Source: Actinomycetota bacterium (GTDB lineage: Bacteria > Actinomycetota > Actinomycetes > Nanopelagicales > Nanopelagicaceae). From it: DNA of 64,000 nucleotides. The translations under genes were made by a program, and so were the position numbers. This document shows positions 1 through 64,000 of this stretch, in pieces (position 1 is the first letter of the stretch; every line of letters begins with the position of its first letter). The notes beneath the pieces are model-generated. The model was not told where the DNA came from. It did no database searches and saw nothing but the letters and a program-made list of their open reading frames with translations. The stretch covers positions 1 through 64,000 of the forward strand of contig WLQG01000001.1 in NCBI GenBank assembly GCA_009698445.1. Reading direction: 5' to 3'.

Positions 1-44
1 ACCCGAGCCTTCTCGATGCGCGAAATTCACGCGTGTGGAACTAG

Positions 45-118
45 TAGCGGAGGCGGGATTTGAACCCACGACACAGCGATTATGAGCCGCTTGCTCTACC
101 AAGCTGAGCTACCCCGCC
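45..118 (-). tRNA. tRNA-Met (anticodon CAT)
   Basis: The reverse strand folds as a 74-nt cloverleaf. The acceptor GGCGGGG pairs with CTCCGCT through two G-U pairs and is followed by discriminator A. The anticodon loop CTCATAA carries CAT, and the T arm is GTGGG-TTCAAAT-CCCGC. The paired first base and the AGCGG anticodon stem indicate elongator rather than initiator Met. CCA is not encoded. Confidence 0.95.
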
Positions 119-168
119 AAGGGTTGTGCTTTTACAACTGATCTTCACCTAGTGAAGAACTCTCATCG

Positions 169-241
169 AGCCCCCCACCGGAATCGGACCGGTGACCTTT
201 TCCTTACCATGGAAACGCTCTACCAACTGAGCTAGGGGGGC
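169..241 (-). tRNA. tRNA-Thr (anticodon GGT)
   Basis: A 73-nt cloverleaf on the minus strand. The acceptor GCCCCCC pairs perfectly with GGGGGGC, the anticodon stem is TTTCC/GGAAA and the loop ATGGTAA holds GGT. It lies 50 nt upstream of tRNA-Met on the same strand. The spacer carries small hairpins (CTTCAC-CTA-GTGAAG), so co-transcription and processing are plausible. Confidence 0.95.
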
Positions 242-293
242 AGGTCGAACGCTGAGCGTACAGGCAATTAACTACTTTGGAAAAATCACCTAT

Positions 294-1241
294 TCATTGG
301 GCTGGATTTAGCGTGATTTTGCCAGTTGTTTCGCGGGCCAACATCGCCTGGTGCGCAGCAGTGGCCTGACTCAAGCCAAATGTTGCACCGATGACCGGTT
401 TCAACTTTCCATCAATAACAAGTGAGAACAATTCGGTAATTACATCATTAAGTAATTCTTTGTTTCCAAAGCAATGTGCCAACCAAAATCCAGTAATTGT
501 TTTCGTTCCACCCATAAGTGCGCCTGGATGAATTGGAGTTGGTGCAGTACGTGATGCCATTCCAAATGTAACTAATCGACCAAATGGCGCCAAAACTTCA
601 AGGCTGGCATCAAAAGTTTTCCCGCCAACCATTTCAAGAACTAGATCTACTGGTTTGCCACCATTTGCATCAAGAATTGCTGACGCTAGTTTGTCTTGAA
701 CGGCATCAATAACAACATCTGCGCCTAAAGACGTTGCAAGAGCTCGCTTTCTTTCAGTCGAAGCTACTGCAATTACTTTTGCTCCCCACATCTTTGCCAA
801 TTGAATTGCAATTGTTCCCACGCCACCAGCTGCTGCATGAATAACAACGCTCTCGCCTTTTTTAAGATGGCCAACAGTTTTTAAAATGTGCCAAGCCGTA
901 GTGCCCTGAACCAACATACAAAGAGCTTGTTCATCGCTAACACCGACTGGAATCTCAATCATTGCAGCTGAATGTGCAACTGCTTTTTGTGCATATCCCC
1001 CACCATCAACTGGCGCAAGAACACGACGACCATTTGCAATACCAACAACTTCAAGCCCCGGAATAAGCGGAAGCTTCTGTGGAGAAAGATATGAGTTTTC
1101 TGTTTGATGTGTATCGGCATAGTTAATTCCAATTGCAGTTACTTCAATTAACTCTTGACCCGGACCAGCCACTGGATCTGCAAGTTCTACTAAGTGCATG
1201 GAATCTGGACCGCCAAATGCGGTTATCTGAATTGCTTTCAT
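294..1241 (-). CDS. NADPH:quinone oxidoreductase-like MDR protein
   Basis: This 315-residue protein belongs to the medium-chain dehydrogenase/reductase superfamily, quinone-oxidoreductase branch. The N-terminal GroES-like half starts MKAIQITAFGGPD. The Rossmann half has the nucleotide loop AAGGVGTIAIQLAK around residues 136-149. The cysteine and histidine ligands of zinc alcohol dehydrogenases are not seen, which fits a zinc-free NADPH reductase of quinones or enones. It starts 3 nt after the upstream permease stop, behind AAGGGATAAATA, so it is the last gene of the transporter operon. Its substrate is unknown; family-level confidence is high. Confidence 0.85.
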   Translation of the reverse strand: MKAIQITAFGGPDSMHLVELADPVAGPGQELIEVTAIGINYADTHQTENSYLSPQKLPLIPGLEVVGIANGRRVLAPVDGGGYAQKAVAHSAAMIEIPVGVSDEQALCMLVQGTTAWHILKTVGHLKKGESVVIHAAAGGVGTIAIQLAKMWGAKVIAVASTERKRALATSLGADVVIDAVQDKLASAILDANGGKPVDLVLEMVGGKTFDASLEVLAPFGRLVTFGMASRTAPTPIHPGALMGGTKTITGFWLAHCFGNKELLNDVITELFSLVIDGKLKPVIGATFGLSQATAAHQAMLARETTGKITLNPAQ

Positions 1242-1244
1242 TAT

Positions 1245-2132
1245 TTATCCCTTTGTTGAGCCCAAGGTTAGGCCTGAAACAAATTGCTTGCGCAGAACAA
1301 AGAATAAAATCACTGTTGGGGCAGCAACAATACTTGCGCCAGCAGCTAATAAGTTGAAATCTGTAATGTATTGGCCCTGTAACTGGCGCAAAGCCGAAGT
1401 GACCGGGCGCTTTGAATCCTCTGACATCAAAATCAATGCCCAGAAGAAATCGTTGTAAATCCAGCAGCTCATTAGCACGCCAAGTGCTGCAAGCGGTGGG
1501 CGCAGTAGCGGCAACATTACATTCCAATAGTGTCTAAATACTGAGGCGCCATCAATGATTGCTGATTCTGAAATCTCTTTTGGAACTGTTTTCATATATG
1601 AAGACAGAACAAAAGTAGCAAAACCAACTTGGAATGCAACGTGAACAAGAACAATTCCAAGATAGTTGTTGTACAACAAAGATCGGTTTCCAAAAAGATC
1701 ACCAATTTTGATGTAGAGCCAAAATACCGGAATATAAGTCAAAACAATTGGCAACATGTTTCCGGCAGTAAACAAAAGTAAGAGGCTGAGATTAAATCTA
1801 AATGAGTAACGAGAAACTACGAAAGCAATGAGGGAACCTAAGAACAAAGTTAAAACTACTGCTGGAATCGTTACGTACAACGTGTTTAGGAAATAATGGG
1901 TCAAACCCATGACGCGAAAAGCGTGGAAGTAGTTATCTAGGTTTATATGCCGAGGCCATGAAAATACGCCATAGGAAATAATGTCGTTATAAGGACGAAG
2001 TGAAGTCCATACGGTCCAAAGGATTGGAAAAATCCAGACAAAAGCAAAGAAGCCGATAAAGGCAGATATAAAGTTATCTTTAATCTTTTGCTTATTCTTA
2101 TAGGCCTTATTCTGGACGATCGTTGTACTCAC
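1245..2132 (-). CDS. Carbohydrate ABC transporter permease, MalG/inner-membrane type 2
   Basis: A 295-residue membrane protein with about six hydrophobic segments. The EAA loop needed to dock the ATPase appears as ISESAIIDGASVFRHYWNVMLPLLRPP. The C-terminal FVSGLTLGSTKG end is typical of MalG/LacG permeases. It overlaps the previous permease by 4 nt (ATGA type). With the 3077 binding protein and 2129 permease it forms a sugar importer (CUT1 class). No ATPase is encoded nearby, so a shared MsiK-like ATPase elsewhere is presumed. Confidence 0.9.
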   Translation of the reverse strand: MSTTIVQNKAYKNKQKIKDNFISAFIGFFAFVWIFPILWTVWTSLRPYNDIISYGVFSWPRHINLDNYFHAFRVMGLTHYFLNTLYVTIPAVVLTLFLGSLIAFVVSRYSFRFNLSLLLLFTAGNMLPIVLTYIPVFWLYIKIGDLFGNRSLLYNNYLGIVLVHVAFQVGFATFVLSSYMKTVPKEISESAIIDGASVFRHYWNVMLPLLRPPLAALGVLMSCWIYNDFFWALILMSEDSKRPVTSALRQLQGQYITDFNLLAAGASIVAAPTVILFFVLRKQFVSGLTLGSTKG

Positions 2133-3040
2133 TTGAGATCCTCCTTAAAGACGTTGCGAAGGTACAAAAGAATTGGACCAATGCAGAGCACCAGCAAGAT
2201 AACGGCGTATGCCGCACCCTTCATTGAAATACCCTGTCCGGCAAAGTTCTGGAAAACCAAGATGTTGAGCAATGGCCAAGCCGTACTTGTTCCATAAATG
2301 ATGTAAACCAGGTCAAATGCACGCAGGGATTCGATAATCGTGATGACCACAATGATGATGTTTACTGGGCGCATTGCCGGCAAGACGATCTTTCTAAAAG
2401 TTTGCCACTCTGTAGCGCCATCGATTGCTGCTGCTTCGCGCAGGGATGGATCAACCGACTTTAATCCAGCTAAATACAGCAACATGATGTAACCGATATG
2501 GCGCCAAGAAGCCACACCCATAATTACATAGGTATTGATGCTGTAGTTACCCCAAATTGAAACTGCGTTACCGATATCGCGGCCCATGACACCTTGAACA
2601 AAGCCACCAGGTTGAAGCATGAAGTTCCAGATAATTCCGATGATGGCAAGGGACAAAACCACCGGAATGTAAAAGACAGTTTCGAAAAGTTTGTGACCTT
2701 TGATTTTTCGATCAATCTGATAGGCCAACAAAATCCCCAATGGTGTTGCAAGGAAGGTAAACCATAGTAACCAGATGAGGTTGTTCTTTAGGGCATCATA
2801 AAAAACAGGTGTGCCAAAAAATATATTTTTATAGTTAGCTAAACCGGCCCATTTAATGTCGCTGACATTGATGCCGTTCCAATATGTGAAAGATAGAACG
2901 ATTGTTATTAACGCAGGTAACCAAAGAAAAATAATCTGCATCAAAGTAGGAATACCTATGAACGCAGCGAGAGTAAACCGATCGTTTCTAGAAAGAGAAC
3001 GACGGCTGCGAACTTTCTTGTTCGCAGCCGTCGTTTTCAT
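2129..3040 (-). CDS. Carbohydrate ABC transporter permease, MalF type 1
   Basis: A 303-residue permease of the CUT1 family. It has a basic N-terminal tail (KKVRSRRSLSR), a first membrane segment near residues 25-50 and an EAA loop REAAAIDGATEWQTFRKIVLP. It is the partner of the MalG-type protein that follows. The first codons are written inside a perfect 16-bp inverted repeat (2998-3035), so a stable mRNA hairpin begins a few bases after the ATG. This could limit permease translation relative to the binding protein. There is no other obvious in-frame start before the first membrane helix. Confidence 0.9.
   Translation of the reverse strand: MKTTAANKKVRSRRSLSRNDRFTLAAFIGIPTLMQIIFLWLPALITIVLSFTYWNGINVSDIKWAGLANYKNIFFGTPVFYDALKNNLIWLLWFTFLATPLGILLAYQIDRKIKGHKLFETVFYIPVVLSLAIIGIIWNFMLQPGGFVQGVMGRDIGNAVSIWGNYSINTYVIMGVASWRHIGYIMLLYLAGLKSVDPSLREAAAIDGATEWQTFRKIVLPAMRPVNIIIVVITIIESLRAFDLVYIIYGTSTAWPLLNILVFQNFAGQGISMKGAAYAVILLVLCIGPILLYLRNVFKEDLK
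2998..3035. repeat. Perfect 16-bp hairpin at the 5' end of the permease gene
   Basis: AACGACGGCTGCGAAC and its exact complement flank a 6-nt loop (TTTCTT). The hairpin follows the binding-protein stop codon and overlaps codons 2-15 of the permease. No T-run follows on the minus strand. Its position between a binding-protein gene and its permease matches two other hairpins in this window (16948, 26687). It is probably an mRNA stabiliser or attenuator that keeps binding-protein mRNA in excess; that role is inferred. Confidence 0.75.
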
Positions 3041-3076
3041 TTCTTAACCTTAGTCTAATTCGTTTGTATTAACGAA

Positions 3077-4381
3077 TTAAAGTGCAGGAAGTGCATCCCA
3101 TTGTGCTTGAGTATTATCAAGAATCTTTGTTAGATCTTTTGGATTCTTAAGGAAACTCTGAATTGCTGGACCAACAACTGGACCAGCAAAGTCACCGCGA
3201 GTATCGCGGTCTAGGAAGAAGCCGATGTTCTTAGCTGCGCCAAGAACTGCAAGCTTCTGCTTGTTGAATGGATCATAAGTTGATGTATCAAAATCACTGC
3301 TGATGTAGATATTTGTATCTCCAGCGGCAACTGCTGCATCAATACCTTCCTTTGATCCCAAGAATCCTGCAAGGTCTTTTCCGCCTTCGACGTTTTTACC
3401 ATTTGCGGCAACTGAAATACCGTCAAGTGGTGCATCGATTGAATCAACACCATGCTCTGGATTAATTTCTGGGAATGGAACGATCCATAGATCGTCATAG
3501 TCTTCCTGTGACTTAGCCTTAAAGTCATTAGCAAACCATGAGCCCATCATCATGGCTCCGCACTTCTTCTGTAGAAGAAGATCGCGCATGCCATCCCATG
3601 AAATATCAAGAACGTTCTTGTTCATGTAAGGAATCAATTGACCCATGTGTGTAAATACATCTACAACCTTGGCATCAGTCCACTTTTCTTTGCCATTGAG
3701 CAAATCAATGTGGAATTGGTATCCGTTTAGACGCATGTTGAGAATATCGAAAGTTCCCATCGCTTCCCAGCCGCCCTTGTCGCCAAGTGCGTAACCAACT
3801 AGACCCTTTTTCTTTGTTGCTTCACACAACTTTAGAAGGTCATCCCATGTTGCGATGCTCTCTGGGTTAAGACCCAATTCCTGCATTGTTGACTTACGGT
3901 AGTGAAGTCCCCATGGGTAGTAAGTAGTAGGAATGATGTACTGCTTGCCATCTGAAGGATTAGTTGCACCTTGGATTGCAGCAGCAGAAAGTGAACTTCC
4001 TAATGCTTTTACTTGCTCAGAAACATCTGCTAGAAGTCCTGAGTCAGCACGTGAATTGGTACGCCATCCGGCCATCCAACCAAATGCATCATCTGGAGTT
4101 CCTTGCATAATTTGTACGAAGTTATTCTGGAAGTCATCTGAGTTAACTGCCTGTGAAATAACTTTGTTGCCAGTCTTCTTTGTATAAGCATCGTTTGCTG
4201 CAATTGCAATCTTTGCACCAGCATCACTTAGATTTCCACGAATTGTGAAGTGAACATCTCCAGTGACTTTCTTCTTTCCGCAACCTGCGAGAAGTGATCC
4301 ACCAGCAACTAGTCCAGCTCCACCGATTGCAGCACCCTTAAGTACTGAACGACGGGAAATGCCATTGTTTACGTCTGACAT
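3077..4381 (-). CDS. Extracellular sugar-binding lipoprotein of ABC transporter
   Basis: This is a 434-residue family 1 solute-binding protein (MalE-like) that captures a sugar outside the membrane. The N-terminus has a Tat-style twin arginine (SRRSVLKGA), a hydrophobic stretch and a lipobox LAGC near residue 33, so it should be a Tat-exported lipoprotein. I start at the ATG at 4381 rather than the ORF-track start 60 nt upstream. AGGAAAAC lies just upstream and the extra 20 residues would precede a normal signal peptide. It is the first gene of the operon with permeases 2129 and 1245. The 4382-4593 leader holds the promoter region; I could not pick a clear -35/-10 pair. The ligand is unknown. 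Confidence 0.9.
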   Translation of the reverse strand: MSDVNNGISRRSVLKGAAIGGAGLVAGGSLLAGCGKKKVTGDVHFTIRGNLSDAGAKIAIAANDAYTKKTGNKVISQAVNSDDFQNNFVQIMQGTPDDAFGWMAGWRTNSRADSGLLADVSEQVKALGSSLSAAAIQGATNPSDGKQYIIPTTYYPWGLHYRKSTMQELGLNPESIATWDDLLKLCEATKKKGLVGYALGDKGGWEAMGTFDILNMRLNGYQFHIDLLNGKEKWTDAKVVDVFTHMGQLIPYMNKNVLDISWDGMRDLLLQKKCGAMMMGSWFANDFKAKSQEDYDDLWIVPFPEINPEHGVDSIDAPLDGISVAANGKNVEGGKDLAGFLGSKEGIDAAVAAGDTNIYISSDFDTSTYDPFNKQKLAVLGAAKNIGFFLDRDTRGDFAGPVVGPAIQSFLKNPKDLTKILDNTQAQWDALPAL

Positions 4382-4593
4382 TGTTTTCCTATTCTCTAGA
4401 GTCGAGCCTTTCGAAAGGTCATCAGGGATTGAAGGGGCCAAGGCCTGGTAACACGCTCAACCTAGAGCCGATTAATACCGGGTGGTAGGTTTATTGGGTA
4501 ACGAATTGATTACGTTTACGCTCAAATTGCTGGTTTGGATTAATTTTCACCGATTAAGGCATTTTGGGGCTAACCCCACTTCTTGCACCGGCC

Positions 4594-4710
4594 CTAGTGG
4601 CCTTGGCAGCGATCGGATTCGGGAATTCCAGCTAATGCCTGCTCTATGTGTTCACCACAACCAGTCCATGTTGCTTTACCGCATGTATTACAGGTAACTG
4701 CTGAGCACAT
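4594..4710 (-). CDS. Small Cys-rich conserved protein (38 aa), not in ORF track
   Basis: Reading the minus strand gives MCSAVTCNTCGKATWTGCG followed by EHIEQALAGIPESDRCQGH and a TAG stop. The six cysteines (C2, C7, C10, C18 and a late C, in CxxC-like spacing) plus His resemble a tiny zinc or redox module. From memory, short proteins beginning MCS-VTC-TCGK-TW-GCG-H are common in actinobacteria and have no assigned function. AAAAGAGTTGTCA precedes the ATG. It sits alone between two transporter operons. It is below the ORF-track length cut-off. I am confident it is coding because of the family resemblance; function unknown. Confidence 0.8.
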   Translation of the reverse strand: MCSAVTCNTCGKATWTGCGEHIEQALAGIPESDRCQGH

Positions 4711-4743
4711 TGACAACTCTTTTCTCGAAACGTTGGCCTAACC

Positions 4744-5490
4744 CTACAACCTTCCAGCTTGATGCACGCGCTTTAAAAACTCTTGCGTCTTTGGATTTAT
4801 TGGAGCATGTAAAACTGCTTCGGCGCTACCTCTCTCAAGGATATTTCCAGATTCCAGGAAGCAAACTTCGTCGGCGACTTGAGTGGCAAAACCCATTTCA
4901 TGCGTTGCTAAAACCATCGTCATTCCATCGCTCTTCAAATCACGAACAATACTTAAGACCTCATTAACTAAAACAGGATCTAGAGCTGAAGTAATTTCGT
5001 CGAGCAAAAGCAATCGAGGATTTAGTGCAAGAGAGCGAATAATGGCAACGCGTTGCTGTTGTCCCCCGCTAAGCCGATCTGGATACTGATCGGCTTTATC
5101 TGATAAATCAAAACGCTTCAGTAACGCAAGTGCTGCAGTTACCGCTTCATCTTTGTTCTTACCTTGAACTTTTACTGGTGCCAGAGTGATATTTTCAAGA
5201 ACAGTCTTATGTGGGAACAAATTAAAAGATTGGAAAACCATTCCTAGCTTTCGGCGGACTTCATCAACGTTGATAAGTGGATCTGAAATCTCTTCGCCGT
5301 CTAGAAATATCTGACCATCATCAATTGATTCAAGTAAATTAATACAACGCAATAAAGTTGATTTTCCAGAACCTGATGCTCCGATTAATACAGTAGCCGT
5401 GTGTTCAGGAACTGAGAGTGATAAGTCATTGAGTACAAGCTCGGTGCCAAAAGATTTACGGATGTTGCTCAGTTCTAGGACGTTTGACAT
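4744..5490 (-). CDS. Polar amino-acid ABC transporter ATP-binding protein
   Basis: A 248-residue ATPase of the GlnQ/HisP family that powers amino-acid uptake. Walker A is GASGSGKST (residues 37-45), the Q-loop lies in GMVFQSFNLFPH, the signature is LSGGQQQR and Walker B is LLLLDEITSALDP, followed by the H-loop ATHEMGFA. Its start overlaps the permease stop by 1 nt (TAATG). It is the last gene of a three-gene operon (binding protein, permease, ATPase). The normal DEPTSALD Walker B extension reads DEITSALD here. Confidence 0.95.
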   Translation of the reverse strand: MSNVLELSNIRKSFGTELVLNDLSLSVPEHTATVLIGASGSGKSTLLRCINLLESIDDGQIFLDGEEISDPLINVDEVRRKLGMVFQSFNLFPHKTVLENITLAPVKVQGKNKDEAVTAALALLKRFDLSDKADQYPDRLSGGQQQRVAIIRSLALNPRLLLLDEITSALDPVLVNEVLSIVRDLKSDGMTMVLATHEMGFATQVADEVCFLESGNILERGSAEAVLHAPINPKTQEFLKRVHQAGRL

Positions 5491-6356
5491 TAGATCACGC
5501 CCTCAGAACTCTGAGCATTAGTACGGGCTCGTATGGCTCTATCGGTGTAGCGGGTCATTGGAATAGTAATCAGCAAGAACATGGCTGCTGCTACAACGTA
5601 TGGCGTGTAATTAAAAGTTCTTGATGCGTTTATCTGCGCTGCCCTCACGGCATCTGTCACACCTAGAATTGAAACTAAACCAGTGTCTTTTAGCAAAGAG
5701 ACAAAGTCATTTAAAAGTGGCGGTACAACTCGACGAATCGCCTGTGGCAAAACAACATATCGCATAGTCTGACCTGAAGTTAAACCTAATGATCGTGCCG
5801 CTGCTCGCTGACTTGGATGAATTGAAAGAATTCCACTGCGGATGACTTCGGCAACGTAGGCCGAATAAGTAAGAACAACTGCAACAGTGCCAAGAAAAAT
5901 AACATTGCTAGGGATTCCATGTAAGCGAAGGGCCGGAACTCCAAAGCCAACGAGCAAAATAATCAGAATGAGGGGGGCTCCACGAAAAATATCAACGTAG
6001 GCGGTTGCTAGAAATCTAAAAGGTGTGAGTGCTGGTGACTTTGTTGTTCGCAAAAGGGCCAGACCTAAGGCGATTACTCCGATGCAAAATCCACCGATAA
6101 ATGTCAATTGAAGGTTAATCCATAATCCAGCAATAACTGTCGGAAAAACTTCACGACCATAATTGATATCGAAAAAAGTTTTCTTAACTACTGCCCACCC
6201 TGGTGATGTAACGGTGATACTTATCAATGTCCCAAGGACTAATAATGTTGAAACTGCGGCAATGAAACCTTGCCGTCTACTTATTCGCTTACGTGCTCCA
6301 CGTCTTTGGATTTCACGTGAGCTTGGCGACCAAGCAGAGTTAATTCGCTCTGACAT
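5490..6356 (-). CDS. Polar amino-acid ABC transporter permease
   Basis: A HisM/GlnP-type permease of about 288 residues, with hydrophobic segments after a basic N-terminal tail (RRGARKRISRR). The EAA loop reads AARSLGLTSGQTMRYVVLPQAIRRVVPP. I prefer the ATG at 6356 (MSERINSAWS). The ORF-track start at 6434 would run 43 nt into the upstream binding-protein gene and add a charged leader unlike the family. One permease with one ATPase suggests a homodimeric channel. Amino-acid specificity cannot be read from it. Confidence 0.9.
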   Translation of the reverse strand: MSERINSAWSPSSREIQRRGARKRISRRQGFIAAVSTLLVLGTLISITVTSPGWAVVKKTFFDINYGREVFPTVIAGLWINLQLTFIGGFCIGVIALGLALLRTTKSPALTPFRFLATAYVDIFRGAPLILIILLVGFGVPALRLHGIPSNVIFLGTVAVVLTYSAYVAEVIRSGILSIHPSQRAAARSLGLTSGQTMRYVVLPQAIRRVVPPLLNDFVSLLKDTGLVSILGVTDAVRAAQINASRTFNYTPYVVAAAMFLLITIPMTRYTDRAIRARTNAQSSEGVI

Positions 6357-6391
6357 GGTCGCCAAACTACCGCCTTTACTTCTTTTTTTCC

Positions 6392-7240
6392 TTATGGCTT
6401 CAATACTGGCGCGCCAGCATCTGTTGCAAGCCACTTATCCGTTATGGCTGCCAATGTGCCATCAGTAGTAATTGCGTCAACTGCTCCACTCACACATGAA
6501 GTCAACTTGCTGTCTTTAGCAAGCAAGAGTCCAAATTGATCACCTGTTCCAGTTGAAGGCAACTGTCCAACAATGATTCCATTTGGAACTTCAACACCTG
6601 ATAGATAGAAAGCAGTTGGGAGATCTACCACTAAGCCATCAATCTGCTTGTTCTTAAGTGCGGAAACTCCTGCAGCATTATCGTTAAATACCTGAGGCTT
6701 TGAACCAATTTGATTACTGATTGCATCAAGTGATGTTGTGCCCACTGCAGCTCCAAGCTTTGCGCTCTTAAGGTCTACAAGAGATGTCTTACCATCAATC
6801 TTGCTGCCCTTGAAGGAAACGATTGCTTGTGGAGCTGTGTAATAAGGAGAAGAGAAATCAACTGCAGTCTTTCGTTCATCCGTAATTGAGAACTGCTGCA
6901 AATTAAAGTCAAAGTTCTTTTCTCCTGGTGTTACAGCTGAATCAAATGTTGTACGGACCCATACAACTTCATCATTTGTAAATCCAAGTTGTTTAGCAAC
7001 TGCATAGGCAACTGCACCTTCGAAACCATTTCCAGTTTCTGGCTTGTCATCAATAATCCATGGGTAATAAGCAGGTTCGCCAGTTGCAATTGTTAACTTG
7101 CCTGATGTAACTGTTGCAAGATCTGCTTTAGCGCATGATGCTGCTGAATCAGTTGTTGCTGAATCACTCTTTGCACAGCCAGTTAATGTAAGTGCAGTTG
7201 CAATAACCACAACTGCGAAAATTCCAAAACGTTTCTTCAC
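6392..7240 (-). CDS. Amino-acid ABC transporter substrate-binding lipoprotein
   Basis: A family 3 solute-binding protein of 282 residues. The N-terminus MKKRFGIFAVVVIATALTLTGC is a classical lipoprotein signal with cysteine at residue 22. The body has the bilobed SBP_bac_3 pattern (GKLTIATGEPAYYPW, then GFEGAVAYAVAKQLG and QFSITDERKTAVDFS). It starts with GTG behind AAGGAGCTAAC. It is the first gene of the operon with 5490 and 4744, driven by a TTGACT promoter immediately upstream. The ligand is likely a polar amino acid. Confidence 0.93.
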   Translation of the reverse strand: MKKRFGIFAVVVIATALTLTGCAKSDSATTDSAASCAKADLATVTSGKLTIATGEPAYYPWIIDDKPETGNGFEGAVAYAVAKQLGFTNDEVVWVRTTFDSAVTPGEKNFDFNLQQFSITDERKTAVDFSSPYYTAPQAIVSFKGSKIDGKTSLVDLKSAKLGAAVGTTSLDAISNQIGSKPQVFNDNAAGVSALKNKQIDGLVVDLPTAFYLSGVEVPNGIIVGQLPSTGTGDQFGLLLAKDSKLTSCVSGAVDAITTDGTLAAITDKWLATDAGAPVLKP

Positions 7241-7266
7241 GTTAGCTCCTTATAGGTGGGGCGAAA

Positions 7267-7294
7267 TGGATACCTGCAAAGGCTATTAAGTCAA
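7267..7294 (-). promoter_or_regulatory. Candidate sigma-70 promoter for the amino-acid ABC operon
   Basis: On the minus strand TTGACT is followed after 16 nt by TATCCA, giving an RNA start about 20 nt before the GTG of the binding-protein gene. AAGGAG lies between. The -35 is strong and the -10 moderate. Confidence 0.5.
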
Positions 7295-7326
7295 AGGCTG
7301 GATGTCTATATGCAAACAGTGCGCAT

Positions 7327-7869
7327 TTAGACTAACCAAGAACCACCTACTGCAAGAACACACTTTTCCTTCAAGTATTCATCAGAGATTTCAGAATTAA
7401 CTCCCCCAGTCGGGATGAAACTCAAGCCAGGAAAAGGAGCACTCATGGCCCTTAAAGTCACTAATCCACCCAGTGGTTCACTTGGAAAAAATTTGAATAC
7501 CGTTACTCCTAAGTTAACTCCGCCCATTATTTCTGAAGGAGTTGATATTCCTGGTATGTATGGAAAATTACTATCGACAGCTTTTTTGACTAACGGTGGA
7601 AAGAATCCGGGCGAAACTCCGAACTTTGCTCCAGCTTTTATTACATTCTCCATTTGGCTAACAGTAGATATTGAGCCAGCTCCAATAATCAAATCTTCGT
7701 CTGAACAAAATTCATTTATTGCATCAATACTTTGAGGCGTTCTAAGTGTGATCTCAATAATTCTAAAATTTCTAGACTTCAAATTAGCGACATCTTTGCG
7801 GGTTTGATCAAGATCTTTCACTGTCAAAATTGGGAGAATTCTTTGCTTTCTTAGTTCTTCAAAGAACAT
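7327..7869 (-). CDS. KDPG/KHG aldolase-like protein, short C-terminus
   Basis: A class I aldolase of the Eda family (2-keto-3-deoxy-6-phosphogluconate / 4-hydroxy-2-oxoglutarate aldolase), cleaving a 2-keto-3-deoxy acid to pyruvate and an aldehyde. The catalytic pair is visible: Glu39 in RIIEITLRT and the Schiff-base Lys126 in VFKFFPSE. The phosphate-loop sequences FIPTGGV and AVGGSWLV are also present. It stops at residue 180, right after GGSWLV, so the 25-30 residue C-terminal helix usual in the family is absent. The other frames downstream do not restore it. It overlaps the lactonase gene by 11 nt and has AAGGAGCAAAGCA before its ATG. Confidence 0.85.
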   Translation of the reverse strand: MFFEELRKQRILPILTVKDLDQTRKDVANLKSRNFRIIEITLRTPQSIDAINEFCSDEDLIIGAGSISTVSQMENVIKAGAKFGVSPGFFPPLVKKAVDSNFPYIPGISTPSEIMGGVNLGVTVFKFFPSEPLGGLVTLRAMSAPFPGLSFIPTGGVNSEISDEYLKEKCVLAVGGSWLV

Positions 7870-8800
7870 TGCTTTGCTCCTTAAATGCTAGTGCCCGCGC
7901 CGGGTTTAAAATGAAAAGAGCTTTGAGATCTTCTTCAGTAAGCCCAACATCAAATAAGACTTTACTCCAACCGGAGTACAGCCAGGCTAAGCCCGGCTCC
8001 CCTCCTAGAGATTTCCAGAGAGTGCGTCGCGCACCATCTGTCCCAAGCATGATTTGGCTAAGGAACCCACGTTCAATCATCGCTAAAGTTAAAACGGCAC
8101 TCGGTGGTGCTTCTTCCTTAAACTGACGTAAGCATTGGTCATATTCAACTAGAACACCGCTGCTAAGAATCTCAGTGTGATATGAAGTGTCACTTATTTT
8201 ATCTCCGTGAGAAATTGTTACATTTGAAAGTGAAACATTAAGTTGAGAGAATTCTTCAATCTGCGCTATGGCACCTGTTCCTTGTTCACAATGTGTAAGT
8301 ATTGGGGCACCGGTAACTTTGTGAGCTTGAGCAGCCCCTTCAAAAAGTACCTTTTCTCTAGGTGTTAGTTTTTCGCCACTTGATGAAACTTTGATTAAGC
8401 CCGCTCTAGCGTCAGTATTTTGGGAACCCACCTCGATATCATTTATAAATTTAGTTGCTAGAAAATCTGCACCTGCTACTAATAATTTATCATTGCTCTC
8501 ATAATATTTTTTAGTATGCATTCCAGTCGCAGCAATAATATTTATCGAACTTTGCTTACTGATGGTTTGTAGTTTCTTGATATCGCCACCTGAGCCCATT
8601 GGCATGCAATCAACAAGGGTGCGAACTCCGGCATCGAAACAAAGGTTTGCTTCGGCGATTGCATCTTCCTCGGAAGGCAGCCATATGTGCTCAAATTGGT
8701 TTTGCACAATATTTGAATCAATGATCAGGTGTTCATGCATATAAGTAACACCTAGTTCACTGGTTGAAATATCGCCCAATACTGTGCGAGTAAACGGCAT
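7859..8800 (-). CDS. Phosphotriesterase-family hydrolase (probable lactonase)
   Basis: A 313-residue amidohydrolase-superfamily TIM barrel of the phosphotriesterase branch. Metal ligands are visible: HEH at residues 22-24, the bridging Lys in AGLIKVSSSG, His in ILTHCEQGTGA and VTISHGDK, and the final Asp in IMLGTDGARR. Known members near sugar genes open aldono- or sugar-acid lactones; true phosphotriesterases are rare. It sits between a flavin oxidoreductase and a KDPG-type aldolase, which favours lactone hydrolysis in an oxidative sugar pathway. Substrate unknown. Confidence 0.85.
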   Translation of the reverse strand: MPFTRTVLGDISTSELGVTYMHEHLIIDSNIVQNQFEHIWLPSEEDAIAEANLCFDAGVRTLVDCMPMGSGGDIKKLQTISKQSSINIIAATGMHTKKYYESNDKLLVAGADFLATKFINDIEVGSQNTDARAGLIKVSSSGEKLTPREKVLFEGAAQAHKVTGAPILTHCEQGTGAIAQIEEFSQLNVSLSNVTISHGDKISDTSYHTEILSSGVLVEYDQCLRQFKEEAPPSAVLTLAMIERGFLSQIMLGTDGARRTLWKSLGGEPGLAWLYSGWSKVLFDVGLTEEDLKALFILNPARALAFKEQSNVL

Positions 8801-8802
8801 TT

Positions 8803-10125
8803 CTAATTTGGCATTTCTATTATTGCTCCACCAGTTTTTAATACATTCTTAATCTCATTGAAATCAATGCCCCGAATTTCCTTAGAGTTCTGCGTTGCAA
8901 TTGCAGCAACTGTTCCTGCAGCAGTTCCCATTGCCATACATTGAGCCATAGATCTGATACTCGCATGCGCATCGTGTGTGGCTGAAAAACACCTGCCAAC
9001 GACTAATGTGTTTATGCTGTCTTTAACTTGAAGTGCTCTCAGTGGAATCCCAACAACTCCGCTATTGGGTATGTATGCCCAATTTGTGCCCGTTCCACTG
9101 TGATGATCCTCAATCGGCGCTCCACACAAAGCGATTTGATCGTCAAATTGTTGTGCATTTAAAACATCGTCGCGTGTGACTCGATAGTCGCCATATACCC
9201 GGCGGCTTTCGCGTATTCCAAGAAAAGTTGAAAGTCCATAAAGCGAAGAGTTTTCATAGCCTGGGACACGATCAATTAGAAATCGTGCGTATTCAAGGGC
9301 TTGTTCTCGACCATTAATCTCTGATTCGCTAAGAAAAAATGGATTATCTAATACCGATTCAATTTCATTATTTGCCTTCGCTCTTACAGAATCAACTCTT
9401 GTCATGACCGTGGCCATAGTGTTATCAACGGTAGTGATGTGATCTGATCCTTCACGACGCGGTAACTGGTATCCATCTGAAACAGCTTGTTCCATAGCTG
9501 CATGCAACTGATCTTTAGTAAAACTCTTACGTTTCTTAACATCAACATTAACCATGCGAAAAGTGGTCGTCATAGTTTGGGCAGGTGATATTTCACCCGC
9601 TCTTTCATAGGCAAAATTGGCGAAATATGTAAGATCAGCATCTCCAGATGCATCAATAAAATTTTTGCCTGAAACTGTAGCTAATCCAGAACGTGTTGCT
9701 AAAGTCAGAGAAATTACTCGACCATCGCTAACAGTTACCTCTTGCAATAAACTGTGAAGCAAAACCTTCACACCAGCATCGATTAATAAACGTTCCCATA
9801 CAACTTTGAGATGTTCTGGATTATAAGTAACACCAGTTCCCGCACCGTATGTATTTGCTCGCTCTACAACAGGCCCTAATTTCTTTAAACCGGCAATCAC
9901 ATCGTCAGGGATTCCACCCACAATTTTTCTTGAAACCTCACCCGGTGTATAAAATCCGTAAAAAGTATCGAGAACCCCAGTACTAGTTCCTCCAATAAAT
10001 GGAAGCCGATCAATAATTAAAGTCCTTGCGCCACTTCGTGATGCTGCAATTGCAGCTGAAGAGCCTGCTGACCCTGAACCCACAACAACGACATCAAAGT
10101 CGCCTAAATCAATCCGGGCAGCCAT
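8803..10125 (-). CDS. FAD-dependent oxidoreductase
   Basis: A 440-residue flavoprotein of the FAD-oxidored/HI0933-like type. The dinucleotide loop VVVVGSGSAGSSAAIAASRSG lies at residues 13-33, and IDRLPFIGGTSTG follows as the FAD ribose region. The late GRCFSATHDAHASIR and MAMGTAAGTVAA segments close the FAD site. The substrate domain lies between. It heads the minus-strand unit that continues with the lactonase and aldolase. The upstream control region is shared with the divergent dehydrogenase gene at 10230. It probably oxidises a sugar or polyol derivative. Confidence 0.8.
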   Translation of the reverse strand: MAARIDLGDFDVVVVGSGSAGSSAAIAASRSGARTLIIDRLPFIGGTSTGVLDTFYGFYTPGEVSRKIVGGIPDDVIAGLKKLGPVVERANTYGAGTGVTYNPEHLKVVWERLLIDAGVKVLLHSLLQEVTVSDGRVISLTLATRSGLATVSGKNFIDASGDADLTYFANFAYERAGEISPAQTMTTTFRMVNVDVKKRKSFTKDQLHAAMEQAVSDGYQLPRREGSDHITTVDNTMATVMTRVDSVRAKANNEIESVLDNPFFLSESEINGREQALEYARFLIDRVPGYENSSLYGLSTFLGIRESRRVYGDYRVTRDDVLNAQQFDDQIALCGAPIEDHHSGTGTNWAYIPNSGVVGIPLRALQVKDSINTLVVGRCFSATHDAHASIRSMAQCMAMGTAAGTVAAIATQNSKEIRGIDFNEIKNVLKTGGAIIEMPN

Positions 10126-10178
10126 TTGATATGCCCTCCCATAAATTCAAGTACGGACTCTTCTCACTAGCCTTTAAT

Positions 10179-10190
10179 TAGTATATACTA
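10179..10190. promoter_or_regulatory. Palindromic operator TAGTATATACTA, GntR/HutC-like
   Basis: A perfect 12-bp palindrome in the 104-bp divergent region between the FAD oxidoreductase (minus) and the Gfo/Idh/MocA gene (plus). Its core GTATATAC fits GTnTAnAC, the core recognised by HutC-type GntR regulators. The same core occurs near 19086 and 22234. The GntR protein at 19120 is the natural candidate regulator. Confidence 0.55.
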
Positions 10191-10229
10191 CTTTGAAATC
10201 TAAACTTAAGGTAGCCCTTGGAGGAAATT

Positions 10230-11435
10230 GTGAAGTCGCACCGCATAACAATGCTTGGTACCGGATTAATCGGTGATTTTTATACAATGACATTGCAGGG
10301 ACAGCGAAATCGAGATTCTGTAGCAGTTGTTTATTCACGATCTAGTGAACGCGGTGCAGCTTTTGCCCAACGATGGAATGTTCCTAATTACACAACGGAC
10401 ATTGATGAAGCAATTAACCATCCAGATACTGATGTAGTTGTAGTTGCTCTTCCTAACCACATGCACGAGGAAGTGATTGCAAAAATTGCGAAGGCGGGAA
10501 AGGCGGTACTTTGTACCAAGCCTTTAGCTCGGACTGCCGCTGAAGCAAAGCGAATTTTAGATATGGTTGAAAAAGCTGGAATATTTGCGGGCTACTTGGA
10601 AGATCTTGCCTATACCCCTAAGACTTTAAAGGCTGTGAAATCAGTTCACAATGGTGCAGTTGGTGACGTGCTGTGGGTTCGCTCACGCGAAACTCACCCT
10701 GGTCCTCACAGCGCTTGGTTTTGGGACGACAAACAAGCAGGTGGCGGTTGCATCATCGACCTTGGGTGCCATTGCATCGAGATAATCAGAAACTTTGTAG
10801 GAAAAGGAAATCGCCCAGTAGAGGTCCTTTGCTGGAAAGACACTCTTGTACACCCTATTAATGCCGAAGATAACGCTATCGCTTTAATTAAATTTGAGTC
10901 AGGTGCAATAGGCCAATTCGAAGTTTCTTGGACGTTCAGAGGTGGAATGGATTTACGTGATGAAGTTGCTGGTACTCACGGAACTATCTGGCTTAACCAT
11001 TTCTTGCGAACTGGTTTTGAAATGTTTACATCGGCCGAAGGTAATGCATATGTCGCAGAAAAATCTGAAACATCTACCGGTTGGCTATTCCCAGTTGGAG
11101 ATGAAGTCGCTGAGCTCGGTTACGTAGATATGTTCACGGACATGTTTAACTCCATGGAAAATGGGGTTGATCCAATGGAAACTTTTTATGATGGCTATGT
11201 TGTAAATGCAATCATGGACGCTTGCTTCAAGTCTGTTGAAACACATGGGTGGGCGCCAATTGACCTTGAATGGCGCGGTGGCACAACCCCACGAATTAGT
11301 AATGAGCCAAAGCTTTATGAAGGTCAAATAATCATTAAGCAAGAAACCCTGCCTGATGGACGTGTGAAATTGATTCTAAAAGATCCAAAAACAAATGAAT
11401 TTACAGACCGGGTGGTTGCAACAGTAAATTCTTAA
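10230..11435 (+). CDS. Gfo/Idh/MocA-family oxidoreductase
   Basis: An NAD(P)-dependent sugar or inositol dehydrogenase-like protein of about 401 residues. The Rossmann loop is [11 protein letters not shown] near the N-terminus, followed by [12 protein letters not shown] and CTKPLA, the family EKP motif with a changed first position. The C-terminal alpha/beta domain follows. I choose the GTG at 10230 because GGAGG ends 5 nt before it; the ORF-track TTG at 10218 would place that site inside the gene. It is transcribed alone, divergent from the FAD oxidoreductase and convergent with the isomerase gene. Substrate unknown. Confidence 0.88.
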
Positions 11436-11457
11436 TTTGAAAATCAAAAGAATTGTG

Positions 11458-12375
11458 TTACACAGGTAGGAGTGGGGCTATTTGATTGCGCGCAATCATA
11501 AAGCCCTGCTTTACCAATTCATCAGTTCCTTCAAACCTACGGTCTTCGTGCTCTACACATAAAACATAGTCGTAACCAACTTGCGATAGGGCAGAAACAA
11601 ATTTAGCCCAATTCACTTCACCGTATCCTGGAAGTCGTGGTCTCTGCCAACCGATACCTGCGGACATAATCCCATTCTCATACAGACCTTCGCGATCGAT
11701 CTCCATGTCCTTAACATGCGTGTGATAAATCCTGGTACCAAATTCTTTGATCACTCTCTCAATATCAATCATTTGCCAGACTAAGTGAGATGGATCCAGA
11801 TTTAAGCCGACAGTAGGTCCAAATTTTGCAAACATTTCTCGCCATATTTTTGGTGAATATGCAACATTATGCCCACTTGGCCATTCATCCTTACTAAAAA
11901 TCATCGGGCAATTTTCAATTGCAATCTTTACATTATTATCTTCGGCATATTTGACTATGTCTGGCCAAACTTTTTGAGCCTCTTCCCAATTCTCAGCTTG
12001 AGTTTTGGATGCATCTGCTCCAATAAAAGTGCTAATGACTGGGACTCCCATTAATCCGGCAGCTTTGATAACTTTCTTCGTGTGCTCATTCACGGATTCA
12101 CGGTGGTTCTTATCTGGGTGCAGATTGTTTGGATAATATCCAAGAGCCGACATTGTGATGTTATGAGTTTTTAACTCACCAACGATTTGTTCGCCCTGAT
12201 CTTTAGTCAAATTCTCAACTTCTATGTGAGTTATACCTGCATAGCGACGGTTAACATCAGCAGATTTAGGCCAACAACAGACTTCAAGCATCTCAAAGCG
12301 TTGTGCGCTTGCCCACTTAGCGATTTCCATCAGCGGAACTGAGGGAAGTGGTGCAGTTAGGAGTCCGAGTTTCAT
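11458..12375 (-). CDS. Sugar phosphate isomerase/epimerase-like TIM barrel
   Basis: A 305-residue protein of the xylose-isomerase-like TIM-barrel superfamily (AP-endonuclease 2 fold). Metal-binding strands are seen as KIAIENCPM, GLNLDPSHLVWQ, YHTHVKDME and YVLCVEHED, which supply Glu, Asp, His and Glu ligands. Members isomerise or epimerise free or phosphorylated sugars and keto-inositols. It follows a second Gfo/Idh/MocA gene by 15 nt in the same operon, a pairing often found in polyol and rare-sugar catabolism. Confidence 0.85.
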   Translation of the reverse strand: MKLGLLTAPLPSVPLMEIAKWASAQRFEMLEVCCWPKSADVNRRYAGITHIEVENLTKDQGEQIVGELKTHNITMSALGYYPNNLHPDKNHRESVNEHTKKVIKAAGLMGVPVISTFIGADASKTQAENWEEAQKVWPDIVKYAEDNNVKIAIENCPMIFSKDEWPSGHNVAYSPKIWREMFAKFGPTVGLNLDPSHLVWQMIDIERVIKEFGTRIYHTHVKDMEIDREGLYENGIMSAGIGWQRPRLPGYGEVNWAKFVSALSQVGYDYVLCVEHEDRRFEGTDELVKQGFMIARNQIAPLLPV

Positions 12376-12390
12376 GTTATTTCCCTTTCG

Positions 12391-13527
12391 TTATTTTAAC
12401 TTTACCCAAGTTGCTGTTTTTGAACTTTCTGCAATCGCATCCGTTAGTTCTAGGCTCTGAACCCCATCAGCAAAAGTAGGAAACTTTATCTCTGCAGTTG
12501 GGTTCTCTATGTGGTTGTAAACCGTTTCAAAAAGGCCTCTGAAAGTTTCGCCAAAGCCCTCTACATGGCCCCCCGGGTAGAAAGTAATACCAGCTGCGGA
12601 AGAAGATAAAAGTGAAGGATCTTTTCTAATAATTTCATTACCCGACCCCCGATTTCCCATAATGAGAGATTCTGGCTCTTCAGAATCAAATGAGAGTGAG
12701 GCTTTTGTGCCAGAGATCTCCCATTTAATTGCATTTTTTGAACCGAAAGAGATTTGAGAAATAGAAATTGTAGCTCTGGCGCCATTTCTAAATCTGAGCA
12801 CTAGCCCCGCGGCATCATCTGAACTCATTGGGACTTCTTTACGATCTGCGTTACTAGAAGATGTAAAGGTTTGAACTTCGCCCATCGGACGGTTGCGAAC
12901 TTTAATCAGTGTATGTAAGTCGGCGAATACTGACTCAATCTCTTCGCCAGTAATAAAATTTAGCTGATCCAATAAATGGGAGCCAATATCAGCAACCGCG
13001 CGCAAACCTCCCGCCTTCTCAGATTCCAATCGCCAATTCCAGTCAGTATCAAGTGCTAGCCAATCTTGATGATATTGGGCGTGTATATAACGGAGTTCGC
13101 CTATCTCCTTATTATGAAACCTACTTTGCGCCTCATGAACCATGGGATAAAACCTGGTATTAAAACAGAGTGCGTGAGTGATTCCTGCTTCAGTAGCAAG
13201 TTTTAGTAAATGAGCTCCTTCTGCTGCAGTCAACGCTAAAGGTTTTTCACATACGACATGTTTCTTGGCTGCAATTAACTTCTCAACTTGCTCGACGTGA
13301 AGGGCATTTGGGCTCGTTACGTGCACAACTGAAACATCTTTGTCACTACAAATTTCATCTATTGAAGAATAGGCAGTTTTTATTTTGTATTTCGCGGTAG
13401 CTTGTAATGTACTTTTTTCTGAACCAGAGAGAACGCCTTTAACATAGTTACCTGTGCGCCTAATTGCTTCAATGTGCACTGCCCCGATAAAGCCCGTACC
13501 AATTACCGCAGTTGCATTAATCTTCAT
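12391..13527 (-). CDS. Gfo/Idh/MocA-family oxidoreductase
   Basis: A sugar dehydrogenase-like protein of about 378 residues. It shows the NAD loop AVIGTGFIGAVHI, the VVHVTSPNALHVEQ strand and the catalytic-motif region VCEKPLALTA with the typical EKP Lys. GGLRAVADIGSHLLDQ supplies the catalytic Asp and His. I start at 13527 (MKINATAVIG); the ORF-track start at 13566 lies inside the upstream permease and adds 13 unrelated residues. It belongs to the RbsABC-type transporter operon, so its substrate is probably the imported sugar or its derivative. Confidence 0.88.
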   Translation of the reverse strand: MKINATAVIGTGFIGAVHIEAIRRTGNYVKGVLSGSEKSTLQATAKYKIKTAYSSIDEICSDKDVSVVHVTSPNALHVEQVEKLIAAKKHVVCEKPLALTAAEGAHLLKLATEAGITHALCFNTRFYPMVHEAQSRFHNKEIGELRYIHAQYHQDWLALDTDWNWRLESEKAGGLRAVADIGSHLLDQLNFITGEEIESVFADLHTLIKVRNRPMGEVQTFTSSSNADRKEVPMSSDDAAGLVLRFRNGARATISISQISFGSKNAIKWEISGTKASLSFDSEEPESLIMGNRGSGNEIIRKDPSLLSSSAAGITFYPGGHVEGFGETFRGLFETVYNHIENPTAEIKFPTFADGVQSLELTDAIAESSKTATWVKLK

Positions 13528-13532
13528 TAGAC

Positions 13533-14489
13533 TCAAGATTTCTCGGTCAACTTTGAGTAAGTCCAAGCAAGTGCCAAAACTATAGCTCCATAAATCATCT
13601 GCTTCACAGCTTCAGATGAATTTAAAGTTGCTAATAAGTATGAAAGAACCGTGAGAATTAAAGTTCCCATGATGCTTCCTGTATATCCTCCCATGCCACC
13701 CATAATTGAAGTTCCACCAATTACAACTGCTGCGACAGAGGGCAAAACTAGTGAGTCAGCTAAACTCATTGCTACTGCTCCTGATTGACCTCCAATCATT
13801 AAGCCAGCAAGACCTCCTAATAGTGCACAAAGAATGTATGCGGTTAATTGAACTTTCCAGACACGGATTCCAGCTAAACGTGCCGCCTTTGCGTTATCTC
13901 CAACTGCGTAAATAAGTCTGCCTAAACCAGTTTGCTTCAAGAGATAAAGCACAAATCCCCCAATAAGTATCCAAAGTACGAGGGGCCAGCTGATGGGATC
14001 TATAATTGAAGCAGTGCTCAACTTAATAATTATGTCAGGCATCGTTGAACTACCTTTTAAAAATGTAGTGATGCCGACAGTAAACACACCAATCAGGACA
14101 GCGTTCATTCCTAGGGTCATAATCAATGGATTCATACCAAGCAATCCAACTGCTAATCCATTAATAGCTCCGATCAATATGCAGTACAAAGTTGCATAGA
14201 AAATAGCCATACCTAAACCTGATGGTGACTTAATACTGACTATAAATGCCGCACCAGTGGCAATCATTGCGATTGAAAGATCTATGCCGCCAGTGAGCAT
14301 GCAAATAGTCTGACCCGCAGCCAATAAACCCAGAGGTACAGCTAATTGAAAAGTTACTCCAATTGATGGAATTGTGAAGAAGTAGTGGTCAACTAAACCC
14401 GTAATTATAAAGAGCACAATCAAAATTGACCACAAACTAAGCATCGAAGCTGTTAGTCGTCCAGAGAATAAACTCTTAATTTTTCCCAT
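13533..14489 (-). CDS. Sugar ABC transporter permease, RbsC type (second copy)
   Basis: A 318-residue CUT2-family permease with about eight to ten hydrophobic segments. It carries the RbsC signature region TGLGRLIYAVGDNAKAARLAGIRV and the later GGTSIMGGMGGYTGSIMGTL. It begins 1 nt downstream of the first RbsC-type permease stop. Two different permeases with one double ATPase suggest a heterodimeric channel, as in Lsr/AraH-like systems with paired permeases. Confidence 0.9.
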   Translation of the reverse strand: MGKIKSLFSGRLTASMLSLWSILIVLFIITGLVDHYFFTIPSIGVTFQLAVPLGLLAAGQTICMLTGGIDLSIAMIATGAAFIVSIKSPSGLGMAIFYATLYCILIGAINGLAVGLLGMNPLIMTLGMNAVLIGVFTVGITTFLKGSSTMPDIIIKLSTASIIDPISWPLVLWILIGGFVLYLLKQTGLGRLIYAVGDNAKAARLAGIRVWKVQLTAYILCALLGGLAGLMIGGQSGAVAMSLADSLVLPSVAAVVIGGTSIMGGMGGYTGSIMGTLILTVLSYLLATLNSSEAVKQMIYGAIVLALAWTYSKLTEKS

Positions 14490-15446
14490 TTAATTCTTCT
14501 TCCCACGGTTGCGAATTAAGCCACCAGCCAGAACGACTAATATTGTTAGTGCTCCCGTAATTATTTGGCTATACGCAGGGTCAATTCCATAATTCAGGAG
14601 AATTGTTGGAATGAAATACAAAATAAGAGCAGCTAATGCTGGACCAGTGAGTCCACCGACTCCTCCGGATAAGGCAACACCACCTAGAACTGCCCCTGCA
14701 ACTGAGTTAAGGGTTGCTGTATTACTAATACTTGCAAATGGACTTCCACTTAATGTGATGGCAGTGAGAGCTATTCCAGAGATGCCAGCAAATAACCCAC
14801 CAACTGCATAGAGCTTAATCCGTGTGAAATCTACATTTACACCGGAGAGAAAAGCTGAATCCTTATTAGAACCAATAGCAAACATAGCGATTCCAGTGCG
14901 ACTGCGATAAAGCGGCAACCAGATAACTACTAGTGGAAGTATTAAAGTGATTAATGGCGGCAAGAAAGCCGATCCTTTGCCTGAAATCATTTGAGCCAAT
15001 GTTAAATTCATTCCTCCACCTGGTGATGGTTGAATGTACATGGCTAAGCCGATCAAAATAAAGCTTGTTGCTAAAGTTACAATTATATCAGCAATCTTTG
15101 ACTTCGAAATAATGAGACCAGTTAATGCTCCAACTAAAATAGAAACTAAAAGAAACAATAAAGTTAACAAGACGCAAGCAATAAAACTTTTCCCCACCAT
15201 AAATCGTGCGGCTAAACAGTTGATTAGAACTGACTCAGCTCCAATTGCTAAGTTGATTCCACCACCAATAATAATTATCGCTTGACCCATAGAAAGAAGG
15301 GCTATTGGCAATATCCCAAGCAGAAATGTTCTGGCCTCATAGGAACCAAATACGGGCAAGCGACTTATTTGCCAAGCCCCGAGAATTGTCGCGATGAGAA
15401 CAATGCCGATATTCCATGATTGCCTTTTTACTAGCATCATATTCAT
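14490..15446 (-). CDS. Sugar ABC transporter permease, RbsC type (first copy)
   Basis: A 318-residue CUT2 permease. Hydrophobic segments start near residue 13. The conserved cytoplasmic region TGIAMFAIGSNKDSAFLSGVNVDFTRIK and the glycine-rich GAVLGGVALSGGVGGLTGP are typical of RbsC. It overlaps the ATPase gene by 4 nt (ATGA-type). It pairs with the 13533 permease; the two differ clearly in sequence but share length and topology. Confidence 0.9.
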   Translation of the reverse strand: MNMMLVKRQSWNIGIVLIATILGAWQISRLPVFGSYEARTFLLGILPIALLSMGQAIIIIGGGINLAIGAESVLINCLAARFMVGKSFIACVLLTLLFLLVSILVGALTGLIISKSKIADIIVTLATSFILIGLAMYIQPSPGGGMNLTLAQMISGKGSAFLPPLITLILPLVVIWLPLYRSRTGIAMFAIGSNKDSAFLSGVNVDFTRIKLYAVGGLFAGISGIALTAITLSGSPFASISNTATLNSVAGAVLGGVALSGGVGGLTGPALAALILYFIPTILLNYGIDPAYSQIITGALTILVVLAGGLIRNRGKKN

Positions 15447-16912
15447 TTCTTAACCGCCAATCCATGAGCAGCATTGAGTAATGACTCTTCATCACAGTCT
15501 TTGTGCTCCAAATTGGCCTGAACTTTTCCTTCATACAAAACAATTGCTCGATCGCAAGCTAGGGCAATTTCACGTAATTCAGATGTGAAGAGCAATACCG
15601 ATTTGCCTTCATCTGCAAATTTTCTAATTAATTCATATATCTGTCCTTTAGTACCAACATCAATTCCACGAGTTGGATCAAAACACAAAAGTAAATCAAA
15701 GCCAGTCGTGACCCATCTTCCAATTGTAACTTTTTGCTGGTTACCTCCCGATAGGCGCTTTACTTGAGATCTTGCACGTGTATCAATCTCCAAGCTTCGA
15801 ATAGCTCCATCGACTTTCTCATCCTCATCTTTAAATTTAATTTGACCCCAGTTGCGTAATCCTCGCATCCTCGTAAGCGCCAAATTTTCACGAATTGAAC
15901 GCTGTGGCATAAGGGCGGATTTTCGATCACCTGGAACGTAAGAGATTCCTATTTCAATAGCATCGTCGGGGTGATTAAAGGTAACTTCTTTGCCATTAAC
16001 AACTATTTTTCCCCCTGCCGGTTTTGTCTCACCTGCCAAAATTTCAAATAAAAGATCTTGACCTTGACCTTCTAGAGCAGCAACTCCTAAGACTTCACCT
16101 TTATGTACTTGGAACGAAACACTTTTTAAGAGTTTTCCACCAGATAGTGAATCAACTTTTAGTAGTACTTCAGATGATGCCTTATTTACCCGATTAAGGT
16201 TTCTTGTGTTTGAAAGATTTTTATCACCAAGCATTGCCGCAACAATTCGCTCTTCGCTTCCTTCTGCTGCATCAAATGTGTCAACGTTTATTCCATCTCT
16301 GAGGACAGTAGCTCGATCGCAAATCTCTTCAATCTCAGCCAATCTGTGTGAAATAAAAATGACTGACTTGCCTTTTGCTTTGTGAGCACCCATTATTGCG
16401 ATAACTTTTTCGGCCATATCTACAGGCAATGCCGCGGTAATTTCATCTAATATGAGTAAATCTGGATCATGTGAAAGCGCCCGTGCCAGATCAATCATGC
16501 GCAATAAGGGTAACTCGATTTCACTCGCCAATTTATTTAAATCAACTTCAAGGCCCATAGCCAATATTTCTTTAAGGAATCGTGACTTATCTGTGCCAGT
16601 TAAATGCAAATTTCTTTGAATTGAGATGTCAGGAATCAGGGCAGGATCCTGAAAAACTGGAGCTACTCCCCCTTTGCGTGCATTATCCGGCGAAGTAAAA
16701 GTGATTTGCTTTCCACTTACTTCAATGACACCTAGATCGCCCGTAATTACGCCGGTCAATATTTTTACTAGTGTTGATTTGCCCGCACCATTTGCACCTA
16801 AGAGCGCATGGATTTCACCTGGAAGTACCTCAAAATTGGCATCACGTAAAGCAATTACGGGTCCATAAGATTTTGATAAGTGCGAAATCTTAAGAATTGG
16901 GCTTTGACTCAA
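15443..16912 (-). CDS. Sugar ABC transporter double ATP-binding protein, RbsA type
   Basis: A 489-residue protein with two fused ABC domains. Domain 1 has Walker A GANGAGKST and Walker B LLILDEITAAL. Domain 2 has the signature LSGGNQQK and the usual degenerate Walker A seen in RbsA/XylG (ALEGQGQD). Domain 1 shows no clear LSGGQ; the region reads IDLARALSHD. It energises the paired RbsC permeases. The gene follows the binding-protein gene after a 101-nt spacer carrying a strong hairpin. Spacers downstream are nearly zero, so translation is probably coupled. Confidence 0.92.
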   Translation of the reverse strand: MSQSPILKISHLSKSYGPVIALRDANFEVLPGEIHALLGANGAGKSTLVKILTGVITGDLGVIEVSGKQITFTSPDNARKGGVAPVFQDPALIPDISIQRNLHLTGTDKSRFLKEILAMGLEVDLNKLASEIELPLLRMIDLARALSHDPDLLILDEITAALPVDMAEKVIAIMGAHKAKGKSVIFISHRLAEIEEICDRATVLRDGINVDTFDAAEGSEERIVAAMLGDKNLSNTRNLNRVNKASSEVLLKVDSLSGGKLLKSVSFQVHKGEVLGVAALEGQGQDLLFEILAGETKPAGGKIVVNGKEVTFNHPDDAIEIGISYVPGDRKSALMPQRSIRENLALTRMRGLRNWGQIKFKDEDEKVDGAIRSLEIDTRARSQVKRLSGGNQQKVTIGRWVTTGFDLLLCFDPTRGIDVGTKGQIYELIRKFADEGKSVLLFTSELREIALACDRAIVLYEGKVQANLEHKDCDEESLLNAAHGLAVKK

Positions 16913-16947
16913 GGTGCTCCTTTGTACAAATTTAATGGGCCTGACCT

Positions 16948-16983
16948 AGAAGAACCCCGAAGAATAATCCTCGGGGTTCTTCT
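16948..16983. terminator. Hairpin between the sugar-binding protein and its ATPase gene
   Basis: AGAAGAACCCCGA pairs exactly with TCGGGGTTCTTCT (13 bp) across a 10-nt loop. No uninterrupted T-run follows on the minus strand. A partial terminator or 3' stabiliser after the highly expressed binding-protein gene is likely. Confidence 0.7.
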
Positions 16984-17013
16984 CAACTTATCAGATACTT
17001 ATTTGACTAAGTA

Positions 17014-18087
17014 TCAGCTTGTTGTTTCAGGGTCATCTTGCGGTGCACGGCAACGGAATAGCTGCGCTGGGGTAAATGTTGTATACCCCTTGAGGCTAAC
17101 CGTTGATGAGAAGTTTGCATCTTGTGATGCAAAGTATAGAGAATCAATTAGCGCCTTGTTTTTTGCATAAGTTAATGCAACAGGGGTTAGAAGATTCTTT
17201 GCGCCTACGGTTTTGCCATCAAGTAGATCAACAGCAACCTTGAGAGCCGCACCGCCTACAATTGCTGGGTTTGGAACAACAATTCCAACAAAACCCTTGC
17301 TTGCAAGACTAGCTGTCATACCAACAAACTTATTATTGTCAGCACCGACTACTGGAATGTACTTGCCCTTAAGGCGAGTTTGCATAGCTTGAACAACTGG
17401 ATAATCGATACCTGAAGTCCATACACCTTGGAATTTTCCAGGAGCTAATAGCTGGTTAGCTAATTGGCCACCCTTTGTCCAGTCCCAACCGGTGAATACT
17501 TCTTTAGTTACCTTTAGCTTTGGGTACTTCTTTAATACAGACTTAAATCCTGTATCGCGATCTGTATCAGCACCTGCCCCAGAAGCACCACGCATGTAAA
17601 GAATATTGCCCTTGTAATTCATCGCTTTTGCTAGCGCTTCTGCACCAGCAGCACCGTATGCAACTTGGTCATTAGAAACCAAAGTTGTATTCGGTGCAGT
17701 GATTGAGTTATCAACGGCAATAACTTTGATTCCAGCAGCAATTGCTTCTGCGATTGCAGGGTTGTTGGCTGATGAATCACCAGAGTTAATAATAATTGCA
17801 TTAACACCTTGAGTGATCAAGCTACGTACGTCTGCTGATTGACCAGCAGAGTCAGTGTTTCGTGAAAGAACTGTAACTTTTGCAACCTTGCCGCTAAGAG
17901 AAGCTTCTGCCTTAATGGCACAAACCATTTCTTCACGCCAAGCATTACCTGCCCAGCTATTACTTACGCCAATCTTGTAGGTAGCTGCTGCGCTAGCTGG
18001 TGTTACAACACCAGCCATAGTCACTATTAGACCAACAACAGATACTGCCGCAAATAGTGCGGTAAATCGCTTGTTACTTAACTTCAT
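17014..18087 (-). CDS. Sugar ABC transporter substrate-binding protein, RbsB-like
   Basis: A 357-residue type I periplasmic-binding-fold protein (LacI/RbsB family). The N-terminus has a Sec signal of about 34 residues ending in an AxA-type site (TPASAA). There is no lipobox cysteine, which is unusual for a monoderm cell. The mature part shows the two-lobe pattern with ATYKIGVSNSWAGNAWREEM and later AIIINSGDSSANNPAIAEA. It is the first gene of the transporter operon, with RBS GAAGGGATA before the ATG. A sugar ligand is probable. Confidence 0.9.
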   Translation of the reverse strand: MKLSNKRFTALFAAVSVVGLIVTMAGVVTPASAAATYKIGVSNSWAGNAWREEMVCAIKAEASLSGKVAKVTVLSRNTDSAGQSADVRSLITQGVNAIIINSGDSSANNPAIAEAIAAGIKVIAVDNSITAPNTTLVSNDQVAYGAAGAEALAKAMNYKGNILYMRGASGAGADTDRDTGFKSVLKKYPKLKVTKEVFTGWDWTKGGQLANQLLAPGKFQGVWTSGIDYPVVQAMQTRLKGKYIPVVGADNNKFVGMTASLASKGFVGIVVPNPAIVGGAALKVAVDLLDGKTVGAKNLLTPVALTYAKNKALIDSLYFASQDANFSSTVSLKGYTTFTPAQLFRCRAPQDDPETTS

Positions 18088-18122
18088 TGCTATCCCTTCG
18101 GTTATGTACTGCAGTTGACTTA

Positions 18123-18151
18123 ATTCTTACTGCTACCCAGCAAGAATTCAA
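18123..18151 (-). promoter_or_regulatory. Candidate promoter for the RbsB-type operon
   Basis: On the minus strand TTGAAT is followed by TAAGAAT after 16-17 nt, placing the RNA start about 30 nt upstream of the binding-protein ATG. It lies just downstream of the 18173-18211 hairpin, which insulates it from the SIS gene. Confidence 0.45.
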
Positions 18152-18172
18152 GGATTTTCTTAACTTGTTACC

Positions 18173-18211
18173 AAAACTATATAAATCATGCTCATTGATT
18201 TATATAGTTTT
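18173..18211. terminator. Perfect 16-bp AT-rich inverted repeat after the SIS gene
   Basis: AAAACTATATAAATCA and its exact complement flank a 7-nt loop. The repeat begins inside the stop codon of the SIS gene and ends in TTTT on either strand. Its position fits a terminator between the SIS unit and the transporter promoter, although the stem is unusually AT-rich. An operator role is the alternative. Confidence 0.55.
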
Positions 18212-19050
18212 TAACCTTTGCTACCACCTCCTGGGTGATGGTTTGCTCCGGTTAAACGTGTTGAAATTCGACGCGCATGTTCGGCATATGCTGCATCAAA
18301 TAACCTTTTACTTTCTTCTTTACCGACGACTGCAGAACTTGTTAAAACTTGCGGCACTATGCCGCGCTCAACCAAGTAATTAGCTACCAAGACTTTGATC
18401 TCATTGACTACTGCAATGGCAGTAATAGTTGATCCAGGACCTACTGGAGTTGCAAGCCCGGGGATGGATACCAGCGCATCGCCAACTGGAACCATTAAGT
18501 CAATTACTAAATCAGCATGGTCAATCAGCGTGGTTCCGGAAGAGTGAGTTGGTTTACCTGTTTTATTTTGGGCAACAGAAGTAATTACAATAACTTTAAT
18601 TCCTCGCGCCTTAGCGCCCATGGCCATTTCAATTGGTACGGCTGTTTGACCGCCAACACTAAAGATCATCAATAGATCTTGTGGCTTAAATACCCAATTA
18701 CTCAAAATTTGTTCCGCAAAGCCTTCAACGCGTTCGATAAACATTGCTTGTCGCTGTCCATTTGATCCGACAACTTGGGTATGAAAAGTCATAGAAAGTT
18801 CAGCCATTGGATTAAAGCCCGCAAAAGAACCATAACGCGGAAACATTTCTTCAAGTGGAATTCTCGAGTGCCCCGTTCCAAAAAGATGCACCACGCCATC
18901 AGCAGCTATAGATTCACCAGCCCACAATGCAGCTTTGGTAATTGCAGCGCCTTGTTCAGTAATCAAATCCGTAAGAAGGTTCTGGGCAAGTGAAGTCCAG
19001 GTACCGGTTACTGGCCCGGCTATACTTCCACTACCAACCTGTGATTTCAT
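18211..19050 (-). CDS. SIS-domain protein (UPF0309-like sugar isomerase domain)
   Basis: A 279-residue protein with a sugar-isomerase (SIS) fold that binds phosphosugars. The N-terminal helix region and VVHLFGTGHSRIPLEEMFPR, followed by NPMAELSM, match the UPF0309 group. DLLMIFSVGGQTAVPIEMA is the second phosphosugar loop. The C-terminus contains a basic tail. It is divergent from the GntR gene with a 69-bp shared control region. RBS AGAGG precedes the ATG. It probably acts on the phosphorylated form of the imported sugar; actual activity unknown. Confidence 0.82.
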   Translation of the reverse strand: MKSQVGSGSIAGPVTGTWTSLAQNLLTDLITEQGAAITKAALWAGESIAADGVVHLFGTGHSRIPLEEMFPRYGSFAGFNPMAELSMTFHTQVVGSNGQRQAMFIERVEGFAEQILSNWVFKPQDLLMIFSVGGQTAVPIEMAMGAKARGIKVIVITSVAQNKTGKPTHSSGTTLIDHADLVIDLMVPVGDALVSIPGLATPVGPGSTITAIAVVNEIKVLVANYLVERGIVPQVLTSSAVVGKEESKRLFDAAYAEHARRISTRLTGANHHPGGGSKG

Positions 19051-19063
19051 TGCATCCTCTACA

Positions 19064-19093
19064 GTATGTACATTAGATTTAAATGTCTATACC
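19064..19093. promoter_or_regulatory. Candidate GntR operator region (GTATGTAC and GTCTATAC)
   Basis: Two 8-mers with GTnTAnAC character (GTATGTAC with one mismatch at 19064, and GTCTATAC at 19086) lie in the divergent region between the SIS gene and the GntR gene. The second matches the core of the 22231 palindrome, so autoregulation is likely. Confidence 0.5.
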
Positions 19094-19119
19094 AATCCTA
19101 GGGTCAAGAAGGGGGATTT

Positions 19120-19896
19120 GTGAAGAGCCCCACCAAGAAAAAAACCCTCAAAGTCGAACATCGATATCAAGAGATTGAGGACTGGCTACGCGCCAAAGTC
19201 GCTCGTGGAAAAATTGGGGATGCAATCCCCTCTGAAGTTGATATTGCTACCAAGTTTTCTGTTAGTCGAATGACGGCCAGACACGCAGTGATGAACTTAA
19301 TGCGGGAGGGTTTAGTAGATCGAAAGCGCGGAGCCGGAACTTTTGTTGCTGAGCAACCATTACACCGCCGCGAGGGTGTTCTCCTTTCATTTAGTGAAGA
19401 TATGGCTCGCAGGGGGCTAACACCGAGTTCAATCATGATTTCTGGGAAGTTGGAGATTCCAGGCAAGAATGATTTAGCAGCTCTTAAAGTTCAAAAGAAT
19501 TCTAAGTGCGTAGTAGTCAAGAGAATTCGAATGGCTGATGGGGTTCCATTGGCTATTGAACGAGTAGCCCTAGTACCTGCTGCTGTGGATGTCTTGAAAT
19601 TCGATTTAGTTAATGGATCACTTCACGAGGCACTACGTCATATTGATCTTTCACCAATTGTGGCAAATGGTTGGTTAAGTGCGCGTGTAGCAAATGCCGC
19701 AGAGTCAAAATATTTACAGATACCTATAAAGACACCACTTTTAGTTGAAACTAGAATCATTGAAGACAAATCTGGAAATCCGTTAGAGTTTACTGAAACT
19801 GCTTACGTTGCAACACGTTATGTAATTGATATCAAATTAAATTGTGCCCCGGCTTTCATTGCACCATTTAATGCCGCACCAATAGATCCCGCATAA
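19120..19896 (+). CDS. GntR-family transcriptional regulator, HutC type
   Basis: A 258-residue regulator. The winged HTH spans about residues 8-75, with VEHRYQEIEDWLRAKVARGKIG, then PSEVDIATKFSVSRMTARHAVMNL and DRKRGAGTFV. The UTRA effector domain follows, ending around YVATRYVIDI. UTRA domains sense small ligands such as phosphosugars. GTG start behind AAGGGGG. Its last 26 codons overlap the 3' end of the ROK gene on the other strand. GTnTAnAC-type sites in three control regions of this island are its likely targets. Confidence 0.9.
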   Translation: MKSPTKKKTLKVEHRYQEIEDWLRAKVARGKIGDAIPSEVDIATKFSVSRMTARHAVMNLMREGLVDRKRGAGTFVAEQPLHRREGVLLSFSEDMARRGLTPSSIMISGKLEIPGKNDLAALKVQKNSKCVVVKRIRMADGVPLAIERVALVPAAVDVLKFDLVNGSLHEALRHIDLSPIVANGWLSARVANAAESKYLQIPIKTPLLVETRIIEDKSGNPLEFTETAYVATRYVIDIKLNCAPAFIAPFNAAPIDPA

Positions 19897-20750
19897 ACAC
19901 CTAAGCTCGCAGCAACAATTTTAATCGAACCATCTGGGACTAATTTCGCACGCTTAGCCGCTTCGCGTCTAATTAATTCTAGAAAAAACTCACCTGACTC
20001 GGATAGTCCCCCACCAATTATGAACAGCTCTGGTGCAAGAACAACCATGAGATTTGCGATGCCAATTCCAACCCATTTGGCAGACTCTTCAAATGCTGCA
20101 ATGGCTTTGGGGTCCCCCGCAATGGCCCTTTTATAAGCCTCTTCGGGTGTTTGTGTCCCAGCTCTTTTTGAAAGAGCTTCGGCAGAAGTGAGAGTTTCTA
20201 TGCATCCCTGTGCTCCACAACCACAAATTTCACCATCTGCTTGCACAATTTGGTGCCCTATTTCACCAGCTCCAAGCGTTGAGCCCATATGAACTTTGCC
20301 GTCGAAAATAATACCTCCACCAAATCCGGTACCAAGCACTAAACATGCAACAGGACTTTTCCCACGCGCAATTCCAGCATTTGCTTCAGCTAAAGAGAAA
20401 GCGCGTGCATCATTAATTATTGAAACTGGCCGTTGGCACTTTTCTTCAATTGATTTCTGCATGGGTTGCCCTAGCCAATCACCTGGCAAATTAGGAAAAA
20501 GAATAATCTCTCCTAAGTCATGATCAAAGATTCCTGGAACAGCCACTCCTACAGACCCTATGTCTGAATATTTCTCAAAAACATATTCATGTGCAATTTG
20601 AGCCAAAAGGTTAACCACATGCGCCGGACCTTTTATTGCTTCCGTAGGTACTGATCCTCTTTCAATAAGAGTAAGCTCACCATCTTGTAACCCGAGGACA
20701 CATATTTTTATGTTGGTTCCACCAAGGTCTAAACCTAAATATTTAGTCAC
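19818..20750 (-). CDS. ROK-family sugar kinase
   Basis: A 310-residue sugar kinase of the ROK family. The ATP phosphate loop is LGLDLGGTNIKICV at residues 4-17. The catalytic Asp lies in INDARAFSLAEA, and the glycine-rich VLGTGFGGGII is the second nucleotide motif. A CxCGxxGC zinc site is clear in EICGCGAQGCIETL. It phosphorylates a sugar, probably the one imported by the RbsABC-type system. GTG start, overlapping the DeoC stop by 8 nt. The 3' end overlaps the GntR gene by 79 bp. Confidence 0.9.
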   Translation of the reverse strand: MTKYLGLDLGGTNIKICVLGLQDGELTLIERGSVPTEAIKGPAHVVNLLAQIAHEYVFEKYSDIGSVGVAVPGIFDHDLGEIILFPNLPGDWLGQPMQKSIEEKCQRPVSIINDARAFSLAEANAGIARGKSPVACLVLGTGFGGGIIFDGKVHMGSTLGAGEIGHQIVQADGEICGCGAQGCIETLTSAEALSKRAGTQTPEEAYKRAIAGDPKAIAAFEESAKWVGIGIANLMVVLAPELFIIGGGLSESGEFFLELIRREAAKRAKLVPDGSIKIVAASLGVYAGSIGAALNGAMKAGAQFNLISIT

Positions 20751-21432
20751 GGCCGAATCTTGTCACATACTCATCCAACATCACAGATGTTGTCGTGGCG
20801 CCTGAACGTGTGACTCCAGCATCTAGCATGTCTATGAGTGCATCGAGGGTTCTAACTCCACCAGCACTCTTAACTTTGATTTTTGGAGAGACACTGTTTT
20901 TCATTAATCTAACATCCTCGAGAGTTGCTCCAGTAGGGGCATAACCTGTGGAAGTCTTGACATAATGACCACCAGCTTTTTCAACTAGCTGGCATGCTTT
21001 TACTTTTTCTTCATCAGTTAAGTAAGCATTTTCTAAAATTACTTTAACCATTTTTCCTGAAGCTGCGTCAACTACGGCAGCAATGTCATGTTCCACTTCC
21101 GTATATTCACCAGATTTAAGAAGCCCAATATTCATAACCATATCGATTTCCGTTGCACCATCGATGATTGCCTTTTGTGTTTCAAATACCTTTGTTTGAG
21201 TCGTTGATGACCCATGTGGAAATCCCACTACAGTCCCTATTTCTACGTCAGTACCCTTGAGCAGATCTGCACAAAAACGTACATCTGAAGGTTTACAGCA
21301 CACTGAAGCCACATCATATTTCTTAGCTATCGCACATCCGGCTGCTACTTCATCACGTGTCATTTCTGGCTTCAAAAGTGAATGATCAATCGTTTTTGCA
21401 ATTGTTTGATACGAATAACGTGGATGTGCCAT
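20743..21432 (-). CDS. deoC: Deoxyribose-phosphate aldolase family protein
   Basis: A class I aldolase of about 229 residues that cleaves 2-deoxyribose 5-phosphate to acetaldehyde and glyceraldehyde 3-phosphate in the best-known members. The motifs IDHSLLKPEMT, KVILENAYLT and the Schiff-base lysine in GHYVKTSTGYAPTGAT are intact, as is VKSAGGVRT. I start at 21432 (MAHPRYSYQ) behind ATAGGAGCATTTCA; the ORF-track start runs into the preceding SDR gene. In this context it may act on a related deoxysugar phosphate rather than on nucleoside-derived deoxyribose. Confidence 0.92.
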   Translation of the reverse strand: MAHPRYSYQTIAKTIDHSLLKPEMTRDEVAAGCAIAKKYDVASVCCKPSDVRFCADLLKGTDVEIGTVVGFPHGSSTTQTKVFETQKAIIDGATEIDMVMNIGLLKSGEYTEVEHDIAAVVDAASGKMVKVILENAYLTDEEKVKACQLVEKAGGHYVKTSTGYAPTGATLEDVRLMKNSVSPKIKVKSAGGVRTLDALIDMLDAGVTRSGATTTSVMLDEYVTRFGRD

Positions 21433-21442
21433 TGAAATGCTC

Positions 21443-22204
21443 CTATATGTTTGTGACAGTGGACCATCCACCATCGATTGTTAAGACTTGACCAGTAATT
21501 GCACTATTTTCCAGCAGCGCTAAATACCCAGAAACTAAATTCTCAATGGGCAATTGTGCTTTTACTAATGGTTGCTTGCGTTTTATGAACTCCGAAATAA
21601 CTGGATTTGTTGCTGCCCTCGCAGCCATAGGCGTTGCAACTAATCCTGGAGCTATGGCATTGACTCTAATGTTGTCAGTTATGTATGAAGCAGAAATAGT
21701 TTTCATTAATCCACTAATTGCAGCTTTTGAAGCCGAATAGCCATGGGTTTGAAAATGTTCAGGAGATGGAGATTCTGCAAGGACGGAAGTCGTAAGAATT
21801 AATGATCCTCCCCCATTTTTAAGGAATATCTTTATGGCTTCACGGGCTGTTAGAAAAGCAGTTGTTAGATTTAATTCGAAGGTCTTATCCCAAGCCTCAC
21901 GCGACATTGAATGGATTGGTCCATCACCAAAACTGCGACCAGAACCACCAGCAATTGAAACCACATCTGTAATATTTCCAAGTTCCCCTAAAGCTTTTTT
22001 GAAACCAGATTCAACAGCTGACTCATCTCGTAAATCAATTGGATTAAAACCCACGAGATGTTTGCAACGACTTTTTAAGGATTCTCCATCACTGTATTCA
22101 CCGCCTAGTGCATAAGTTTGAATGCCCTGTGAATTTAACGCCTCTATAAGTGCAGCGGCCATACCCCTGCTGCCAGTAACTAATATTTTCCGAGTACTTT
22201 CCAC
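21443..22204 (-). CDS. Short-chain dehydrogenase/reductase
   Basis: A 253-residue SDR. The cofactor loop is atypical (VTGSRGMAAALIEAL instead of TGxxxGxG). The downstream motifs are regular: DVVSIAGGSG, a Ser in LILTTSV, and the catalytic YSASK. A C-terminal ITGQVLTIDGGW end is standard. It is the first gene of the operon SDR, deoC, ROK. The operator palindrome at 22231 lies 27 nt upstream. It likely oxidises or reduces a sugar intermediate. Confidence 0.88.
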   Translation of the reverse strand: MESTRKILVTGSRGMAAALIEALNSQGIQTYALGGEYSDGESLKSRCKHLVGFNPIDLRDESAVESGFKKALGELGNITDVVSIAGGSGRSFGDGPIHSMSREAWDKTFELNLTTAFLTAREAIKIFLKNGGGSLILTTSVLAESPSPEHFQTHGYSASKAAISGLMKTISASYITDNIRVNAIAPGLVATPMAARAATNPVISEFIKRKQPLVKAQLPIENLVSGYLALLENSAITGQVLTIDGGWSTVTNI

Positions 22205-22230
22205 GTCAGAAAAATAGCACCTATCTGGAA

Positions 22231-22246
22231 AGTTGTCTATACAACT
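22231..22246. promoter_or_regulatory. Operator AGTTGTCTATACAACT upstream of SDR-deoC-ROK
   Basis: AGTTGT and ACAACT form a perfect inverted repeat around CTAT. The centre TTGTCTATACAA fits the HutC-type GntR consensus. It sits 27 nt before the SDR start and is the strongest of the three site clusters in this island. Confidence 0.65.
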
Positions 22247-22325
22247 TAGGTATTTCTTTAGGAACGTTAGCAGGCCGATATTTCAAGGTACAAAAGCCGA
22301 TCCGTAAACTACGCAGCTCCCGAAA

Positions 22326-23135
22326 TCAGAATTTTTTAAGTACCTTGAATCCACCGTCAACAATAATGTCAGTTCCAGTTACATAAGAGGAATGCTCGCT
22401 AACCAGGTAATGGACTACATCTGCAACTTGTTCAGAAGTACCTATTTTTCCAATTACATTTGCCGCCTCAACATTTCGTAAAAATTCTGTTGCCTGCTCG
22501 GTATTCATGCCCGCTAAATCTCGACGAAGCATTGGCGTATCAATTGTGCCGGGGGATACAGTATTAACTCGAATATTATCTTTTCCGACTTCTAGAACTA
22601 GGGTGCGGGCAGCAGAATTGAGAGCAGCTTTTTGTGAGGCGTAAATTACACAGTTCTTCAAACTCAATTCTGATTGAACTGATGAAACAAATACAATTTT
22701 TCCACCCTCCGTTTGTTTCATATGTTTAATAGCTTCTTGAGCACAGTAGATTGAGCCAATAAAATTTACATCAATCAATCTTCGCATTTGTGAATCCGTC
22801 ATTTCTAGAAAATCAATATACAACCCAATACCGGCTGCAGTAACCAATATTGAGCAATGACCTAGTTGATTTTTCATTTTCTCAAAAGATTTAATAACGT
22901 TGTTTTGATTTGCAATGTCACACTTGTCAGTAAAAATCTCTAAATTTGATTTCTTCGCAACTTCTTCTAATTCAATTAAGCCTTCATCACTTGTGTCGAC
23001 ACCCCACACTTTTGCCCCCGACTTAGCCAAATCAATGGCAATAGCTTTTCCCATGCCTGAAGCCGCTCCTGTTACAAAGGCGACTTGACCACTGAATTCT
23101 TTGAGTGAACTATCAATAAAATCTTGGGTTGTCAT
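22326..23135 (-). CDS. Short-chain dehydrogenase/reductase
   Basis: A 269-residue classical SDR. It has the NAD(P) loop TGAASGMGKAIA, DVN-type strand LIDVNFIGS, catalytic Ser in IVFVSSVQS and YASQK with the Tyr-Lys pair. The VTGTDIIVDGGF end is typical. It is the last gene of the transporter operon that begins at 28160, after two SMP-30 proteins. An aldose dehydrogenase producing a lactone for those proteins would fit, but this is inference. Confidence 0.9.
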   Translation of the reverse strand: MTTQDFIDSSLKEFSGQVAFVTGAASGMGKAIAIDLAKSGAKVWGVDTSDEGLIELEEVAKKSNLEIFTDKCDIANQNNVIKSFEKMKNQLGHCSILVTAAGIGLYIDFLEMTDSQMRRLIDVNFIGSIYCAQEAIKHMKQTEGGKIVFVSSVQSELSLKNCVIYASQKAALNSAARTLVLEVGKDNIRVNTVSPGTIDTPMLRRDLAGMNTEQATEFLRNVEAANVIGKIGTSEQVADVVHYLVSEHSSYVTGTDIIVDGGFKVLKKF

Positions 23136-23179
23136 AATATGATGTTATTACAAATCAAAATTTTGGCAATACCCGCAGC

Positions 23180-24025
23180 CTAAAAGACTAATAATGGTAT
23201 TCCTTCTAGATCTGTTTCGATTTGCGCTACATCCCACCGACCAAAGTTTGGCCAAATTAATAAATTTCTTTTTGGCCCTGTTAAGACTGTGTTAGTTGGT
23301 GCCGCAACGAATGTTCCTTCATCATCTTGCGCCAGCACATTTAAACCTGTTGAATCCCACAAATAGATCACATCTGGCCGATAACAACTAATAACCAGGG
23401 CTCCTGATGTAGTGACAGTAACACCGTCGGGTACTGCGTCCATTTGACATAGAACCTTGACTTCACCGGCGGAAAAATCTTTATTGATTGCGATACTGCT
23501 TAGTTTTCCAGGGGTGCTCTCTAGTACCAATAATGATTGTCCATCTGCACTTAATGCCATTCCGTTAGGAAAATCTGGGCACATCCGTGACCACATACTT
23601 GAAATTCCATTTGAGTCCACTCTAATTATTGTGCCTTCGGATTTCTTCCAATCTCCCGAATCAGAAAAAACATAGGAGCCATCAGGTAAGAAGCAACCCC
23701 AATTTGGAAGATTGAGTGGAGCTCCATCAACGCTATTACAGAAAACTTCCCACGTTTTACTTTCTAAATTAACTTCCCAAACTGTCTTTGCCGCAGCATC
23801 ACACACAATCAAATTACCATTACTTCGAATTGATAAGCCCAGTAAAATTCCTCCAGCTGCGCTCTGGGCAACAACATCTAATTTTCCGTCAAGGGTAAGC
23901 CGATATATTTTTCCAGATTCACTTCCCAAATAAATTTCGCCTTTAAGCCCAACACATAGCCCCTCTGAATGATCTATTCCAGAAGCTAGAGTTTTAATAT
24001 CTTTATGTCCGTATTTTGCTTTCAT
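23180..24025 (-). CDS. SMP-30/gluconolactonase-like beta-propeller
   Basis: A 281-residue six-bladed propeller of the SMP-30/Gre/strictosidine synthase-like family. Recognisable blades are GLCVGLKGEIYLGSESGKIYRL, NLPNWGCFLPDGSYVFSDSG and FPNGMALSADGQSLLVLES. Family members use a divalent metal to hydrolyse aldono-lactones. It follows the next SMP-30 gene by 2 nt and differs clearly from it, so the two are diverged copies or have different substrates. Confidence 0.85.
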   Translation of the reverse strand: MKAKYGHKDIKTLASGIDHSEGLCVGLKGEIYLGSESGKIYRLTLDGKLDVVAQSAAGGILLGLSIRSNGNLIVCDAAAKTVWEVNLESKTWEVFCNSVDGAPLNLPNWGCFLPDGSYVFSDSGDWKKSEGTIIRVDSNGISSMWSRMCPDFPNGMALSADGQSLLVLESTPGKLSSIAINKDFSAGEVKVLCQMDAVPDGVTVTTSGALVISCYRPDVIYLWDSTGLNVLAQDDEGTFVAAPTNTVLTGPKRNLLIWPNFGRWDVAQIETDLEGIPLLVF

Positions 24026-24027
24026 AA

Positions 24028-24918
24028 TTAGTGGTTAATCGATCCAGGCCAGGTACCCAATCCCTCTGTTACATCTCTGAGCAGCCATAGTTGCCCGCCC
24101 ATGCTTGGGTCAGATGAATCGGCTAAAACGCCTGCATCTGTCATATAAAGATCTGAGCCAGAAAATACACAGTTAGTTGGAATTACACCCAGCTTTATAA
24201 ACTGATCGTAACTTCCATCTTTGTTGACAACATCAATTCCACCACCATTTACAGTAGTGACGAACAGCCTCCCATCTGCTGCAACGGCCATTCCGTCGGC
24301 AACAGGTTTGTCTCCAGGCAATTTACAGATATCAGTAATTTTTAAGGTGTCAGGATTTAGTCGACGAACCATCCCTGTGTATGACTCTGCCCAAACAACA
24401 CTGCCATCAGCTTCGATAGCAATTCCATTGGGAAAGGTTGGAGGAGTTAGTTCTGCTAAAAGTCTGCCTGATCCATCAGGAGAGAGTTCAAACAAGTAAG
24501 AAGGTTCAGGATTTTCAGGTCGATAAGTCCCTGGATCGGTAAAATAGAGTTTTCCATTTTTACCGAAAACTAAATCATTTGGACCGTTGAATTTAATGCC
24601 ATCTATTTCACTACAAATAATTTGAGCTTTAGCGCCTTCTTTTTCAATCACTTGAATAGATGGTGTGACCATTTCCTCTGCACGCCATGGACCAGTTGTT
24701 CCACCATTTTGGCAGACATACATTGCCCCAGCAGTTCCGACAACACAACTATTTGGACCACCTGCAGTATATGAATATCTAGAAACCCCCTTACCGCGTT
24801 CCCAAACACTTACTTGACTGCGGTAAGTCTCAACAAAACACACGCGCCCATCGGGTAATACAGCTGGCCCTTCTGCCCAACCTAAACCTTCGGCAAGAAG
24901 TTCTGGTTCTTTACTCAT
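24028..24918 (-). CDS. SMP-30/gluconolactonase/LRE-family protein
   Basis: A 296-residue beta-propeller lactonase-like protein. It opens with EGLGWAEGPAVLPDGRVCFVE, which contains the N-terminal metal Glu. KFNGPNDLVFGKNGKLYFTDPG supplies the central metal Asn and Asp, and FPNGIAIEADGSVVWAES and DGMAVAADGRLFVT follow. These are the usual metal-site segments. It lies 11 nt downstream of the MalG-type permease. Hydrolysis of a sugar lactone made after uptake is the probable role. Confidence 0.88.
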   Translation of the reverse strand: MSKEPELLAEGLGWAEGPAVLPDGRVCFVETYRSQVSVWERGKGVSRYSYTAGGPNSCVVGTAGAMYVCQNGGTTGPWRAEEMVTPSIQVIEKEGAKAQIICSEIDGIKFNGPNDLVFGKNGKLYFTDPGTYRPENPEPSYLFELSPDGSGRLLAELTPPTFPNGIAIEADGSVVWAESYTGMVRRLNPDTLKITDICKLPGDKPVADGMAVAADGRLFVTTVNGGGIDVVNKDGSYDQFIKLGVIPTNCVFSGSDLYMTDAGVLADSSDPSMGGQLWLLRDVTEGLGTWPGSINH

Positions 24919-24929
24919 TATTCCCCCTT

Positions 24930-25769
24930 TTATTTAACTGCTCCTGCAGTAATTCCTTGAACTATGTGTTTTTGTATTGCCATTGATCCAATGAGGAGTG
25001 GAATTAATGTAACCACACCTACAGTTGCAGCAACATTCCAATCAATTGGCCGTTGTGCACTAATTAGACCAGCATCTGCAATTGGGACGGTTTTTAAAGC
25101 CTCAGAATCAATGACATACATTCCTATCAGGAACTCATTCCAAATAAATATAGCCGCAAAGATGCCTGCGACAACTATCCCAGGTCGAACCAATGGCAGA
25201 AGAACTTGGAGCAAAGTACGCCATTTATTTGCACCATCTATTTCGGCTGCCTCGTCAATTTCAGTTGGAATTTCATCAAAGAATCCAATGAGGATCCAAA
25301 TAACCAGGGGAAGTGAGAACGCCACGTAAGGGATAATTAAGCCAATTCGAGTATTAGCCACATGCAAAAAACGCATACTTAGCAAAATCGGAACCGCTAC
25401 AGCAACTGGAGGCATAAATCTTAAACTTAAAATTGTTGTTGAAATGCGCTCTGAGCCTTTTACCTTGAGGCGTGATAGAGAATATGCCGCTGGAGTTCCA
25501 ATAACTAATGAAAGCACCACAACAATTGAAGTAATAATTAAAGTGTTAATTGTGCTTGACACGTAACTTCTGTCAAATAAAACTTCTTTATAGTTTTCAA
25601 CAACTACGGACCACTCAATTTTGAGAGAGGGAGGAACTTCCCCAATATCTATTCTCCTTTTTGTCGAAAGTAAGAATAAATAACCAATTGGAAATATACC
25701 TACAATGGCAATAACGACAAGAGTTACATACGAAACAGATCTACTGGCCACCCTAGACAAAGTAGTCAT
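24930..25769 (-). CDS. Carbohydrate ABC transporter permease, MalG type
   Basis: A 279-residue permease with about six hydrophobic segments. The EAA docking loop is EIDEAAEIDGANKWRTLLQVLLPLVRPG, and the C-terminus IVQGITAGAVK is characteristic of the group. The gene starts immediately at the end of the MalF-type gene. It is part of the CUT1 importer with 26736 and 25770. No ATPase is present in the operon. Confidence 0.92.
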   Translation of the reverse strand: MTTLSRVASRSVSYVTLVVIAIVGIFPIGYLFLLSTKRRIDIGEVPPSLKIEWSVVVENYKEVLFDRSYVSSTINTLIITSIVVVLSLVIGTPAAYSLSRLKVKGSERISTTILSLRFMPPVAVAVPILLSMRFLHVANTRIGLIIPYVAFSLPLVIWILIGFFDEIPTEIDEAAEIDGANKWRTLLQVLLPLVRPGIVVAGIFAAIFIWNEFLIGMYVIDSEALKTVPIADAGLISAQRPIDWNVAATVGVVTLIPLLIGSMAIQKHIVQGITAGAVK

Positions 25770-26654
25770 TTAATGATTTCTCCTGACTGGAATCCATTTT
25801 AAAAGAACTGAAAATCCAATAGTTGCCATTATTACCATTATGTAGGAAAGCGCCGAAGCGAACCCATACCGGTAGTACACAAATCCGTTTTCAAATGAAT
25901 AAAAGCTCAGAGTTGTTGTCGATCGTCCTGGTCCCCCGAAAGTTAATCCGTAAACCAAATCGAAAGTTCTAAATGAATCGATTCCTCTAAATATTGCGGC
26001 AAACACAACTGCTGATGACACAAGGGGTAGGGTTATGTATCGAATAATTTTTAAAGGTGATGCTCCATCAACACGAGCAGATTCAAATACATCCATCGGC
26101 AGTGCCTGATACCTAGCAAATACAACGACAAATATGAATGGTGTCCACTGCCAGATATCCACAAAAATCAGCGTCCAAAGGGTCCACTTGGGATCAGCTA
26201 GCCAAATCGGTGGGTTATCTATTCCAAAAAGGCCAATAAACCAATTAATCAACCCCCATTGTGGATTAAGAAGGGCCCTCCACATAAGACCAACTACTAC
26301 AGGGTTAAGGATCATGGGAGTAATCAAAATTGCCCTAACAAATTTGGAACCTTTAAGTTTTTGGCCAAAAAAGATTGCCAATGACACGCCGGCTACGACT
26401 TCAACTATTAAAGCAACACCAACCATGACTCCTGTTACAAGGATTGAACTCCAAAAAACTTTATCCGAAAGGATTTCTTTGTAATTGCCTAAACCAAGAA
26501 AATTCCATTTTCCGGCGACTCGATCAAATTCAAAAAAGGAGATTCCTAAACTGTAAAGCAATGGAAATACAGAAAAAAGCCCCAGGTAAACAATTGCAGG
26601 GCCAATTAGTGTTTTAGTTTCATGTCTTAACAGAAAACTTTTTGAATTTGAAAT
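25770..26654 (-). CDS. Carbohydrate ABC transporter permease, MalF type; non-canonical start likely
   Basis: The MalF-type partner permease, with EAA loop ESARVDGASPLKIIRYITLPLVSS. The ORF track starts at a TTG (26559-26561) in the middle of the first membrane helix. The frame is open further upstream and reads RHETKTLIGPAIVYLGLF, which completes that helix. No ATG, GTG or TTG occurs between the TGA at 26667 and that TTG. An ATT at 26652, 9 nt after GAGGG, gives 294 residues, the normal family length, so I use it. An indel or a consensus error is the alternative. The protein assignment is firm, the start is not. Confidence 0.8.
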   Translation of the reverse strand: MSNSKSFLLRHETKTLIGPAIVYLGLFSVFPLLYSLGISFFEFDRVAGKWNFLGLGNYKEILSDKVFWSSILVTGVMVGVALIVEVVAGVSLAIFFGQKLKGSKFVRAILITPMILNPVVVGLMWRALLNPQWGLINWFIGLFGIDNPPIWLADPKWTLWTLIFVDIWQWTPFIFVVVFARYQALPMDVFESARVDGASPLKIIRYITLPLVSSAVVFAAIFRGIDSFRTFDLVYGLTFGGPGRSTTTLSFYSFENGFVYYRYGFASALSYIMVIMATIGFSVLLKWIPVRRNH

Positions 26655-26686
26655 TTTATTTATCCCTCAGTCTTCAGTTACAAGAA

Positions 26687-26723
26687 GTTAACGGACTCTC
26701 CAAATAATGGAGAGTCCGTTAAC
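26687..26723. terminator. Perfect 15-bp hairpin between the binding protein and permease
   Basis: GTTAACGGACTCTCC and its exact complement flank AAATAAT. It begins 13 nt after the binding-protein stop. A T-run is lacking on the minus strand, so partial termination or 3'-end protection is more likely than a full stop. Confidence 0.7.
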
Positions 26724-26735
26724 TACCTTAGTTAT

Positions 26736-28160
26736 TTATGCTAGGTGTCCAGCGCGCTTCAGGATTTTTTCCCATGAAGCTTGAGCATTGGCACAGGCTT
26801 GCTTAGCGGTTTGACTGCCAATGATCGCTAAGTTGAACTCGCGTGCTGCTTCGCCTACTAGTTCGAAGCATTCAGGAATTAACGCGACATCAAGCATCTT
26901 TGCATTTTCCATGGCCTGTCCGGCCACTTTCAAATATGGATACTTCTTGTTTAGAGCTGCGTCAACATAAGTTCCGCGACGATTTGGATCAGTCTGATAC
27001 TTATCGAATTGGTACTTATCGAATTCAGCGCTAGTGATGTACTGCATTACCATCCATGCTGCATCCTTGCGCTTCTGTGGAAGATTCTTTGGAATTCCAA
27101 GACCCCAACCACCGCGAATTGGGCGACCTGAAGTATTTGCATCTCCTGGAATCTGAACCGCACCAATTTTTGAAGCAACCTTTGATGTTGCTGGGTTAAA
27201 TGCTGAACCAGCAATTGTGGACCAGCAAAGCATAAGTGCAACGTCACCACGAGAGAATGCATCAACTGACTCAGTAAAGCCAAATGAACCAACACCCTTA
27301 GGTGAAACTTCAGCACAATCAATCATGTGCTGTACGGCGCGAACAGCTGTAGCACCATTCAAGTTTGGCTTGTAATTCTTTGCACCTGGAGTACCAGACA
27401 TGAGCTTTCCACCCATTGAAGCAAAGCGTGCATACCAGTCAACCAAAATAAGTGAAACATCGTTTGCGGCAATCATGGTTGTGCCTGAAACTCCACCAGT
27501 ATTTAACTTACGTGCAGCGTCAATATAGTCATCCCAGTTCTTAGGAACAGGAATTCCTGCAGCAGCTAGCAAGTCCTTACGGTAGAACATGATTACAGAA
27601 CCAGAGTGCATTCCTGGAATTAAGTAAACATCCTTTCCACCAAATTTATTCTTGGCAACATCATAACGGCTTGTGTAATCAAGTTGGCCCGCAGGAAAAT
27701 CTGCTGGATAATTGTAGGTCGATGCTGTCAGTTCTTTATTTGCAATATAGTCATTTAACTTTGTGAATAATCCTCCGCCAACAACTCCTGAAACTGTAAA
27801 ACCTAAGTTGTCGATGATGTCATACTCTGATGTTGGTGCATGCAAAACAGATTGAATTTTTTCTAACTGTGCTCCAAGAGCTAGCGCAGTTACTTCAACT
27901 TTGATGCCATGCGTCTTTTGAATATAAGAAATCTTGTCTTTAATGCCTTCCTGATCTCTTTCGCCATCAACAAGAAGAATTTTTACTGTAGTACCTGCAA
28001 ATTTCTTTGGGTTGAATGAAGCAGCTGTAGCTGATTCAGCCATCCCGACAGAACTTGCACCAGCAACTGCAGCTGCAGTTGCTCCGACCTTTAGGAAATC
28101 TCTGCGATTAACGCCACTGCTGCTGGAGTCAACGCCGCTTACTCCGTCTTTATCCTTCAT
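26736..28160 (-). CDS. Extracellular sugar-binding protein, Tat-exported
   Basis: A 474-residue family 1 solute-binding protein. The N-terminus has a Tat motif (VNRRDFLKVGA) and an Ala-rich hydrophobic stretch that ends MAESATAASF, with no lipobox Cys. The mature part has the MalE-like hinge pattern, for example VPKNWDDYIDAARKLN and DVALMLCWSTIAGSAF. It is the first gene of an operon with two permeases, two lactonase-like proteins and an SDR. Expression is predicted to be under the LacI operator at 28268. Confidence 0.9.
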   Translation of the reverse strand: MKDKDGVSGVDSSSSGVNRRDFLKVGATAAAVAGASSVGMAESATAASFNPKKFAGTTVKILLVDGERDQEGIKDKISYIQKTHGIKVEVTALALGAQLEKIQSVLHAPTSEYDIIDNLGFTVSGVVGGGLFTKLNDYIANKELTASTYNYPADFPAGQLDYTSRYDVAKNKFGGKDVYLIPGMHSGSVIMFYRKDLLAAAGIPVPKNWDDYIDAARKLNTGGVSGTTMIAANDVSLILVDWYARFASMGGKLMSGTPGAKNYKPNLNGATAVRAVQHMIDCAEVSPKGVGSFGFTESVDAFSRGDVALMLCWSTIAGSAFNPATSKVASKIGAVQIPGDANTSGRPIRGGWGLGIPKNLPQKRKDAAWMVMQYITSAEFDKYQFDKYQTDPNRRGTYVDAALNKKYPYLKVAGQAMENAKMLDVALIPECFELVGEAAREFNLAIIGSQTAKQACANAQASWEKILKRAGHLA

Positions 28161-28246
28161 TTTCGCTCCTATGTCTGAGGTTGATTATCACCATCACCCG
28201 ACCAGCCAATCCCCGCAAGTGAAACTGACAATCTCGTAGTAAATGC

Positions 28247-28275
28247 AAATTAGACCTGCGAAAGGGCTAAGTCAA
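28247..28275 (-). promoter_or_regulatory. Promoter of the transporter-lactonase operon
   Basis: TTGACT, 17 nt, TAATTT on the minus strand. The -35 box lies inside the operator at 28268-28287. The predicted leader before the binding-protein ATG is about 80 nt. Confidence 0.7.
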
Positions 28276-28287
28276 GCGTTTGATTAA
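28268..28287. promoter_or_regulatory. LacI-type operator, third site (TAAGTCAAGCGTTTGATTAA)
   Basis: Matches 16 of 20 positions of the identical sites at 33082 and 36033, with the same central CG and near-palindromic arms. It overlaps the -35 box of the transporter operon, a position that would let the repressor block RNA polymerase. Confidence 0.65.
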
Positions 28288-28314
28288 AGGATTTTGCCTA
28301 TTTTATGCAGGGAT

Positions 28315-29454
28315 CTATTTTAGGCAGGCGCTCGGTATCGCAATCAGGGCACCAAGATCGTCTGAAACCTGCTGTTTCGTTATCCATTCGTAATCTACTA
28401 ACTTGCCTAGGCCGATTGTGGTCGAAAGAGGCTTCATCATCCCATTTTCAATAATGGGTTGTTCTAAACCATCATCCATTGGGTGCACACCTGTTCCAGG
28501 AATTCCCCACTCAATTGGTACATCCTTAAAACCAAAAATAGGAAGTAAGCGCGAATGTAAATGAGGAAACATGTGAGGTGAAACTTTAACCTGTGCTACC
28601 CGTGCACGCTCTAGTGACTTTTTAAGACCAGTGACTCCGCCATTAGTTGTCGCATCGACTCTAATTATGTCTACAGCTTTTGCACTCAGGAGTGCCTCGG
28701 GGTGATAGGAGCCCCCTTGCTCGTCACCCATTGCAACTGGAGTTTTTGAACCTTGTCTAACTCTAGCGACCATTCCTGCATCACCCGGTGGAACTACATC
28801 TTCAATCCAACCCAACTTTAAATCTCTAATTCTTTTTTCAAAATCAAGCACGGCTTCACTAGATCGTAAAACCATATTTATATCAAAGCCCACCCAATCA
28901 TTTGGCGCAGTTTCACGCGCAGCCCTTAGGCGCGCTTCTGAAAGTTCAAGATCTGGAGAAATAGGAATCTTGAATCTATTCCATCCTCGTTTCTGTAAGC
29001 CCTTAATTTGTTCAACAAGTTCGTCGGGCTGCATAGTAGGTGGGTAACCAACTATGGCTGTTGCTGGCAAGTCACAGAGTTCGCCCCCAAGTAATTCTTG
29101 AAATGACCTATTAGTTACCCTCGCAAATGCATCCCAACAAGCGATATCAACTAACGAAAGTGCACGCATTCCTATTCCTGCAGCATGCACGGCATGATTT
29201 GTCCAAAGTGCACCAAAATGCAATTCACTGGGGTTAGCCAGCTCTTTACCCACATAACAAGGAGCAATTGAGCGATGCACGATGGCACTTATTGGCCCAT
29301 CTCGAGTCAAGCCATAAGCAAACCCTGCAGTTCCATCCTCTAAATCCACACGAACAAGCGCAAATTCTCGATGGTCCATAATCCAATTTCCATAAATAAT
29401 TGGGACCGGCAAGATGTGATTGATCGTTGCGACACTTACTTTTGTGATTTTCAT
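28315..29454 (-). CDS. Enolase-superfamily protein (mandelate racemase/sugar-acid dehydratase-like)
   Basis: A 379-residue member of the mandelate racemase/muconate-lactonizing group. Metal ligands can be assigned to Asp in VGFDINMV, Glu in GWIEDVVPP and the Asp-Glu of AMGDEQGG. A His-Asp dyad is suggested by DIIRVDATTNGG and SPHMFPHLH. The usual KxK base motif after strand 2 reads RFKIP, so the second Lys is Pro. Dehydration of an acid sugar is the likely reaction. It ends the operon VOC, MIase-like, E1 beta, E1 alpha, SDR. A paralogue is at 34875. Confidence 0.85.
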   Translation of the reverse strand: MKITKVSVATINHILPVPIIYGNWIMDHREFALVRVDLEDGTAGFAYGLTRDGPISAIVHRSIAPCYVGKELANPSELHFGALWTNHAVHAAGIGMRALSLVDIACWDAFARVTNRSFQELLGGELCDLPATAIVGYPPTMQPDELVEQIKGLQKRGWNRFKIPISPDLELSEARLRAARETAPNDWVGFDINMVLRSSEAVLDFEKRIRDLKLGWIEDVVPPGDAGMVARVRQGSKTPVAMGDEQGGSYHPEALLSAKAVDIIRVDATTNGGVTGLKKSLERARVAQVKVSPHMFPHLHSRLLPIFGFKDVPIEWGIPGTGVHPMDDGLEQPIIENGMMKPLSTTIGLGKLVDYEWITKQQVSDDLGALIAIPSACLK

Positions 29455-29457
29455 ATG

Positions 29458-30255
29458 TTAAGCAATCAGATATCCATCGTCACACATGATGGTGTGACCA
29501 TTAACCAATACCGATGCATCACTACCTAAAAATATTGCCGCTCCGACCAACTCTCTTGGCAAGCCCAACCGGTCTCTAAGCATTCTGCCTTTAATGAAAT
29601 CAGCTGTAATGGATGTAGTTGCGGCAGCTTTTTTTGTGAGTGGAGAGTCCATTAAAGTTGGACCGATCCCGTTAACTCTGACTCCACGTGTTCCCCATTC
29701 TAAAGCAAAGGACTTTGTTAATTGAACTACTCCGCCCTTAGATGCTAAGTAAGCACTTGCAAGTGGGTATGCATTAAAGCCACCGATTGAAGCAATATTT
29801 ATAATGCTTCCCTTTTGCTGCTTCAACATAATGTTTCCAAAAACTTGTCCCGCAAGGTATGTCCCTTTTAAATTTAGATTCAAAATAAAATCTAATTTAT
29901 CTTCTGGAAAATCTTCAGCAGGACTGCGAAAAGCCGTTCCTGCACTATTGACCAAAATATCTACCCTTGAAAAACTCTCTAAGACTTTTAATGAAGCTGC
30001 TGTCAGATCTTCTTTTGAAGTCACGTCACATTTGAAACTCTTAACAGTTCCACCTTGAGAATTTATAACTGACTCAGTTTCCTGCATTCCTTCAGTATTA
30101 ACATCTAAGAGGGCTACTTTTACGCCAACTTGTGCATAGCCCATGGCAATTGCAGCTCCTAAACCGCTACCGCCACCAGTAATAACTGCGACTCGATCCT
30201 GTAAATCAAAAAGGGTCGAGGCATACCCAGCTGGAACCACGTCAGAATCGCTCAT
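29458..30255 (-). CDS. Short-chain dehydrogenase/reductase
   Basis: A 265-residue SDR with the loop TGGGSGLGAAIA, NSAGTAF, Ser in IINIASIGG and the catalytic YLASK. The C-terminal loop ends GHTIMCDDGYLIA. It lies 3 nt after E1 alpha and 3 nt before the enolase-superfamily gene, so it is co-translated with both. It may oxidise the hydroxyl of the 2-keto-3-deoxy acid produced by the dehydratase, as in known diketo pathways for L-fuconate or L-rhamnonate; inference. Confidence 0.9.
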   Translation of the reverse strand: MSDSDVVPAGYASTLFDLQDRVAVITGGGSGLGAAIAMGYAQVGVKVALLDVNTEGMQETESVINSQGGTVKSFKCDVTSKEDLTAASLKVLESFSRVDILVNSAGTAFRSPAEDFPEDKLDFILNLNLKGTYLAGQVFGNIMLKQQKGSIINIASIGGFNAYPLASAYLASKGGVVQLTKSFALEWGTRGVRVNGIGPTLMDSPLTKKAAATTSITADFIKGRMLRDRLGLPRELVGAAIFLGSDASVLVNGHTIMCDDGYLIA

Positions 30256-30258
30256 TTT

Positions 30259-31242
30259 TTAACCTTTCGCGCTTACATGCTGCATTAGTGCACTCAGCTC
30301 TGGTCCATCGCTAGCCAAAACTGTCTTTATGGCTGCGGCAACCCGATTATCAATATCTGATTTCATTGTTTCAAGCTCATTTTCGCTGAGCGCACCTTTT
30401 GAAATCAATTTGCTAGCAGCTATATCTAGGGGATCTCTTTTTTTCCACTCATCTAGCTCACCTGGTGTGCGATACGTGGCTGGGTCAGATCGTGAATGTC
30501 CGCTGTATCGATACGTCTTAGCTTCAATCAGCGAAGGTCCATTTCCAGCTCGAGCAAAATCGACTGCCGACTGAATTGCGTTAATAACGGCATCAACATC
30601 TTGGCCATCTACGATTTCCTTACGCATTGCATAAGAATCAGCTCTGTCAGCTAAATCTGATATCGGTGTACTCAAATTAATGCGTGTGTATTCACCATAA
30701 AGATTATTTTCAATTACAAATATGACAGGCAGTTTAAATATGCTAGCCATATTCAAAGTTTCATGGAATGCCCCAATATTTGTTGAGCCATCTCCAAAGA
30801 TTGTCAGTGCGACTGAGTCATTCTTTTTTAACTTTGCTGCAAGTGCTACACCGGCTGCAACTGGTAACCCAGCACCAACTATTGCAAAGGTTGGCATCAA
30901 CCCAACACTCGCGTCCATCAAGTGCATAGATCCGCCAATGCCACCTGAACAACCAATGACGCGCCCACAAATTTCACCAAGTACGCCTTCGGGAGTGACT
31001 CCAAGGGCAAGGGCTGCTGCATGCCCGCGATAAGTGCACGTCACCACATCCGTAGGTCTTAAAACGCTGGCAATTCCAACTGACACTGCTTCCTGTCCAT
31101 TTGCTAAGTGCGTACTTCCGCGCACGTGCCCATCGTTATAAAGAGTCTGAATGCTTTCTTCTACTGCGCGAATTTCTAACATTCGCTCTAAGCGGCCAAC
31201 CTCTGTGTTTAGCTGACTTCTACGCGTTAATGATGTGACCAT
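30259..31242 (-). CDS. TPP-dependent 2-oxoacid/acetoin dehydrogenase E1, alpha subunit
   Basis: About 327 residues, E1 alpha of the pyruvate/acetoin/branched-chain dehydrogenase family. The TPP motif is GDGSTNIGAFHETLNMASIF to IENN, and the loop YSGHSRSDPATYRT is the conserved flexible segment. I start at the ATG at 31242, overlapping the E1 beta stop by 1 nt with GGAG 6 nt upstream. E1 decarboxylates a 2-oxoacid (or cleaves acetoin) and transfers the acyl unit to a lipoyl arm. No E2 or E3 lies next to it. Confidence 0.9.
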   Translation of the reverse strand: MVTSLTRRSQLNTEVGRLERMLEIRAVEESIQTLYNDGHVRGSTHLANGQEAVSVGIASVLRPTDVVTCTYRGHAAALALGVTPEGVLGEICGRVIGCSGGIGGSMHLMDASVGLMPTFAIVGAGLPVAAGVALAAKLKKNDSVALTIFGDGSTNIGAFHETLNMASIFKLPVIFVIENNLYGEYTRINLSTPISDLADRADSYAMRKEIVDGQDVDAVINAIQSAVDFARAGNGPSLIEAKTYRYSGHSRSDPATYRTPGELDEWKKRDPLDIAASKLISKGALSENELETMKSDIDNRVAAAIKTVLASDGPELSALMQHVSAKG

Positions 31243-32249
31243 TATTTTGCTCCTTCCCACCAAGCAGCGGGGCTTTTACCAGTTTTTAAAAGCTCATTAA
31301 TTTGTGAAACAACGTAGTCAGAGCTCGGTAGATATCTCTTTTCAAGTTCTTGCGCATAAGGGATCGGTGCATCTGGTGAAGTGATTCTGTGTGGAGGAGT
31401 TTTCAATTGTCCCCACAATTTTGATACAACTTCAGAACAAATTTCTGCACCCCAGCCACCTGAATATGAGCTTTCTTCAATGACAACTAGTCTGCCGGTT
31501 TTTGCTACTGATTTCATCACTGCTGATTTGTCCCAAGGGACCAATGTTTGTAAATCAATAATTTCTGCAGACCATTCAGATTGAGATTCCAGCGCAACCT
31601 TGGCTGTTAAAACTGTGCTACCGATTGCAACGATTGTTACATCTGATCCTTCAGTAACTGTACGTGCTTGGCCGATTGGAATAATTCCAGCCTCACCAGT
31701 AATGACATCACCTCGCTCGCCGTACAGACCTTTGTGCTCAAGAATTACAACTGGGTCGTTACTACGAATCGCACTTCTGAGAAGGCCATACATAGATTGT
31801 GGAGTTGAAGGAATTACGAGACTAATTCCAGCATTTCCTCTAAACCATTGATCCAAGATTTGAGAATGCTGACATCCAAATCCCATTCCAGCACCTGCAG
31901 CTGCTCTAATTGTTAAGGGCACTTGATATGCACCTCTAGATAAATATCTAAAAAATGCGCCTTGAGTTGTTAGTTGATCTAAAGCAACTCCAATGAACTC
32001 AATAAACATCATTTCAACGACAGGACGCATGCCCATCGCTGCGGCTCCAACCCCAGCACCAAGAAATGCCATTTCCGAAATCGGTGTATCGATTACCCGG
32101 GTATCCCCAAATTTTTCAATCAATCCTTCAGTGGCTTTAAACGGCCCACCAGATCCAATATCTTCTCCCATAAGGAATACGGTTGGGTCGCTTTCCATTT
32201 CATCGGAAAGGGCTTGAATAACTGCTTGGCGTGTCCGCATGACGGTCAT
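31242..32249 (-). CDS. TPP-dependent 2-oxoacid/acetoin dehydrogenase E1, beta subunit
   Basis: A 335-residue transketolase-like beta subunit. Landmarks are TRQAVIQALSDEMESDPTVFLMGED, DTPISEMAFLGAGVGAAAMGMRPVVE and the C-terminal VVIEESSYSGGWGAE. It overlaps the small isomerase-like gene by 4 nt and E1 alpha by 1 nt. The pair forms an alpha2beta2 E1. The order beta before alpha is the reverse of most pyruvate and acetoin operons. The substrate is probably a 2-oxo acid arising in this island. Confidence 0.92.
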   Translation of the reverse strand: MTVMRTRQAVIQALSDEMESDPTVFLMGEDIGSGGPFKATEGLIEKFGDTRVIDTPISEMAFLGAGVGAAAMGMRPVVEMMFIEFIGVALDQLTTQGAFFRYLSRGAYQVPLTIRAAAGAGMGFGCQHSQILDQWFRGNAGISLVIPSTPQSMYGLLRSAIRSNDPVVILEHKGLYGERGDVITGEAGIIPIGQARTVTEGSDVTIVAIGSTVLTAKVALESQSEWSAEIIDLQTLVPWDKSAVMKSVAKTGRLVVIEESSYSGGWGAEICSEVVSKLWGQLKTPPHRITSPDAPIPYAQELEKRYLPSSDYVVSQINELLKTGKSPAAWWEGAK

Positions 32250-32542
32250 TTGATTTCACCATATCTCTTCGGGTCGTTTGGATGTTCTGCTAAAGGCCAA
32301 ATCTCAGTCTCGAGCCATGGGAAGAATGGCAAACTAGAAATCGCTGCATGCAGTTGCGTTGCATCAGCAGCAACCCAAATACCAACATTAGATTTCTGGC
32401 CAGGTCGTCGCCAAATTTTCTTAATTACGCCTTCATTAGCCAACACGGTTGCGCGGGCACTTTCAGCTTTTGTAAGAGAGGCTAGTAAATCTTTGTCCCC
32501 ATCGGCAGGGTACGTATTCTTAATTAAAACCATAAATTCCAT
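32246..32542 (-). CDS. Muconolactone isomerase-like small protein
   Basis: A 98-residue ferredoxin-like-fold protein of the muconolactone delta-isomerase family (CatC). The start MEFMVLIKN, the central IWRRPGQKSNVGIWV and the end SSLPFFPWLETEIWPLAEHPNDP follow the family closely. I start at 32542, since the track start adds 9 residues that overlap the upstream gene. No other aromatic-degradation genes are seen, so a role on a sugar-derived unsaturated lactone is more likely than beta-ketoadipate chemistry. Confidence 0.8.
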   Translation of the reverse strand: MEFMVLIKNTYPADGDKDLLASLTKAESARATVLANEGVIKKIWRRPGQKSNVGIWVAADATQLHAAISSLPFFPWLETEIWPLAEHPNDPKRYGEIK

Positions 32543-32546
32543 AATT

Positions 32547-33020
32547 TCACTCGCCCTTATATTCGCCAAATGAGGTTGAACTTTGAATCAACTCCACCCG
32601 AACACCATCAGGATCAATCATGTAAATTGCCCGTCCGCCCTTGTTTGGTCCAATCGTTGGAGTTACAGGAGTAGAGACACTTTTCACGCCTTTCTTTGTT
32701 AACTCCTTGAACCACTCATCGACATCATCGACAAAAAAAGCAATGTGAGCGATACCTGGGTTGGCATTTCCATGATCTATATCCTTCAAATCCACATTCC
32801 CATATTCAAGTAGTTCTAAAAAAACATCTACGCCTGGCATTTTTAAAATCGTAGCGTTGAGGTCAACATCCGGATAGCCGGTCAATACACCTATGTACTC
32901 TGCTTGTGGATTCCAGGAAAACACTTCTTCAAATCCGAGAAGCTCTTTATAAAATTTAGTTGATTCTCGCAACGACTTTACAGAGATACCTGTGTGATGC
33001 GCTTTGGTTATCTGGGCCAA
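32547..33020 (-). CDS. VOC-family (glyoxalase/bleomycin-resistance fold) protein
   Basis: A VOC metalloenzyme-like protein of about 157 residues with two beta-alpha-beta-beta-beta units. AHHTGISVKSLRESTKFYKELLGF starts the first and GIAHIAFFVDDVDEWFKEL the second; YMIDPDGVRVELIQ ends it. Likely metal ligands are the early His and late Glu. The ORF-track start at 33089 lies inside the -35 box of the promoter, so I place the start at TTG 33020, 8 nt after AAGGGG. It is the first gene of a LacI-controlled operon. Epimerase, isomerase and dioxygenase functions are all possible. Confidence 0.83.
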   Translation of the reverse strand: MAQITKAHHTGISVKSLRESTKFYKELLGFEEVFSWNPQAEYIGVLTGYPDVDLNATILKMPGVDVFLELLEYGNVDLKDIDHGNANPGIAHIAFFVDDVDEWFKELTKKGVKSVSTPVTPTIGPNKGGRAIYMIDPDGVRVELIQSSTSFGEYKGE

Positions 33021-33060
33021 CTTTAATTCCCCTTCTTCAGCAGCTTTTCGAGCGTTCCCA

Positions 33061-33089
33061 AGGCTATGTGAGGTCGCTAGGTTAGTCAA
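33061..33089 (-). promoter_or_regulatory. Promoter of the VOC-E1 operon
   Basis: TTGACT, 17 nt, TAGCCT on the minus strand, with the -35 inside the operator. The predicted RNA start lies about 34 nt before the TTG at 33020. Confidence 0.7.
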
Positions 33090-33101
33090 CCGATTGACTA
33101 A
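33082..33101. promoter_or_regulatory. LacI-type operator TTAGTCAACCGATTGACTAA (site 1)
   Basis: A 20-bp near-perfect palindrome with a central CG pair, identical in all 20 positions to the site at 36033. It lies between the end of the LacI gene and the first gene of the E1 operon. Confidence 0.8.
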
Positions 33102-33107
33102 AATTAT

Positions 33108-34154
33108 TTAGCGCTTCGGTTTTCCCGTGGAATCTCGGGCCACTAACACCGGCGGAGTATCCACAATCAGATGGCCAGGTGATCCTCCACCAATGATTCT
33201 GAGCAGTAAATCTACAGACTGGCTACCCATCTCAACTGTAGGCAAATGAACTGTGGTTAAGGAGGGCGATAAATAATTTGCAATATCGCTATCGTGCAAT
33301 GCTGCAACCCTCACATTATTAGGAATATCTACGCCTAGTTCATGGGCTGCGCGAATAAATCCGATTCCCATCATAATTGTCGAGGCAAATACTGCGTCTG
33401 GTTTGACCTTCTTTGACAGTAGTTCTAGGCCGGCTTCTCTTCCAGCTTCCATTCCCCAAGAATTTTTTTCGATAACCGTATGTTTGAGTTTGTTTCTTGC
33501 TGCTGCACTTTCAAAACCCTTACGACGTCGTTGTGCCGTATCGATAATTTGTGGGCCGAATATACCCGCAATGGACTTAGTACCAAATTGAGCTAGATGA
33601 TCAACTGCAAGTGATGCCCCCAGTTCATCGTTCACAGTTACACTTGCCGAGACACCTTTAACACGACGATTTACCATGACTACAGATTTATAGTGATCAA
33701 GGATTTCTTTCTTTAGAAATGTATCGGAAAGAGTGCCTGAAGCAATTAAAAGACCATCTACTTGCCCTCGTTCAAGTAAATCTGTGAATGTTTTTTCAGA
33801 ATCACCTTCAGCATGATCTCCAATTAAAATTCCATATCCGAGATCTTTACACCTCTGCTCTACGCCCGTAATTATTGCTGAATACATGGGATTGGCCATA
33901 TCAGGAAGCAGAAGGCCAATCATCTGCGTGCGGGCGGTTTTCAACATTCTCGCCGCTGAATTAGCTCTATAACCTAACTCTTGAACGGCATCTAAAACTC
34001 GCTGACGCGTTGCTGGCGATGCACTCGCTTTGGGGTCATTATTAACAATTCGTGAAACAAGGCTGGGATCTACTTTAGCAATGCGAGCAACATCTCTAAT
34101 TGTCGCGCGTACTTGCTTTACATCGCTCGCTTTTTCGCTCTTTGGCGTCGCCAC
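33108..34154 (-). CDS. LacI-family transcriptional repressor
   Basis: A regulator of about 348 residues. The HTH (ATIRDVARIAKVDPSLVSRIVNND) lies near residues 15-38 and the hinge helix in RVLDAVQELGYRANSAARML. The sugar-binding core (QMIGLLLPDMANPMYSAII, ending in LTTVHLPTVEMG) follows. I prefer the GTG at 34154 behind AGAGGG over the GTG at 34175; both are possible. The 20-bp palindromes at 33082, 36033 and 28268 have the central CG expected for LacI operators and are its likely targets. Confidence 0.9.
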   Translation of the reverse strand: MATPKSEKASDVKQVRATIRDVARIAKVDPSLVSRIVNNDPKASASPATRQRVLDAVQELGYRANSAARMLKTARTQMIGLLLPDMANPMYSAIITGVEQRCKDLGYGILIGDHAEGDSEKTFTDLLERGQVDGLLIASGTLSDTFLKKEILDHYKSVVMVNRRVKGVSASVTVNDELGASLAVDHLAQFGTKSIAGIFGPQIIDTAQRRRKGFESAAARNKLKHTVIEKNSWGMEAGREAGLELLSKKVKPDAVFASTIMMGIGFIRAAHELGVDIPNNVRVAALHDSDIANYLSPSLTTVHLPTVEMGSQSVDLLLRIIGGGSPGHLIVDTPPVLVARDSTGKPKR

Positions 34155-34248
34155 AATTCTTGCCCTCTGTTTCACCTATTTATTCACAAGGATTGTAATA
34201 TACGGCACACCATGGGGAAAGGCCCTATCAATCTTGATTTGAGGAATT

Positions 34249-34878
34249 TTGGGCACAGTACGCTCTATTGCTAAGAAGTCAATCAGCAATAAAACAATTT
34301 CAGACCTCGCCGCTGCCATTCATGCTGGGCGCTTAGTAATTTTACCGGCAACATCGGGCTACATAATCGCTTGTGATGCACAAAATACATCGGCAATTAC
34401 TGATTTAAACATACTTAGAGAAAACAATGAGGAATACATTCTTTCAATGATTTTTTCATCAATAACCCAAATGGATAGCGAAGTGACTATTCCCAATTTT
34501 GATGAGGAAACCAAAAATTATATTGAAACTGGACAATTAACATTAGTTCTTCCTCGCGATGAGTCCATGCGGGTAAATGCATCTGGTTTTAGAGAGTTAG
34601 TTGCCGTCAACATTCCGGTGAATCAAAACATTAAGAAATTACTAGAAAAAACTGGTCCGTGCGTGGTAGCTGCCGCGGCATTACCTGGGCAAGGATTACC
34701 ACTAGAGGTCAAAGATATAAGTTCAAAAATCAAAGAAGGGGTTGAATACATCTTGGATGCCGACAAGATTTCAGGGTTGGTCTCCACAGTTATAAATTTT
34801 GAGAAAAGAAAACCAATAATTTCAAGAAATGGCGCAGTGCCAGAAGAGACTATAAAAAAGCTTTTCCCGGAAATTTAA
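34249..34878 (+). CDS. Divergent YrdC/Sua5-like protein with degraded active site
   Basis: A 209-residue protein that follows the YrdC/TsaC fold: AIHAGRLVILPATSGYIIACDA near the start, QLTLVLPRDES in the middle and STVINFEKRKPIISRNGAVPEE at the end. The KxR...KPL motif is replaced by ILRENNEEY, and the SANxSG segment reads AAAALPGQG. TC-AMP synthase activity (tRNA t6A) is therefore doubtful. TTG start after GAGG. It is divergent from the LacI gene and overlaps the 34875 gene by 4 nt. Its role is unknown; a housekeeping TsaC is expected elsewhere. Confidence 0.7.
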   Translation: MGTVRSIAKKSISNKTISDLAAAIHAGRLVILPATSGYIIACDAQNTSAITDLNILRENNEEYILSMIFSSITQMDSEVTIPNFDEETKNYIETGQLTLVLPRDESMRVNASGFRELVAVNIPVNQNIKKLLEKTGPCVVAAAALPGQGLPLEVKDISSKIKEGVEYILDADKISGLVSTVINFEKRKPIISRNGAVPEETIKKLFPEI

Positions 34879-36005
34879 TTAAAAATTCCTTCAGGATCTT
34901 CAAAATTTTGTGTATGGATCCAATCCTTATTAACTAGGTTTCCAAAACCACTCTCTTCAGCAAGTGGGCTCATATAGCCGCCATCAATAATTTCAGGTTG
35001 GCGCAAACTGTCCGCATAGGGGTCGACGCCAGTCCAAGGTACGCCCCATTCAATTGGCACAGATGCATGGCCCCAAGCGCTGAATACTTGACTGTGAACA
35101 TGGGCAAACATGTGTGGCGCAAAATCTACTTTTGATTCAAGACACTGTTTTACTATTTTCTTTCCACCAGTTATCCCGCCCATGCAGGTCAAATCAATAC
35201 GTACGACATCAACAGCAGATTTTGAAATTAAAGATTCTGGGTAATAAATTCCACCTTGTTCATCTCCCATAGCTATAGGGATGCGAGTTCGTTGCCTCAG
35301 CTCGCGTACTACTTGTGCATTACCGGGTGGAAATACATCTTCAAACCAACCCAAATTTACATCCCCTAATAAGTTTAATAAATCCATCGCAGAATCAACA
35401 TCATCAAAAATCCATGCTGCATCGCAACCAATCCAAGCATCGGGAGCCGCTTTGCGCGCTGCCAGTAAGCGTTCAGCAGTTGCCATATTATTTACACCCA
35501 CTGGAGCTTTGAATCTTCGCCAGCCCTTTTTATAAAGATCGCTTACTTGTTCAAATACTTCATCGCCCCCCATTTTCGCTGGCGGATATCCAATGATTGC
35601 CGTGGCAGGCATCGGTGCAAGATGGCCACCTAGAAGAGATGAAATTGATTTGTTTGACTGCTTTGCATAAGCATCCCAAGTGGCTAGATCAAGGATTGAT
35701 AACGCCCTAAGACCTAACCCAGCCGAGTGTGAGGCCAAACTTCTCCGCAAAGCTGTCACGTATGTTTTCTCAACATCTTGTGCATCTGTTCCTATGTAAA
35801 TATTTTTTAAAGTCTTTCGAATCTGCTCAGCGACTGCTCCATCGCGCGTGAGAGTAAATGCCCATCCTTCAACACCTGAATTTAAGGTAACTTTGACAAC
35901 CACGTACTCTCTAGTTTTCATAATCCAATCGCCAAAAACAACCGGTGCAGGTAGTTCCCCTGCAACTGTGGCCACATTGATACTAGATATGGTTGACGCG
36001 CTCAT
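34875..36005 (-). CDS. Enolase-superfamily protein (sugar-acid dehydratase-like), paralogue
   Basis: A 376-residue paralogue of the protein at 28315. It shares an identical layout: PVVFGDWIMKTREYVVVKV at the start, RFKAP in place of KxK, GCDAAWIF and GWFEDVFPPGNA metal strands, AMGDEQGG, RIDLTCMGG and APHMFAHVHS. The second Lys is again Pro. It is monocistronic and divergent from the MaoC-CaiB operon. Its promoter -10 (TACTTT) ends 6 nt before the ATG and no Shine-Dalgarno is seen, so the mRNA is probably leaderless. Confidence 0.86.
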   Translation of the reverse strand: MSASTISSINVATVAGELPAPVVFGDWIMKTREYVVVKVTLNSGVEGWAFTLTRDGAVAEQIRKTLKNIYIGTDAQDVEKTYVTALRRSLASHSAGLGLRALSILDLATWDAYAKQSNKSISSLLGGHLAPMPATAIIGYPPAKMGGDEVFEQVSDLYKKGWRRFKAPVGVNNMATAERLLAARKAAPDAWIGCDAAWIFDDVDSAMDLLNLLGDVNLGWFEDVFPPGNAQVVRELRQRTRIPIAMGDEQGGIYYPESLISKSAVDVVRIDLTCMGGITGGKKIVKQCLESKVDFAPHMFAHVHSQVFSAWGHASVPIEWGVPWTGVDPYADSLRQPEIIDGGYMSPLAEESGFGNLVNKDWIHTQNFEDPEGIFN

Positions 36006-36011
36006 GAATGA

Positions 36012-36040
36012 AAAGTAAACCCAGCCCCCCTTTTAGTCAA
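36012..36040 (-). promoter_or_regulatory. Promoter of the 34875 dehydratase gene, probably leaderless
   Basis: TTGACT, 17 nt, TACTTT on the minus strand. Six nt separate the -10 from the ATG at 36005, which places the RNA start at the A of the start codon. Confidence 0.65.
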
Positions 36041-36068
36041 CCGATTGACTAAAAGGGGGGCTGGGTTT
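36017..36068. repeat. 52-bp perfect inverted repeat enclosing the LacI operator
   Basis: Two exact 24-nt arms (AAACCCAGCCCCCCTTTTAG...) surround CCGA. The centre is the LacI operator; the outer arms are the spacers of two divergent promoters, so both promoters are mirror copies. As RNA the repeat would form a very stable hairpin, but it lies upstream of both predicted RNA starts, except its outermost bases. Confidence 0.9.
36033..36052. promoter_or_regulatory. LacI-type operator TTAGTCAACCGATTGACTAA (site 2)
   Basis: Identical to the site at 33082. It overlaps the -35 boxes of two divergent promoters, so one bound repressor could silence both. Confidence 0.8.
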
Positions 36069-36073
36069 AAGGT
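36045..36073 (+). promoter_or_regulatory. Promoter of the MaoC-CaiB-CitE-lipoyl operon
   Basis: TTGACT, 17 nt, TAAGGT on the plus strand. The spacer is the mirror of the one used by the divergent promoter. Leader of about 33 nt before the ATG at 36113. Confidence 0.68.
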
Positions 36074-36112
36074 ATTGCCAAGAAGTTCAGGGACTAAGGG
36101 CAAGGATCAGCA

Positions 36113-36598
36113 ATGAAACGTGAATTTGATGCCCGAGCTGATCGGTATGGGCGTTTTTATGATGAATTTGAAGTTGGTGACATTTACCGACACTGGCCAG
36201 GGAAAACAATAACCGAGTCTGAAGATCATCTTTATTGCATGTTAACTATGGCCGGTAGCCCGCTGCATATTGACTCTCACTATGCCAAAGTTGAAATGCC
36301 TCAAGGAAAAAATATTGTTGTGGGCACTTATATCTATGCATTGTTAACCGGAATGTCTGTGGCTGATATTTCAGGAAAAGCTATTGTAAGTTTAGGTGTG
36401 AAGGAACTAAATCATATATTGCCAGTTTTTCATGGAGATACTATTTATGCCTCTACTGAGATATTAGACAAAAGGTTTTCCAAATCAAAGACAGACCAGG
36501 GAATTGTAAGTGTTAAAACATCAGGGTTTAATCAAAACAAGGAATTAGTTTGTACATTTGAGCGCGCATTTTTAGTTCCTTTACATGGGCCAAAGTAA
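36113..36598 (+). CDS. MaoC-like hydratase/dehydratase (first copy)
   Basis: A 161-residue hot-dog-fold protein that probably hydrates an enoyl-CoA or the reverse. The hydratase-2 segment reads GSPLHIDSHYA, retaining the Asp and His pair in D-x-H form, and is preceded by YRHWPGKTITESEDHLYC. It is the first gene of a seven-gene operon with two CoA-transferases, a lyase, a second MaoC, a lipoyl domain and an SDR. Its stop overlaps the next start by 1 nt (TAATG). The dicarboxyl-CoA substrate is inferred from the neighbours. Confidence 0.87.
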   Translation: MKREFDARADRYGRFYDEFEVGDIYRHWPGKTITESEDHLYCMLTMAGSPLHIDSHYAKVEMPQGKNIVVGTYIYALLTGMSVADISGKAIVSLGVKELNHILPVFHGDTIYASTEILDKRFSKSKTDQGIVSVKTSGFNQNKELVCTFERAFLVPLHGPK

Positions 36599-37743
36599 TG
36601 ACTGCTAAAGAACATTCAGGCCCACTCGTCGGGCTAAAAGTCATTGACTTAGCAACAGTTGTTGCTGGTCCAGGGGTAGCAAAATATTTTGCGGATTATG
36701 GTGCAGATGTAATTAAGATAGAAAGACCCTCTGGAGACTCCACTAGAGCAATGGGATGGACCGAGCCAGGTGAGACTGATTCTCTCTGGTGGAAATTAGT
36801 AAATCGTGGCAAACGTTCACTAGTTTTAGATTTAAAGAATGACGCAGATCTTTCAATATTAAAGGAGCTTATTGATTCTGCCGATTTATTGATAGAAAAC
36901 ATGCGCCCCGGAAAAATTGAACAACTTGGGTTGGATCCTGAAGAATTGATTTCTAGAAATCCAAAACTAGTTGTTTTACGCGTTTCTGGTTTTGGACAAA
37001 CTGGTCCATACGCGCAAAAACCTGGCTTTGCCACAATTGCAGAAGCCCTTTCAGGTCTCTCTTCGCTTTTAGGAGAACCTGATGGGGGTCCACTATTGCC
37101 GCCAATCGCACTTACTGATGAAGTCACAGCGCTAGTTGGATCATTCTCAGCCATGATTGCGATTTTTCACGCAAAGCTAACTGGGCAAGGCCAGATAGTG
37201 GATATAGATCTTGTTGACTCAGTCTTGCAAATCATGGGACCACTGCCAGCAGCCTGGGATTCACTTGGTTATCTTCAGCCACGACTAGGTTCAAGCATTC
37301 CTTATTCAATTCCCCGTGGAACTTATAAGTGTTCTGATGGAGTTTGGGTAGCACTTTCAGCTTCAGCGGAATCTGTGGCTAAGCGGCTCATAGAAACCGT
37401 AGGAGGGGCAGGTGATCCTCGATTCACATCCTTTCAATCTCGATTTGAGAACCGAGAAGCTCTTGAAGAGCTGACAAGTAACTGGATTGGCTCGAGAACT
37501 TCTAAAGAAGTCATTGAAACTATTGAAGCCGCAGACGCAGCTATTGCACCAGTTTATAATATGCAACAGGTTATTGAAGACCCTCATTTTATCGCCAGGG
37601 AAAGCTTCACAAAAGTGGACGGGATTCTCATGCAAAACTTGGTAGCTCGGCTTTCGAAAACTCCTGGCAAGATTATTTCAGCTGGGCCAAAATTAGGTGA
37701 GCATAATGAAGAAATTAAAAGAGAGCTTCATGACAAGAATTAA
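36598..37743 (+). CDS. CaiB/BaiF (family III) CoA-transferase (first copy)
   Basis: A 381-residue CoA-transferase. The N-terminal LKVIDLATVVAGPGVAKYFADYGADVIKIERP and the segment LIENMRPGKIEQLGLDPEEL are diagnostic. A candidate catalytic Asp lies in PPIALTDEVTALVGSFSAM, and TGQGQIVDIDLVDSV is the conserved follow-up. These enzymes move CoA between carboxylic acids, often dicarboxylates such as succinate, itaconate or mesaconate. In the operon it sits between a MaoC hydratase and a CitE lyase, the gene set of itaconate/mesaconate-type degradation. Confidence 0.92.
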   Translation: MTAKEHSGPLVGLKVIDLATVVAGPGVAKYFADYGADVIKIERPSGDSTRAMGWTEPGETDSLWWKLVNRGKRSLVLDLKNDADLSILKELIDSADLLIENMRPGKIEQLGLDPEELISRNPKLVVLRVSGFGQTGPYAQKPGFATIAEALSGLSSLLGEPDGGPLLPPIALTDEVTALVGSFSAMIAIFHAKLTGQGQIVDIDLVDSVLQIMGPLPAAWDSLGYLQPRLGSSIPYSIPRGTYKCSDGVWVALSASAESVAKRLIETVGGAGDPRFTSFQSRFENREALEELTSNWIGSRTSKEVIETIEAADAAIAPVYNMQQVIEDPHFIARESFTKVDGILMQNLVARLSKTPGKIISAGPKLGEHNEEIKRELHDKN

Positions 37744-38689
37744 TCTCTTGTCAAAAAGAAGTGTCCTAGCAGTTCCCGGCTCTAGCGAAAAAATGATTCA
37801 AAAAGCACGGCTATTGAATGCTGATGAAATATTCCTAGATTTAGAAGATTCAGTGTCGCTACCCGAAAAGGAATCTGCTAGGTCATTAGTCATTTCTGAA
37901 TTGAATAAGGGCGGTTTTAATTCAGCCTCAGTGGCTGTTCGGGTTAACGAACAAAACCAATCAATAGGAATCCAAGACATCGAAGAACTTATTACTAAAG
38001 CGCCTACTAAATTTTCTTCTATCATCATTCCTAAAGTTGAGACGTCACAACAAGTTACTGAGATTTGTCAGAGATTAACTGATTTAGAACTCTCACAAGG
38101 GTTGAATGATCAAACAAAAATTCAACTTCAAATTGAATCAGCACGTGGACTACTAAATGTTAAAGAAATAGCCAGTGCATGCGGGCGCACAATCTCCTTG
38201 ATTTTTGGCCCTGGTGACTTCGCGGCAAGTATGGGGATGCAGGTTTTGAATATCGGTGAGAACCCAGTCAATTATCCAGGTGAAGATGCATATCATCATG
38301 TCCTATTTTCAATACTTACTGCTGCACGCGCAAATGGTTTATTAGCAATCGATGGTCCCTTTAGCGATCTTGGAAATGAGCCTGGACTAAAACATAGGTC
38401 TCAATTATCTGCTTCCCTTGGCTACGATGGAAAGTGGGTTATTCACCCATCGCAAATAGAAGTAGTGAATTCTATTTTCACACCTAGTGAGGAAGTTTTC
38501 GAGAAATCTTCTAAAATTATTGCTCACTTTAACCGTTCGAATGCAACTGAAAAATCTGCGGGTGCCTTTTTATTCGAAGGGAAAATGATTGATGAGGCAA
38601 CTAGGAAAATGGCTGAAATGATTTATTCAAAAGGTATCGCTGCAGGTTTAAAGCCTTCTATGAATGGGGATAATAATGGCAAAGCATAA
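37730..38689 (+). CDS. HpcH/HpaI-CitE family acyl-CoA lyase
   Basis: A TIM-barrel lyase of about 319 residues that splits malyl-, citramalyl- or methylmalyl-CoA type esters. RSVLAVPGSSEKMIQKA opens it, LDLEDSV and LQIESARGL carry the acidic residues, and FGPGDFAASMGM resembles malyl-CoA lyases. I start at ATG 37730; the track start at 37697 lies further into the preceding gene. It overlaps CaiB by 14 nt and MaoC2 by 14 nt. It would deliver acetyl-CoA (or propionyl-CoA) and glyoxylate or pyruvate. Confidence 0.9.
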   Translation: MTRINLLSKRSVLAVPGSSEKMIQKARLLNADEIFLDLEDSVSLPEKESARSLVISELNKGGFNSASVAVRVNEQNQSIGIQDIEELITKAPTKFSSIIIPKVETSQQVTEICQRLTDLELSQGLNDQTKIQLQIESARGLLNVKEIASACGRTISLIFGPGDFAASMGMQVLNIGENPVNYPGEDAYHHVLFSILTAARANGLLAIDGPFSDLGNEPGLKHRSQLSASLGYDGKWVIHPSQIEVVNSIFTPSEEVFEKSSKIIAHFNRSNATEKSAGAFLFEGKMIDEATRKMAEMIYSKGIAAGLKPSMNGDNNGKA

Positions 38690-39209
38690 AGCTGAACTGG
38701 GTAGATTTTATGAGGATTTTGTTGTTGGTGATTCGTATGAACATCCTTTTGGTCGTACCATCAGTGAGACTGATTGCACATGGTTTACACAATTAACATG
38801 TAATACAAACCAAAACCATTTTAATGCGCATCTGGCTCTTTCTAATCCGGTCTCAAATGGAAAAATAATTGTCAACTCTGGTCTTACTGTTGCCATTATC
38901 CTGGGCATTTCAGTTATTGATATGAGTCAAAATGCAGTGGCTAATTTGGGCTGGACTGACATTAAACTTACACACCCGGTCTATGTTGGGGACACTTTGT
39001 ATGCCGAAAGTATCTGCACAGAAGTTCGCGAATCTTCTTCAAAACCAAATATGGGAATTATTTCTATGTTCACTAGAGGGTTAAACCAGGATGGCATCGA
39101 AATAGTGACTTGGTTTAGAAGTGTCATGATTCCAAAGCGAAGTTCTGGAATTGGCCAGAATTATTTTCCTACGCCAAAATCTGGAGCAATTGAAGGGCGA
39201 ATGTCTTAA
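38676..39209 (+). CDS. MaoC-like hydratase/dehydratase (second copy)
   Basis: A MaoC protein of about 177 residues. The catalytic segment reads NQNHFNAHLA, with Asn where the first copy has Asp. The HFN pattern resembles, from memory, mesaconyl-CoA and methylmalyl-CoA hydratases. I start at ATG 38676 behind GGGGATAAT; the track ATG at 38664 is in frame 12 nt upstream and cannot be excluded. It overlaps CitE and is followed by the second CaiB protein. Confidence 0.85.
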   Translation: MAKHKAELGRFYEDFVVGDSYEHPFGRTISETDCTWFTQLTCNTNQNHFNAHLALSNPVSNGKIIVNSGLTVAIILGISVIDMSQNAVANLGWTDIKLTHPVYVGDTLYAESICTEVRESSSKPNMGIISMFTRGLNQDGIEIVTWFRSVMIPKRSSGIGQNYFPTPKSGAIEGRMS

Positions 39210-39211
39210 GC

Positions 39212-40444
39212 ATGACTCTTGCATCACCAATACTTTCTGGTTTGAGAATTATTGAAGGATCGGCCTTTGTAGCTGCCCCTCTCGGTGGGCTTACTTTGGC
39301 TCAACTTGGAGCAGAAGTAATTCGCTTTGACCCCCTAAGTGGAGGGCTGGATTTCAAACGTTGGCCAATTACCAAATCTCATGCATCACTTTTTTGGGCT
39401 GGATTAAACCGTGGGAAGAAATCTATTCAAGTGGACCTCAAGAGCCAGAGAGGTAGAAAGTTAATATCTGACCTAATAACTTCGCCTGGCGAAGGATCTG
39501 GAATATTTCTCACGAATCTTGCCTCTAAAGATCAATTGAGTTATGAAGAACTTCGTAAGAAAAGATCTGACGTTATTGTAATTTCTTTAACTGGTAATTT
39601 TGATGGTTCAAGCGAAGTTGATTACACGGTGCATCCAGCATTTGGATACCCAATGATTACAGGGCCAAAAAATTCGGATTCGCCAACAAATAGTGTTCTG
39701 CCAACCTGGGATTTGATCCTTGGAAACCTTGTCGCAATTGCAATTTTAGCGGCAGAGCGAAAACGACGTCAGACAGGTGAAGGTGAATTTGTTTCGATTG
39801 CACTCTCAGATGTCGCATTGTCAGTTGTTGGTGCTCTAGGTCGACTATCACAAGCATATATTGGTGAAGAGATGATTGCCCAAGATGGAAATTACCTTTA
39901 TGGGTCTTTTGGTAAGAATTTTCTTACAGCAGATAAACAACAAATTATGCTAGTTGGTTTAACTTCTAGACAGTGGAATTCACTTACGACCGCACTTAAT
40001 ATAGAAAGTTCATTAAAGGAACTTGAAAAGGATTTAGCTGCCGATTTCCAAGATGAAGGGCAGCGATATGCGCATAGAGAATCGATAGCGCTCATCATAG
40101 AAAGAGTTGTTGCATCAAAAGAATTACAAGAATTAATTCCTATTTTTGTAGCCAATAAAGTGAGCTGGTCTAAATATCAAAGCTTTGAGGATTTGCTCAA
40201 TAATGATGCAAGGGCTTCTGATCAAAATCCTATTTTCTCTCTCCAGAACCAGCCAGGGGTAGGAACAACGCCAAATATTGCATCGCCAATAAGATTCCAA
40301 TTTAGCCGCAATCTAGAGCCAGAGATTGCGCCTTACTTTGGACAGCACACCGAGGAAGTCCTAAAGGAGATTCTAAATCTGAGCCCTGAAGAGCTTGATG
40401 ACTTGGTTAAGGAAAAAATCATAAAGAGAGATAACAGGGGGTAA
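39212..40444 (+). CDS. CaiB/BaiF (family III) CoA-transferase (second, divergent copy)
   Basis: A 410-residue CoA-transferase-like protein. LRIIEGSAFVAAPLGGLTLAQLGAEVIRFDP and NRGKKSIQVDLKSQRGR are clear family segments. A candidate catalytic Asp lies in LPTWDLILGNLVAIAILAA, followed by TGEGEFVSIALSD. It is more divergent than the first copy in its C-terminal half. It starts 2 nt after MaoC2. The two CaiB-MaoC pairs suggest two successive CoA-thioester steps, or two halves of an intermolecular CoA shuttle. Confidence 0.88.
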   Translation: MTLASPILSGLRIIEGSAFVAAPLGGLTLAQLGAEVIRFDPLSGGLDFKRWPITKSHASLFWAGLNRGKKSIQVDLKSQRGRKLISDLITSPGEGSGIFLTNLASKDQLSYEELRKKRSDVIVISLTGNFDGSSEVDYTVHPAFGYPMITGPKNSDSPTNSVLPTWDLILGNLVAIAILAAERKRRQTGEGEFVSIALSDVALSVVGALGRLSQAYIGEEMIAQDGNYLYGSFGKNFLTADKQQIMLVGLTSRQWNSLTTALNIESSLKELEKDLAADFQDEGQRYAHRESIALIIERVVASKELQELIPIFVANKVSWSKYQSFEDLLNNDARASDQNPIFSLQNQPGVGTTPNIASPIRFQFSRNLEPEIAPYFGQHTEEVLKEILNLSPEELDDLVKEKIIKRDNRG

Positions 40445-40447
40445 TCA

Positions 40448-40684
40448 GTGCAAACTAAAGTGAAGATGCCGAGAGTTGGCGAAAATGTTAATTCTGCTTT
40501 CGTGGTTGACATTAAAGTCCAACCCGGACAAGAAGTTAATATTGGTGACATATTGATATCGGTCGAGACGGACAAAGCAACCGTTGATATTGAATCTCCG
40601 GTCGCCGGTAGAGTTATAGAAGTCTTAGTAAAAATGGATGAAGAAATCGAACCCGGAGTACCTTATATAAGTATAGAAACTTGA
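40448..40684 (+). CDS. Stand-alone lipoyl-domain protein
   Basis: A 78-residue biotinyl/lipoyl domain with no catalytic E2 part. The modified lysine is Lys43 in VETDKATVDIESP, the DKA triad typical of lipoylation. GTG start after a G-rich site. The E1 alpha and beta genes are in the operon from 33020, under the same operator. I infer that it is the swinging-arm substrate of this E1. It might pass the acyl group to CoA through a housekeeping E2 or an unidentified transferase. A biotin carrier is less likely because MKM is absent. Confidence 0.92.
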   Translation: MQTKVKMPRVGENVNSAFVVDIKVQPGQEVNIGDILISVETDKATVDIESPVAGRVIEVLVKMDEEIEPGVPYISIET

Positions 40685-40688
40685 TAAA

Positions 40689-41417
40689 GTGAAAATAACG
40701 GTGACTGGTGCGGCCAGTGGAATAGGTAAAGCCACAGTTCTTAAGTTGCTTGATTCAGGCCATGATCTGATTGTTGTCGACCTACCGGGCGCAAATTTTG
40801 ATTTTTTGTCAGATTCAAAAGCTCAAATTATCTATGGCGATGTTTCTAATCAAGATGACAGAAACGCAATCATTGCCGCTTCTAAAGGCGTAGATGGATT
40901 AGTCAATGCTGCTGGGAAAATTGAAACTAAAAATCTCTCTGATTATTCAATTGCTGACATAAGGGAACTCTTTGCCATAAATTTCGAGTCAGTCTGGGAC
41001 TTAACTGCCAATATCGGAGCCACAATGCCTAGTGGAAGTGCAATTGTGAATTTAAGTTCTACCGGCGCAAAGGTTGTAACTAATTCTAATGTTGGTCCTT
41101 ATGCGGCAACCAAGGCTGCAGTTTTAAGTCTGACTAGAACTTTTGCTTTCGAGTTTGCTAAAAAAGGTGTAAGAGTCAATGCAATTTGCCCAGGACTTAT
41201 TGAAACACCTATGCAAACTAAAGTAAGTGAAGGCCTCGCTAAAGGTCAAAACCTACAAATTGGTGATGTCATCCAAAAGAGAGTTGAAATGATTCCACTA
41301 AATCGCTTTGGAACTGCTTTGGAATGCGCCAACTTAATTGTTTTTCTTCTTTCACCTGATTCCAGCTATATGACTGGGCAAGCAATAAACATAAGTGGCG
41401 GTTTGGTTACTTTTTAA
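40689..41417 (+). CDS. Short-chain dehydrogenase/reductase
   Basis: A 242-residue SDR: TGAASGIGKATV loop, DGLVNAAGKI, Ser in IVNLSSTGA, catalytic YAATK and the end MTGQAINISGGLV. GTG start 4 nt after the lipoyl gene stop. Last gene of the plus-strand operon. It overlaps the convergent PfkB gene by 11 nt. It likely oxidises a hydroxyl in the same pathway. Confidence 0.9.
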   Translation: MKITVTGAASGIGKATVLKLLDSGHDLIVVDLPGANFDFLSDSKAQIIYGDVSNQDDRNAIIAASKGVDGLVNAAGKIETKNLSDYSIADIRELFAINFESVWDLTANIGATMPSGSAIVNLSSTGAKVVTNSNVGPYAATKAAVLSLTRTFAFEFAKKGVRVNAICPGLIETPMQTKVSEGLAKGQNLQIGDVIQKRVEMIPLNRFGTALECANLIVFLLSPDSSYMTGQAINISGGLVTF

Positions 41418-42264
41418 CTGCATTCTTGCTGAGCTCTTGAGCAACAAATTTCCAATTAACAGGAATTGACTGCTGATTTGCGGTCGTTAATCCAGCCCAA
41501 ATTGTGCTCACTGTAAGCATGTCGATGGCGGATCTATTTTCATATTGAGAAAGAACCACACCGGCTAAAAATGAGTCGCCGGCACCAGTTGAATCAACTA
41601 CATCGATTTCCATAGCACGAATTGCGACCTCTTTGTCATCATGAAAAAGCGTAGAGCCATTCGCACCATCTGTAACAATGATTTTTGAAAACCTTGATTT
41701 AAATTTTTCTAATGTTTCAGGTCGATCTACTTCACCATTTGAAAGTACCAATATGTCTCCTGATATATCTTCGGCACTATTAAGACTATTAGAACCTATA
41801 ATCGTTGTGCAGATCCCACTTATTTCCTGGAGCATAGGAAAAAAAGCATCTACCCAAAACGGCCATACAACAATGTCGCCTGGTTTGACTGGAAGTGAGA
41901 GGGAAGAAATTTTCGCAAGTAAATTCTTCTCCATTCCAATCATTGTTCTTTCACCAGATTTTTCTACAAGAATAGTTACATGCGGAGAAGGCGAATCAAA
42001 AGTCTGAATATATTTTGATGATAGACCACTTTCTGAAATTGCTTCTCTTAGATTTGATCCCACAGAATCGTTCCCAACATATCCAACTAGATTGACTGGG
42101 AGGTCAGCGCTCTTAATTCCAGAAGCCACGTTGAAACCTTGTCCTCCAGCTCGTTCATGATGAGAGTTCGCGTGCAGGAATCTTCCTGAAGTCGGGATTT
42201 GCGGTACATATAGGACTGTGTCCCAGGCTATTGGACCTATCACCCAAATGGAGGCTGAATTCAT
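41407..42264 (-). CDS. PfkB/ribokinase-family carbohydrate kinase
   Basis: A 285-residue kinase. The N-terminal HERAGGQGFNVASGIKSADLP (NxxxG) and the C-terminal DVVDSTGAGDSFLAGV, containing the DTGAGD-like catalytic Asp, are both intact. It phosphorylates a sugar or keto-sugar acid; 2-keto-3-deoxygluconate kinases belong to this family, but specificity is not readable. No Shine-Dalgarno is visible; TAGAGT ends 7 nt before the ATG, so a leaderless mRNA is possible. No LacI operator is seen at its promoter. Confidence 0.88.
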   Translation of the reverse strand: MNSASIWVIGPIAWDTVLYVPQIPTSGRFLHANSHHERAGGQGFNVASGIKSADLPVNLVGYVGNDSVGSNLREAISESGLSSKYIQTFDSPSPHVTILVEKSGERTMIGMEKNLLAKISSLSLPVKPGDIVVWPFWVDAFFPMLQEISGICTTIIGSNSLNSAEDISGDILVLSNGEVDRPETLEKFKSRFSKIIVTDGANGSTLFHDDKEVAIRAMEIDVVDSTGAGDSFLAGVVLSQYENRSAIDMLTVSTIWAGLTTANQQSIPVNWKFVAQELSKNAVKK

Positions 42265-42323
42265 AAATAGGACTCTATTCCAGTTTTGTTCTTGCTGTAG
42301 GTAATAACTGGTAATTTTGTACT

Positions 42324-43622
42324 ATGTCCCAAAGTCAAGTACCTAATAATTTACTGGGAAGTCCACTCGGAAAAAATGCGTTCATCGGAGATTTTGATAG
42401 CGAGTTATCAAGTACCGAAATTACTGAATTCATTGTCAGGGCATTAAAGTCAATCGATTTCACTGGCAAGAATGTAACTCTTGTTGTACCCGACGCCACG
42501 CGCTCTTGTCCCTTACCAACAATTTTACCTATCTTTTACGAGGCAATCTCTCCTGGTGCAAATTCTCTGACTGCACTCATTGCATTAGGCACACATGCTC
42601 CTATGACCCCAGAAGCAATCGATAAATTCTTAGCGGGGGAAAATCAAACAACTAATCAAAAATATCCAACGATGAAAATTTATAATCATGAGTGGTGGGA
42701 ACCTTCAACTTTTACACACTTGGGTTCAATAACTGCAGAAGAAATTACAAAAATCTCTTTGGGCCAGATTACCTCTGAAGTGCCAGTTTCCATAAATAGA
42801 CATGTCACCGAATCCGATTTAGTCATAATCATCGGTCCTGTTTTTCCACACGAAGTTGTTGGCTTTAGCGGCGGAGCAAAATACCTATTTCCAGGTGTAT
42901 CAGGTGAAGAAATGATCGATTACTCTCATTGGCTTGGGGCAATAATTTCAAGTGCAGAAATTATTGGTACTTTAGGAATTACTCCAGTTCGCGAAATGAT
43001 TAATCTCGCTGCAAGCAAAATTGAAGTTCCGCTTCTTGCACTGTGTCTTGTTGTAGAAACTGGTACCAGTACTATTTCATCTCTTTCCTTTGGTGCCCCC
43101 CATACTGCCTGGGAGTACGCTTCTGCTGTTTCGGCAAGAAAGCATATTAAGTTCTTGGACAAACCAGTTAAGCGAGTAGTCTCAATAATGCCATCGCGGT
43201 ATCAAGATATTTGGACTGCTGCAAAAGGTATGTATAAAGTTGAACCAATCATTGAAGACGGTGGTGAAGTTATTCTTTTTGCCCCTCACATAACTGAGTT
43301 TTCTATTACTCATAAAGAGCTTGAGGATATTGGGTACCACTGCCGAGAATATTTCTCATCACAAATGGACAAATTTGCAGATGTATCAAAAACTCTTATG
43401 GCTCACTCATCACATTTGAGAGGAGCTGGAAGTTTTTCTGCCTCTCAAGGGGAGCAATGCAGAATCACAGTGACACTTTCAACAGGAATCTCAAAAGAGA
43501 GAACTGAAGCAATGAACCTGAAATATCTAGATCCTTCTTTATTTAACTTGTCGGACTATGAAAATAATTCAGAGGTTTTGGTCAACCACAATGCGGGTGA
43601 AATTCTTTATAGATTAAACTAG
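42324..43622 (+). CDS. LarA-type (nickel-pincer) racemase/epimerase
   Basis: A 432-residue protein of the LarA/DUF2088 family, which racemises lactate or epimerises other 2-hydroxy acids using a nickel-pincer nucleotide. Family segments seen are TLVVPDATRSCP, ALIALGTHAPMTPEA, IIIGPVFPHEVVGFSGGAKYLFPGVSG and EMIDYSHWLG. The SGGAK lysine is the expected cofactor-attachment residue. LarB, LarC and LarE are not in this window. There is no clear Shine-Dalgarno; TAATTT (42312-42317) ends 6 nt before the ATG, which fits a leaderless start. Confidence 0.88.
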   Translation: MSQSQVPNNLLGSPLGKNAFIGDFDSELSSTEITEFIVRALKSIDFTGKNVTLVVPDATRSCPLPTILPIFYEAISPGANSLTALIALGTHAPMTPEAIDKFLAGENQTTNQKYPTMKIYNHEWWEPSTFTHLGSITAEEITKISLGQITSEVPVSINRHVTESDLVIIIGPVFPHEVVGFSGGAKYLFPGVSGEEMIDYSHWLGAIISSAEIIGTLGITPVREMINLAASKIEVPLLALCLVVETGTSTISSLSFGAPHTAWEYASAVSARKHIKFLDKPVKRVVSIMPSRYQDIWTAAKGMYKVEPIIEDGGEVILFAPHITEFSITHKELEDIGYHCREYFSSQMDKFADVSKTLMAHSSHLRGAGSFSASQGEQCRITVTLSTGISKERTEAMNLKYLDPSLFNLSDYENNSEVLVNHNAGEILYRLN

Positions 43623-43730
43623 GCCAGCTTTTGAGGGTAATTAAGCCTTGTATATTGCACTGTCATTAACTTGTTCAGCACCAGCAAGAGGCGCTCAGTA
43701 CTTGCGCTTAAATTGATAAGCTCTTACTGG

Positions 43731-43812
43731 TGGCGGGTGAAGGATTTGAACCTTCGAAGGCAGAGCCGGGGGATTTACAGTCCCCTCCCATTGGCCGCTC
43801 GGGCAACCCGCC
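43731..43812 (-). tRNA. tRNA-Tyr (anticodon GTA)
   Basis: An 82-nt class II tRNA with a long variable arm. The acceptor GGCGGGT/ACCCGCC is perfect, the anticodon stem GGGGA/TCCCC carries CTGTAAA, and the T loop is TTCAAAT. CCA is not encoded. It is divergent from the YajQ gene. Confidence 0.95.
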
Positions 43813-43918
43813 AAGGTCGAACAAGTACTGCGGCAATTATGGATAGTGCGAAGGGTAAGGATACCTTAGGACAGTAGGCGTACAAACCGCCTTTTCCTTG
43901 AACAGAAGGGCCGAAACC

Positions 43919-44410
43919 ATGGCAGCAGATGCAAGTTTTGACGTAACCTCCAAGATTGATCGCATGGAGCTCGATAACGCTATAAATCAGGCGATTCGAG
44001 AGATTGATACTCGTTTTGATTTCAAAAATACCGGGTCAAAAATTGAACTTGAGGGTGAAAAGATTTTAATTGAAGCCGATACAGAAGAGCGTGCAAAAGC
44101 AGCCCTTGATGTGGTTAAAGACAAGATGATTAAGCGTGGAGTTTCACTCAAGCACTTAGATGCTGGAACCCCACAGCTGAGCGGAAAAATTTACAAAATT
44201 TCTGCACCATTAAAGGAAGGCATCTCAACTGAGAATGCCAAAAAAATTGCAAAGTTAGTACGCGACGAAGGTCCTAAATCAGTAAAAACACAGATCCAAG
44301 GCGATGAACTGCGCGTCACATCAAAGAGCCGTGATGATCTGCAGGACACTATGGCAATGATCAAAGATGGTGGCTGGGATTTCGCAGTTCAATTTACGAA
44401 CTTTAGATAA
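43919..44410 (+). CDS. yajQ: YajQ-family nucleotide-binding protein
   Basis: 163 residues from the ATG at 43919, the usual length of the family. The start [18 protein letters not shown], the segment [17 protein letters not shown] and the final [17 protein letters not shown] are diagnostic. Some members bind cyclic di-GMP; others have been linked to temperate-phage functions or remain uncharacterised. GAAGG lies before the chosen ATG, while the track start adds 7 residues without support. The 106-nt spacer to tRNA-Tyr holds the divergent promoters. Confidence 0.95.
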
Positions 44411-45301
44411 TTGAGTAAATATAAGCTCGGCCTAGTTTATGGCTTCAGTGCATATTTCTTTTGGGGCTTTCTGCCTATCTATTGGAAGCATATTCATAAC
44501 GCCTCATCTTTTGAAATTCTTGCCAATCGAGGAATCTGGTCACTTGTTATGTGTACCTTACTTCTAATGTTGCGTAAGGAATTAAAAAGTACTTTCCTCA
44601 TCATCAAATCGAAGAGAATGTTTTCAATACTCGCGATTTCATCTGGATTACTCACCATAAATTGGGGAGTATTTATCTGGGCAGTTGGTGCTGACAGAGT
44701 TGTCGAAAGCGCATTGGGATATTACATAGCACCCTTACTCAATGTGTTATTTGGTATTTTAATTTTTAGGGAATCTCTGCGATTTTTGCAATGGGTAGCT
44801 GTAGGACTTGGCGCCACTTCCGTACTTATTCTCACAGTTGAATATCACCACTTCCCTTGGATTGCGCTCTTACTGGCACTTTCATGGGGAACATACAGTT
44901 TGGTTAAAAAACGAATTGATCTTGGAGCCCTTGAATCACTGACCATAGAGACTCTAATTGCGTTCATCCCAAATTTGGCATTCCTTTTCTACATTCAGGG
45001 GCAAGGAACAGCACAGTTTGGTCAAGGTTTAATGGTGACAACGCTGCTTTGTCTTGCTGGAGTAGCAACCGTAATTCCACTGTTGCTTTTCAATGGGGCA
45101 ATAGTGCGGTTACCACTATCCACCTTAGGATTACTCCAATACATAACTCCAACTATTTTTTATTTATTAGGCGTCTTTTTGTTTAACGAGGACATGTCTA
45201 GTGGAAAAGTTATGGGGTTTGCATTTATTTGGGCGGCGCTAATTGCTTTGAGTGCAGATTTAGTTCGATCAAGCAGATCGGTCGATAACCGCGTCGCATA
45301 G
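44411..45301 (+). CDS. rarD: RarD/EamA-family transporter
   Basis: A 296-residue membrane protein with about ten hydrophobic segments in two EamA repeats. The start KLGLVYGFSAYFFWGFLPIYWKHI and the segment GVFIWAVGADRVVESALGYYIAPLLNVLFG match RarD. It begins with TTG directly after the YajQ stop, so translation may depend on YajQ. Overlaps the convergent polyprenyl synthase gene by 33 bp. Transport substrate unknown. Confidence 0.9.
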   Translation: MSKYKLGLVYGFSAYFFWGFLPIYWKHIHNASSFEILANRGIWSLVMCTLLLMLRKELKSTFLIIKSKRMFSILAISSGLLTINWGVFIWAVGADRVVESALGYYIAPLLNVLFGILIFRESLRFLQWVAVGLGATSVLILTVEYHHFPWIALLLALSWGTYSLVKKRIDLGALESLTIETLIAFIPNLAFLFYIQGQGTAQFGQGLMVTTLLCLAGVATVIPLLLFNGAIVRLPLSTLGLLQYITPTIFYLLGVFLFNEDMSSGKVMGFAFIWAALIALSADLVRSSRSVDNRVA

Positions 45302-46258
45302 CGACATCAATGCACCTGTTGCATCGCATACAGGTAATGGACCAAGGGCAGTTCGGGCTTCTCTAGCAACTTGTAATAACTGTTCGCGAGATTCACCAAG
45401 GGCATTGTGATTGCGAAGCTCTACTAGAACCTGTTGAACAGTTGCCTCATCCTCAATTGGTGCCGATAAAAGCTGTTGTAGTTCGCGGTCAGAAGAATCA
45501 GTGGACTTCATAACATTGAGCGTGACTAACGTTGGTACCCCTTCACGCAAATCAGTCCCAGGGGTTTTTCCAGATTGATTTGATTCACTCGCAATATCAA
45601 TAACGTCATCGGCGAGCTGAAATGCAACACCAATCTTTTCACCAAATTTTGTAACAGTCTCGGTAATTTCTGCAGGTGCACCAGAGACCATTCCGCCATA
45701 TCTGGCAGATGCCGCAATTAGCGATCCCGTTTTATCTGCAACAACTTTTAAGTAATGTTCTAATGGATCTTGGCCTGGATTAGGTCCTTGAGTTTCCATG
45801 ATTTGACCAATTACAAGACGTTCAAAAGTGCGAGCCTGTAAACGAACCGCTGCAGGACCAAGATCTGCCAATAGATCAGATGATTTTGCAAAGAGAAAAT
45901 CTCCCGTCAAAATTGCAATTGTGTTTCCCCAACGCATGTTTGCACTTTCAACCCCGCGGCGAAGTGGAGCTTCATCCATAACATCATCATGATAAAGCGT
46001 TGCTAGATGGGTAATTTCACACGCTACTGCTGCGGCGATTATCTCTTTTCGTGTTGGGTCACCATATTGCGAAGTCAGAAGAGTTAAAAGTGGGCGCAAA
46101 CGCTTTCCGCCAGCGGCAACTAAGTGGTGGGCGGTCTCGTCAACAAATGGATACTCACTGCGGGTATGGCTTCGAAGAAGTGATTCAACTTCTGCCATCT
46201 GTGCGACCAGAGTTGCTTCCAACTCTGGTGCAACATTTGGAATACCAAAAGAGGACAT
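45269..46258 (-). CDS. Polyprenyl diphosphate synthase (probable menaquinone side chain)
   Basis: A 329-residue trans-isoprenyl synthase. The first aspartate-rich motif is LYHDDVMDEAPLRRG and the second is FQLADDVIDIASES. AAGGKRLRPLLTLL carries the substrate Arg and Lys. It extends isoprenyl diphosphates to the tail length of a quinone. It is the last gene of the nuo cluster, 1 nt from nuoN, and menG is at the other end, so the menaquinone tail is the likely product. Confidence 0.92.
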   Translation of the reverse strand: MSSFGIPNVAPELEATLVAQMAEVESLLRSHTRSEYPFVDETAHHLVAAGGKRLRPLLTLLTSQYGDPTRKEIIAAAVACEITHLATLYHDDVMDEAPLRRGVESANMRWGNTIAILTGDFLFAKSSDLLADLGPAAVRLQARTFERLVIGQIMETQGPNPGQDPLEHYLKVVADKTGSLIAASARYGGMVSGAPAEITETVTKFGEKIGVAFQLADDVIDIASESNQSGKTPGTDLREGVPTLVTLNVMKSTDSSDRELQQLLSAPIEDEATVQQVLVELRNHNALGESREQLLQVAREARTALGPLPVCDATGALMSLCDAVIDRSA

Positions 46259-47775
46259 TAGCGAATGAACGTTGCAAGAGTTGAGATGAAGTTCAGAACT
46301 GGTGCTGGGTATACACCCAAAGCAATTGTTACGATTATTGAGAAAATAACGGTGATAGAGGTAAGTGATGACGGGATTTCAACGCCAGTTCCATCTTCAA
46401 CTGGATCAGTGAAGAACATCAAAACAATGACTCGAATGTAGAAGAAAGCCGCAATCACACTTGAAAGAACACCAGCGATAACCACACTCTTGGCACCGCT
46501 TTCATAGGCGGCCGAAAAGATTGAAAATTTTCCTATAAAACCACTTGTTAGTGGAATACCAGCAAATGAAAGAAGGAAGCCAGCAAATGCTGTCGCAACC
46601 CATGGTGAGCGCTTTCCTAAGCCTTTCCAACGATTTAAGTCAGTGACTTCACCGGCAGAGTCACGAACCAAAGTCACGATAGCAAAGCCACCAACTGTTG
46701 CAACGCCATAAGCAAAGAGATAAAAGATTGATGCTTCAAGTCCGGGTTTATTAAGTGCGATCACACCTGTGAGCAAAAAGCCAGCATGCGCAATGGATGA
46801 ATACGCCAACATTCGCTTTACATCGCGTTGGGCAATTGCAACCAAGGAACCAAAGACCATTGTGATGATGGCAATGATTGTGAGCATTGGTGTCCATGAC
46901 CACTGAGCGTTTGCAAATGATGTGTAATAAATACGGAGCATGGCACCGAAAGCGGCAACCTTTGTAGCCGCTGCCATAAACGCAGTTACTGGTGTTGGCG
47001 CACCTTGATAAACATCTGGTGACCACGCATGGAATGGAACTGCACCGACTTTAAATAGTAAGCCAACTGATAAAAATGCGATTCCGATCAGCAAGAAGAC
47101 ATCGTTGCCACCGCCGCCAACAACTGCGTTGCGGATTCCAGCAAAAGTAATTGATGCTGAGTATCCATACAAGAAAGCTGCGCCAAACAAGAAGAAAGCC
47201 GATGAAAAAGCTCCTAATAAAAAGTATTTCAGGGCTGACTCTTGTGAAGCTAAACGGCGACGGCGTGAAAGCCCTGCCATTAGGTAAAGCGGAAGTGAAA
47301 GCATTTCAAGTGCGACAAATAAAGTTATTAAGTCATTGGAAACAGGGAACAAAAGCATTCCAGCAACAGCAAAGAGTGTAAGAGGATAAACCTCAGTTAC
47401 TTGATTGCCTGTCTGTAGCGCATGGCGTTCTTCTTCTGATCCTGGAAGTGAAGCCGCTAATGCTGTGAACTGTTCGGTATCTGCAATAAGAAAAACTGAG
47501 ATTATTGAAATAATGAGAATTGATGCTTGAAGCAATACAGCAGGGCCATCGATAACAACTGATCCCATTGCTGCGCCGGTAGATTGTTCGTTACGGATTT
47601 TCCAGACCTGAAAAAGGGCTAAAACAAGTGAACCAAGCGTTACGGACAACTGTGTAATTGGACGTAAGGCTTTAGACATAAATGCTTCAACTAATACACC
47701 AATGAGTGCGCCGCCAAGCAAAATAAGCATTGGTGATAAAAGTGTGTAATTAAGAACCGGTGCGCTGAATTCCAT
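46258..47775 (-). CDS. nuoN: NADH-quinone oxidoreductase subunit N
   Basis: A 505-residue, multi-pass antiporter-like proton pump subunit of complex I. Recognisable parts are ALKYFLLGAFSSAFFLFGAAFLYG, VGAVPFHAWSPDVYQGAPTPVTAFMAAATK with its conserved lysines, and RMLAYSSIAHAGFLLTG. It overlaps nuoM and the polyprenyl synthase by 1 nt each, indicating one transcript. Confidence 0.97.
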   Translation of the reverse strand: MEFSAPVLNYTLLSPMLILLGGALIGVLVEAFMSKALRPITQLSVTLGSLVLALFQVWKIRNEQSTGAAMGSVVIDGPAVLLQASILIISIISVFLIADTEQFTALAASLPGSEEERHALQTGNQVTEVYPLTLFAVAGMLLFPVSNDLITLFVALEMLSLPLYLMAGLSRRRRLASQESALKYFLLGAFSSAFFLFGAAFLYGYSASITFAGIRNAVVGGGGNDVFLLIGIAFLSVGLLFKVGAVPFHAWSPDVYQGAPTPVTAFMAAATKVAAFGAMLRIYYTSFANAQWSWTPMLTIIAIITMVFGSLVAIAQRDVKRMLAYSSIAHAGFLLTGVIALNKPGLEASIFYLFAYGVATVGGFAIVTLVRDSAGEVTDLNRWKGLGKRSPWVATAFAGFLLSFAGIPLTSGFIGKFSIFSAAYESGAKSVVIAGVLSSVIAAFFYIRVIVLMFFTDPVEDGTGVEIPSSLTSITVIFSIIVTIALGVYPAPVLNFISTLATFIR

Positions 47776-49283
47776 TATTTATCACCATTCGTTGGAGCTG
47801 GATCAGTAAAGCCCAATTGAGCAATGACATGTGCTGAAGCTGGGTTGATTACCTTGAGCAACGGCGCTGGATAGAAACCAAGGGCAATAATGATTGCAAT
47901 GACCGGGGCAATTGCAATCTTTTCGCGAAGATTTAAATCACTTAAATTTTCATTACCTGGAGTCGTTGGGCCATGCAAAGCTTTTTGTACTGGAATCAAG
48001 ATGTACAAAGCCGCAAGTACGATTCCAAATGTTGCAACCACTGCATGCACTGGATAACGAGTAAATGTTCCAACAAGAACTAAGAATTCGCTTACAAAGC
48101 TGGACATGCCTGGAAGTGCGAGTGACGACATTCCTGCTAAGAAGAATGACCAAGCCATAACAGGTGTTACTCGCTGCAAACCACCAAAGTCAGCAATCGT
48201 TGAAGATCCGCGACGAGAAATCATCCAACCACCAACCAAGAACAGCGCCGCCGTTGAGAAACCATGGTTAAACATGTACAAAGTTGCGCCGCTGTGACCC
48301 TGAGATGTCATTGCGAAGATTCCCATTGTGATGAAGCCAAAGTGAGAAATAGAAGTAAATGCAATCAAGCGTTTTAAATCGCGCTGACCAATTGCAAGGA
48401 ATGCCCCGTAAACAATTGAAATAACCGCTAGAACCAAAATCATGGGGGTAAATGTCTTGCTGGCATCTGGGAACAAAGTTAAGCAATAGCGGATCATTCC
48501 AAATGTTCCGACTTTATCGAGAACGCCAAGGAGTAACACTGATGTTCCTGGAGTTGCAGACTCTGCAGCATCTGGCAGCCATGTATGTAGTGGCCACAGT
48601 GGTGCCTTAATTGCAAAAGCAATAAAGAACCCAAGGAATAAGAAGTTTTGAGTTGTTGAACTCATCTGTAGATGAGACAACGTTTGGAGATCAAAAGTAT
48701 GTCCACCTTGATCGCCCGACATTACATAGAGGGCAATTATTGACGCTAACATCAATAACCCACCGAAAAGACTGTAGATCAAGAATTTAACTGCAGCAGC
48801 TGAACGTTGACCGCTTCCATAACCACCTATAAGGAAGTAAACAGGAATCAACATGGCTTCAAAAATTACGTAGAACAAGAAGACATCAGTTGCGGCAAAT
48901 ACACCAATCATCATTGTTTCTAGAACAAGTATGAGCATATAGAAAACCTTGACTGACCAACGGCCACCATGTGCTTCATTCCAGCCAGCTAATACAACGA
49001 TTGGCGCCAGGATTGTAGACATTAAAATCAGCACCAGGGCTAGGCCATCAATACCAACGGCAAAGTTTATTCCAAAGGTTGGAATCCAAGAATATTTCTC
49101 AACAAATTGCAGATCAACGTTATCGCGCTGAAAACTAACTGCCATTGCGATTGTTGCGGCAGCAACTATTAACGTCGTTGCTAGTGCTACTTGCTTAGTC
49201 AGCGTTTCATTCGCCTTCGGTGTAGCTGCTAATGCAACTGATCCAAAAATTGGTAAAAGCATCAAGAGCGTTAATGAGTTCAT
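47775..49283 (-). CDS. nuoM: NADH-quinone oxidoreductase subunit M
   Basis: A 502-residue antiporter-like membrane subunit. GWNEAHGGRWSVKVFYMLILVLETMMIGVFAATDVFLFYVIFEAMLIPVYFLIG carries the conserved Glu of helix 5; APLWPLHTWLPDAAESATPGTSVLLLG and RLIAFTSISHFGFITMG are standard. It overlaps both neighbours by 1 nt. It pumps protons coupled to quinone reduction. Confidence 0.97.
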   Translation of the reverse strand: MNSLTLLMLLPIFGSVALAATPKANETLTKQVALATTLIVAAATIAMAVSFQRDNVDLQFVEKYSWIPTFGINFAVGIDGLALVLILMSTILAPIVVLAGWNEAHGGRWSVKVFYMLILVLETMMIGVFAATDVFLFYVIFEAMLIPVYFLIGGYGSGQRSAAAVKFLIYSLFGGLLMLASIIALYVMSGDQGGHTFDLQTLSHLQMSSTTQNFLFLGFFIAFAIKAPLWPLHTWLPDAAESATPGTSVLLLGVLDKVGTFGMIRYCLTLFPDASKTFTPMILVLAVISIVYGAFLAIGQRDLKRLIAFTSISHFGFITMGIFAMTSQGHSGATLYMFNHGFSTAALFLVGGWMISRRGSSTIADFGGLQRVTPVMAWSFFLAGMSSLALPGMSSFVSEFLVLVGTFTRYPVHAVVATFGIVLAALYILIPVQKALHGPTTPGNENLSDLNLREKIAIAPVIAIIIALGFYPAPLLKVINPASAHVIAQLGFTDPAPTNGDK

Positions 49284-51172
49284 TAGTTAGTCACCACCCA
49301 AATCGCTGCTATTAAAAGGACGGCCCCAACAAGAATGAGTGCGGCATAACTGCGCACGAAACCACTTTGAACCCCACGCAGAAGTGAGCCTGAACCCATC
49401 GCCATATGTCCAACTCCGCGAACTGCGCCATCAATGACTGCCTCATCTGTCTTAACCAAAACTTGAGTTAATTGCTGGCCAGGGCGCATAAAGACCGCTT
49501 CATTGAAACGATCTTGCATTAAATCTTGACGAGCAATTTTGGTAAATACTGAAACATCCTCAGGAGCCACAGAAGCAACTTCTTGTCGTGAATACTTAAG
49601 GAATGCAATTGCAACACCAATAGCTACCATTGCTAGAGCAAGACCTGACACAACAATTGGCTTTAATAGTTCTGAGTGTTCGCCATGTTCTTGAAATAGT
49701 GGCGCTAACCAATTAACTAGCGCATCACCACGACTGAGCAAAAATCCTGAAGAAACTGAACCGATTGCAAGTACTGCCATTGGCAACCACATCAACAGTG
49801 GAGACTCGTGAGGGTGTGCCTCTTCATCCCAACGAGATTTACCAGTAAAAGTAAGAATCATGACGCGAGTCATGTAGAAAGCTGTAATGCCTGCACCTAA
49901 AAGCGTGACAGATCCCAAGATAATTCCTTTGGTACCACCAGAATTAAATGCAGTTTCAATGATCATATCTTTTGAATAGAAACCAGCAAATGGTGGAACT
50001 CCAAGAATAGCTAAGTAGCCAAGACCAAATGTTGCAAAAGTAATTGGCATGAACTTACGAAGTGCACCGTACTTGCGCATGTTTACTTCATCGTTCATTC
50101 CATGCATAACGGAACCGGCACCCAAGAACATTCCAGCCTTAAAGAATCCGTGAGTTAACAAGTGCATGATTGCAAATGCATAACCGACTGGGCCAAGGCC
50201 TGCACCCAAAATCATGTAACCAATTTGAGACATTGTTGATGCAGCAAGTGCTTTCTTAATGTCGTCTTTAGCTGTACCGATTAATGCACCGAATAACAAA
50301 GTAATTGCGCCAATAATTACGACAAGTAGTTGGGCAGTAGGTGCGGCATCAAAAATGAAGTTGGAGCGAGTAATTAAATAAACACCTGCAGTAACCATGG
50401 TTGCTGCGTGGATCAATGCAGATACAGGGGTTGGACCTGCCATCGCATCGCCCAGCCATGCCTGCAATGGGAATTGAGCAGATTTGCCGGTAGCTGCGAC
50501 CAACAACATAATTCCAATTGCCGTTAAGGCGCCAGTTGATGTGTGGTGCACATGCTCTTTAATTCCTTCAAAAGATACGGTTCCAACTGTTGCAAATGCA
50601 ATCATGATTGCAAAGGACAAGCCCATGTCACCGATACGGTTCATGACAAATGCCTTCTTAGATGCAGTTGCATAAGCGGGCTTCTGATTCCAGAAACCAA
50701 TAAGTAGGTATGAAGCAAGACCAACGCCTTCCCAACCCACATAAAGATTGAGATAGCTATTGCCCAGAACCAACAGAAGCATTGCTGCAATAAATAAGTT
50801 TAGGTAGGCAAAGAAGCGTCGACGATCGTGATCGTGAGACATGTAGGAAATTGAGTAGACATGAATCAAAGTTCCAACACCAGTAATAAGGAGAACAAAG
50901 CAGATTGAGAGTTGGTCAAGAAGAAGCGCTGCATCTACCTTGAAACTACCAACAGAAATCCACTCAAATAGTTTTTGAGTAACTGGGCGGGCCTCATTTG
51001 ACCGACCGAGCATTTGTGAGAGTTGATATAGGCCGACTGCAAATGAAGATCCTGACATCACAGTGCCAAGAATGTGGCCCCATTTATCTGCACGACGACC
51101 AGCCAGCAGCAGAATAGCTGCACCCAATAACGGAAGTGCGATTAAGTAAACCAAGCTGTTTGAAGTCGTCAT
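49283..51172 (-). CDS. nuoL: NADH-quinone oxidoreductase subunit L
   Basis: A 629-residue subunit, the longest antiporter-like pump. [42 protein letters not shown] and [39 protein letters not shown] are family hallmarks. The C-terminal lateral helix region (about residues 500-600) is present. The gene starts 2 nt after nuoK. Confidence 0.97.
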
Positions 51173-51174
51173 GG

Positions 51175-51474
51175 CTATCGCTTCAACAAACTTGCATCAT
51201 CAACAGATGCAGATCGGCGTGAGCGGTAAATAGTCACGATGATTGCTAAGCCAACTACAACTTCGCAAGCGGCAACTACCATCGTAAAGAAAGCAACGAC
51301 TTGACCATTGAGATCGCCATTGATTCTTGAGAAAGTTACAAAAGCTAAATTTGCTGCATTAAGCATGAGTTCAATACACATGAAAACTACAATTGCATTA
51401 CGGCGTACAACTACACCGACTGCGCCAATTGTGAAAAGAAGGACTGATAGATATAGATAATTAGCTGCATCCAT
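51175..51474 (-). CDS. nuoK: NADH-quinone oxidoreductase subunit K
   Basis: A 99-residue three-helix protein. The conserved Glu residues occur in [16 protein letters not shown] and [11 protein letters not shown]. It abuts nuoJ directly. It forms part of the membrane proton path near the quinone site. Confidence 0.95.
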
Positions 51475-52266
51475 TTACTTCTCCTCCCCCGCGCTCGTAT
51501 CAATTTTTCCAAGTTCAAATACGCCAGTTGCCAGCATGTCCCCGCGTGCTTCAAGGGTTGCATTTACTGAGTTCGCTGCAGGTGAACCATCTGGAAGTAA
51601 TGCAGGAACATCAACTGCATTGTGGCGAGCAAAAACTCCAGGAGCTGGGAGTCCAGCTGCATTTGCAAGTGAGATTCCACGGAATCGCTGCGTTGAAAGT
51701 TCGCGCTGGGTTGGACGAGTTTGAATTCGTTGGTGATGCGCCAGAACCATTGCACCAAGGGCAGCAGTAATGAGAAGTGCAGATACAACTTCAAATGGCC
51801 ATACATATGTAGAGAAAAGGAGTTGAGCTAATCCCTTTACGTTTCCATTTGCATTTGCACTCTCTAATCCAATTGCTGGGCGACCTAAAGTTGCACGACC
51901 AAGAAGTGAAACCATCAATCCGCCAAAACCAACTGCTGCTGTGATTGCAATAGGTCGTAGCCCGGTGATTGTTTCAGTCAATGAATCTGAAGAATCAACA
52001 CCCACCAGCATCAGGATAAAGAGGAAAAGCATCATCACTGCGCCGGTATAAACAACAATCTGAACTATTCCAAGGAAAAGCGCATCTTGTGCAATATAAA
52101 AGAAGGCAAGATTAATCATTACCGAAGCCATCAAGATCGCTGAGTGAACCGCTTTTTTAACTAGCAACATTCCAAAAGCTGCTGCAACTGTTAACGGCGC
52201 AAGAATCCAAAACATTACGGCTTCTGGTGTCTGCGTCTGACCAACTGCTAGAGCTAAATCAATCAT
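51475..52266 (-). CDS. nuoJ: NADH-quinone oxidoreductase subunit J
   Basis: A 263-residue membrane subunit, long for NuoJ. The conserved part comprises five hydrophobic helices up to about residue 170, with GIVQIVVYTGAVMMLFLFILMLVG as the key TM3 segment. The last 80-90 residues are a hydrophilic tail (QTRPTQRELSTQRFRG onwards), a C-terminal extension seen in actinobacterial NuoJ proteins. It abuts nuoI and nuoK. Confidence 0.93.
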   Translation of the reverse strand: MIDLALAVGQTQTPEAVMFWILAPLTVAAAFGMLLVKKAVHSAILMASVMINLAFFYIAQDALFLGIVQIVVYTGAVMMLFLFILMLVGVDSSDSLTETITGLRPIAITAAVGFGGLMVSLLGRATLGRPAIGLESANANGNVKGLAQLLFSTYVWPFEVVSALLITAALGAMVLAHHQRIQTRPTQRELSTQRFRGISLANAAGLPAPGVFARHNAVDVPALLPDGSPAANSVNATLEARGDMLATGVFELGKIDTSAGEEK

Positions 52267-52878
52267 TTACTTCACATCCTGTGAAGGGTGAGATTGCGTC
52301 ACATCGCCCTTGTAGTAATTGCTGTCATCCATATCTGGATACATTGGATGCGGAGGCATCAGCATTCCTTGACGAAGCGGAGCTAGCAGATCTTCTTTTT
52401 CGAAGATTAATTTCGTGCGTGAATCATCAGCTAATTCATATTCATTAGTCATAGTCAACGCACGTGTTGGACAGGCTTCGATGCATAATCCACAAAAGAC
52501 GCAGCGCAAATAATTAATCTGATAAACCTTGCCGTAACGCTCACCAGGAGACATTTGATTATCTTTTGTGTTGTCTGCGCCTTCGACATAGATAGCATCG
52601 GCAGGACATGCCCATGCACAAAGCTCACAACCAATACATTTTTCTAAACCATCTGGGTGACGGTTAAGTTGATGGCGACCATGGAAACGCTCTGCAGTTG
52701 GCGCCTTTACTTCAGGATATTCAACTGTGAGTGTCTTTTTGAAAATCTTTGAAAAAGGAATCCAGAAGCCTTTGAGGTGTCCCAATAAGCCAACTGAATC
52801 GCCAGTCTCAATCTGTGTAAAGGCAACATCATTAACTGAGATCTCATTCTTCTTAAGCGGTTCGAGTTGCTCAGACAT
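52267..52878 (-). CDS. nuoI: NADH-quinone oxidoreductase subunit I (2x 4Fe-4S)
   Basis: About 203 residues from ATG 52878 ([11 protein letters not shown]). The two ferredoxin motifs are [20 protein letters not shown] and [16 protein letters not shown]. They carry the N6a/N6b clusters that lead electrons to NuoB. The track start at 52974 is inside nuoH; GGAGGCGATC precedes the chosen ATG, which overlaps the nuoH stop by 8 nt. Confidence 0.96.
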
Positions 52879-54118
52879 GATCGCCTCCATTGCCAGCTTG
52901 TGAAACATTGATAGTTGAAACATTGATTGGAACCGTCGGAACTGCAAAAGATGGAGTTGTAGTTTCAACTTCAAGGGAAATTAGTTTTTTCTTCTTGGCA
53001 TTGTCAAAACCTAGATTTACTGCCATGACAAGAAGAACTACAAAACTTGCAAAACCAACTACTACAACGCGTGGTGCACCTTGTAAGGAAAGCGTACGAA
53101 GTGTCGCAACTACCAAGATCCAGAGAATAGAAACTGGAATCAGAATCTTCCAACCAAATTGCATGAACTGGTCATAGCGCAGACGAGGCAATGTTCCACG
53201 TAACCAAACAAATACGAAGAAGAAAACTAAAACCTTAGAGAAGAACCAAATTCCGGTAAACCAGCCACCCAGCCACGCCTCGGTAAAGCCAAGGCCAGGT
53301 AATGCGTGGTATCCGCCAAGGAATAACGTTGTAGCAAGTGCTGACACTGCAATGATGTTGACGTATTCAGCAAGGAAGAACAGTGCAAATTTAAGTGATG
53401 AATACTCGGTGTGGAATCCACCAACGAGTTCGCCTTCAGCTTCAGCTAAGTCAAATGGTGCGCGGTTAGTTTCACCGACCATTGAAATTGCGTAGATTGC
53501 AAAAGAGGGGAACAAAACAACGCCATACCACCACGTTGATTGTGCGGCCACGATGTCAGAAGTAGACATTGAACCGGCATAGATAAATACGGCAACAAGT
53601 GAAAGTCCCATTGCGACTTCATAAGAAATTACTTGCGCACTTGAACGCAATCCACCAAGTAGTGGATAGGTAGATCCTGAAGACCAACCCGCGAGAACGA
53701 TTCCGTACACACCAACTGATGCAATGGCTAATACATATAGAACGCCAACTGGAAGATCGGTTAGCTGCATTGCAGTTGTGTGACCGAATAATGAAACTTT
53801 GCCAGTAATTGGAATTACTGCAAAGGACATAAAACAGGTTGTAGCGCTGATAATTGGCGCAATAACGAAAACAATTTTGTCAGCAGCAGCTGGAATTAAA
53901 TCTTCTTTAAGCGCTAATTTCACGCCGTCAGCAAGGGCTTGAATTAAACCAAATGGTCCAACACGGTTAGGACCTGGGCGTTCCTGCATGCGACCAACTA
54001 AGCGGCGCTCACCCCATACTGACATCAGCGTTAAGACAACGCAGAAAATGAAAACTAATAGGGCTTTAATCGCAATGATGGCGCCAGAATCTGCCCCAAT
54101 GAGCTCTGCTGTTGTCAT
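52871..54118 (-). CDS. nuoH: NADH-quinone oxidoreductase subunit H
   Basis: A 415-residue membrane anchor subunit that forms the quinone chamber. [32 protein letters not shown] and [25 protein letters not shown] are the classical signatures. The last 55 residues ([17 protein letters not shown] onwards) are a hydrophilic tail. It overlaps nuoG by 4 nt. Confidence 0.97.
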
Positions 54119-56463
54119 GCTTTCACCACCGTCACTACTGCGCCATGTGCAACGCCTAGATTTACAAGTAATTGAGAACCACGTGAGTTACGAGGGGCCC
54201 ACACTGCATCGTCATGAATATCTTCAACTAGTGCGCTCAGAGTTACTGAACCTAGCGACGTTGAAATCTTTAATTGATCCCCATCAGCAACACCCATTGC
54301 TTGCGCACGTTTTGGTGAGATAACTGCAACAGTTTTGCGAGCTGTACCAGCAAGATTTTCTTCACCTTGTTGCAAAGTTCCAAGATCAAGCAATCGACGC
54401 CATGAAGTAAGAATAAATTGATCGCCAGATACTGCAGGAAGTGAAGCTGAAGAAACTTTGTTCATTGAAGCGCGAGCACCATCCCATTTGCCGATGGACG
54501 AAATCTCTTTAATCGCTGCAGTTACTGTTGCAAGATGTACTGAAGTGCCCATCTCTTCGGCAATCATTGAAAGAATTCGAAGATCGCTGCGATTGAGTGA
54601 ATCCTGAACGGCTGCATCAAATGATCTTGCACGACCCTCCCAGTTTAAAAATGATCCGCTCTTTTCAGTTACTGCAGCAACAGGCAAAACTACATCTGCA
54701 CGTTGGGTAACTGCGCTACTTGCAATTTCTAAAGAAACGACAAATGCCTTTTCTAAAGCAGCAAGTGCGGCTTGGCTGTATTCACTATCCAAAGGATCCA
54801 CACCACCAACAAGTAATGCTCCGATTTCACCGGCGTTAACCGCTGCAAAAATTTCATTGGTGTTCTTACCGACTGTAGTTGGAAGTGAATCGGCGCCCCA
54901 TAAAGCGGCAATATCTACGCGGGCAGCTGCATCCTCAACTGGTCGACCGCCTGGCAATAAATTTCCGATTGCGCCGGCTTCTAGTGCTCCGCGCTCTCCC
55001 GCACGACGTGGAATCCATGCAATCTTTGCGTTGCTTGAATCAGCTAGAGCTGCGACAGCGCTTAATACTCCGGCACTTTCTGCTGCTCGCTCGCCTACCA
55101 AAATTACTGATTTTGAGGTTAATGATTGTGCAGCAATAGCTGCGCTTTCTTGTCCTGGTGCAACCTTTACAAACTCACCTTTGAGTTTTTCAACTCCGAT
55201 TGAAAGTTTGGTTGCAATTGCGCTGACCTTAAGTGCACGCTTTCGTACTTGCTTATTCAAACGCAAGAAAACAATTGGAGATTCTTCTTCGGGTTCAAAG
55301 CCAATCAATAAAACGTGATCGGCGCGATCAATATCCATGTACGTAGTTGATAAACCAACAACTCGCGCTGCAAGGAATTCGCGCTCTTCATCGGATGAAA
55401 GGCGTGAGCGGAAATCAATATCGTTTGTATTAAGCGCTACTCGAGCAAACTTGCTATAACCGTAAGCATCTTCATGTGTTGCGCGGCCACCGACTAGAAC
55501 TGCCGCCTTAGCTGCCTTTAGGCCCTTAGCTGCAGCGGCTAATGCCTCTGGCCAAGATGCTGCTACTAATTCACCCGAAGCGTTACGAACAAGTGGAGTT
55601 GTTAGGCGATCAACAGAAGTTACATATTTAAATGCCCAACGTCCCTTATCGCAGTTCCATTCTTCGTTAACAGTTGGGTCATCTCCTGCAAGTCGACGTA
55701 AAGTTTTTCCGCGACGAACATCGGTACGCATATCGCAACCTGATGAACAGTGTTCGCAAGCTGAAGGAGTTGATACTAAATCGAAAGGACGAGCACGGAA
55801 TCGATATGCAGCTCCAGTTAACGCACCCACTGGGCAAATTTGAACTGTGTTACCTGAAAAATAAGATTCAAAAGGTTTGTTCTCATAAATACCAACTTGT
55901 TGCAAAGCACCACGTTCATTTAAAGTGATAAATGGATCTGATGCAATTTGCTCAGAGAAACGTGTGCAACGTGCGCACAAAACGCAGCGTTCACGATCTA
56001 GCAATACTTGTGATGAAATATTGATTGGCTTCTGGAAAGTGCGCTTTACGCCTTCAAAACGAGTTTCTCCTTGGCCGTTGCTCATTGCTTGGTTTTGCAA
56101 TGGGCATTCCCCGCCCTTGTCGCACACTGGGCAATCAAGTGGGTGGTTAATAAGCAAGAGCTCCATTACTCCGCGCTGTGCTTTTTCTGCAACTGGTGAA
56201 GTTAATTGTGTTTTAACAATCATGCCTGGTTCAACTGGAATTGTGCAAGATGCTTGAGGTTTAGGAAAAGCGCGGCCATTAATTTCAATATCAACAAGGC
56301 ATTGGCGGCAAGCACCGACGGGATCAAGAAGCGGGTGATCGCAAAAACGTGGAATTTGAATTCCTAATTTTTCTGCTGCACGAATAACAAGAGTTCCCTT
56401 TGGAACACTTACTTCAAAACCATCGACTACAACAGTGATCATGTCTACAACTTCAGTAGTCAT
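54115..56463 (-). CDS. nuoG: NADH-quinone oxidoreductase subunit G
   Basis: A 782-residue iron-sulfur subunit. The N-terminal 2Fe-2S domain has [15 protein letters not shown]; the next clusters use [17 protein letters not shown] and [31 protein letters not shown] begins the molybdopterin-oxidoreductase-like domain. That large domain lacks catalytic cofactor and is structural in complex I. ATG 56463 directly follows the nuoF stop; an ATG 21 nt further in is an alternative. Confidence 0.96.
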
Positions 56464-57744
56464 TTATGCACCTGCCCCTGCGAAAAGAGTTGATGCAACT
56501 GGATCAAATGGGCATCCACCATTTGTAATGTGTGCGATGTACTCATCACGGAAATATTTAATTGAAGATGTAATTGGGCTAGTTGCGCCATCGCCGAGGG
56601 CACAGAAAGAACGTCCCATAATGTTGTCGCAAAGATCGAGCAACTTAGCAAGATCTGCTTCAGTGCCTTTACCAGCTTCAAGATCGCGCAATAGTTGCAC
56701 TAACCACCATGTGCCTTCGCGACAAGGTGTGCACTTTCCGCATGACTCGTGCTTATAGAACTCAGTCCAGCGCAATACTGCGCGAACAACACACGTAGTT
56801 TCATCAAAAATTTGTAGCGCTTTAGTTCCAAGCATTGAACCAGCTGCAGAAACGCCTTCGTAATCTAGAGGCACATCTAAATGTTCTGATGTGAAAATTG
56901 GAGTTGAAGATCCACCTGGTGTCCAGAATTTCAAAGTGTGACCAGCACGAATACCACCTGAAAGTTCAAGAATTTCGCGCAAAGTAATTCCAAGAGGTGC
57001 TTCAAACTGTCCAGGATTTTTTACATGGCCAGATAATGAATAAAGCGTTGCGCCTTTGCTTTTTTCAGTTCCCATTCCCTGATACCACTCGGCGCCATTT
57101 GCAATAATGGCTGGCACAGAAGCAATAGATTCAACATTATTTACAACAGTTGGGCGTGCATAAAGACCGGCGATAGCTGGAAATGGTGGGCGCAAACGAG
57201 GTTGCCCGCGAAAACCTTCAAGTGAATCAAGCAAAGCTGTTTCTTCACCGCAGATATATGCACCTGCACCAATGTGTAAAACAACGTCAATTCCTTTTCC
57301 AAGCAAACCAGCTTTATAAGCGTCTTCGATTGCTTGATTCAAGCGACGAGCAACATGTGTTACTTCACCACGAATATAAATAAATGCATGCTTTGCGCGG
57401 ATTGCGTGACAGGCAATGATGCAACCTTCGATAAGTACATGTGGGTTAGCCATAAGCAATGGCATGTCCTTACATGTTCCAGGTTCTGATTCATCTGCAT
57501 TAACAACCAAGTAGTGATCTTTATCGTCACCCTGTGGAATAAATCCCCACTTCATACCAGTTGGGAAACCTGCGCCGCCGCGACCGCGAAGACCTGAATC
57601 TTTAACTAACTGAATAACAGCATCTGGATCCATCGCAAGTGCTTTTGCAGATGCTGTGTATCCACCATGACGCTTGTAAGCCTCAATTGTGAATGAATCT
57701 TTTTCATCCCAATGTGCAGAAAGAATCGGAGTTAACTTAGTCAT
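56464..57744 (-). CDS. nuoF: NADH-quinone oxidoreductase subunit F
   Basis: A 426-residue NADH- and FMN-binding subunit. GLRGRGGAGFPTGMKWGF is the NADH loop, NADESEPGTCKDMPLL the FMN region, and ESCGKCTPCREG plus a later Cys bind the N3 cluster. Directly follows nuoE with no spacer. Confidence 0.97.
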   Translation of the reverse strand: MTKLTPILSAHWDEKDSFTIEAYKRHGGYTASAKALAMDPDAVIQLVKDSGLRGRGGAGFPTGMKWGFIPQGDDKDHYLVVNADESEPGTCKDMPLLMANPHVLIEGCIIACHAIRAKHAFIYIRGEVTHVARRLNQAIEDAYKAGLLGKGIDVVLHIGAGAYICGEETALLDSLEGFRGQPRLRPPFPAIAGLYARPTVVNNVESIASVPAIIANGAEWYQGMGTEKSKGATLYSLSGHVKNPGQFEAPLGITLREILELSGGIRAGHTLKFWTPGGSSTPIFTSEHLDVPLDYEGVSAAGSMLGTKALQIFDETTCVVRAVLRWTEFYKHESCGKCTPCREGTWWLVQLLRDLEAGKGTEADLAKLLDLCDNIMGRSFCALGDGATSPITSSIKYFRDEYIAHITNGGCPFDPVASTLFAGAGA

Positions 57745-58374
57745 TTACTTAGTTTCTCCCTTAGCAATTTTTAAACCTAGAAGTGTTGGTGCTCCGGCTT
57801 GAACGCCTTCATTTGCTTTTCCATCATTTAAGCCAGCCAAGACTGCAGATGCTTGCTTCCATGTGACTAAAGAATTTGGCCCACGTGTTGGTGGCTTTGG
57901 ATTTCCTGCGCGCATTGAATCAACTAAATCTTTTGCCGATTGGACAGTTTGATTGTCGTAGAACTCCCAGTTAGCCATAACAACTGGTGCGTAATCACAT
58001 GCAGCGTTGCACTCAATATGCTCAAGTGAAACTTTGCCATCGGTTGTAACTCCATCATTTTCAATTCCAAGATGATCTTTGAGTGCATCCATAATTGCGT
58101 CCCCACCCATTACTGCGCACAAAGTATTTGTACATACACCTACGTGATATTCACCTACAGGTGTTGGCTTGTACTGGGTATAAAAGGTTGATACCGCAGT
58201 GACTTCAGCGGCGGCGAGATCAAGTTGCTGGGCAATTAATTCGATTCCTTCATTGGTTACATAACCATCTCGGGATTGAACAAAGTGCAGCAAAGGCATG
58301 ATTGCAGAACGTGGGCGTGGGTAACGCTTAATGATTGTTTCCATGATTGCAAGATCTTCGTTTGAGAATGCCAT
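57745..58374 (-). CDS. nuoE: NADH-quinone oxidoreductase subunit E (2Fe-2S)
   Basis: A 209-residue thioredoxin-like 2Fe-2S subunit. The four cluster cysteines are in VCTNTLC and ECNAACDYAPVV. The N-terminal helical part (MPLLHFVQSRDGYV) and FYTQYKPTPVGEYHV are typical. Overlaps nuoD by 1 nt. Confidence 0.96.
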   Translation of the reverse strand: MAFSNEDLAIMETIIKRYPRPRSAIMPLLHFVQSRDGYVTNEGIELIAQQLDLAAAEVTAVSTFYTQYKPTPVGEYHVGVCTNTLCAVMGGDAIMDALKDHLGIENDGVTTDGKVSLEHIECNAACDYAPVVMANWEFYDNQTVQSAKDLVDSMRAGNPKPPTRGPNSLVTWKQASAVLAGLNDGKANEGVQAGAPTLLGLKIAKGETK

Positions 58375-59711
58375 TAGCGGTCAACGCCTCCCATAACTGG
58401 ATCAATTGAAGCAACTGCGCCGATGATGTCGGCGATCATTCCGCCTTCACTCATTGCAGAAGTTGCTTGTAAGTTATTAAAAGATGGTTCGCGGAAGTGC
58501 ATGCGATACGGCTTCGTTCCACCATCAGAAACTACATGTGCACCTAGCTCACCGCGTGGAGACTCAATTGCTGCGTACACCTGACCTGCAGGAACATGGA
58601 AACCTTCGGTAACTAACTTGAAGTGGTGAATCAAAGATTCCATAGAGGTTCCCATGATTTCGCGAATGTGGTTGAGAGAGTTACCGAGTCCATCTCCACC
58701 CAATGCCAACTGTGCTGGCCACGCAATCTTTTTATCTGCAACCATGACTGGTGCGCCTTCAAGTTTTTCTAACTTATCAAGTGCTTGTTCAATAATGCGC
58801 AGTGATTGCTCAAGTTCATTCATACGAATCAAGAAACGGCCATAAACATCGCAAGTATCCGCAGTGATGACATCAAAGTTATAGTTTTCATAACCAGAAT
58901 ATGGCGCGATCTTACGAAGATCCCAAGGAAGACCTGTAGAGCGAAGTACTGGTCCAGTAATTCCAAGAGTTGTACATCCAGCTAGATCCAAGTAACCAAT
59001 TCCTTGTGTGCGCTTCATCCAAATTGAATTACCAACAAGCAAGGTTGTGTTGTCTTTGAAGTTCTTGCGCATGAGCTTTACTGCATCACGAATTTTTGGA
59101 ATCGCACCTGCTGGAAGATCTTGTTGAACTCCACCTGGACGCACATAGGCCATATTCATACGAAGCCCCGAGATCATTTCAAAGATATCCAGAACAATTT
59201 CGCGCTCACGGAAAGCAAAGAACATTGGTGAAATGGCGCCTAATTCAAGGGCGCCAGTACCAAGGGCAACCATGTGTGAGGAAATGCGATTGAGTTCCAT
59301 CATCATCACGCGAATAACACTTGCGCGTTCTGGAACATCGTTTGTAATTCCCAAAAGCTTTTCAATAGCTAAGCAATATGCAGTCTCATTAAATAGTGGG
59401 GCTAGATAGTCCATTCGCGTGACGAAAGTTGTGCCCTGAGTCCAACTGCGATATTCCATGTTCTTTTCGATACCTGTGTGTAGGTATCCAATTCCGGCAC
59501 GGGCTTCAGTAACTGTTTCGCCCTCAAGTTCTAGAACTAAACGAAGCACGCCGTGTGTTGATGGGTGTTGTGGTCCCATATTTACAACAACGCGTTCTTC
59601 TTTTGTTGAACCGATTTCTTGAACTAGTGAATCCCAGTCACCACCAGTTACTGAATAAACCGTTCCTTCAGTTGTATCGCGTGATGGTGCATATGGATCA
59701 AATGTTGTCAC
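58374..59711 (-). CDS. nuoD: NADH-quinone oxidoreductase subunit D
   Basis: A 445-residue 49-kDa-type subunit. [38 protein letters not shown] and the [14 protein letters not shown] region are diagnostic. It forms the quinone site with NuoB. Overlaps nuoC by 4 nt and nuoE by 1 nt. Confidence 0.97.
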
Positions 59712-60337
59712 TTGTATGCCCTCCGCTCATTTGGAGGAGGAGTTGTTGCGCCCTTGTATTCAACTGGAATTCCACCGAGTGCGTAGTCCTTGCGCTGTGG
59801 GTGACCTTGCCAATCATCTGGCATCAAAATTCGAGTAAGTCCTGGGTGACCATCAAAAATAATTCCAAACATGTCAAAAGTTTCGCGCTCATGCCAGTTG
59901 TTACCAGCCCACACTTCGACAAGTGTTGGAATATGCGCATCTGAATCAGGAACCGAAACTTCTAAACGAATTCGGCGATTATTTGTAAGTGAGAGCAATG
60001 GATAAACCGCGTGTAATTCGCGACCGGCATCGGCTGGGTAATGAACTCCAGATACACCCATACACATTTCGAATTTCAATGAGTCACGCAAAATAAGACA
60101 CACTTCAACTAATTTTTCACGCTTTACATGCAGAGTTAATTCACCGCGATCAACAACTACTCGTTCAATTGCTTGTGAAAATAATGGATACGCACGTTCA
60201 AGATCATCGGCAACATCATCGAAATAACTGCCATATGGACGCTCGGAAGAACCGGTTGAAGCTGCAGTTGGTGCTAGCCCGCCATATCCAGATGTATCTC
60301 CGGTGCCGCGGGCACCAAACATTCCGTGATCACTCAT
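59708..60337 (-). CDS. nuoC: NADH-quinone oxidoreductase subunit C
   Basis: A 209-residue 30-kDa-type subunit. The core segment [40 protein letters not shown] is highly characteristic. The N-terminal 35 residues are Gly/Ser-rich and probably disordered. It begins directly after nuoB. Confidence 0.96.
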
Positions 60338-60895
60338 TTAAGCCAGCAGGCCCTTCATCTCAATAGTGGGCTTTGCATTAATTGCCGCTAGCTCAACTTC
60401 TTTGATGATGTCTGCACGATTTGATCCAAGTTTTTCATCGTAAATCTTTGAGTGAAGTTTCAAAATTGCATCGAGCAACATTTCAGGACGAGGTGGGCAA
60501 CCTGGAAGATAAATATCAACTGGAACCACATGGTCTACACCTTGAACAATCGCGTAGTTATTAAACATTCCTCCAGATGAAGCGCATGCGCCCATGGCAA
60601 TTACCCATTTAGGCGCTGCCATTTGATCATAAATCTGACGAAGCACTGGCGCCATTTTGTTTGAAACGCGGCCAGCAACAATCATTAAATCTGCTTGGCG
60701 TGGGGATGCACGAAAAACTTCCATTCCAAAGCGGGAAATATCGTATTTAGCCGCTGATCCAACTGCCATCATTTCAATAGCACAACATGCAAGACCAAAA
60801 GTTGCTGGCCACAAAGAGTTCTTGCGCATGTACCCAGCGAGTTTTTCTACAGTTGTTAAAACAAAACCGCTTGGGATTTTCTCTTCAAGACCCAT
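60338..60895 (-). CDS. nuoB: NADH-quinone oxidoreductase subunit B
   Basis: A 185-residue subunit that holds the N2 4Fe-4S cluster. [12 protein letters not shown] gives the tandem Cys pair, [22 protein letters not shown] and [19 protein letters not shown] supply the others. Starts 3 nt after nuoA. Confidence 0.97.
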
Positions 60896-60898
60896 TTA

Positions 60899-61270
60899 TT
60901 AATCCCATTCCAATCCGCCACGGCGCCATACGTATGCATACGCTACGAAAACTGTTCCAATAAAAATTGTCATTTCGACTAAACCAAAAATTCCTAGTGC
61001 ATCAAATGAGACTGCCCATGGATAAAGGAAAACAATTTCAATATCAAAAATAATAAAAAGCATGGCAGTTAAAAAGTATTTAACTGGAAAACGCCCGCCT
61101 TGGGCAGCTTGTGGTGAAGGTTCGATTCCGCATTCGTAGGCATCAAGTTTTGCGCGGTTGTAACGCTTCGGACCGGTGAGAGCCCCAGCTGCAACTGAAA
61201 AAATCGCAAAGCCAAAACCGATTGCGCCTAGCACCAAAATAGGCACGTATGGATTTGATGTGGATATCAC
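60899..61270 (-). CDS. nuoA: NADH-quinone oxidoreductase subunit A
   Basis: About 123 residues with three hydrophobic segments. KLDAYECGIEPSPQAAQGGRFPVKYFLTAMLFIIFDIEIVFLYPWA is the conserved core. I use the GTG at 61270 (VISTSNPYVPILV); the track start at 61342 lies inside menG. The Shine-Dalgarno is weak. First gene of the nuo block, 40 nt downstream of menG. Confidence 0.94.
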   Translation of the reverse strand: MISTSNPYVPILVLGAIGFGFAIFSVAAGALTGPKRYNRAKLDAYECGIEPSPQAAQGGRFPVKYFLTAMLFIIFDIEIVFLYPWAVSFDALGIFGLVEMTIFIGTVFVAYAYVWRRGGLEWD

Positions 61271-61310
61271 GTGTGAAATCTTAAGGTCGGTTGGCCGATG
61301 CCGTTGACCG

Positions 61311-62003
61311 CTAGCCCTTAATCCCGCTGTGAACTGCAACAACCCCGCCGGTCAGGTTTTTCCAGCTCACCTGGCTCCAGCCCGCCTTCTCCATAGCCGA
61401 TGCCAAAGCCGGCTGAGCTGGCCAGGCCCGAATCGATTCAGCCAAATAAACGTAGGCGTCAGGGTTGGATGAGGTTCTGCGCGCGATTATCGGCAAAAGC
61501 TTCATCAGATACTCGCTGTATATGGTGCGAAATGGCCCCCAGGTGGGATGGCTAAATTCGACGACGACTATGCGCCCGCCAGATTTACTCACTCGAAGCG
61601 CCTCAGCGAGCGCCTTGGGGTAATCCACCGTGTTTCGAAGTCCGTAGGAAATGGTGACAACGTCAAAAGTATTGGCCTCAAAGGGCAGATTCAGGGCATC
61701 GGCCTTTGAAAAATTGAGGTACGGACGCGTTTTACGGCCAACGGCCAACATGCCTTCTGAGAAATCAGTGGCAAAGACGGTTGCGCCGGCTTTATGCAAA
61801 GGTTCAGAGGAAGAACCGGGGCCGGCAGCTAAATCCAGAATTTTCATGCCAGGTGCTGGGGCGATGATCTTGGTTGCGGCTTTGCGCCAGGCTTTGGTGC
61901 GGCCCAGGCTTAATAGATCATTTACCAGGTCATAGCGCTTGGCCACGCCATCAAACATCGCCGCTACTTCATCGGGATCTTTGTTCAAATGAGCGCGGGA
62001 CAT
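61311..62003 (-). CDS. menG: Demethylmenaquinone methyltransferase
   Basis: A class I SAM methyltransferase of about 230 residues, UbiE/MenG family, which makes the last step to menaquinone. FDGVAKRYDLVNDLLSLGRTKAWR and ILDLAAGPGSSSEP (SAM loop) are hallmarks, with YGLRNTVDYPKALAEALRVSKSGGRIVVVEFS. I choose the ATG at 62003 (MSRAHLNKDPDEV), 9 nt after GGGAG; the ATG two codons upstream is an alternative. GC content here is somewhat higher than in its neighbours. Confidence 0.94.
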   Translation of the reverse strand: MSRAHLNKDPDEVAAMFDGVAKRYDLVNDLLSLGRTKAWRKAATKIIAPAPGMKILDLAAGPGSSSEPLHKAGATVFATDFSEGMLAVGRKTRPYLNFSKADALNLPFEANTFDVVTISYGLRNTVDYPKALAEALRVSKSGGRIVVVEFSHPTWGPFRTIYSEYLMKLLPIIARRTSSNPDAYVYLAESIRAWPAQPALASAMEKAGWSQVSWKNLTGGVVAVHSGIKG

Positions 62004-62063
62004 AAGCATATTCTCCCTTGAAGTAGGCTCATCCACAACTCTGCGCACGCGAAAGGTTCAAGG

Positions 62064-62648
62064 ATGTCATTTTCAACTACGCCACTTAGAGCTTTAGTAA
62101 TTCCTCGTTCCAGCGCACTGAGCAATTCAATCCTGGTCGTTGGCGGCGTTGGCTTCTTATCGGCCTTAGCGCAAATTGCCATTCCAGTTCCAGGGTCCCC
62201 GGTTCCAGTAACTGGTCAAACTCTTGGCGTGCTTTTAGTTGGAACAACTTATGGTGCATCACTGGGTTTTGTTACTTTTGCAACGTACCTTCTAGCAGGA
62301 ATTGCTGGCGCACCGATTTTTGCAGGACAGAGTTTTGGAATTGAAAAAGTTACAGGTGCAACTGGTGGCTACTTAGTCGGCATGTTAATTACTACGTATG
62401 TTTTGGGATTATTTGCTAACAAGCACTTTGATCAAAAATTTATAACAGCGTTGCCATCCATGCTTTTCGGTACTGCAATTGTTTTCACTTTCGGAGTTTT
62501 CTGGCTACATCAATTCACCGGAAAAGATTGGGCCTGGACAATTAGCGCAGGTTTAACGCCATTTATAATTGGTGAAGCTTTAAAAATTCTAATCGCGGGT
62601 ACTTCACTCCCTATTGTTTGGCGAATAGTTAATCGCAAGAACGCATAA
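62064..62648 (+). CDS. bioY: Biotin transporter BioY (S component)
   Basis: A 194-residue membrane protein. QIAIPVPGSPVPVTGQTLGVLLVGTTYGASLGF and YLLAGIAGAPIFAGQ are the BioY signature. BioY binds biotin and works with the shared ECF module (EcfAAT) or alone. No ecf genes are nearby. AAAGG lies 7 nt before the ATG. Divergent from menG. Confidence 0.93.
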   Translation: MSFSTTPLRALVIPRSSALSNSILVVGGVGFLSALAQIAIPVPGSPVPVTGQTLGVLLVGTTYGASLGFVTFATYLLAGIAGAPIFAGQSFGIEKVTGATGGYLVGMLITTYVLGLFANKHFDQKFITALPSMLFGTAIVFTFGVFWLHQFTGKDWAWTISAGLTPFIIGEALKILIAGTSLPIVWRIVNRKNA

Positions 62649-62661
62649 CTTAACTTTCACT

Positions 62662-63882
62662 ATGGCTTCCCTTATCCCCGTAACAACCACTCGCCTGGGC
62701 GAACACTTGCCTTTGCTCGACTTACTTCCAGATGCCCAACCGTTTGCTTGGGTGCGATCTGGTGAAGGAATTGTTGGTTGGGGAGTTCATGCAACAACAA
62801 CTGTTAGCGGGCCACATAGATTTGCTGATGCCAGGCATTGGTGGCAGAAACAATTAGAAGGTTTTGCTGTTACAAACACGGTTCACGGAAATGGAACTGG
62901 GCCGGTTTTATTCTCATCTTTTTCTTTCTCACCAGATGATGTTTCAGTTTTAGTTATTCCAAAAGTGATAGTCGGTAAAAAAGGCGATAAATCCTGGATT
63001 ACTTGGATTGGCTCAGAACCTCAACCAGTATTGAATTCAGTTGCTCCCGCGCTCCCACAGCTTTCTGTTACTTGGGAAATAGATGCAAATAGCGCCAAAG
63101 TATGGAAATCGCGCGTACAAACTGCAATTGATCGTATTGCTGCGCAAGAGTTAGACAAAGTTGTTTTAGCTAGAGATGCCCTTGGAAATTCACAATCTCC
63201 AATAGATCCCCGTTCAATTTTGCGCACGCTGGCTTTGGAATATCCATCTACCTGGAATTTTTGTGTTTCGGGTTTAGTTGGAGCAACTCCAGAGTTACTA
63301 CTTCGATTAACCAAGAGCATGGTTACTTCACGCGTGTTGGCTGGCACCATTAGTAAGACCGGCGATGATGAAAGAGATTTAGCGCTAGCTGCTTCACTTG
63401 CACGTTCTTCAAAAGATTTAGAAGAACACGAATACGCAGTGCGCTCGGTTGCCGATGCTATTGAACCATTTTGCACATCCATCAACGTTCCAGAATCACC
63501 ATTTGTTTTGCACTTAGCCAATGTCATGCACCTTGCGACAGATGTGACTGGGGCCCTTGCCGAAACTTTGGCACATGTTGATGCCTTTACAATTCTTGAA
63601 CAACTTCATCCATCTGCTGCTGTGTGTGGAACACCACGACCACAAGCCGGCGCCTTAATCACTGAGATTGAGGCGATGTCTCGCGGCCGATATGCAGGTC
63701 CAGTTGGTTGGATTGATGCTGCTGGTGATGGAGAGTTAGGAATCGCTCTTCGTTGTGGACAGATTAAAGGCGATTCAATTCGAATTTTTGCTGGGTGTGG
63801 AATTGTTGCTGGCTCTGATCCAGATAAAGAGTTGGCCGAAAGTGAAGCAAAGTTTTTACCAATGCGCAGTGCACTGCTTTAA
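62662..63882 (+). CDS. menF: Isochorismate synthase
   Basis: A 406-residue chorismate-utilising enzyme, converting chorismate to isochorismate, the entry to menaquinone. The chorismate-binding domain covers residues 140-400: IDRIAAQELDKVVLARDA, RVLAGTISKTGDDERD, VMHLATDVTGAL, HPSAAVCGTPRPQA, IEAMSRGRYAGPVGW and IALRCGQI. Starts 13 nt after bioY and overlaps the convergent menD-like gene by 4 nt. Menaquinone, not salicylate, is implied by the surrounding genes. Confidence 0.92.
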   Translation: MASLIPVTTTRLGEHLPLLDLLPDAQPFAWVRSGEGIVGWGVHATTTVSGPHRFADARHWWQKQLEGFAVTNTVHGNGTGPVLFSSFSFSPDDVSVLVIPKVIVGKKGDKSWITWIGSEPQPVLNSVAPALPQLSVTWEIDANSAKVWKSRVQTAIDRIAAQELDKVVLARDALGNSQSPIDPRSILRTLALEYPSTWNFCVSGLVGATPELLLRLTKSMVTSRVLAGTISKTGDDERDLALAASLARSSKDLEEHEYAVRSVADAIEPFCTSINVPESPFVLHLANVMHLATDVTGALAETLAHVDAFTILEQLHPSAAVCGTPRPQAGALITEIEAMSRGRYAGPVGWIDAAGDGELGIALRCGQIKGDSIRIFAGCGIVAGSDPDKELAESEAKFLPMRSALL

Positions 63883-64000
63883 ATAGAGCTCATCGATTCA
63901 TAAATAGCTTTTAGTGAATCTGCATTTGCATCACGCGAAGGAACCTTTGCCACAACAATTGAAATTCCATTTACTGGAGCTGCTAAAGTTTTTTTAAGTT
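63879..64000 (-). CDS. C-terminal fragment, probable MenD (SEPHCHC synthase)
   Basis: Only the last 40 codons are inside the window and the gene continues past the right edge. The fragment reads LKKTLAAPVNGISIVVAKVP, then SRDANADSLKAIYESMSSI and TAA. The pattern of hydrophobic strand, V-x-x-x-R-D-A-N and short helix resembles the MenD C-terminus. Convergent with menF, where a menD is expected. Identification is by context and weak similarity. Confidence 0.55.
   Translation of the reverse strand, partial: LKKTLAAPVNGISIVVAKVPSRDANADSLKAIYESMSSI

Follow-up and report, generated by a model that had tools for sequence, protein, structure and literature searches.

Organization of the locus

The window, i.e., the whole stretch of 64,000 nucleotides that was analyzed, harbors a gene encoding a LacI-family regulator (33108..34175, minus strand; PF00356 and PF13377 above cut-off), the proposed repressor, composed of an HTH domain and a periplasmic-binding-protein-like effector domain. 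Translation may in fact begin about 11 codons further downstream. On the same strand are found genes for a VOC/glyoxalase-fold protein (32547..33047), a muconolactone delta-isomerase-like protein (32246..32569; PF02426), the beta (31242..32249) and alpha (30259..31263) subunits of a 2-oxo-acid dehydrogenase E1, an SDR dehydrogenase (29458..30255) and an enolase-superfamily (MR/MLE) sugar-acid dehydratase (28315..29454). These are followed by genes for a sugar ABC transporter solute-binding protein of the CUT1 type (26736..28160), two ABC permeases (25770-26561 and 24930-25769), two SMP-30/gluconolactonase-like proteins (23180..24918) and another SDR dehydrogenase (22326..23135), with which the operon, as conserved in the nearest relative, ends. 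A second enolase-superfamily (MR/MLE) dehydratase gene (34875..36005, minus strand) diverges from a plus-strand series encoding a MaoC-type hydratase (36113..36598), a family III CoA-transferase (CaiB; 36598..37743), an HpcH/CitE-type CoA lyase (37697..38689), a further MaoC-type hydratase related to beta-methylmalyl-CoA dehydratase (38664..39209) and a CoA-transferase resembling 2-methylfumaryl-CoA isomerase (Mct; 39212..40444). The muconolactone-isomerase-like gene, whose start may be an internal ATG (residue 10), had been missed in the original prediction.

Three 20-bp sites accompany these genes, and lacI sits between them. The sequence TTAGTCAACCGATTGACTAA occurs without mismatch at 33082-33101 (operator 1, minus strand), 5' of the VOC-isomerase-E1 operon, and at 36033-36052 (operator 2, no strand assigned), in the gap between the dehydratase and MaoC-CaiB units, where it is common to two divergent promoters. 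The third, TAAGTCAAGCGTTTGATTAA at 28268-28287 (operator 3, minus strand, where it reads TTAATCAAACGCTTGACTTA), matches the 20-mer at 16/20 positions and precedes the ABC-transporter/lactonase operon; its ACGC centre is also found at the equivalent site in relatives. Sequence identities, exact positions and placement at these promoters, as well as the location of lacI between the sites, had all been claimed in the original prediction and hold. The overlap of ORF 32547-33089 with operator 1 is only apparent, as the first possible start had been taken: alignments with the closest relatives begin at residue 15 or 16, hence the start lies near 33047 and operator 1 is intergenic. All sites are even palindromes with a central CG, the rule in LacI-family operators (PMC4052901), as had been anticipated.

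Specificity and conservation of the proposed operators

Dinucleotide shuffles gave a mean of 0.00 expected occurrences, and a matrix built from the three sites scored them 31.9, 31.9 and 25.7, the next place in the window reaching only 10.6. In the genome searched (1.34 Mb, about 85% complete), TWAGTCAANCGNTTGAYTAA was matched without mismatch only by these three sites; the next-best match (C56:12883, 2 mismatches) falls within a coding ORF and was rejected as a fourth operator.

The exact core AGTCAANCGNTTGACT was present in 5/135 genomes of the genus, and a LacI orthologue (64-95% identity; next best 35%) was detected only in the same five, a co-occurrence with a hypergeometric P of about 3e-9 when genomes are treated as independent, although the five share ancestry and do not represent five independent events. 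No exact core was found in the 130 genomes lacking this LacI, while the complete genome of the relative G067 (1.5 Mb) contains exactly three, all in the cluster, where they precede the same three units. The suspicion that the 20-mer could be common away from promoters was thus dispelled. Cores with one mismatch in genomes devoid of the LacI were scattered single matches, about as frequent as those of a reversed control pattern, and were dismissed as background.

The operator was found before the same genes in every relative having the cluster and the relevant contig, distantly related species included, so that the expected conservation was borne out. Among G000, G067, G081 and G149 the 20-mer at the two strong sites is identical at 19-20/20 positions, while in most pairs other than close kin the flanks match at 4-13/25 positions, i.e., they have diverged to near chance. 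G149 was picked up through the operator alone, and on three of its contigs each site turned out to precede the genes anticipated. The transporter has been swapped between lineages behind the same operator (CUT1 type here, CUT2 type in G067), and in one relative the regulon extends to P450 and transporter genes. Two apparent exceptions were discarded: the 36033-type site only seems lost in L030, whose assembly has a gap (NN) in the middle of the palindrome, and the G078 enzyme operon without a site lies on a contig (4,816 bp) that stops inside CaiB. Orthologues with as little as 66% identity all keep the recognition segment of the regulator, DPSLVSRIVNNDP, unchanged, and two paralogues deviate from it.

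Promoter geometry and the probable mode of regulation

Every predicted promoter carries its -35 hexamer, TTGACT, inside an operator. At operator 3 (promoter 28247..28275, minus strand) the hexamer at 28275-28270 is followed after 17 bp by the -10 box TAATTT (28252-28247), a 17-18 bp geometry also seen in relatives, and at operator 1 (33061..33089, minus strand) the hexamer at 33089-33084 is followed after 17 bp by TAGCCT (33066-33061). Operator 2 provides one for each direction: toward the MaoC operon (36045..36073, plus strand), with TTGACT at 36045-36050, 17 bp and TAAGGT at 36068-36073, and toward the dehydratase 34875-36005 (36012..36040, minus strand), with TTGACT at 36040-36035, 17 bp and TACTTT at 36017-36012. 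Judging from the predicted transcript start, the mRNA of this dehydratase would be leaderless or nearly so. In the four most diverged genomes, a TTGACT half-site followed at 17-18 bp by TANNNT was computed for 16/16 promoters, and TANNNT at other offsets was rare; among the extra sites of G081, one of four promoters had no TANNNT at 17-18 bp.

These data indicate that a single LacI protein very probably controls some 18 genes jointly through three operators, by occlusion of the promoters and induction by an effector. The co-occurrence suggests that the protein encoded at 33108-34175 binds the three palindromes. When the effector, probably derived from a sugar, is absent, a LacI dimer would cover each operator. 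Because each half-operator contains a -35 box, with the TANNNT -10 box 17 bp on, the bound protein would act as a repressor that directly blocks RNA polymerase, and at 36033 a single dimer would shut two divergent promoters together. Binding of the effector would free the four promoters simultaneously, so that uptake, lactone opening, dehydration, E1 oxidation and CoA-dependent steps, encoded by the 18 genes, would be induced as one unit.

Other explanations of the sites were considered. The palindromes might belong to another regulator, the cluster LacI controlling something else, since binding by the latter is inferred and no operator was found in the region upstream of lacI. Autoregulation is a common, not an obligatory, trait of LacI-family local regulons, with 72% of the studied LacI-family regulators autoregulated (PMC4052901), and the lack of a site before lacI counts against the proposed model. 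The strict co-occurrence with this LacI only, the even palindrome with central CG typical of the family and a scan of regulon-region proteins that showed no further DNA-binding regulator make this explanation very unlikely. Equally improbable is that the LacI protein activates transcription at these sites, as some members of the family also do, given that a -35 hexamer lies in the bound site at every predicted promoter, the geometry expected for occlusion. Chance or a dispersed repeat as the origin of the sites has a practically negligible probability: besides the shuffle expectation, the genome lacks other copies and the flanking sequences differ between the three sites, and both the genome-wide search and the genus-wide core distribution refute it.

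Operator 2 lies at the core of a perfect 54-bp palindrome (36016..36069, no strand assigned) with 25-nt arms and a 4-nt centre, a feature not mentioned in the original prediction. For this site only, the palindrome could serve mainly as a bidirectional terminator or insulator, e.g., by stopping transcripts that run in from the convergent YrdC gene, with the operator simply in its centre. The predicted hairpin is very stable (-55.7 kcal/mol for the region, z = -8.0), the region scored as terminator-like on the minus strand, and the arms co-vary among close relatives, their pairing being kept through paired changes. However, such changes could result from template-switch repair of the palindrome instead of selection, the T-tracts are weak, and G067, G081 and G149 keep the operator without the arms; we regard this function as rather unlikely. 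The absence of arms in these three genomes also leaves unsupported the idea that the palindrome belonged to the operator ancestrally, and a dispersed repeat was rejected because the arms are single-copy in the genome.

A probable LacI regulon and its putative pathway

Probable control by the cluster LacI would place the locus among known systems: it would be a new example of a local LacI regulon, similar to the RegPrecise-type sugar-catabolism regulons (PMC4052901) in its 20-bp even palindromes with central CG, in the regulator lying beside transporter and catabolic genes, and in the few operons with sites upstream of start codons. It differs from them in that the regulator is, as far as seen, not autoregulated and each operator also supplies a -35 box at a fixed 17-18 bp spacing. 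The original prediction of about 20 genes forming one pathway is favored by co-regulation and gene content, with the count, based on conserved operon boundaries, brought to a putative 18 genes plus lacI.

The chemistry of the pathway can be approached by comparison. Non-phosphorylative sugar-acid routes I-III proceed through aldol cleavage, dehydration, or dehydrogenation and hydrolysis (PMC6336799), and share with the regulon a clustering of dehydrogenases, lactonases, MR/MLE dehydratases, ABC transporter and regulator. The regulon, in contrast, includes E1 alpha/beta and a CitE/malyl-CoA-lyase-type HpcH protein, while neither a 2-keto-3-deoxy-acid aldolase nor an FAH hydrolase was detected among the regulon proteins scanned; routes I-III were rejected on account of this different enzyme set. 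The E1 alpha subunit stays below the curated pyruvate dehydrogenase E1 equivalog cut-off (TIGR03182; 340.7 of 393.85 bits), and no E2 is encoded in the cluster, an E2-family gene being located elsewhere in the genome. The nearest solved relatives of the HpcH protein are malyl-CoA lyases, and the CoA-lyase branch is favored, HpaI/GarL aldolases scoring 25-28 bits, although it remains under the equivalog cut-offs for malyl-CoA lyase/itaconate-pathway C-C lyase (101.5 of 500 and 162.3 of 375 bits; NF041626, NF038242). The substrate could not be read from the dehydratases, whose nearest solved structures are weak matches over many sugar acids.

MaoC hydratases, an HpcH lyase and an Mct-like protein in one operon recall the second cycle of the 3-hydroxypropionate bicycle, whose mesaconyl-CoA set comprises malyl-CoA lyase, mesaconyl-CoA hydratases and 2-methylfumaryl-CoA isomerase. 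Here, however, the MaoC proteins are single-domain, the genes are embedded in a sugar regulon and the hydratases, the lyase and the Mct-like protein all fall below curated NCBIfam cut-offs; the Mct-like protein (430.5 of 725 bits, TIGR04253) is related, and the same function is not claimed. Our literature search found no paper joining these enzyme types, and the pathway marked by the regulon, with its dehydratases, E1, CoA lyase and mesaconyl-CoA-type enzymes, may be new. We tentatively consider it possible that it represents a fourth kind of non-phosphorylative sugar-acid route, in which an MR/MLE dehydratase would form a 2-keto-3-deoxy acid, E1 (with shared E2/E3) would convert it by oxidative decarboxylation to a hydroxyacyl-CoA, the MaoC and Mct-like enzymes would rearrange the latter, and a cleavage of the CitE/malyl-CoA-lyase type would yield acetyl-CoA and an aldehyde or oxo acid. 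Elsewhere in the genus, sister clusters contain E1 alpha/beta (about 52%) near HpcH (37-39%), MR/MLE dehydratases and LacI genes, and adjoin rhamnose- and fucose-type genes.

The host appears to be one of the abundant, genome-streamlined freshwater actinobacteria, most of them uncultured, whose gene functions are deduced from sequence. A regulon set by conserved operators allows genes working jointly to be named without culture, and in this case it connects E1 and mesaconyl-CoA-type enzymes, which would otherwise stand apart, with sugar transport and the lactone and dehydratase steps. The question of what these bacteria eat becomes testable through the sugar acid that releases LacI and the reconstitution of the enzymes.

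Probable operator sites and regulon members

The original prediction had placed three sites around a gene for a LacI-family protein (33108-34175, - strand), and all three were confirmed in the window exactly where and as claimed: operator 1 at 33082-33101 (- strand), operator 2 at 36033-36052 (divergent) and operator 3 at 28268-28287 (- strand). At up to three mismatches the 20-mer had no match in shuffles of the window, and when the window was scanned with a matrix, every other place scored at least 15 bits lower than the three sites. The 1.34-Mb genome that holds the window contained no exact match to TWAGTCAANCGNTTGAYTAA beyond these three. The motif is not common away from promoters, and the prediction withstood this refutation test. 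The next best candidate in this genome, on contig C56, sits within an open reading frame and was rejected. Judged by its small genome, 43% G+C, relatives titled Actinomycetota or Actinobacteria and a class in which large LacI-rich genomes also occur, the host is an actinobacterium that probably belongs to the Nanopelagicales (acI) group.

According to Pfam and NCBIfam scans, operator 3 precedes genes for a CUT1-type ABC transporter (binding protein and two permeases), two SMP-30-like lactonases and an SDR, and operator 1 precedes those for a VOC protein, E1 beta, E1 alpha, an SDR and an MR/MLE dehydratase. Operator 2 has a second MR/MLE dehydratase gene on one side and genes for MaoC, CaiB, HpcH, MaoC and an Mct-like protein on the other. 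VOC and E1 beta are separated by a 300-bp gap that holds a muconolactone-isomerase-like gene (32246-32569, - strand; at most 107 aa), whose product is kept at 71-91% in 7/7 relatives searched. With the end of the transporter operon set where gene sharing with the nearest relative stops, the count comes to 18 genes and lacI itself, not far from the "about 20" initially proposed; the region upstream of lacI gave no indication of autoregulation. The binding-protein gene is separated from the permease genes by a 17-bp perfect inverted repeat with a 5-nt loop (26686-26724), which may allow differential expression inside the transporter operon.

Conservation and specificity

A LacI scan of the genome collection returned six loci, of which five encode a protein 90-95% identical and the sixth one 66% identical. 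In all six, within the reach of their contigs, the sites were kept in the expected positions upstream of the same genes, as the prediction had anticipated; at locus L030 the equivalent of the 36033 site is masked in the assembly by a two-base N gap at the palindrome centre. Two of the five closer loci (L031 and L033) are filed as Betaproteobacteria and Alphaproteobacteria MAGs, labels that are likely a binning error, because the cluster is collinear with the actinobacterial one and about 78-99% identical to it.

LacI orthologues at 64-81% identity are encoded in three divergent genomes, G067 (complete), G081 and G149. Across them the two strong sites are 19-20/20 identical, and the 25-bp flanks match at only 4-13 positions in most genome pairs, G081 and G149 being close kin and G067 sharing the -10 side of the VOC promoter with both. 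The transporter site is looser (16-20/20) and its centre is consistently ACGC vs. TCGG elsewhere, perhaps a sign that repression there is weaker or of another sort. In G067 (locus L052, 6959-11544) a CUT2-type binding protein, ATPase and permease, in an operon that also holds a D-lyxose-isomerase-like gene (PF07385), replace the CUT1 transporter with the operator retained upstream, a persistence that makes little sense if the operon is not regulated from this site.

When the core AGTCAANCGNTTGACT was searched in 135 genomes of the genus, exact matches were found only in the window's genome, G067, G081, G149 and a further genome, G093, against a random expectation of about 0.006 per genome; the same five, and no other genome, gave LacI matches of more than 35% identity in a separate protein search. 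G149 was not picked up by the HpcH search, and the operator alone led to three short contigs of this genome, each with the expected genes adjoining the site. G081 has three extra exact sites, at about 5336 in L098 (contig C18) and at 6997 and 9022 in L099 (contig C26), in front of a P450-SDR operon and within a region of other genes (SDR, DUF4432, a sugar-binding protein, two permeases and a 694-aa protein without a Pfam or PDB sequence match).

Promoter geometry and the divergent promoter

At every site the half-site TTGACT is able to serve as -35 box. When TANNNT was sought 8-35 bp downstream, it occurred at 17 bp (9) or 18 bp (7) in all 16 promoters of the window's genome, G067, G081 and G149; those of the window have it at 17 bp in 4/4, the chance of one given offset in four promoters being about 3e-7. 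The extra G081 sites, whose discovery did not depend on geometry, show the same 17-bp distance in three of their four promoters. A standard sigma-70 scan applies a more stringent -10 threshold and for that reason did not list the predicted operator promoters. The far palindrome half is conserved also at one-directional promoters, where it has no -35 role, which argues for a dimeric protein and against a mere promoter element. The computation establishes the positions, conservation, specificity and geometry of the sites; binding by LacI, repression as its sign, and an effector are inferred. In this model LacI on the -35 element would block initiation, and a single dimer at 36033 would close both directions.

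In the window clade operator 2 lies at the centre of a perfect 54-bp palindrome (36016-36069), whose arms occupy both 17-bp spacers, so that the divergent promoters have identical spacers; the arms are absent in more diverged relatives. In a comparison resting on five sequences, those of the close relatives, pairs were intact at 98.4% and four had changed on both sides, and L031 is broken at two pairs. Such paired changes may reflect selection, either for equal promoter strength or for a terminator or insulator against read-through from a YrdC/Sua5-family gene (34249-34878, + strand), which in this clade lies between lacI and the dehydratase gene, convergent on the latter, and was not found at the equivalent place in G067 and G081. 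They may also have arisen through template-switch correction of the palindrome.

A putative E1-HpcH pathway

The HpcH protein groups with CoA lyases, not HpaI/GarL aldolases, its nearest structures being malyl-CoA lyases. The Mct-like protein is similar to 2-methylfumaryl-CoA isomerase, and one of the MaoC proteins to beta-methylmalyl-CoA dehydratase; all three score under equivalog cut-offs, and no reaction is therefore assigned to them. E1 paralogues (51-56% identity) are present in other genomes of the genus, and the two sister clusters examined, L119 (G005:C34) and L121 (G157:C1), both gather genes for E1 alpha/beta, an HpcH paralogue (37-39%), MR/MLE dehydratases, SDR and LacI in one stretch, together with sugar-isomerase-like genes of rhamnose or fucose type. 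An SMP-30 gene is found in the G157 cluster, and amidohydrolase, P450 and alpha-L-rhamnosidase genes in that of G005. The recurrence of the pair suggests that the E1 product is the HpcH substrate, with E1 forming a CoA thioester that HpcH would cut.

This proposed route differs from the described non-phosphorylative routes I-III of 2-keto-3-deoxy acids (PMC6336799). In SAR202 bacteria, MR/MLE and SDR paralogues are described as taking part in fucose/rhamnose routes to pyruvate and lactate or lactaldehyde, in a paper that does not mention pyruvate dehydrogenase (PMC10444878). The literature searched contained no paper joining these enzyme types. The E1-HpcH pathway is offered as a hypothesis. 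The interpretation of these genes as one regulon is itself supported; regulons of this kind are known, and the present one is a new member with an unusually clear definition.
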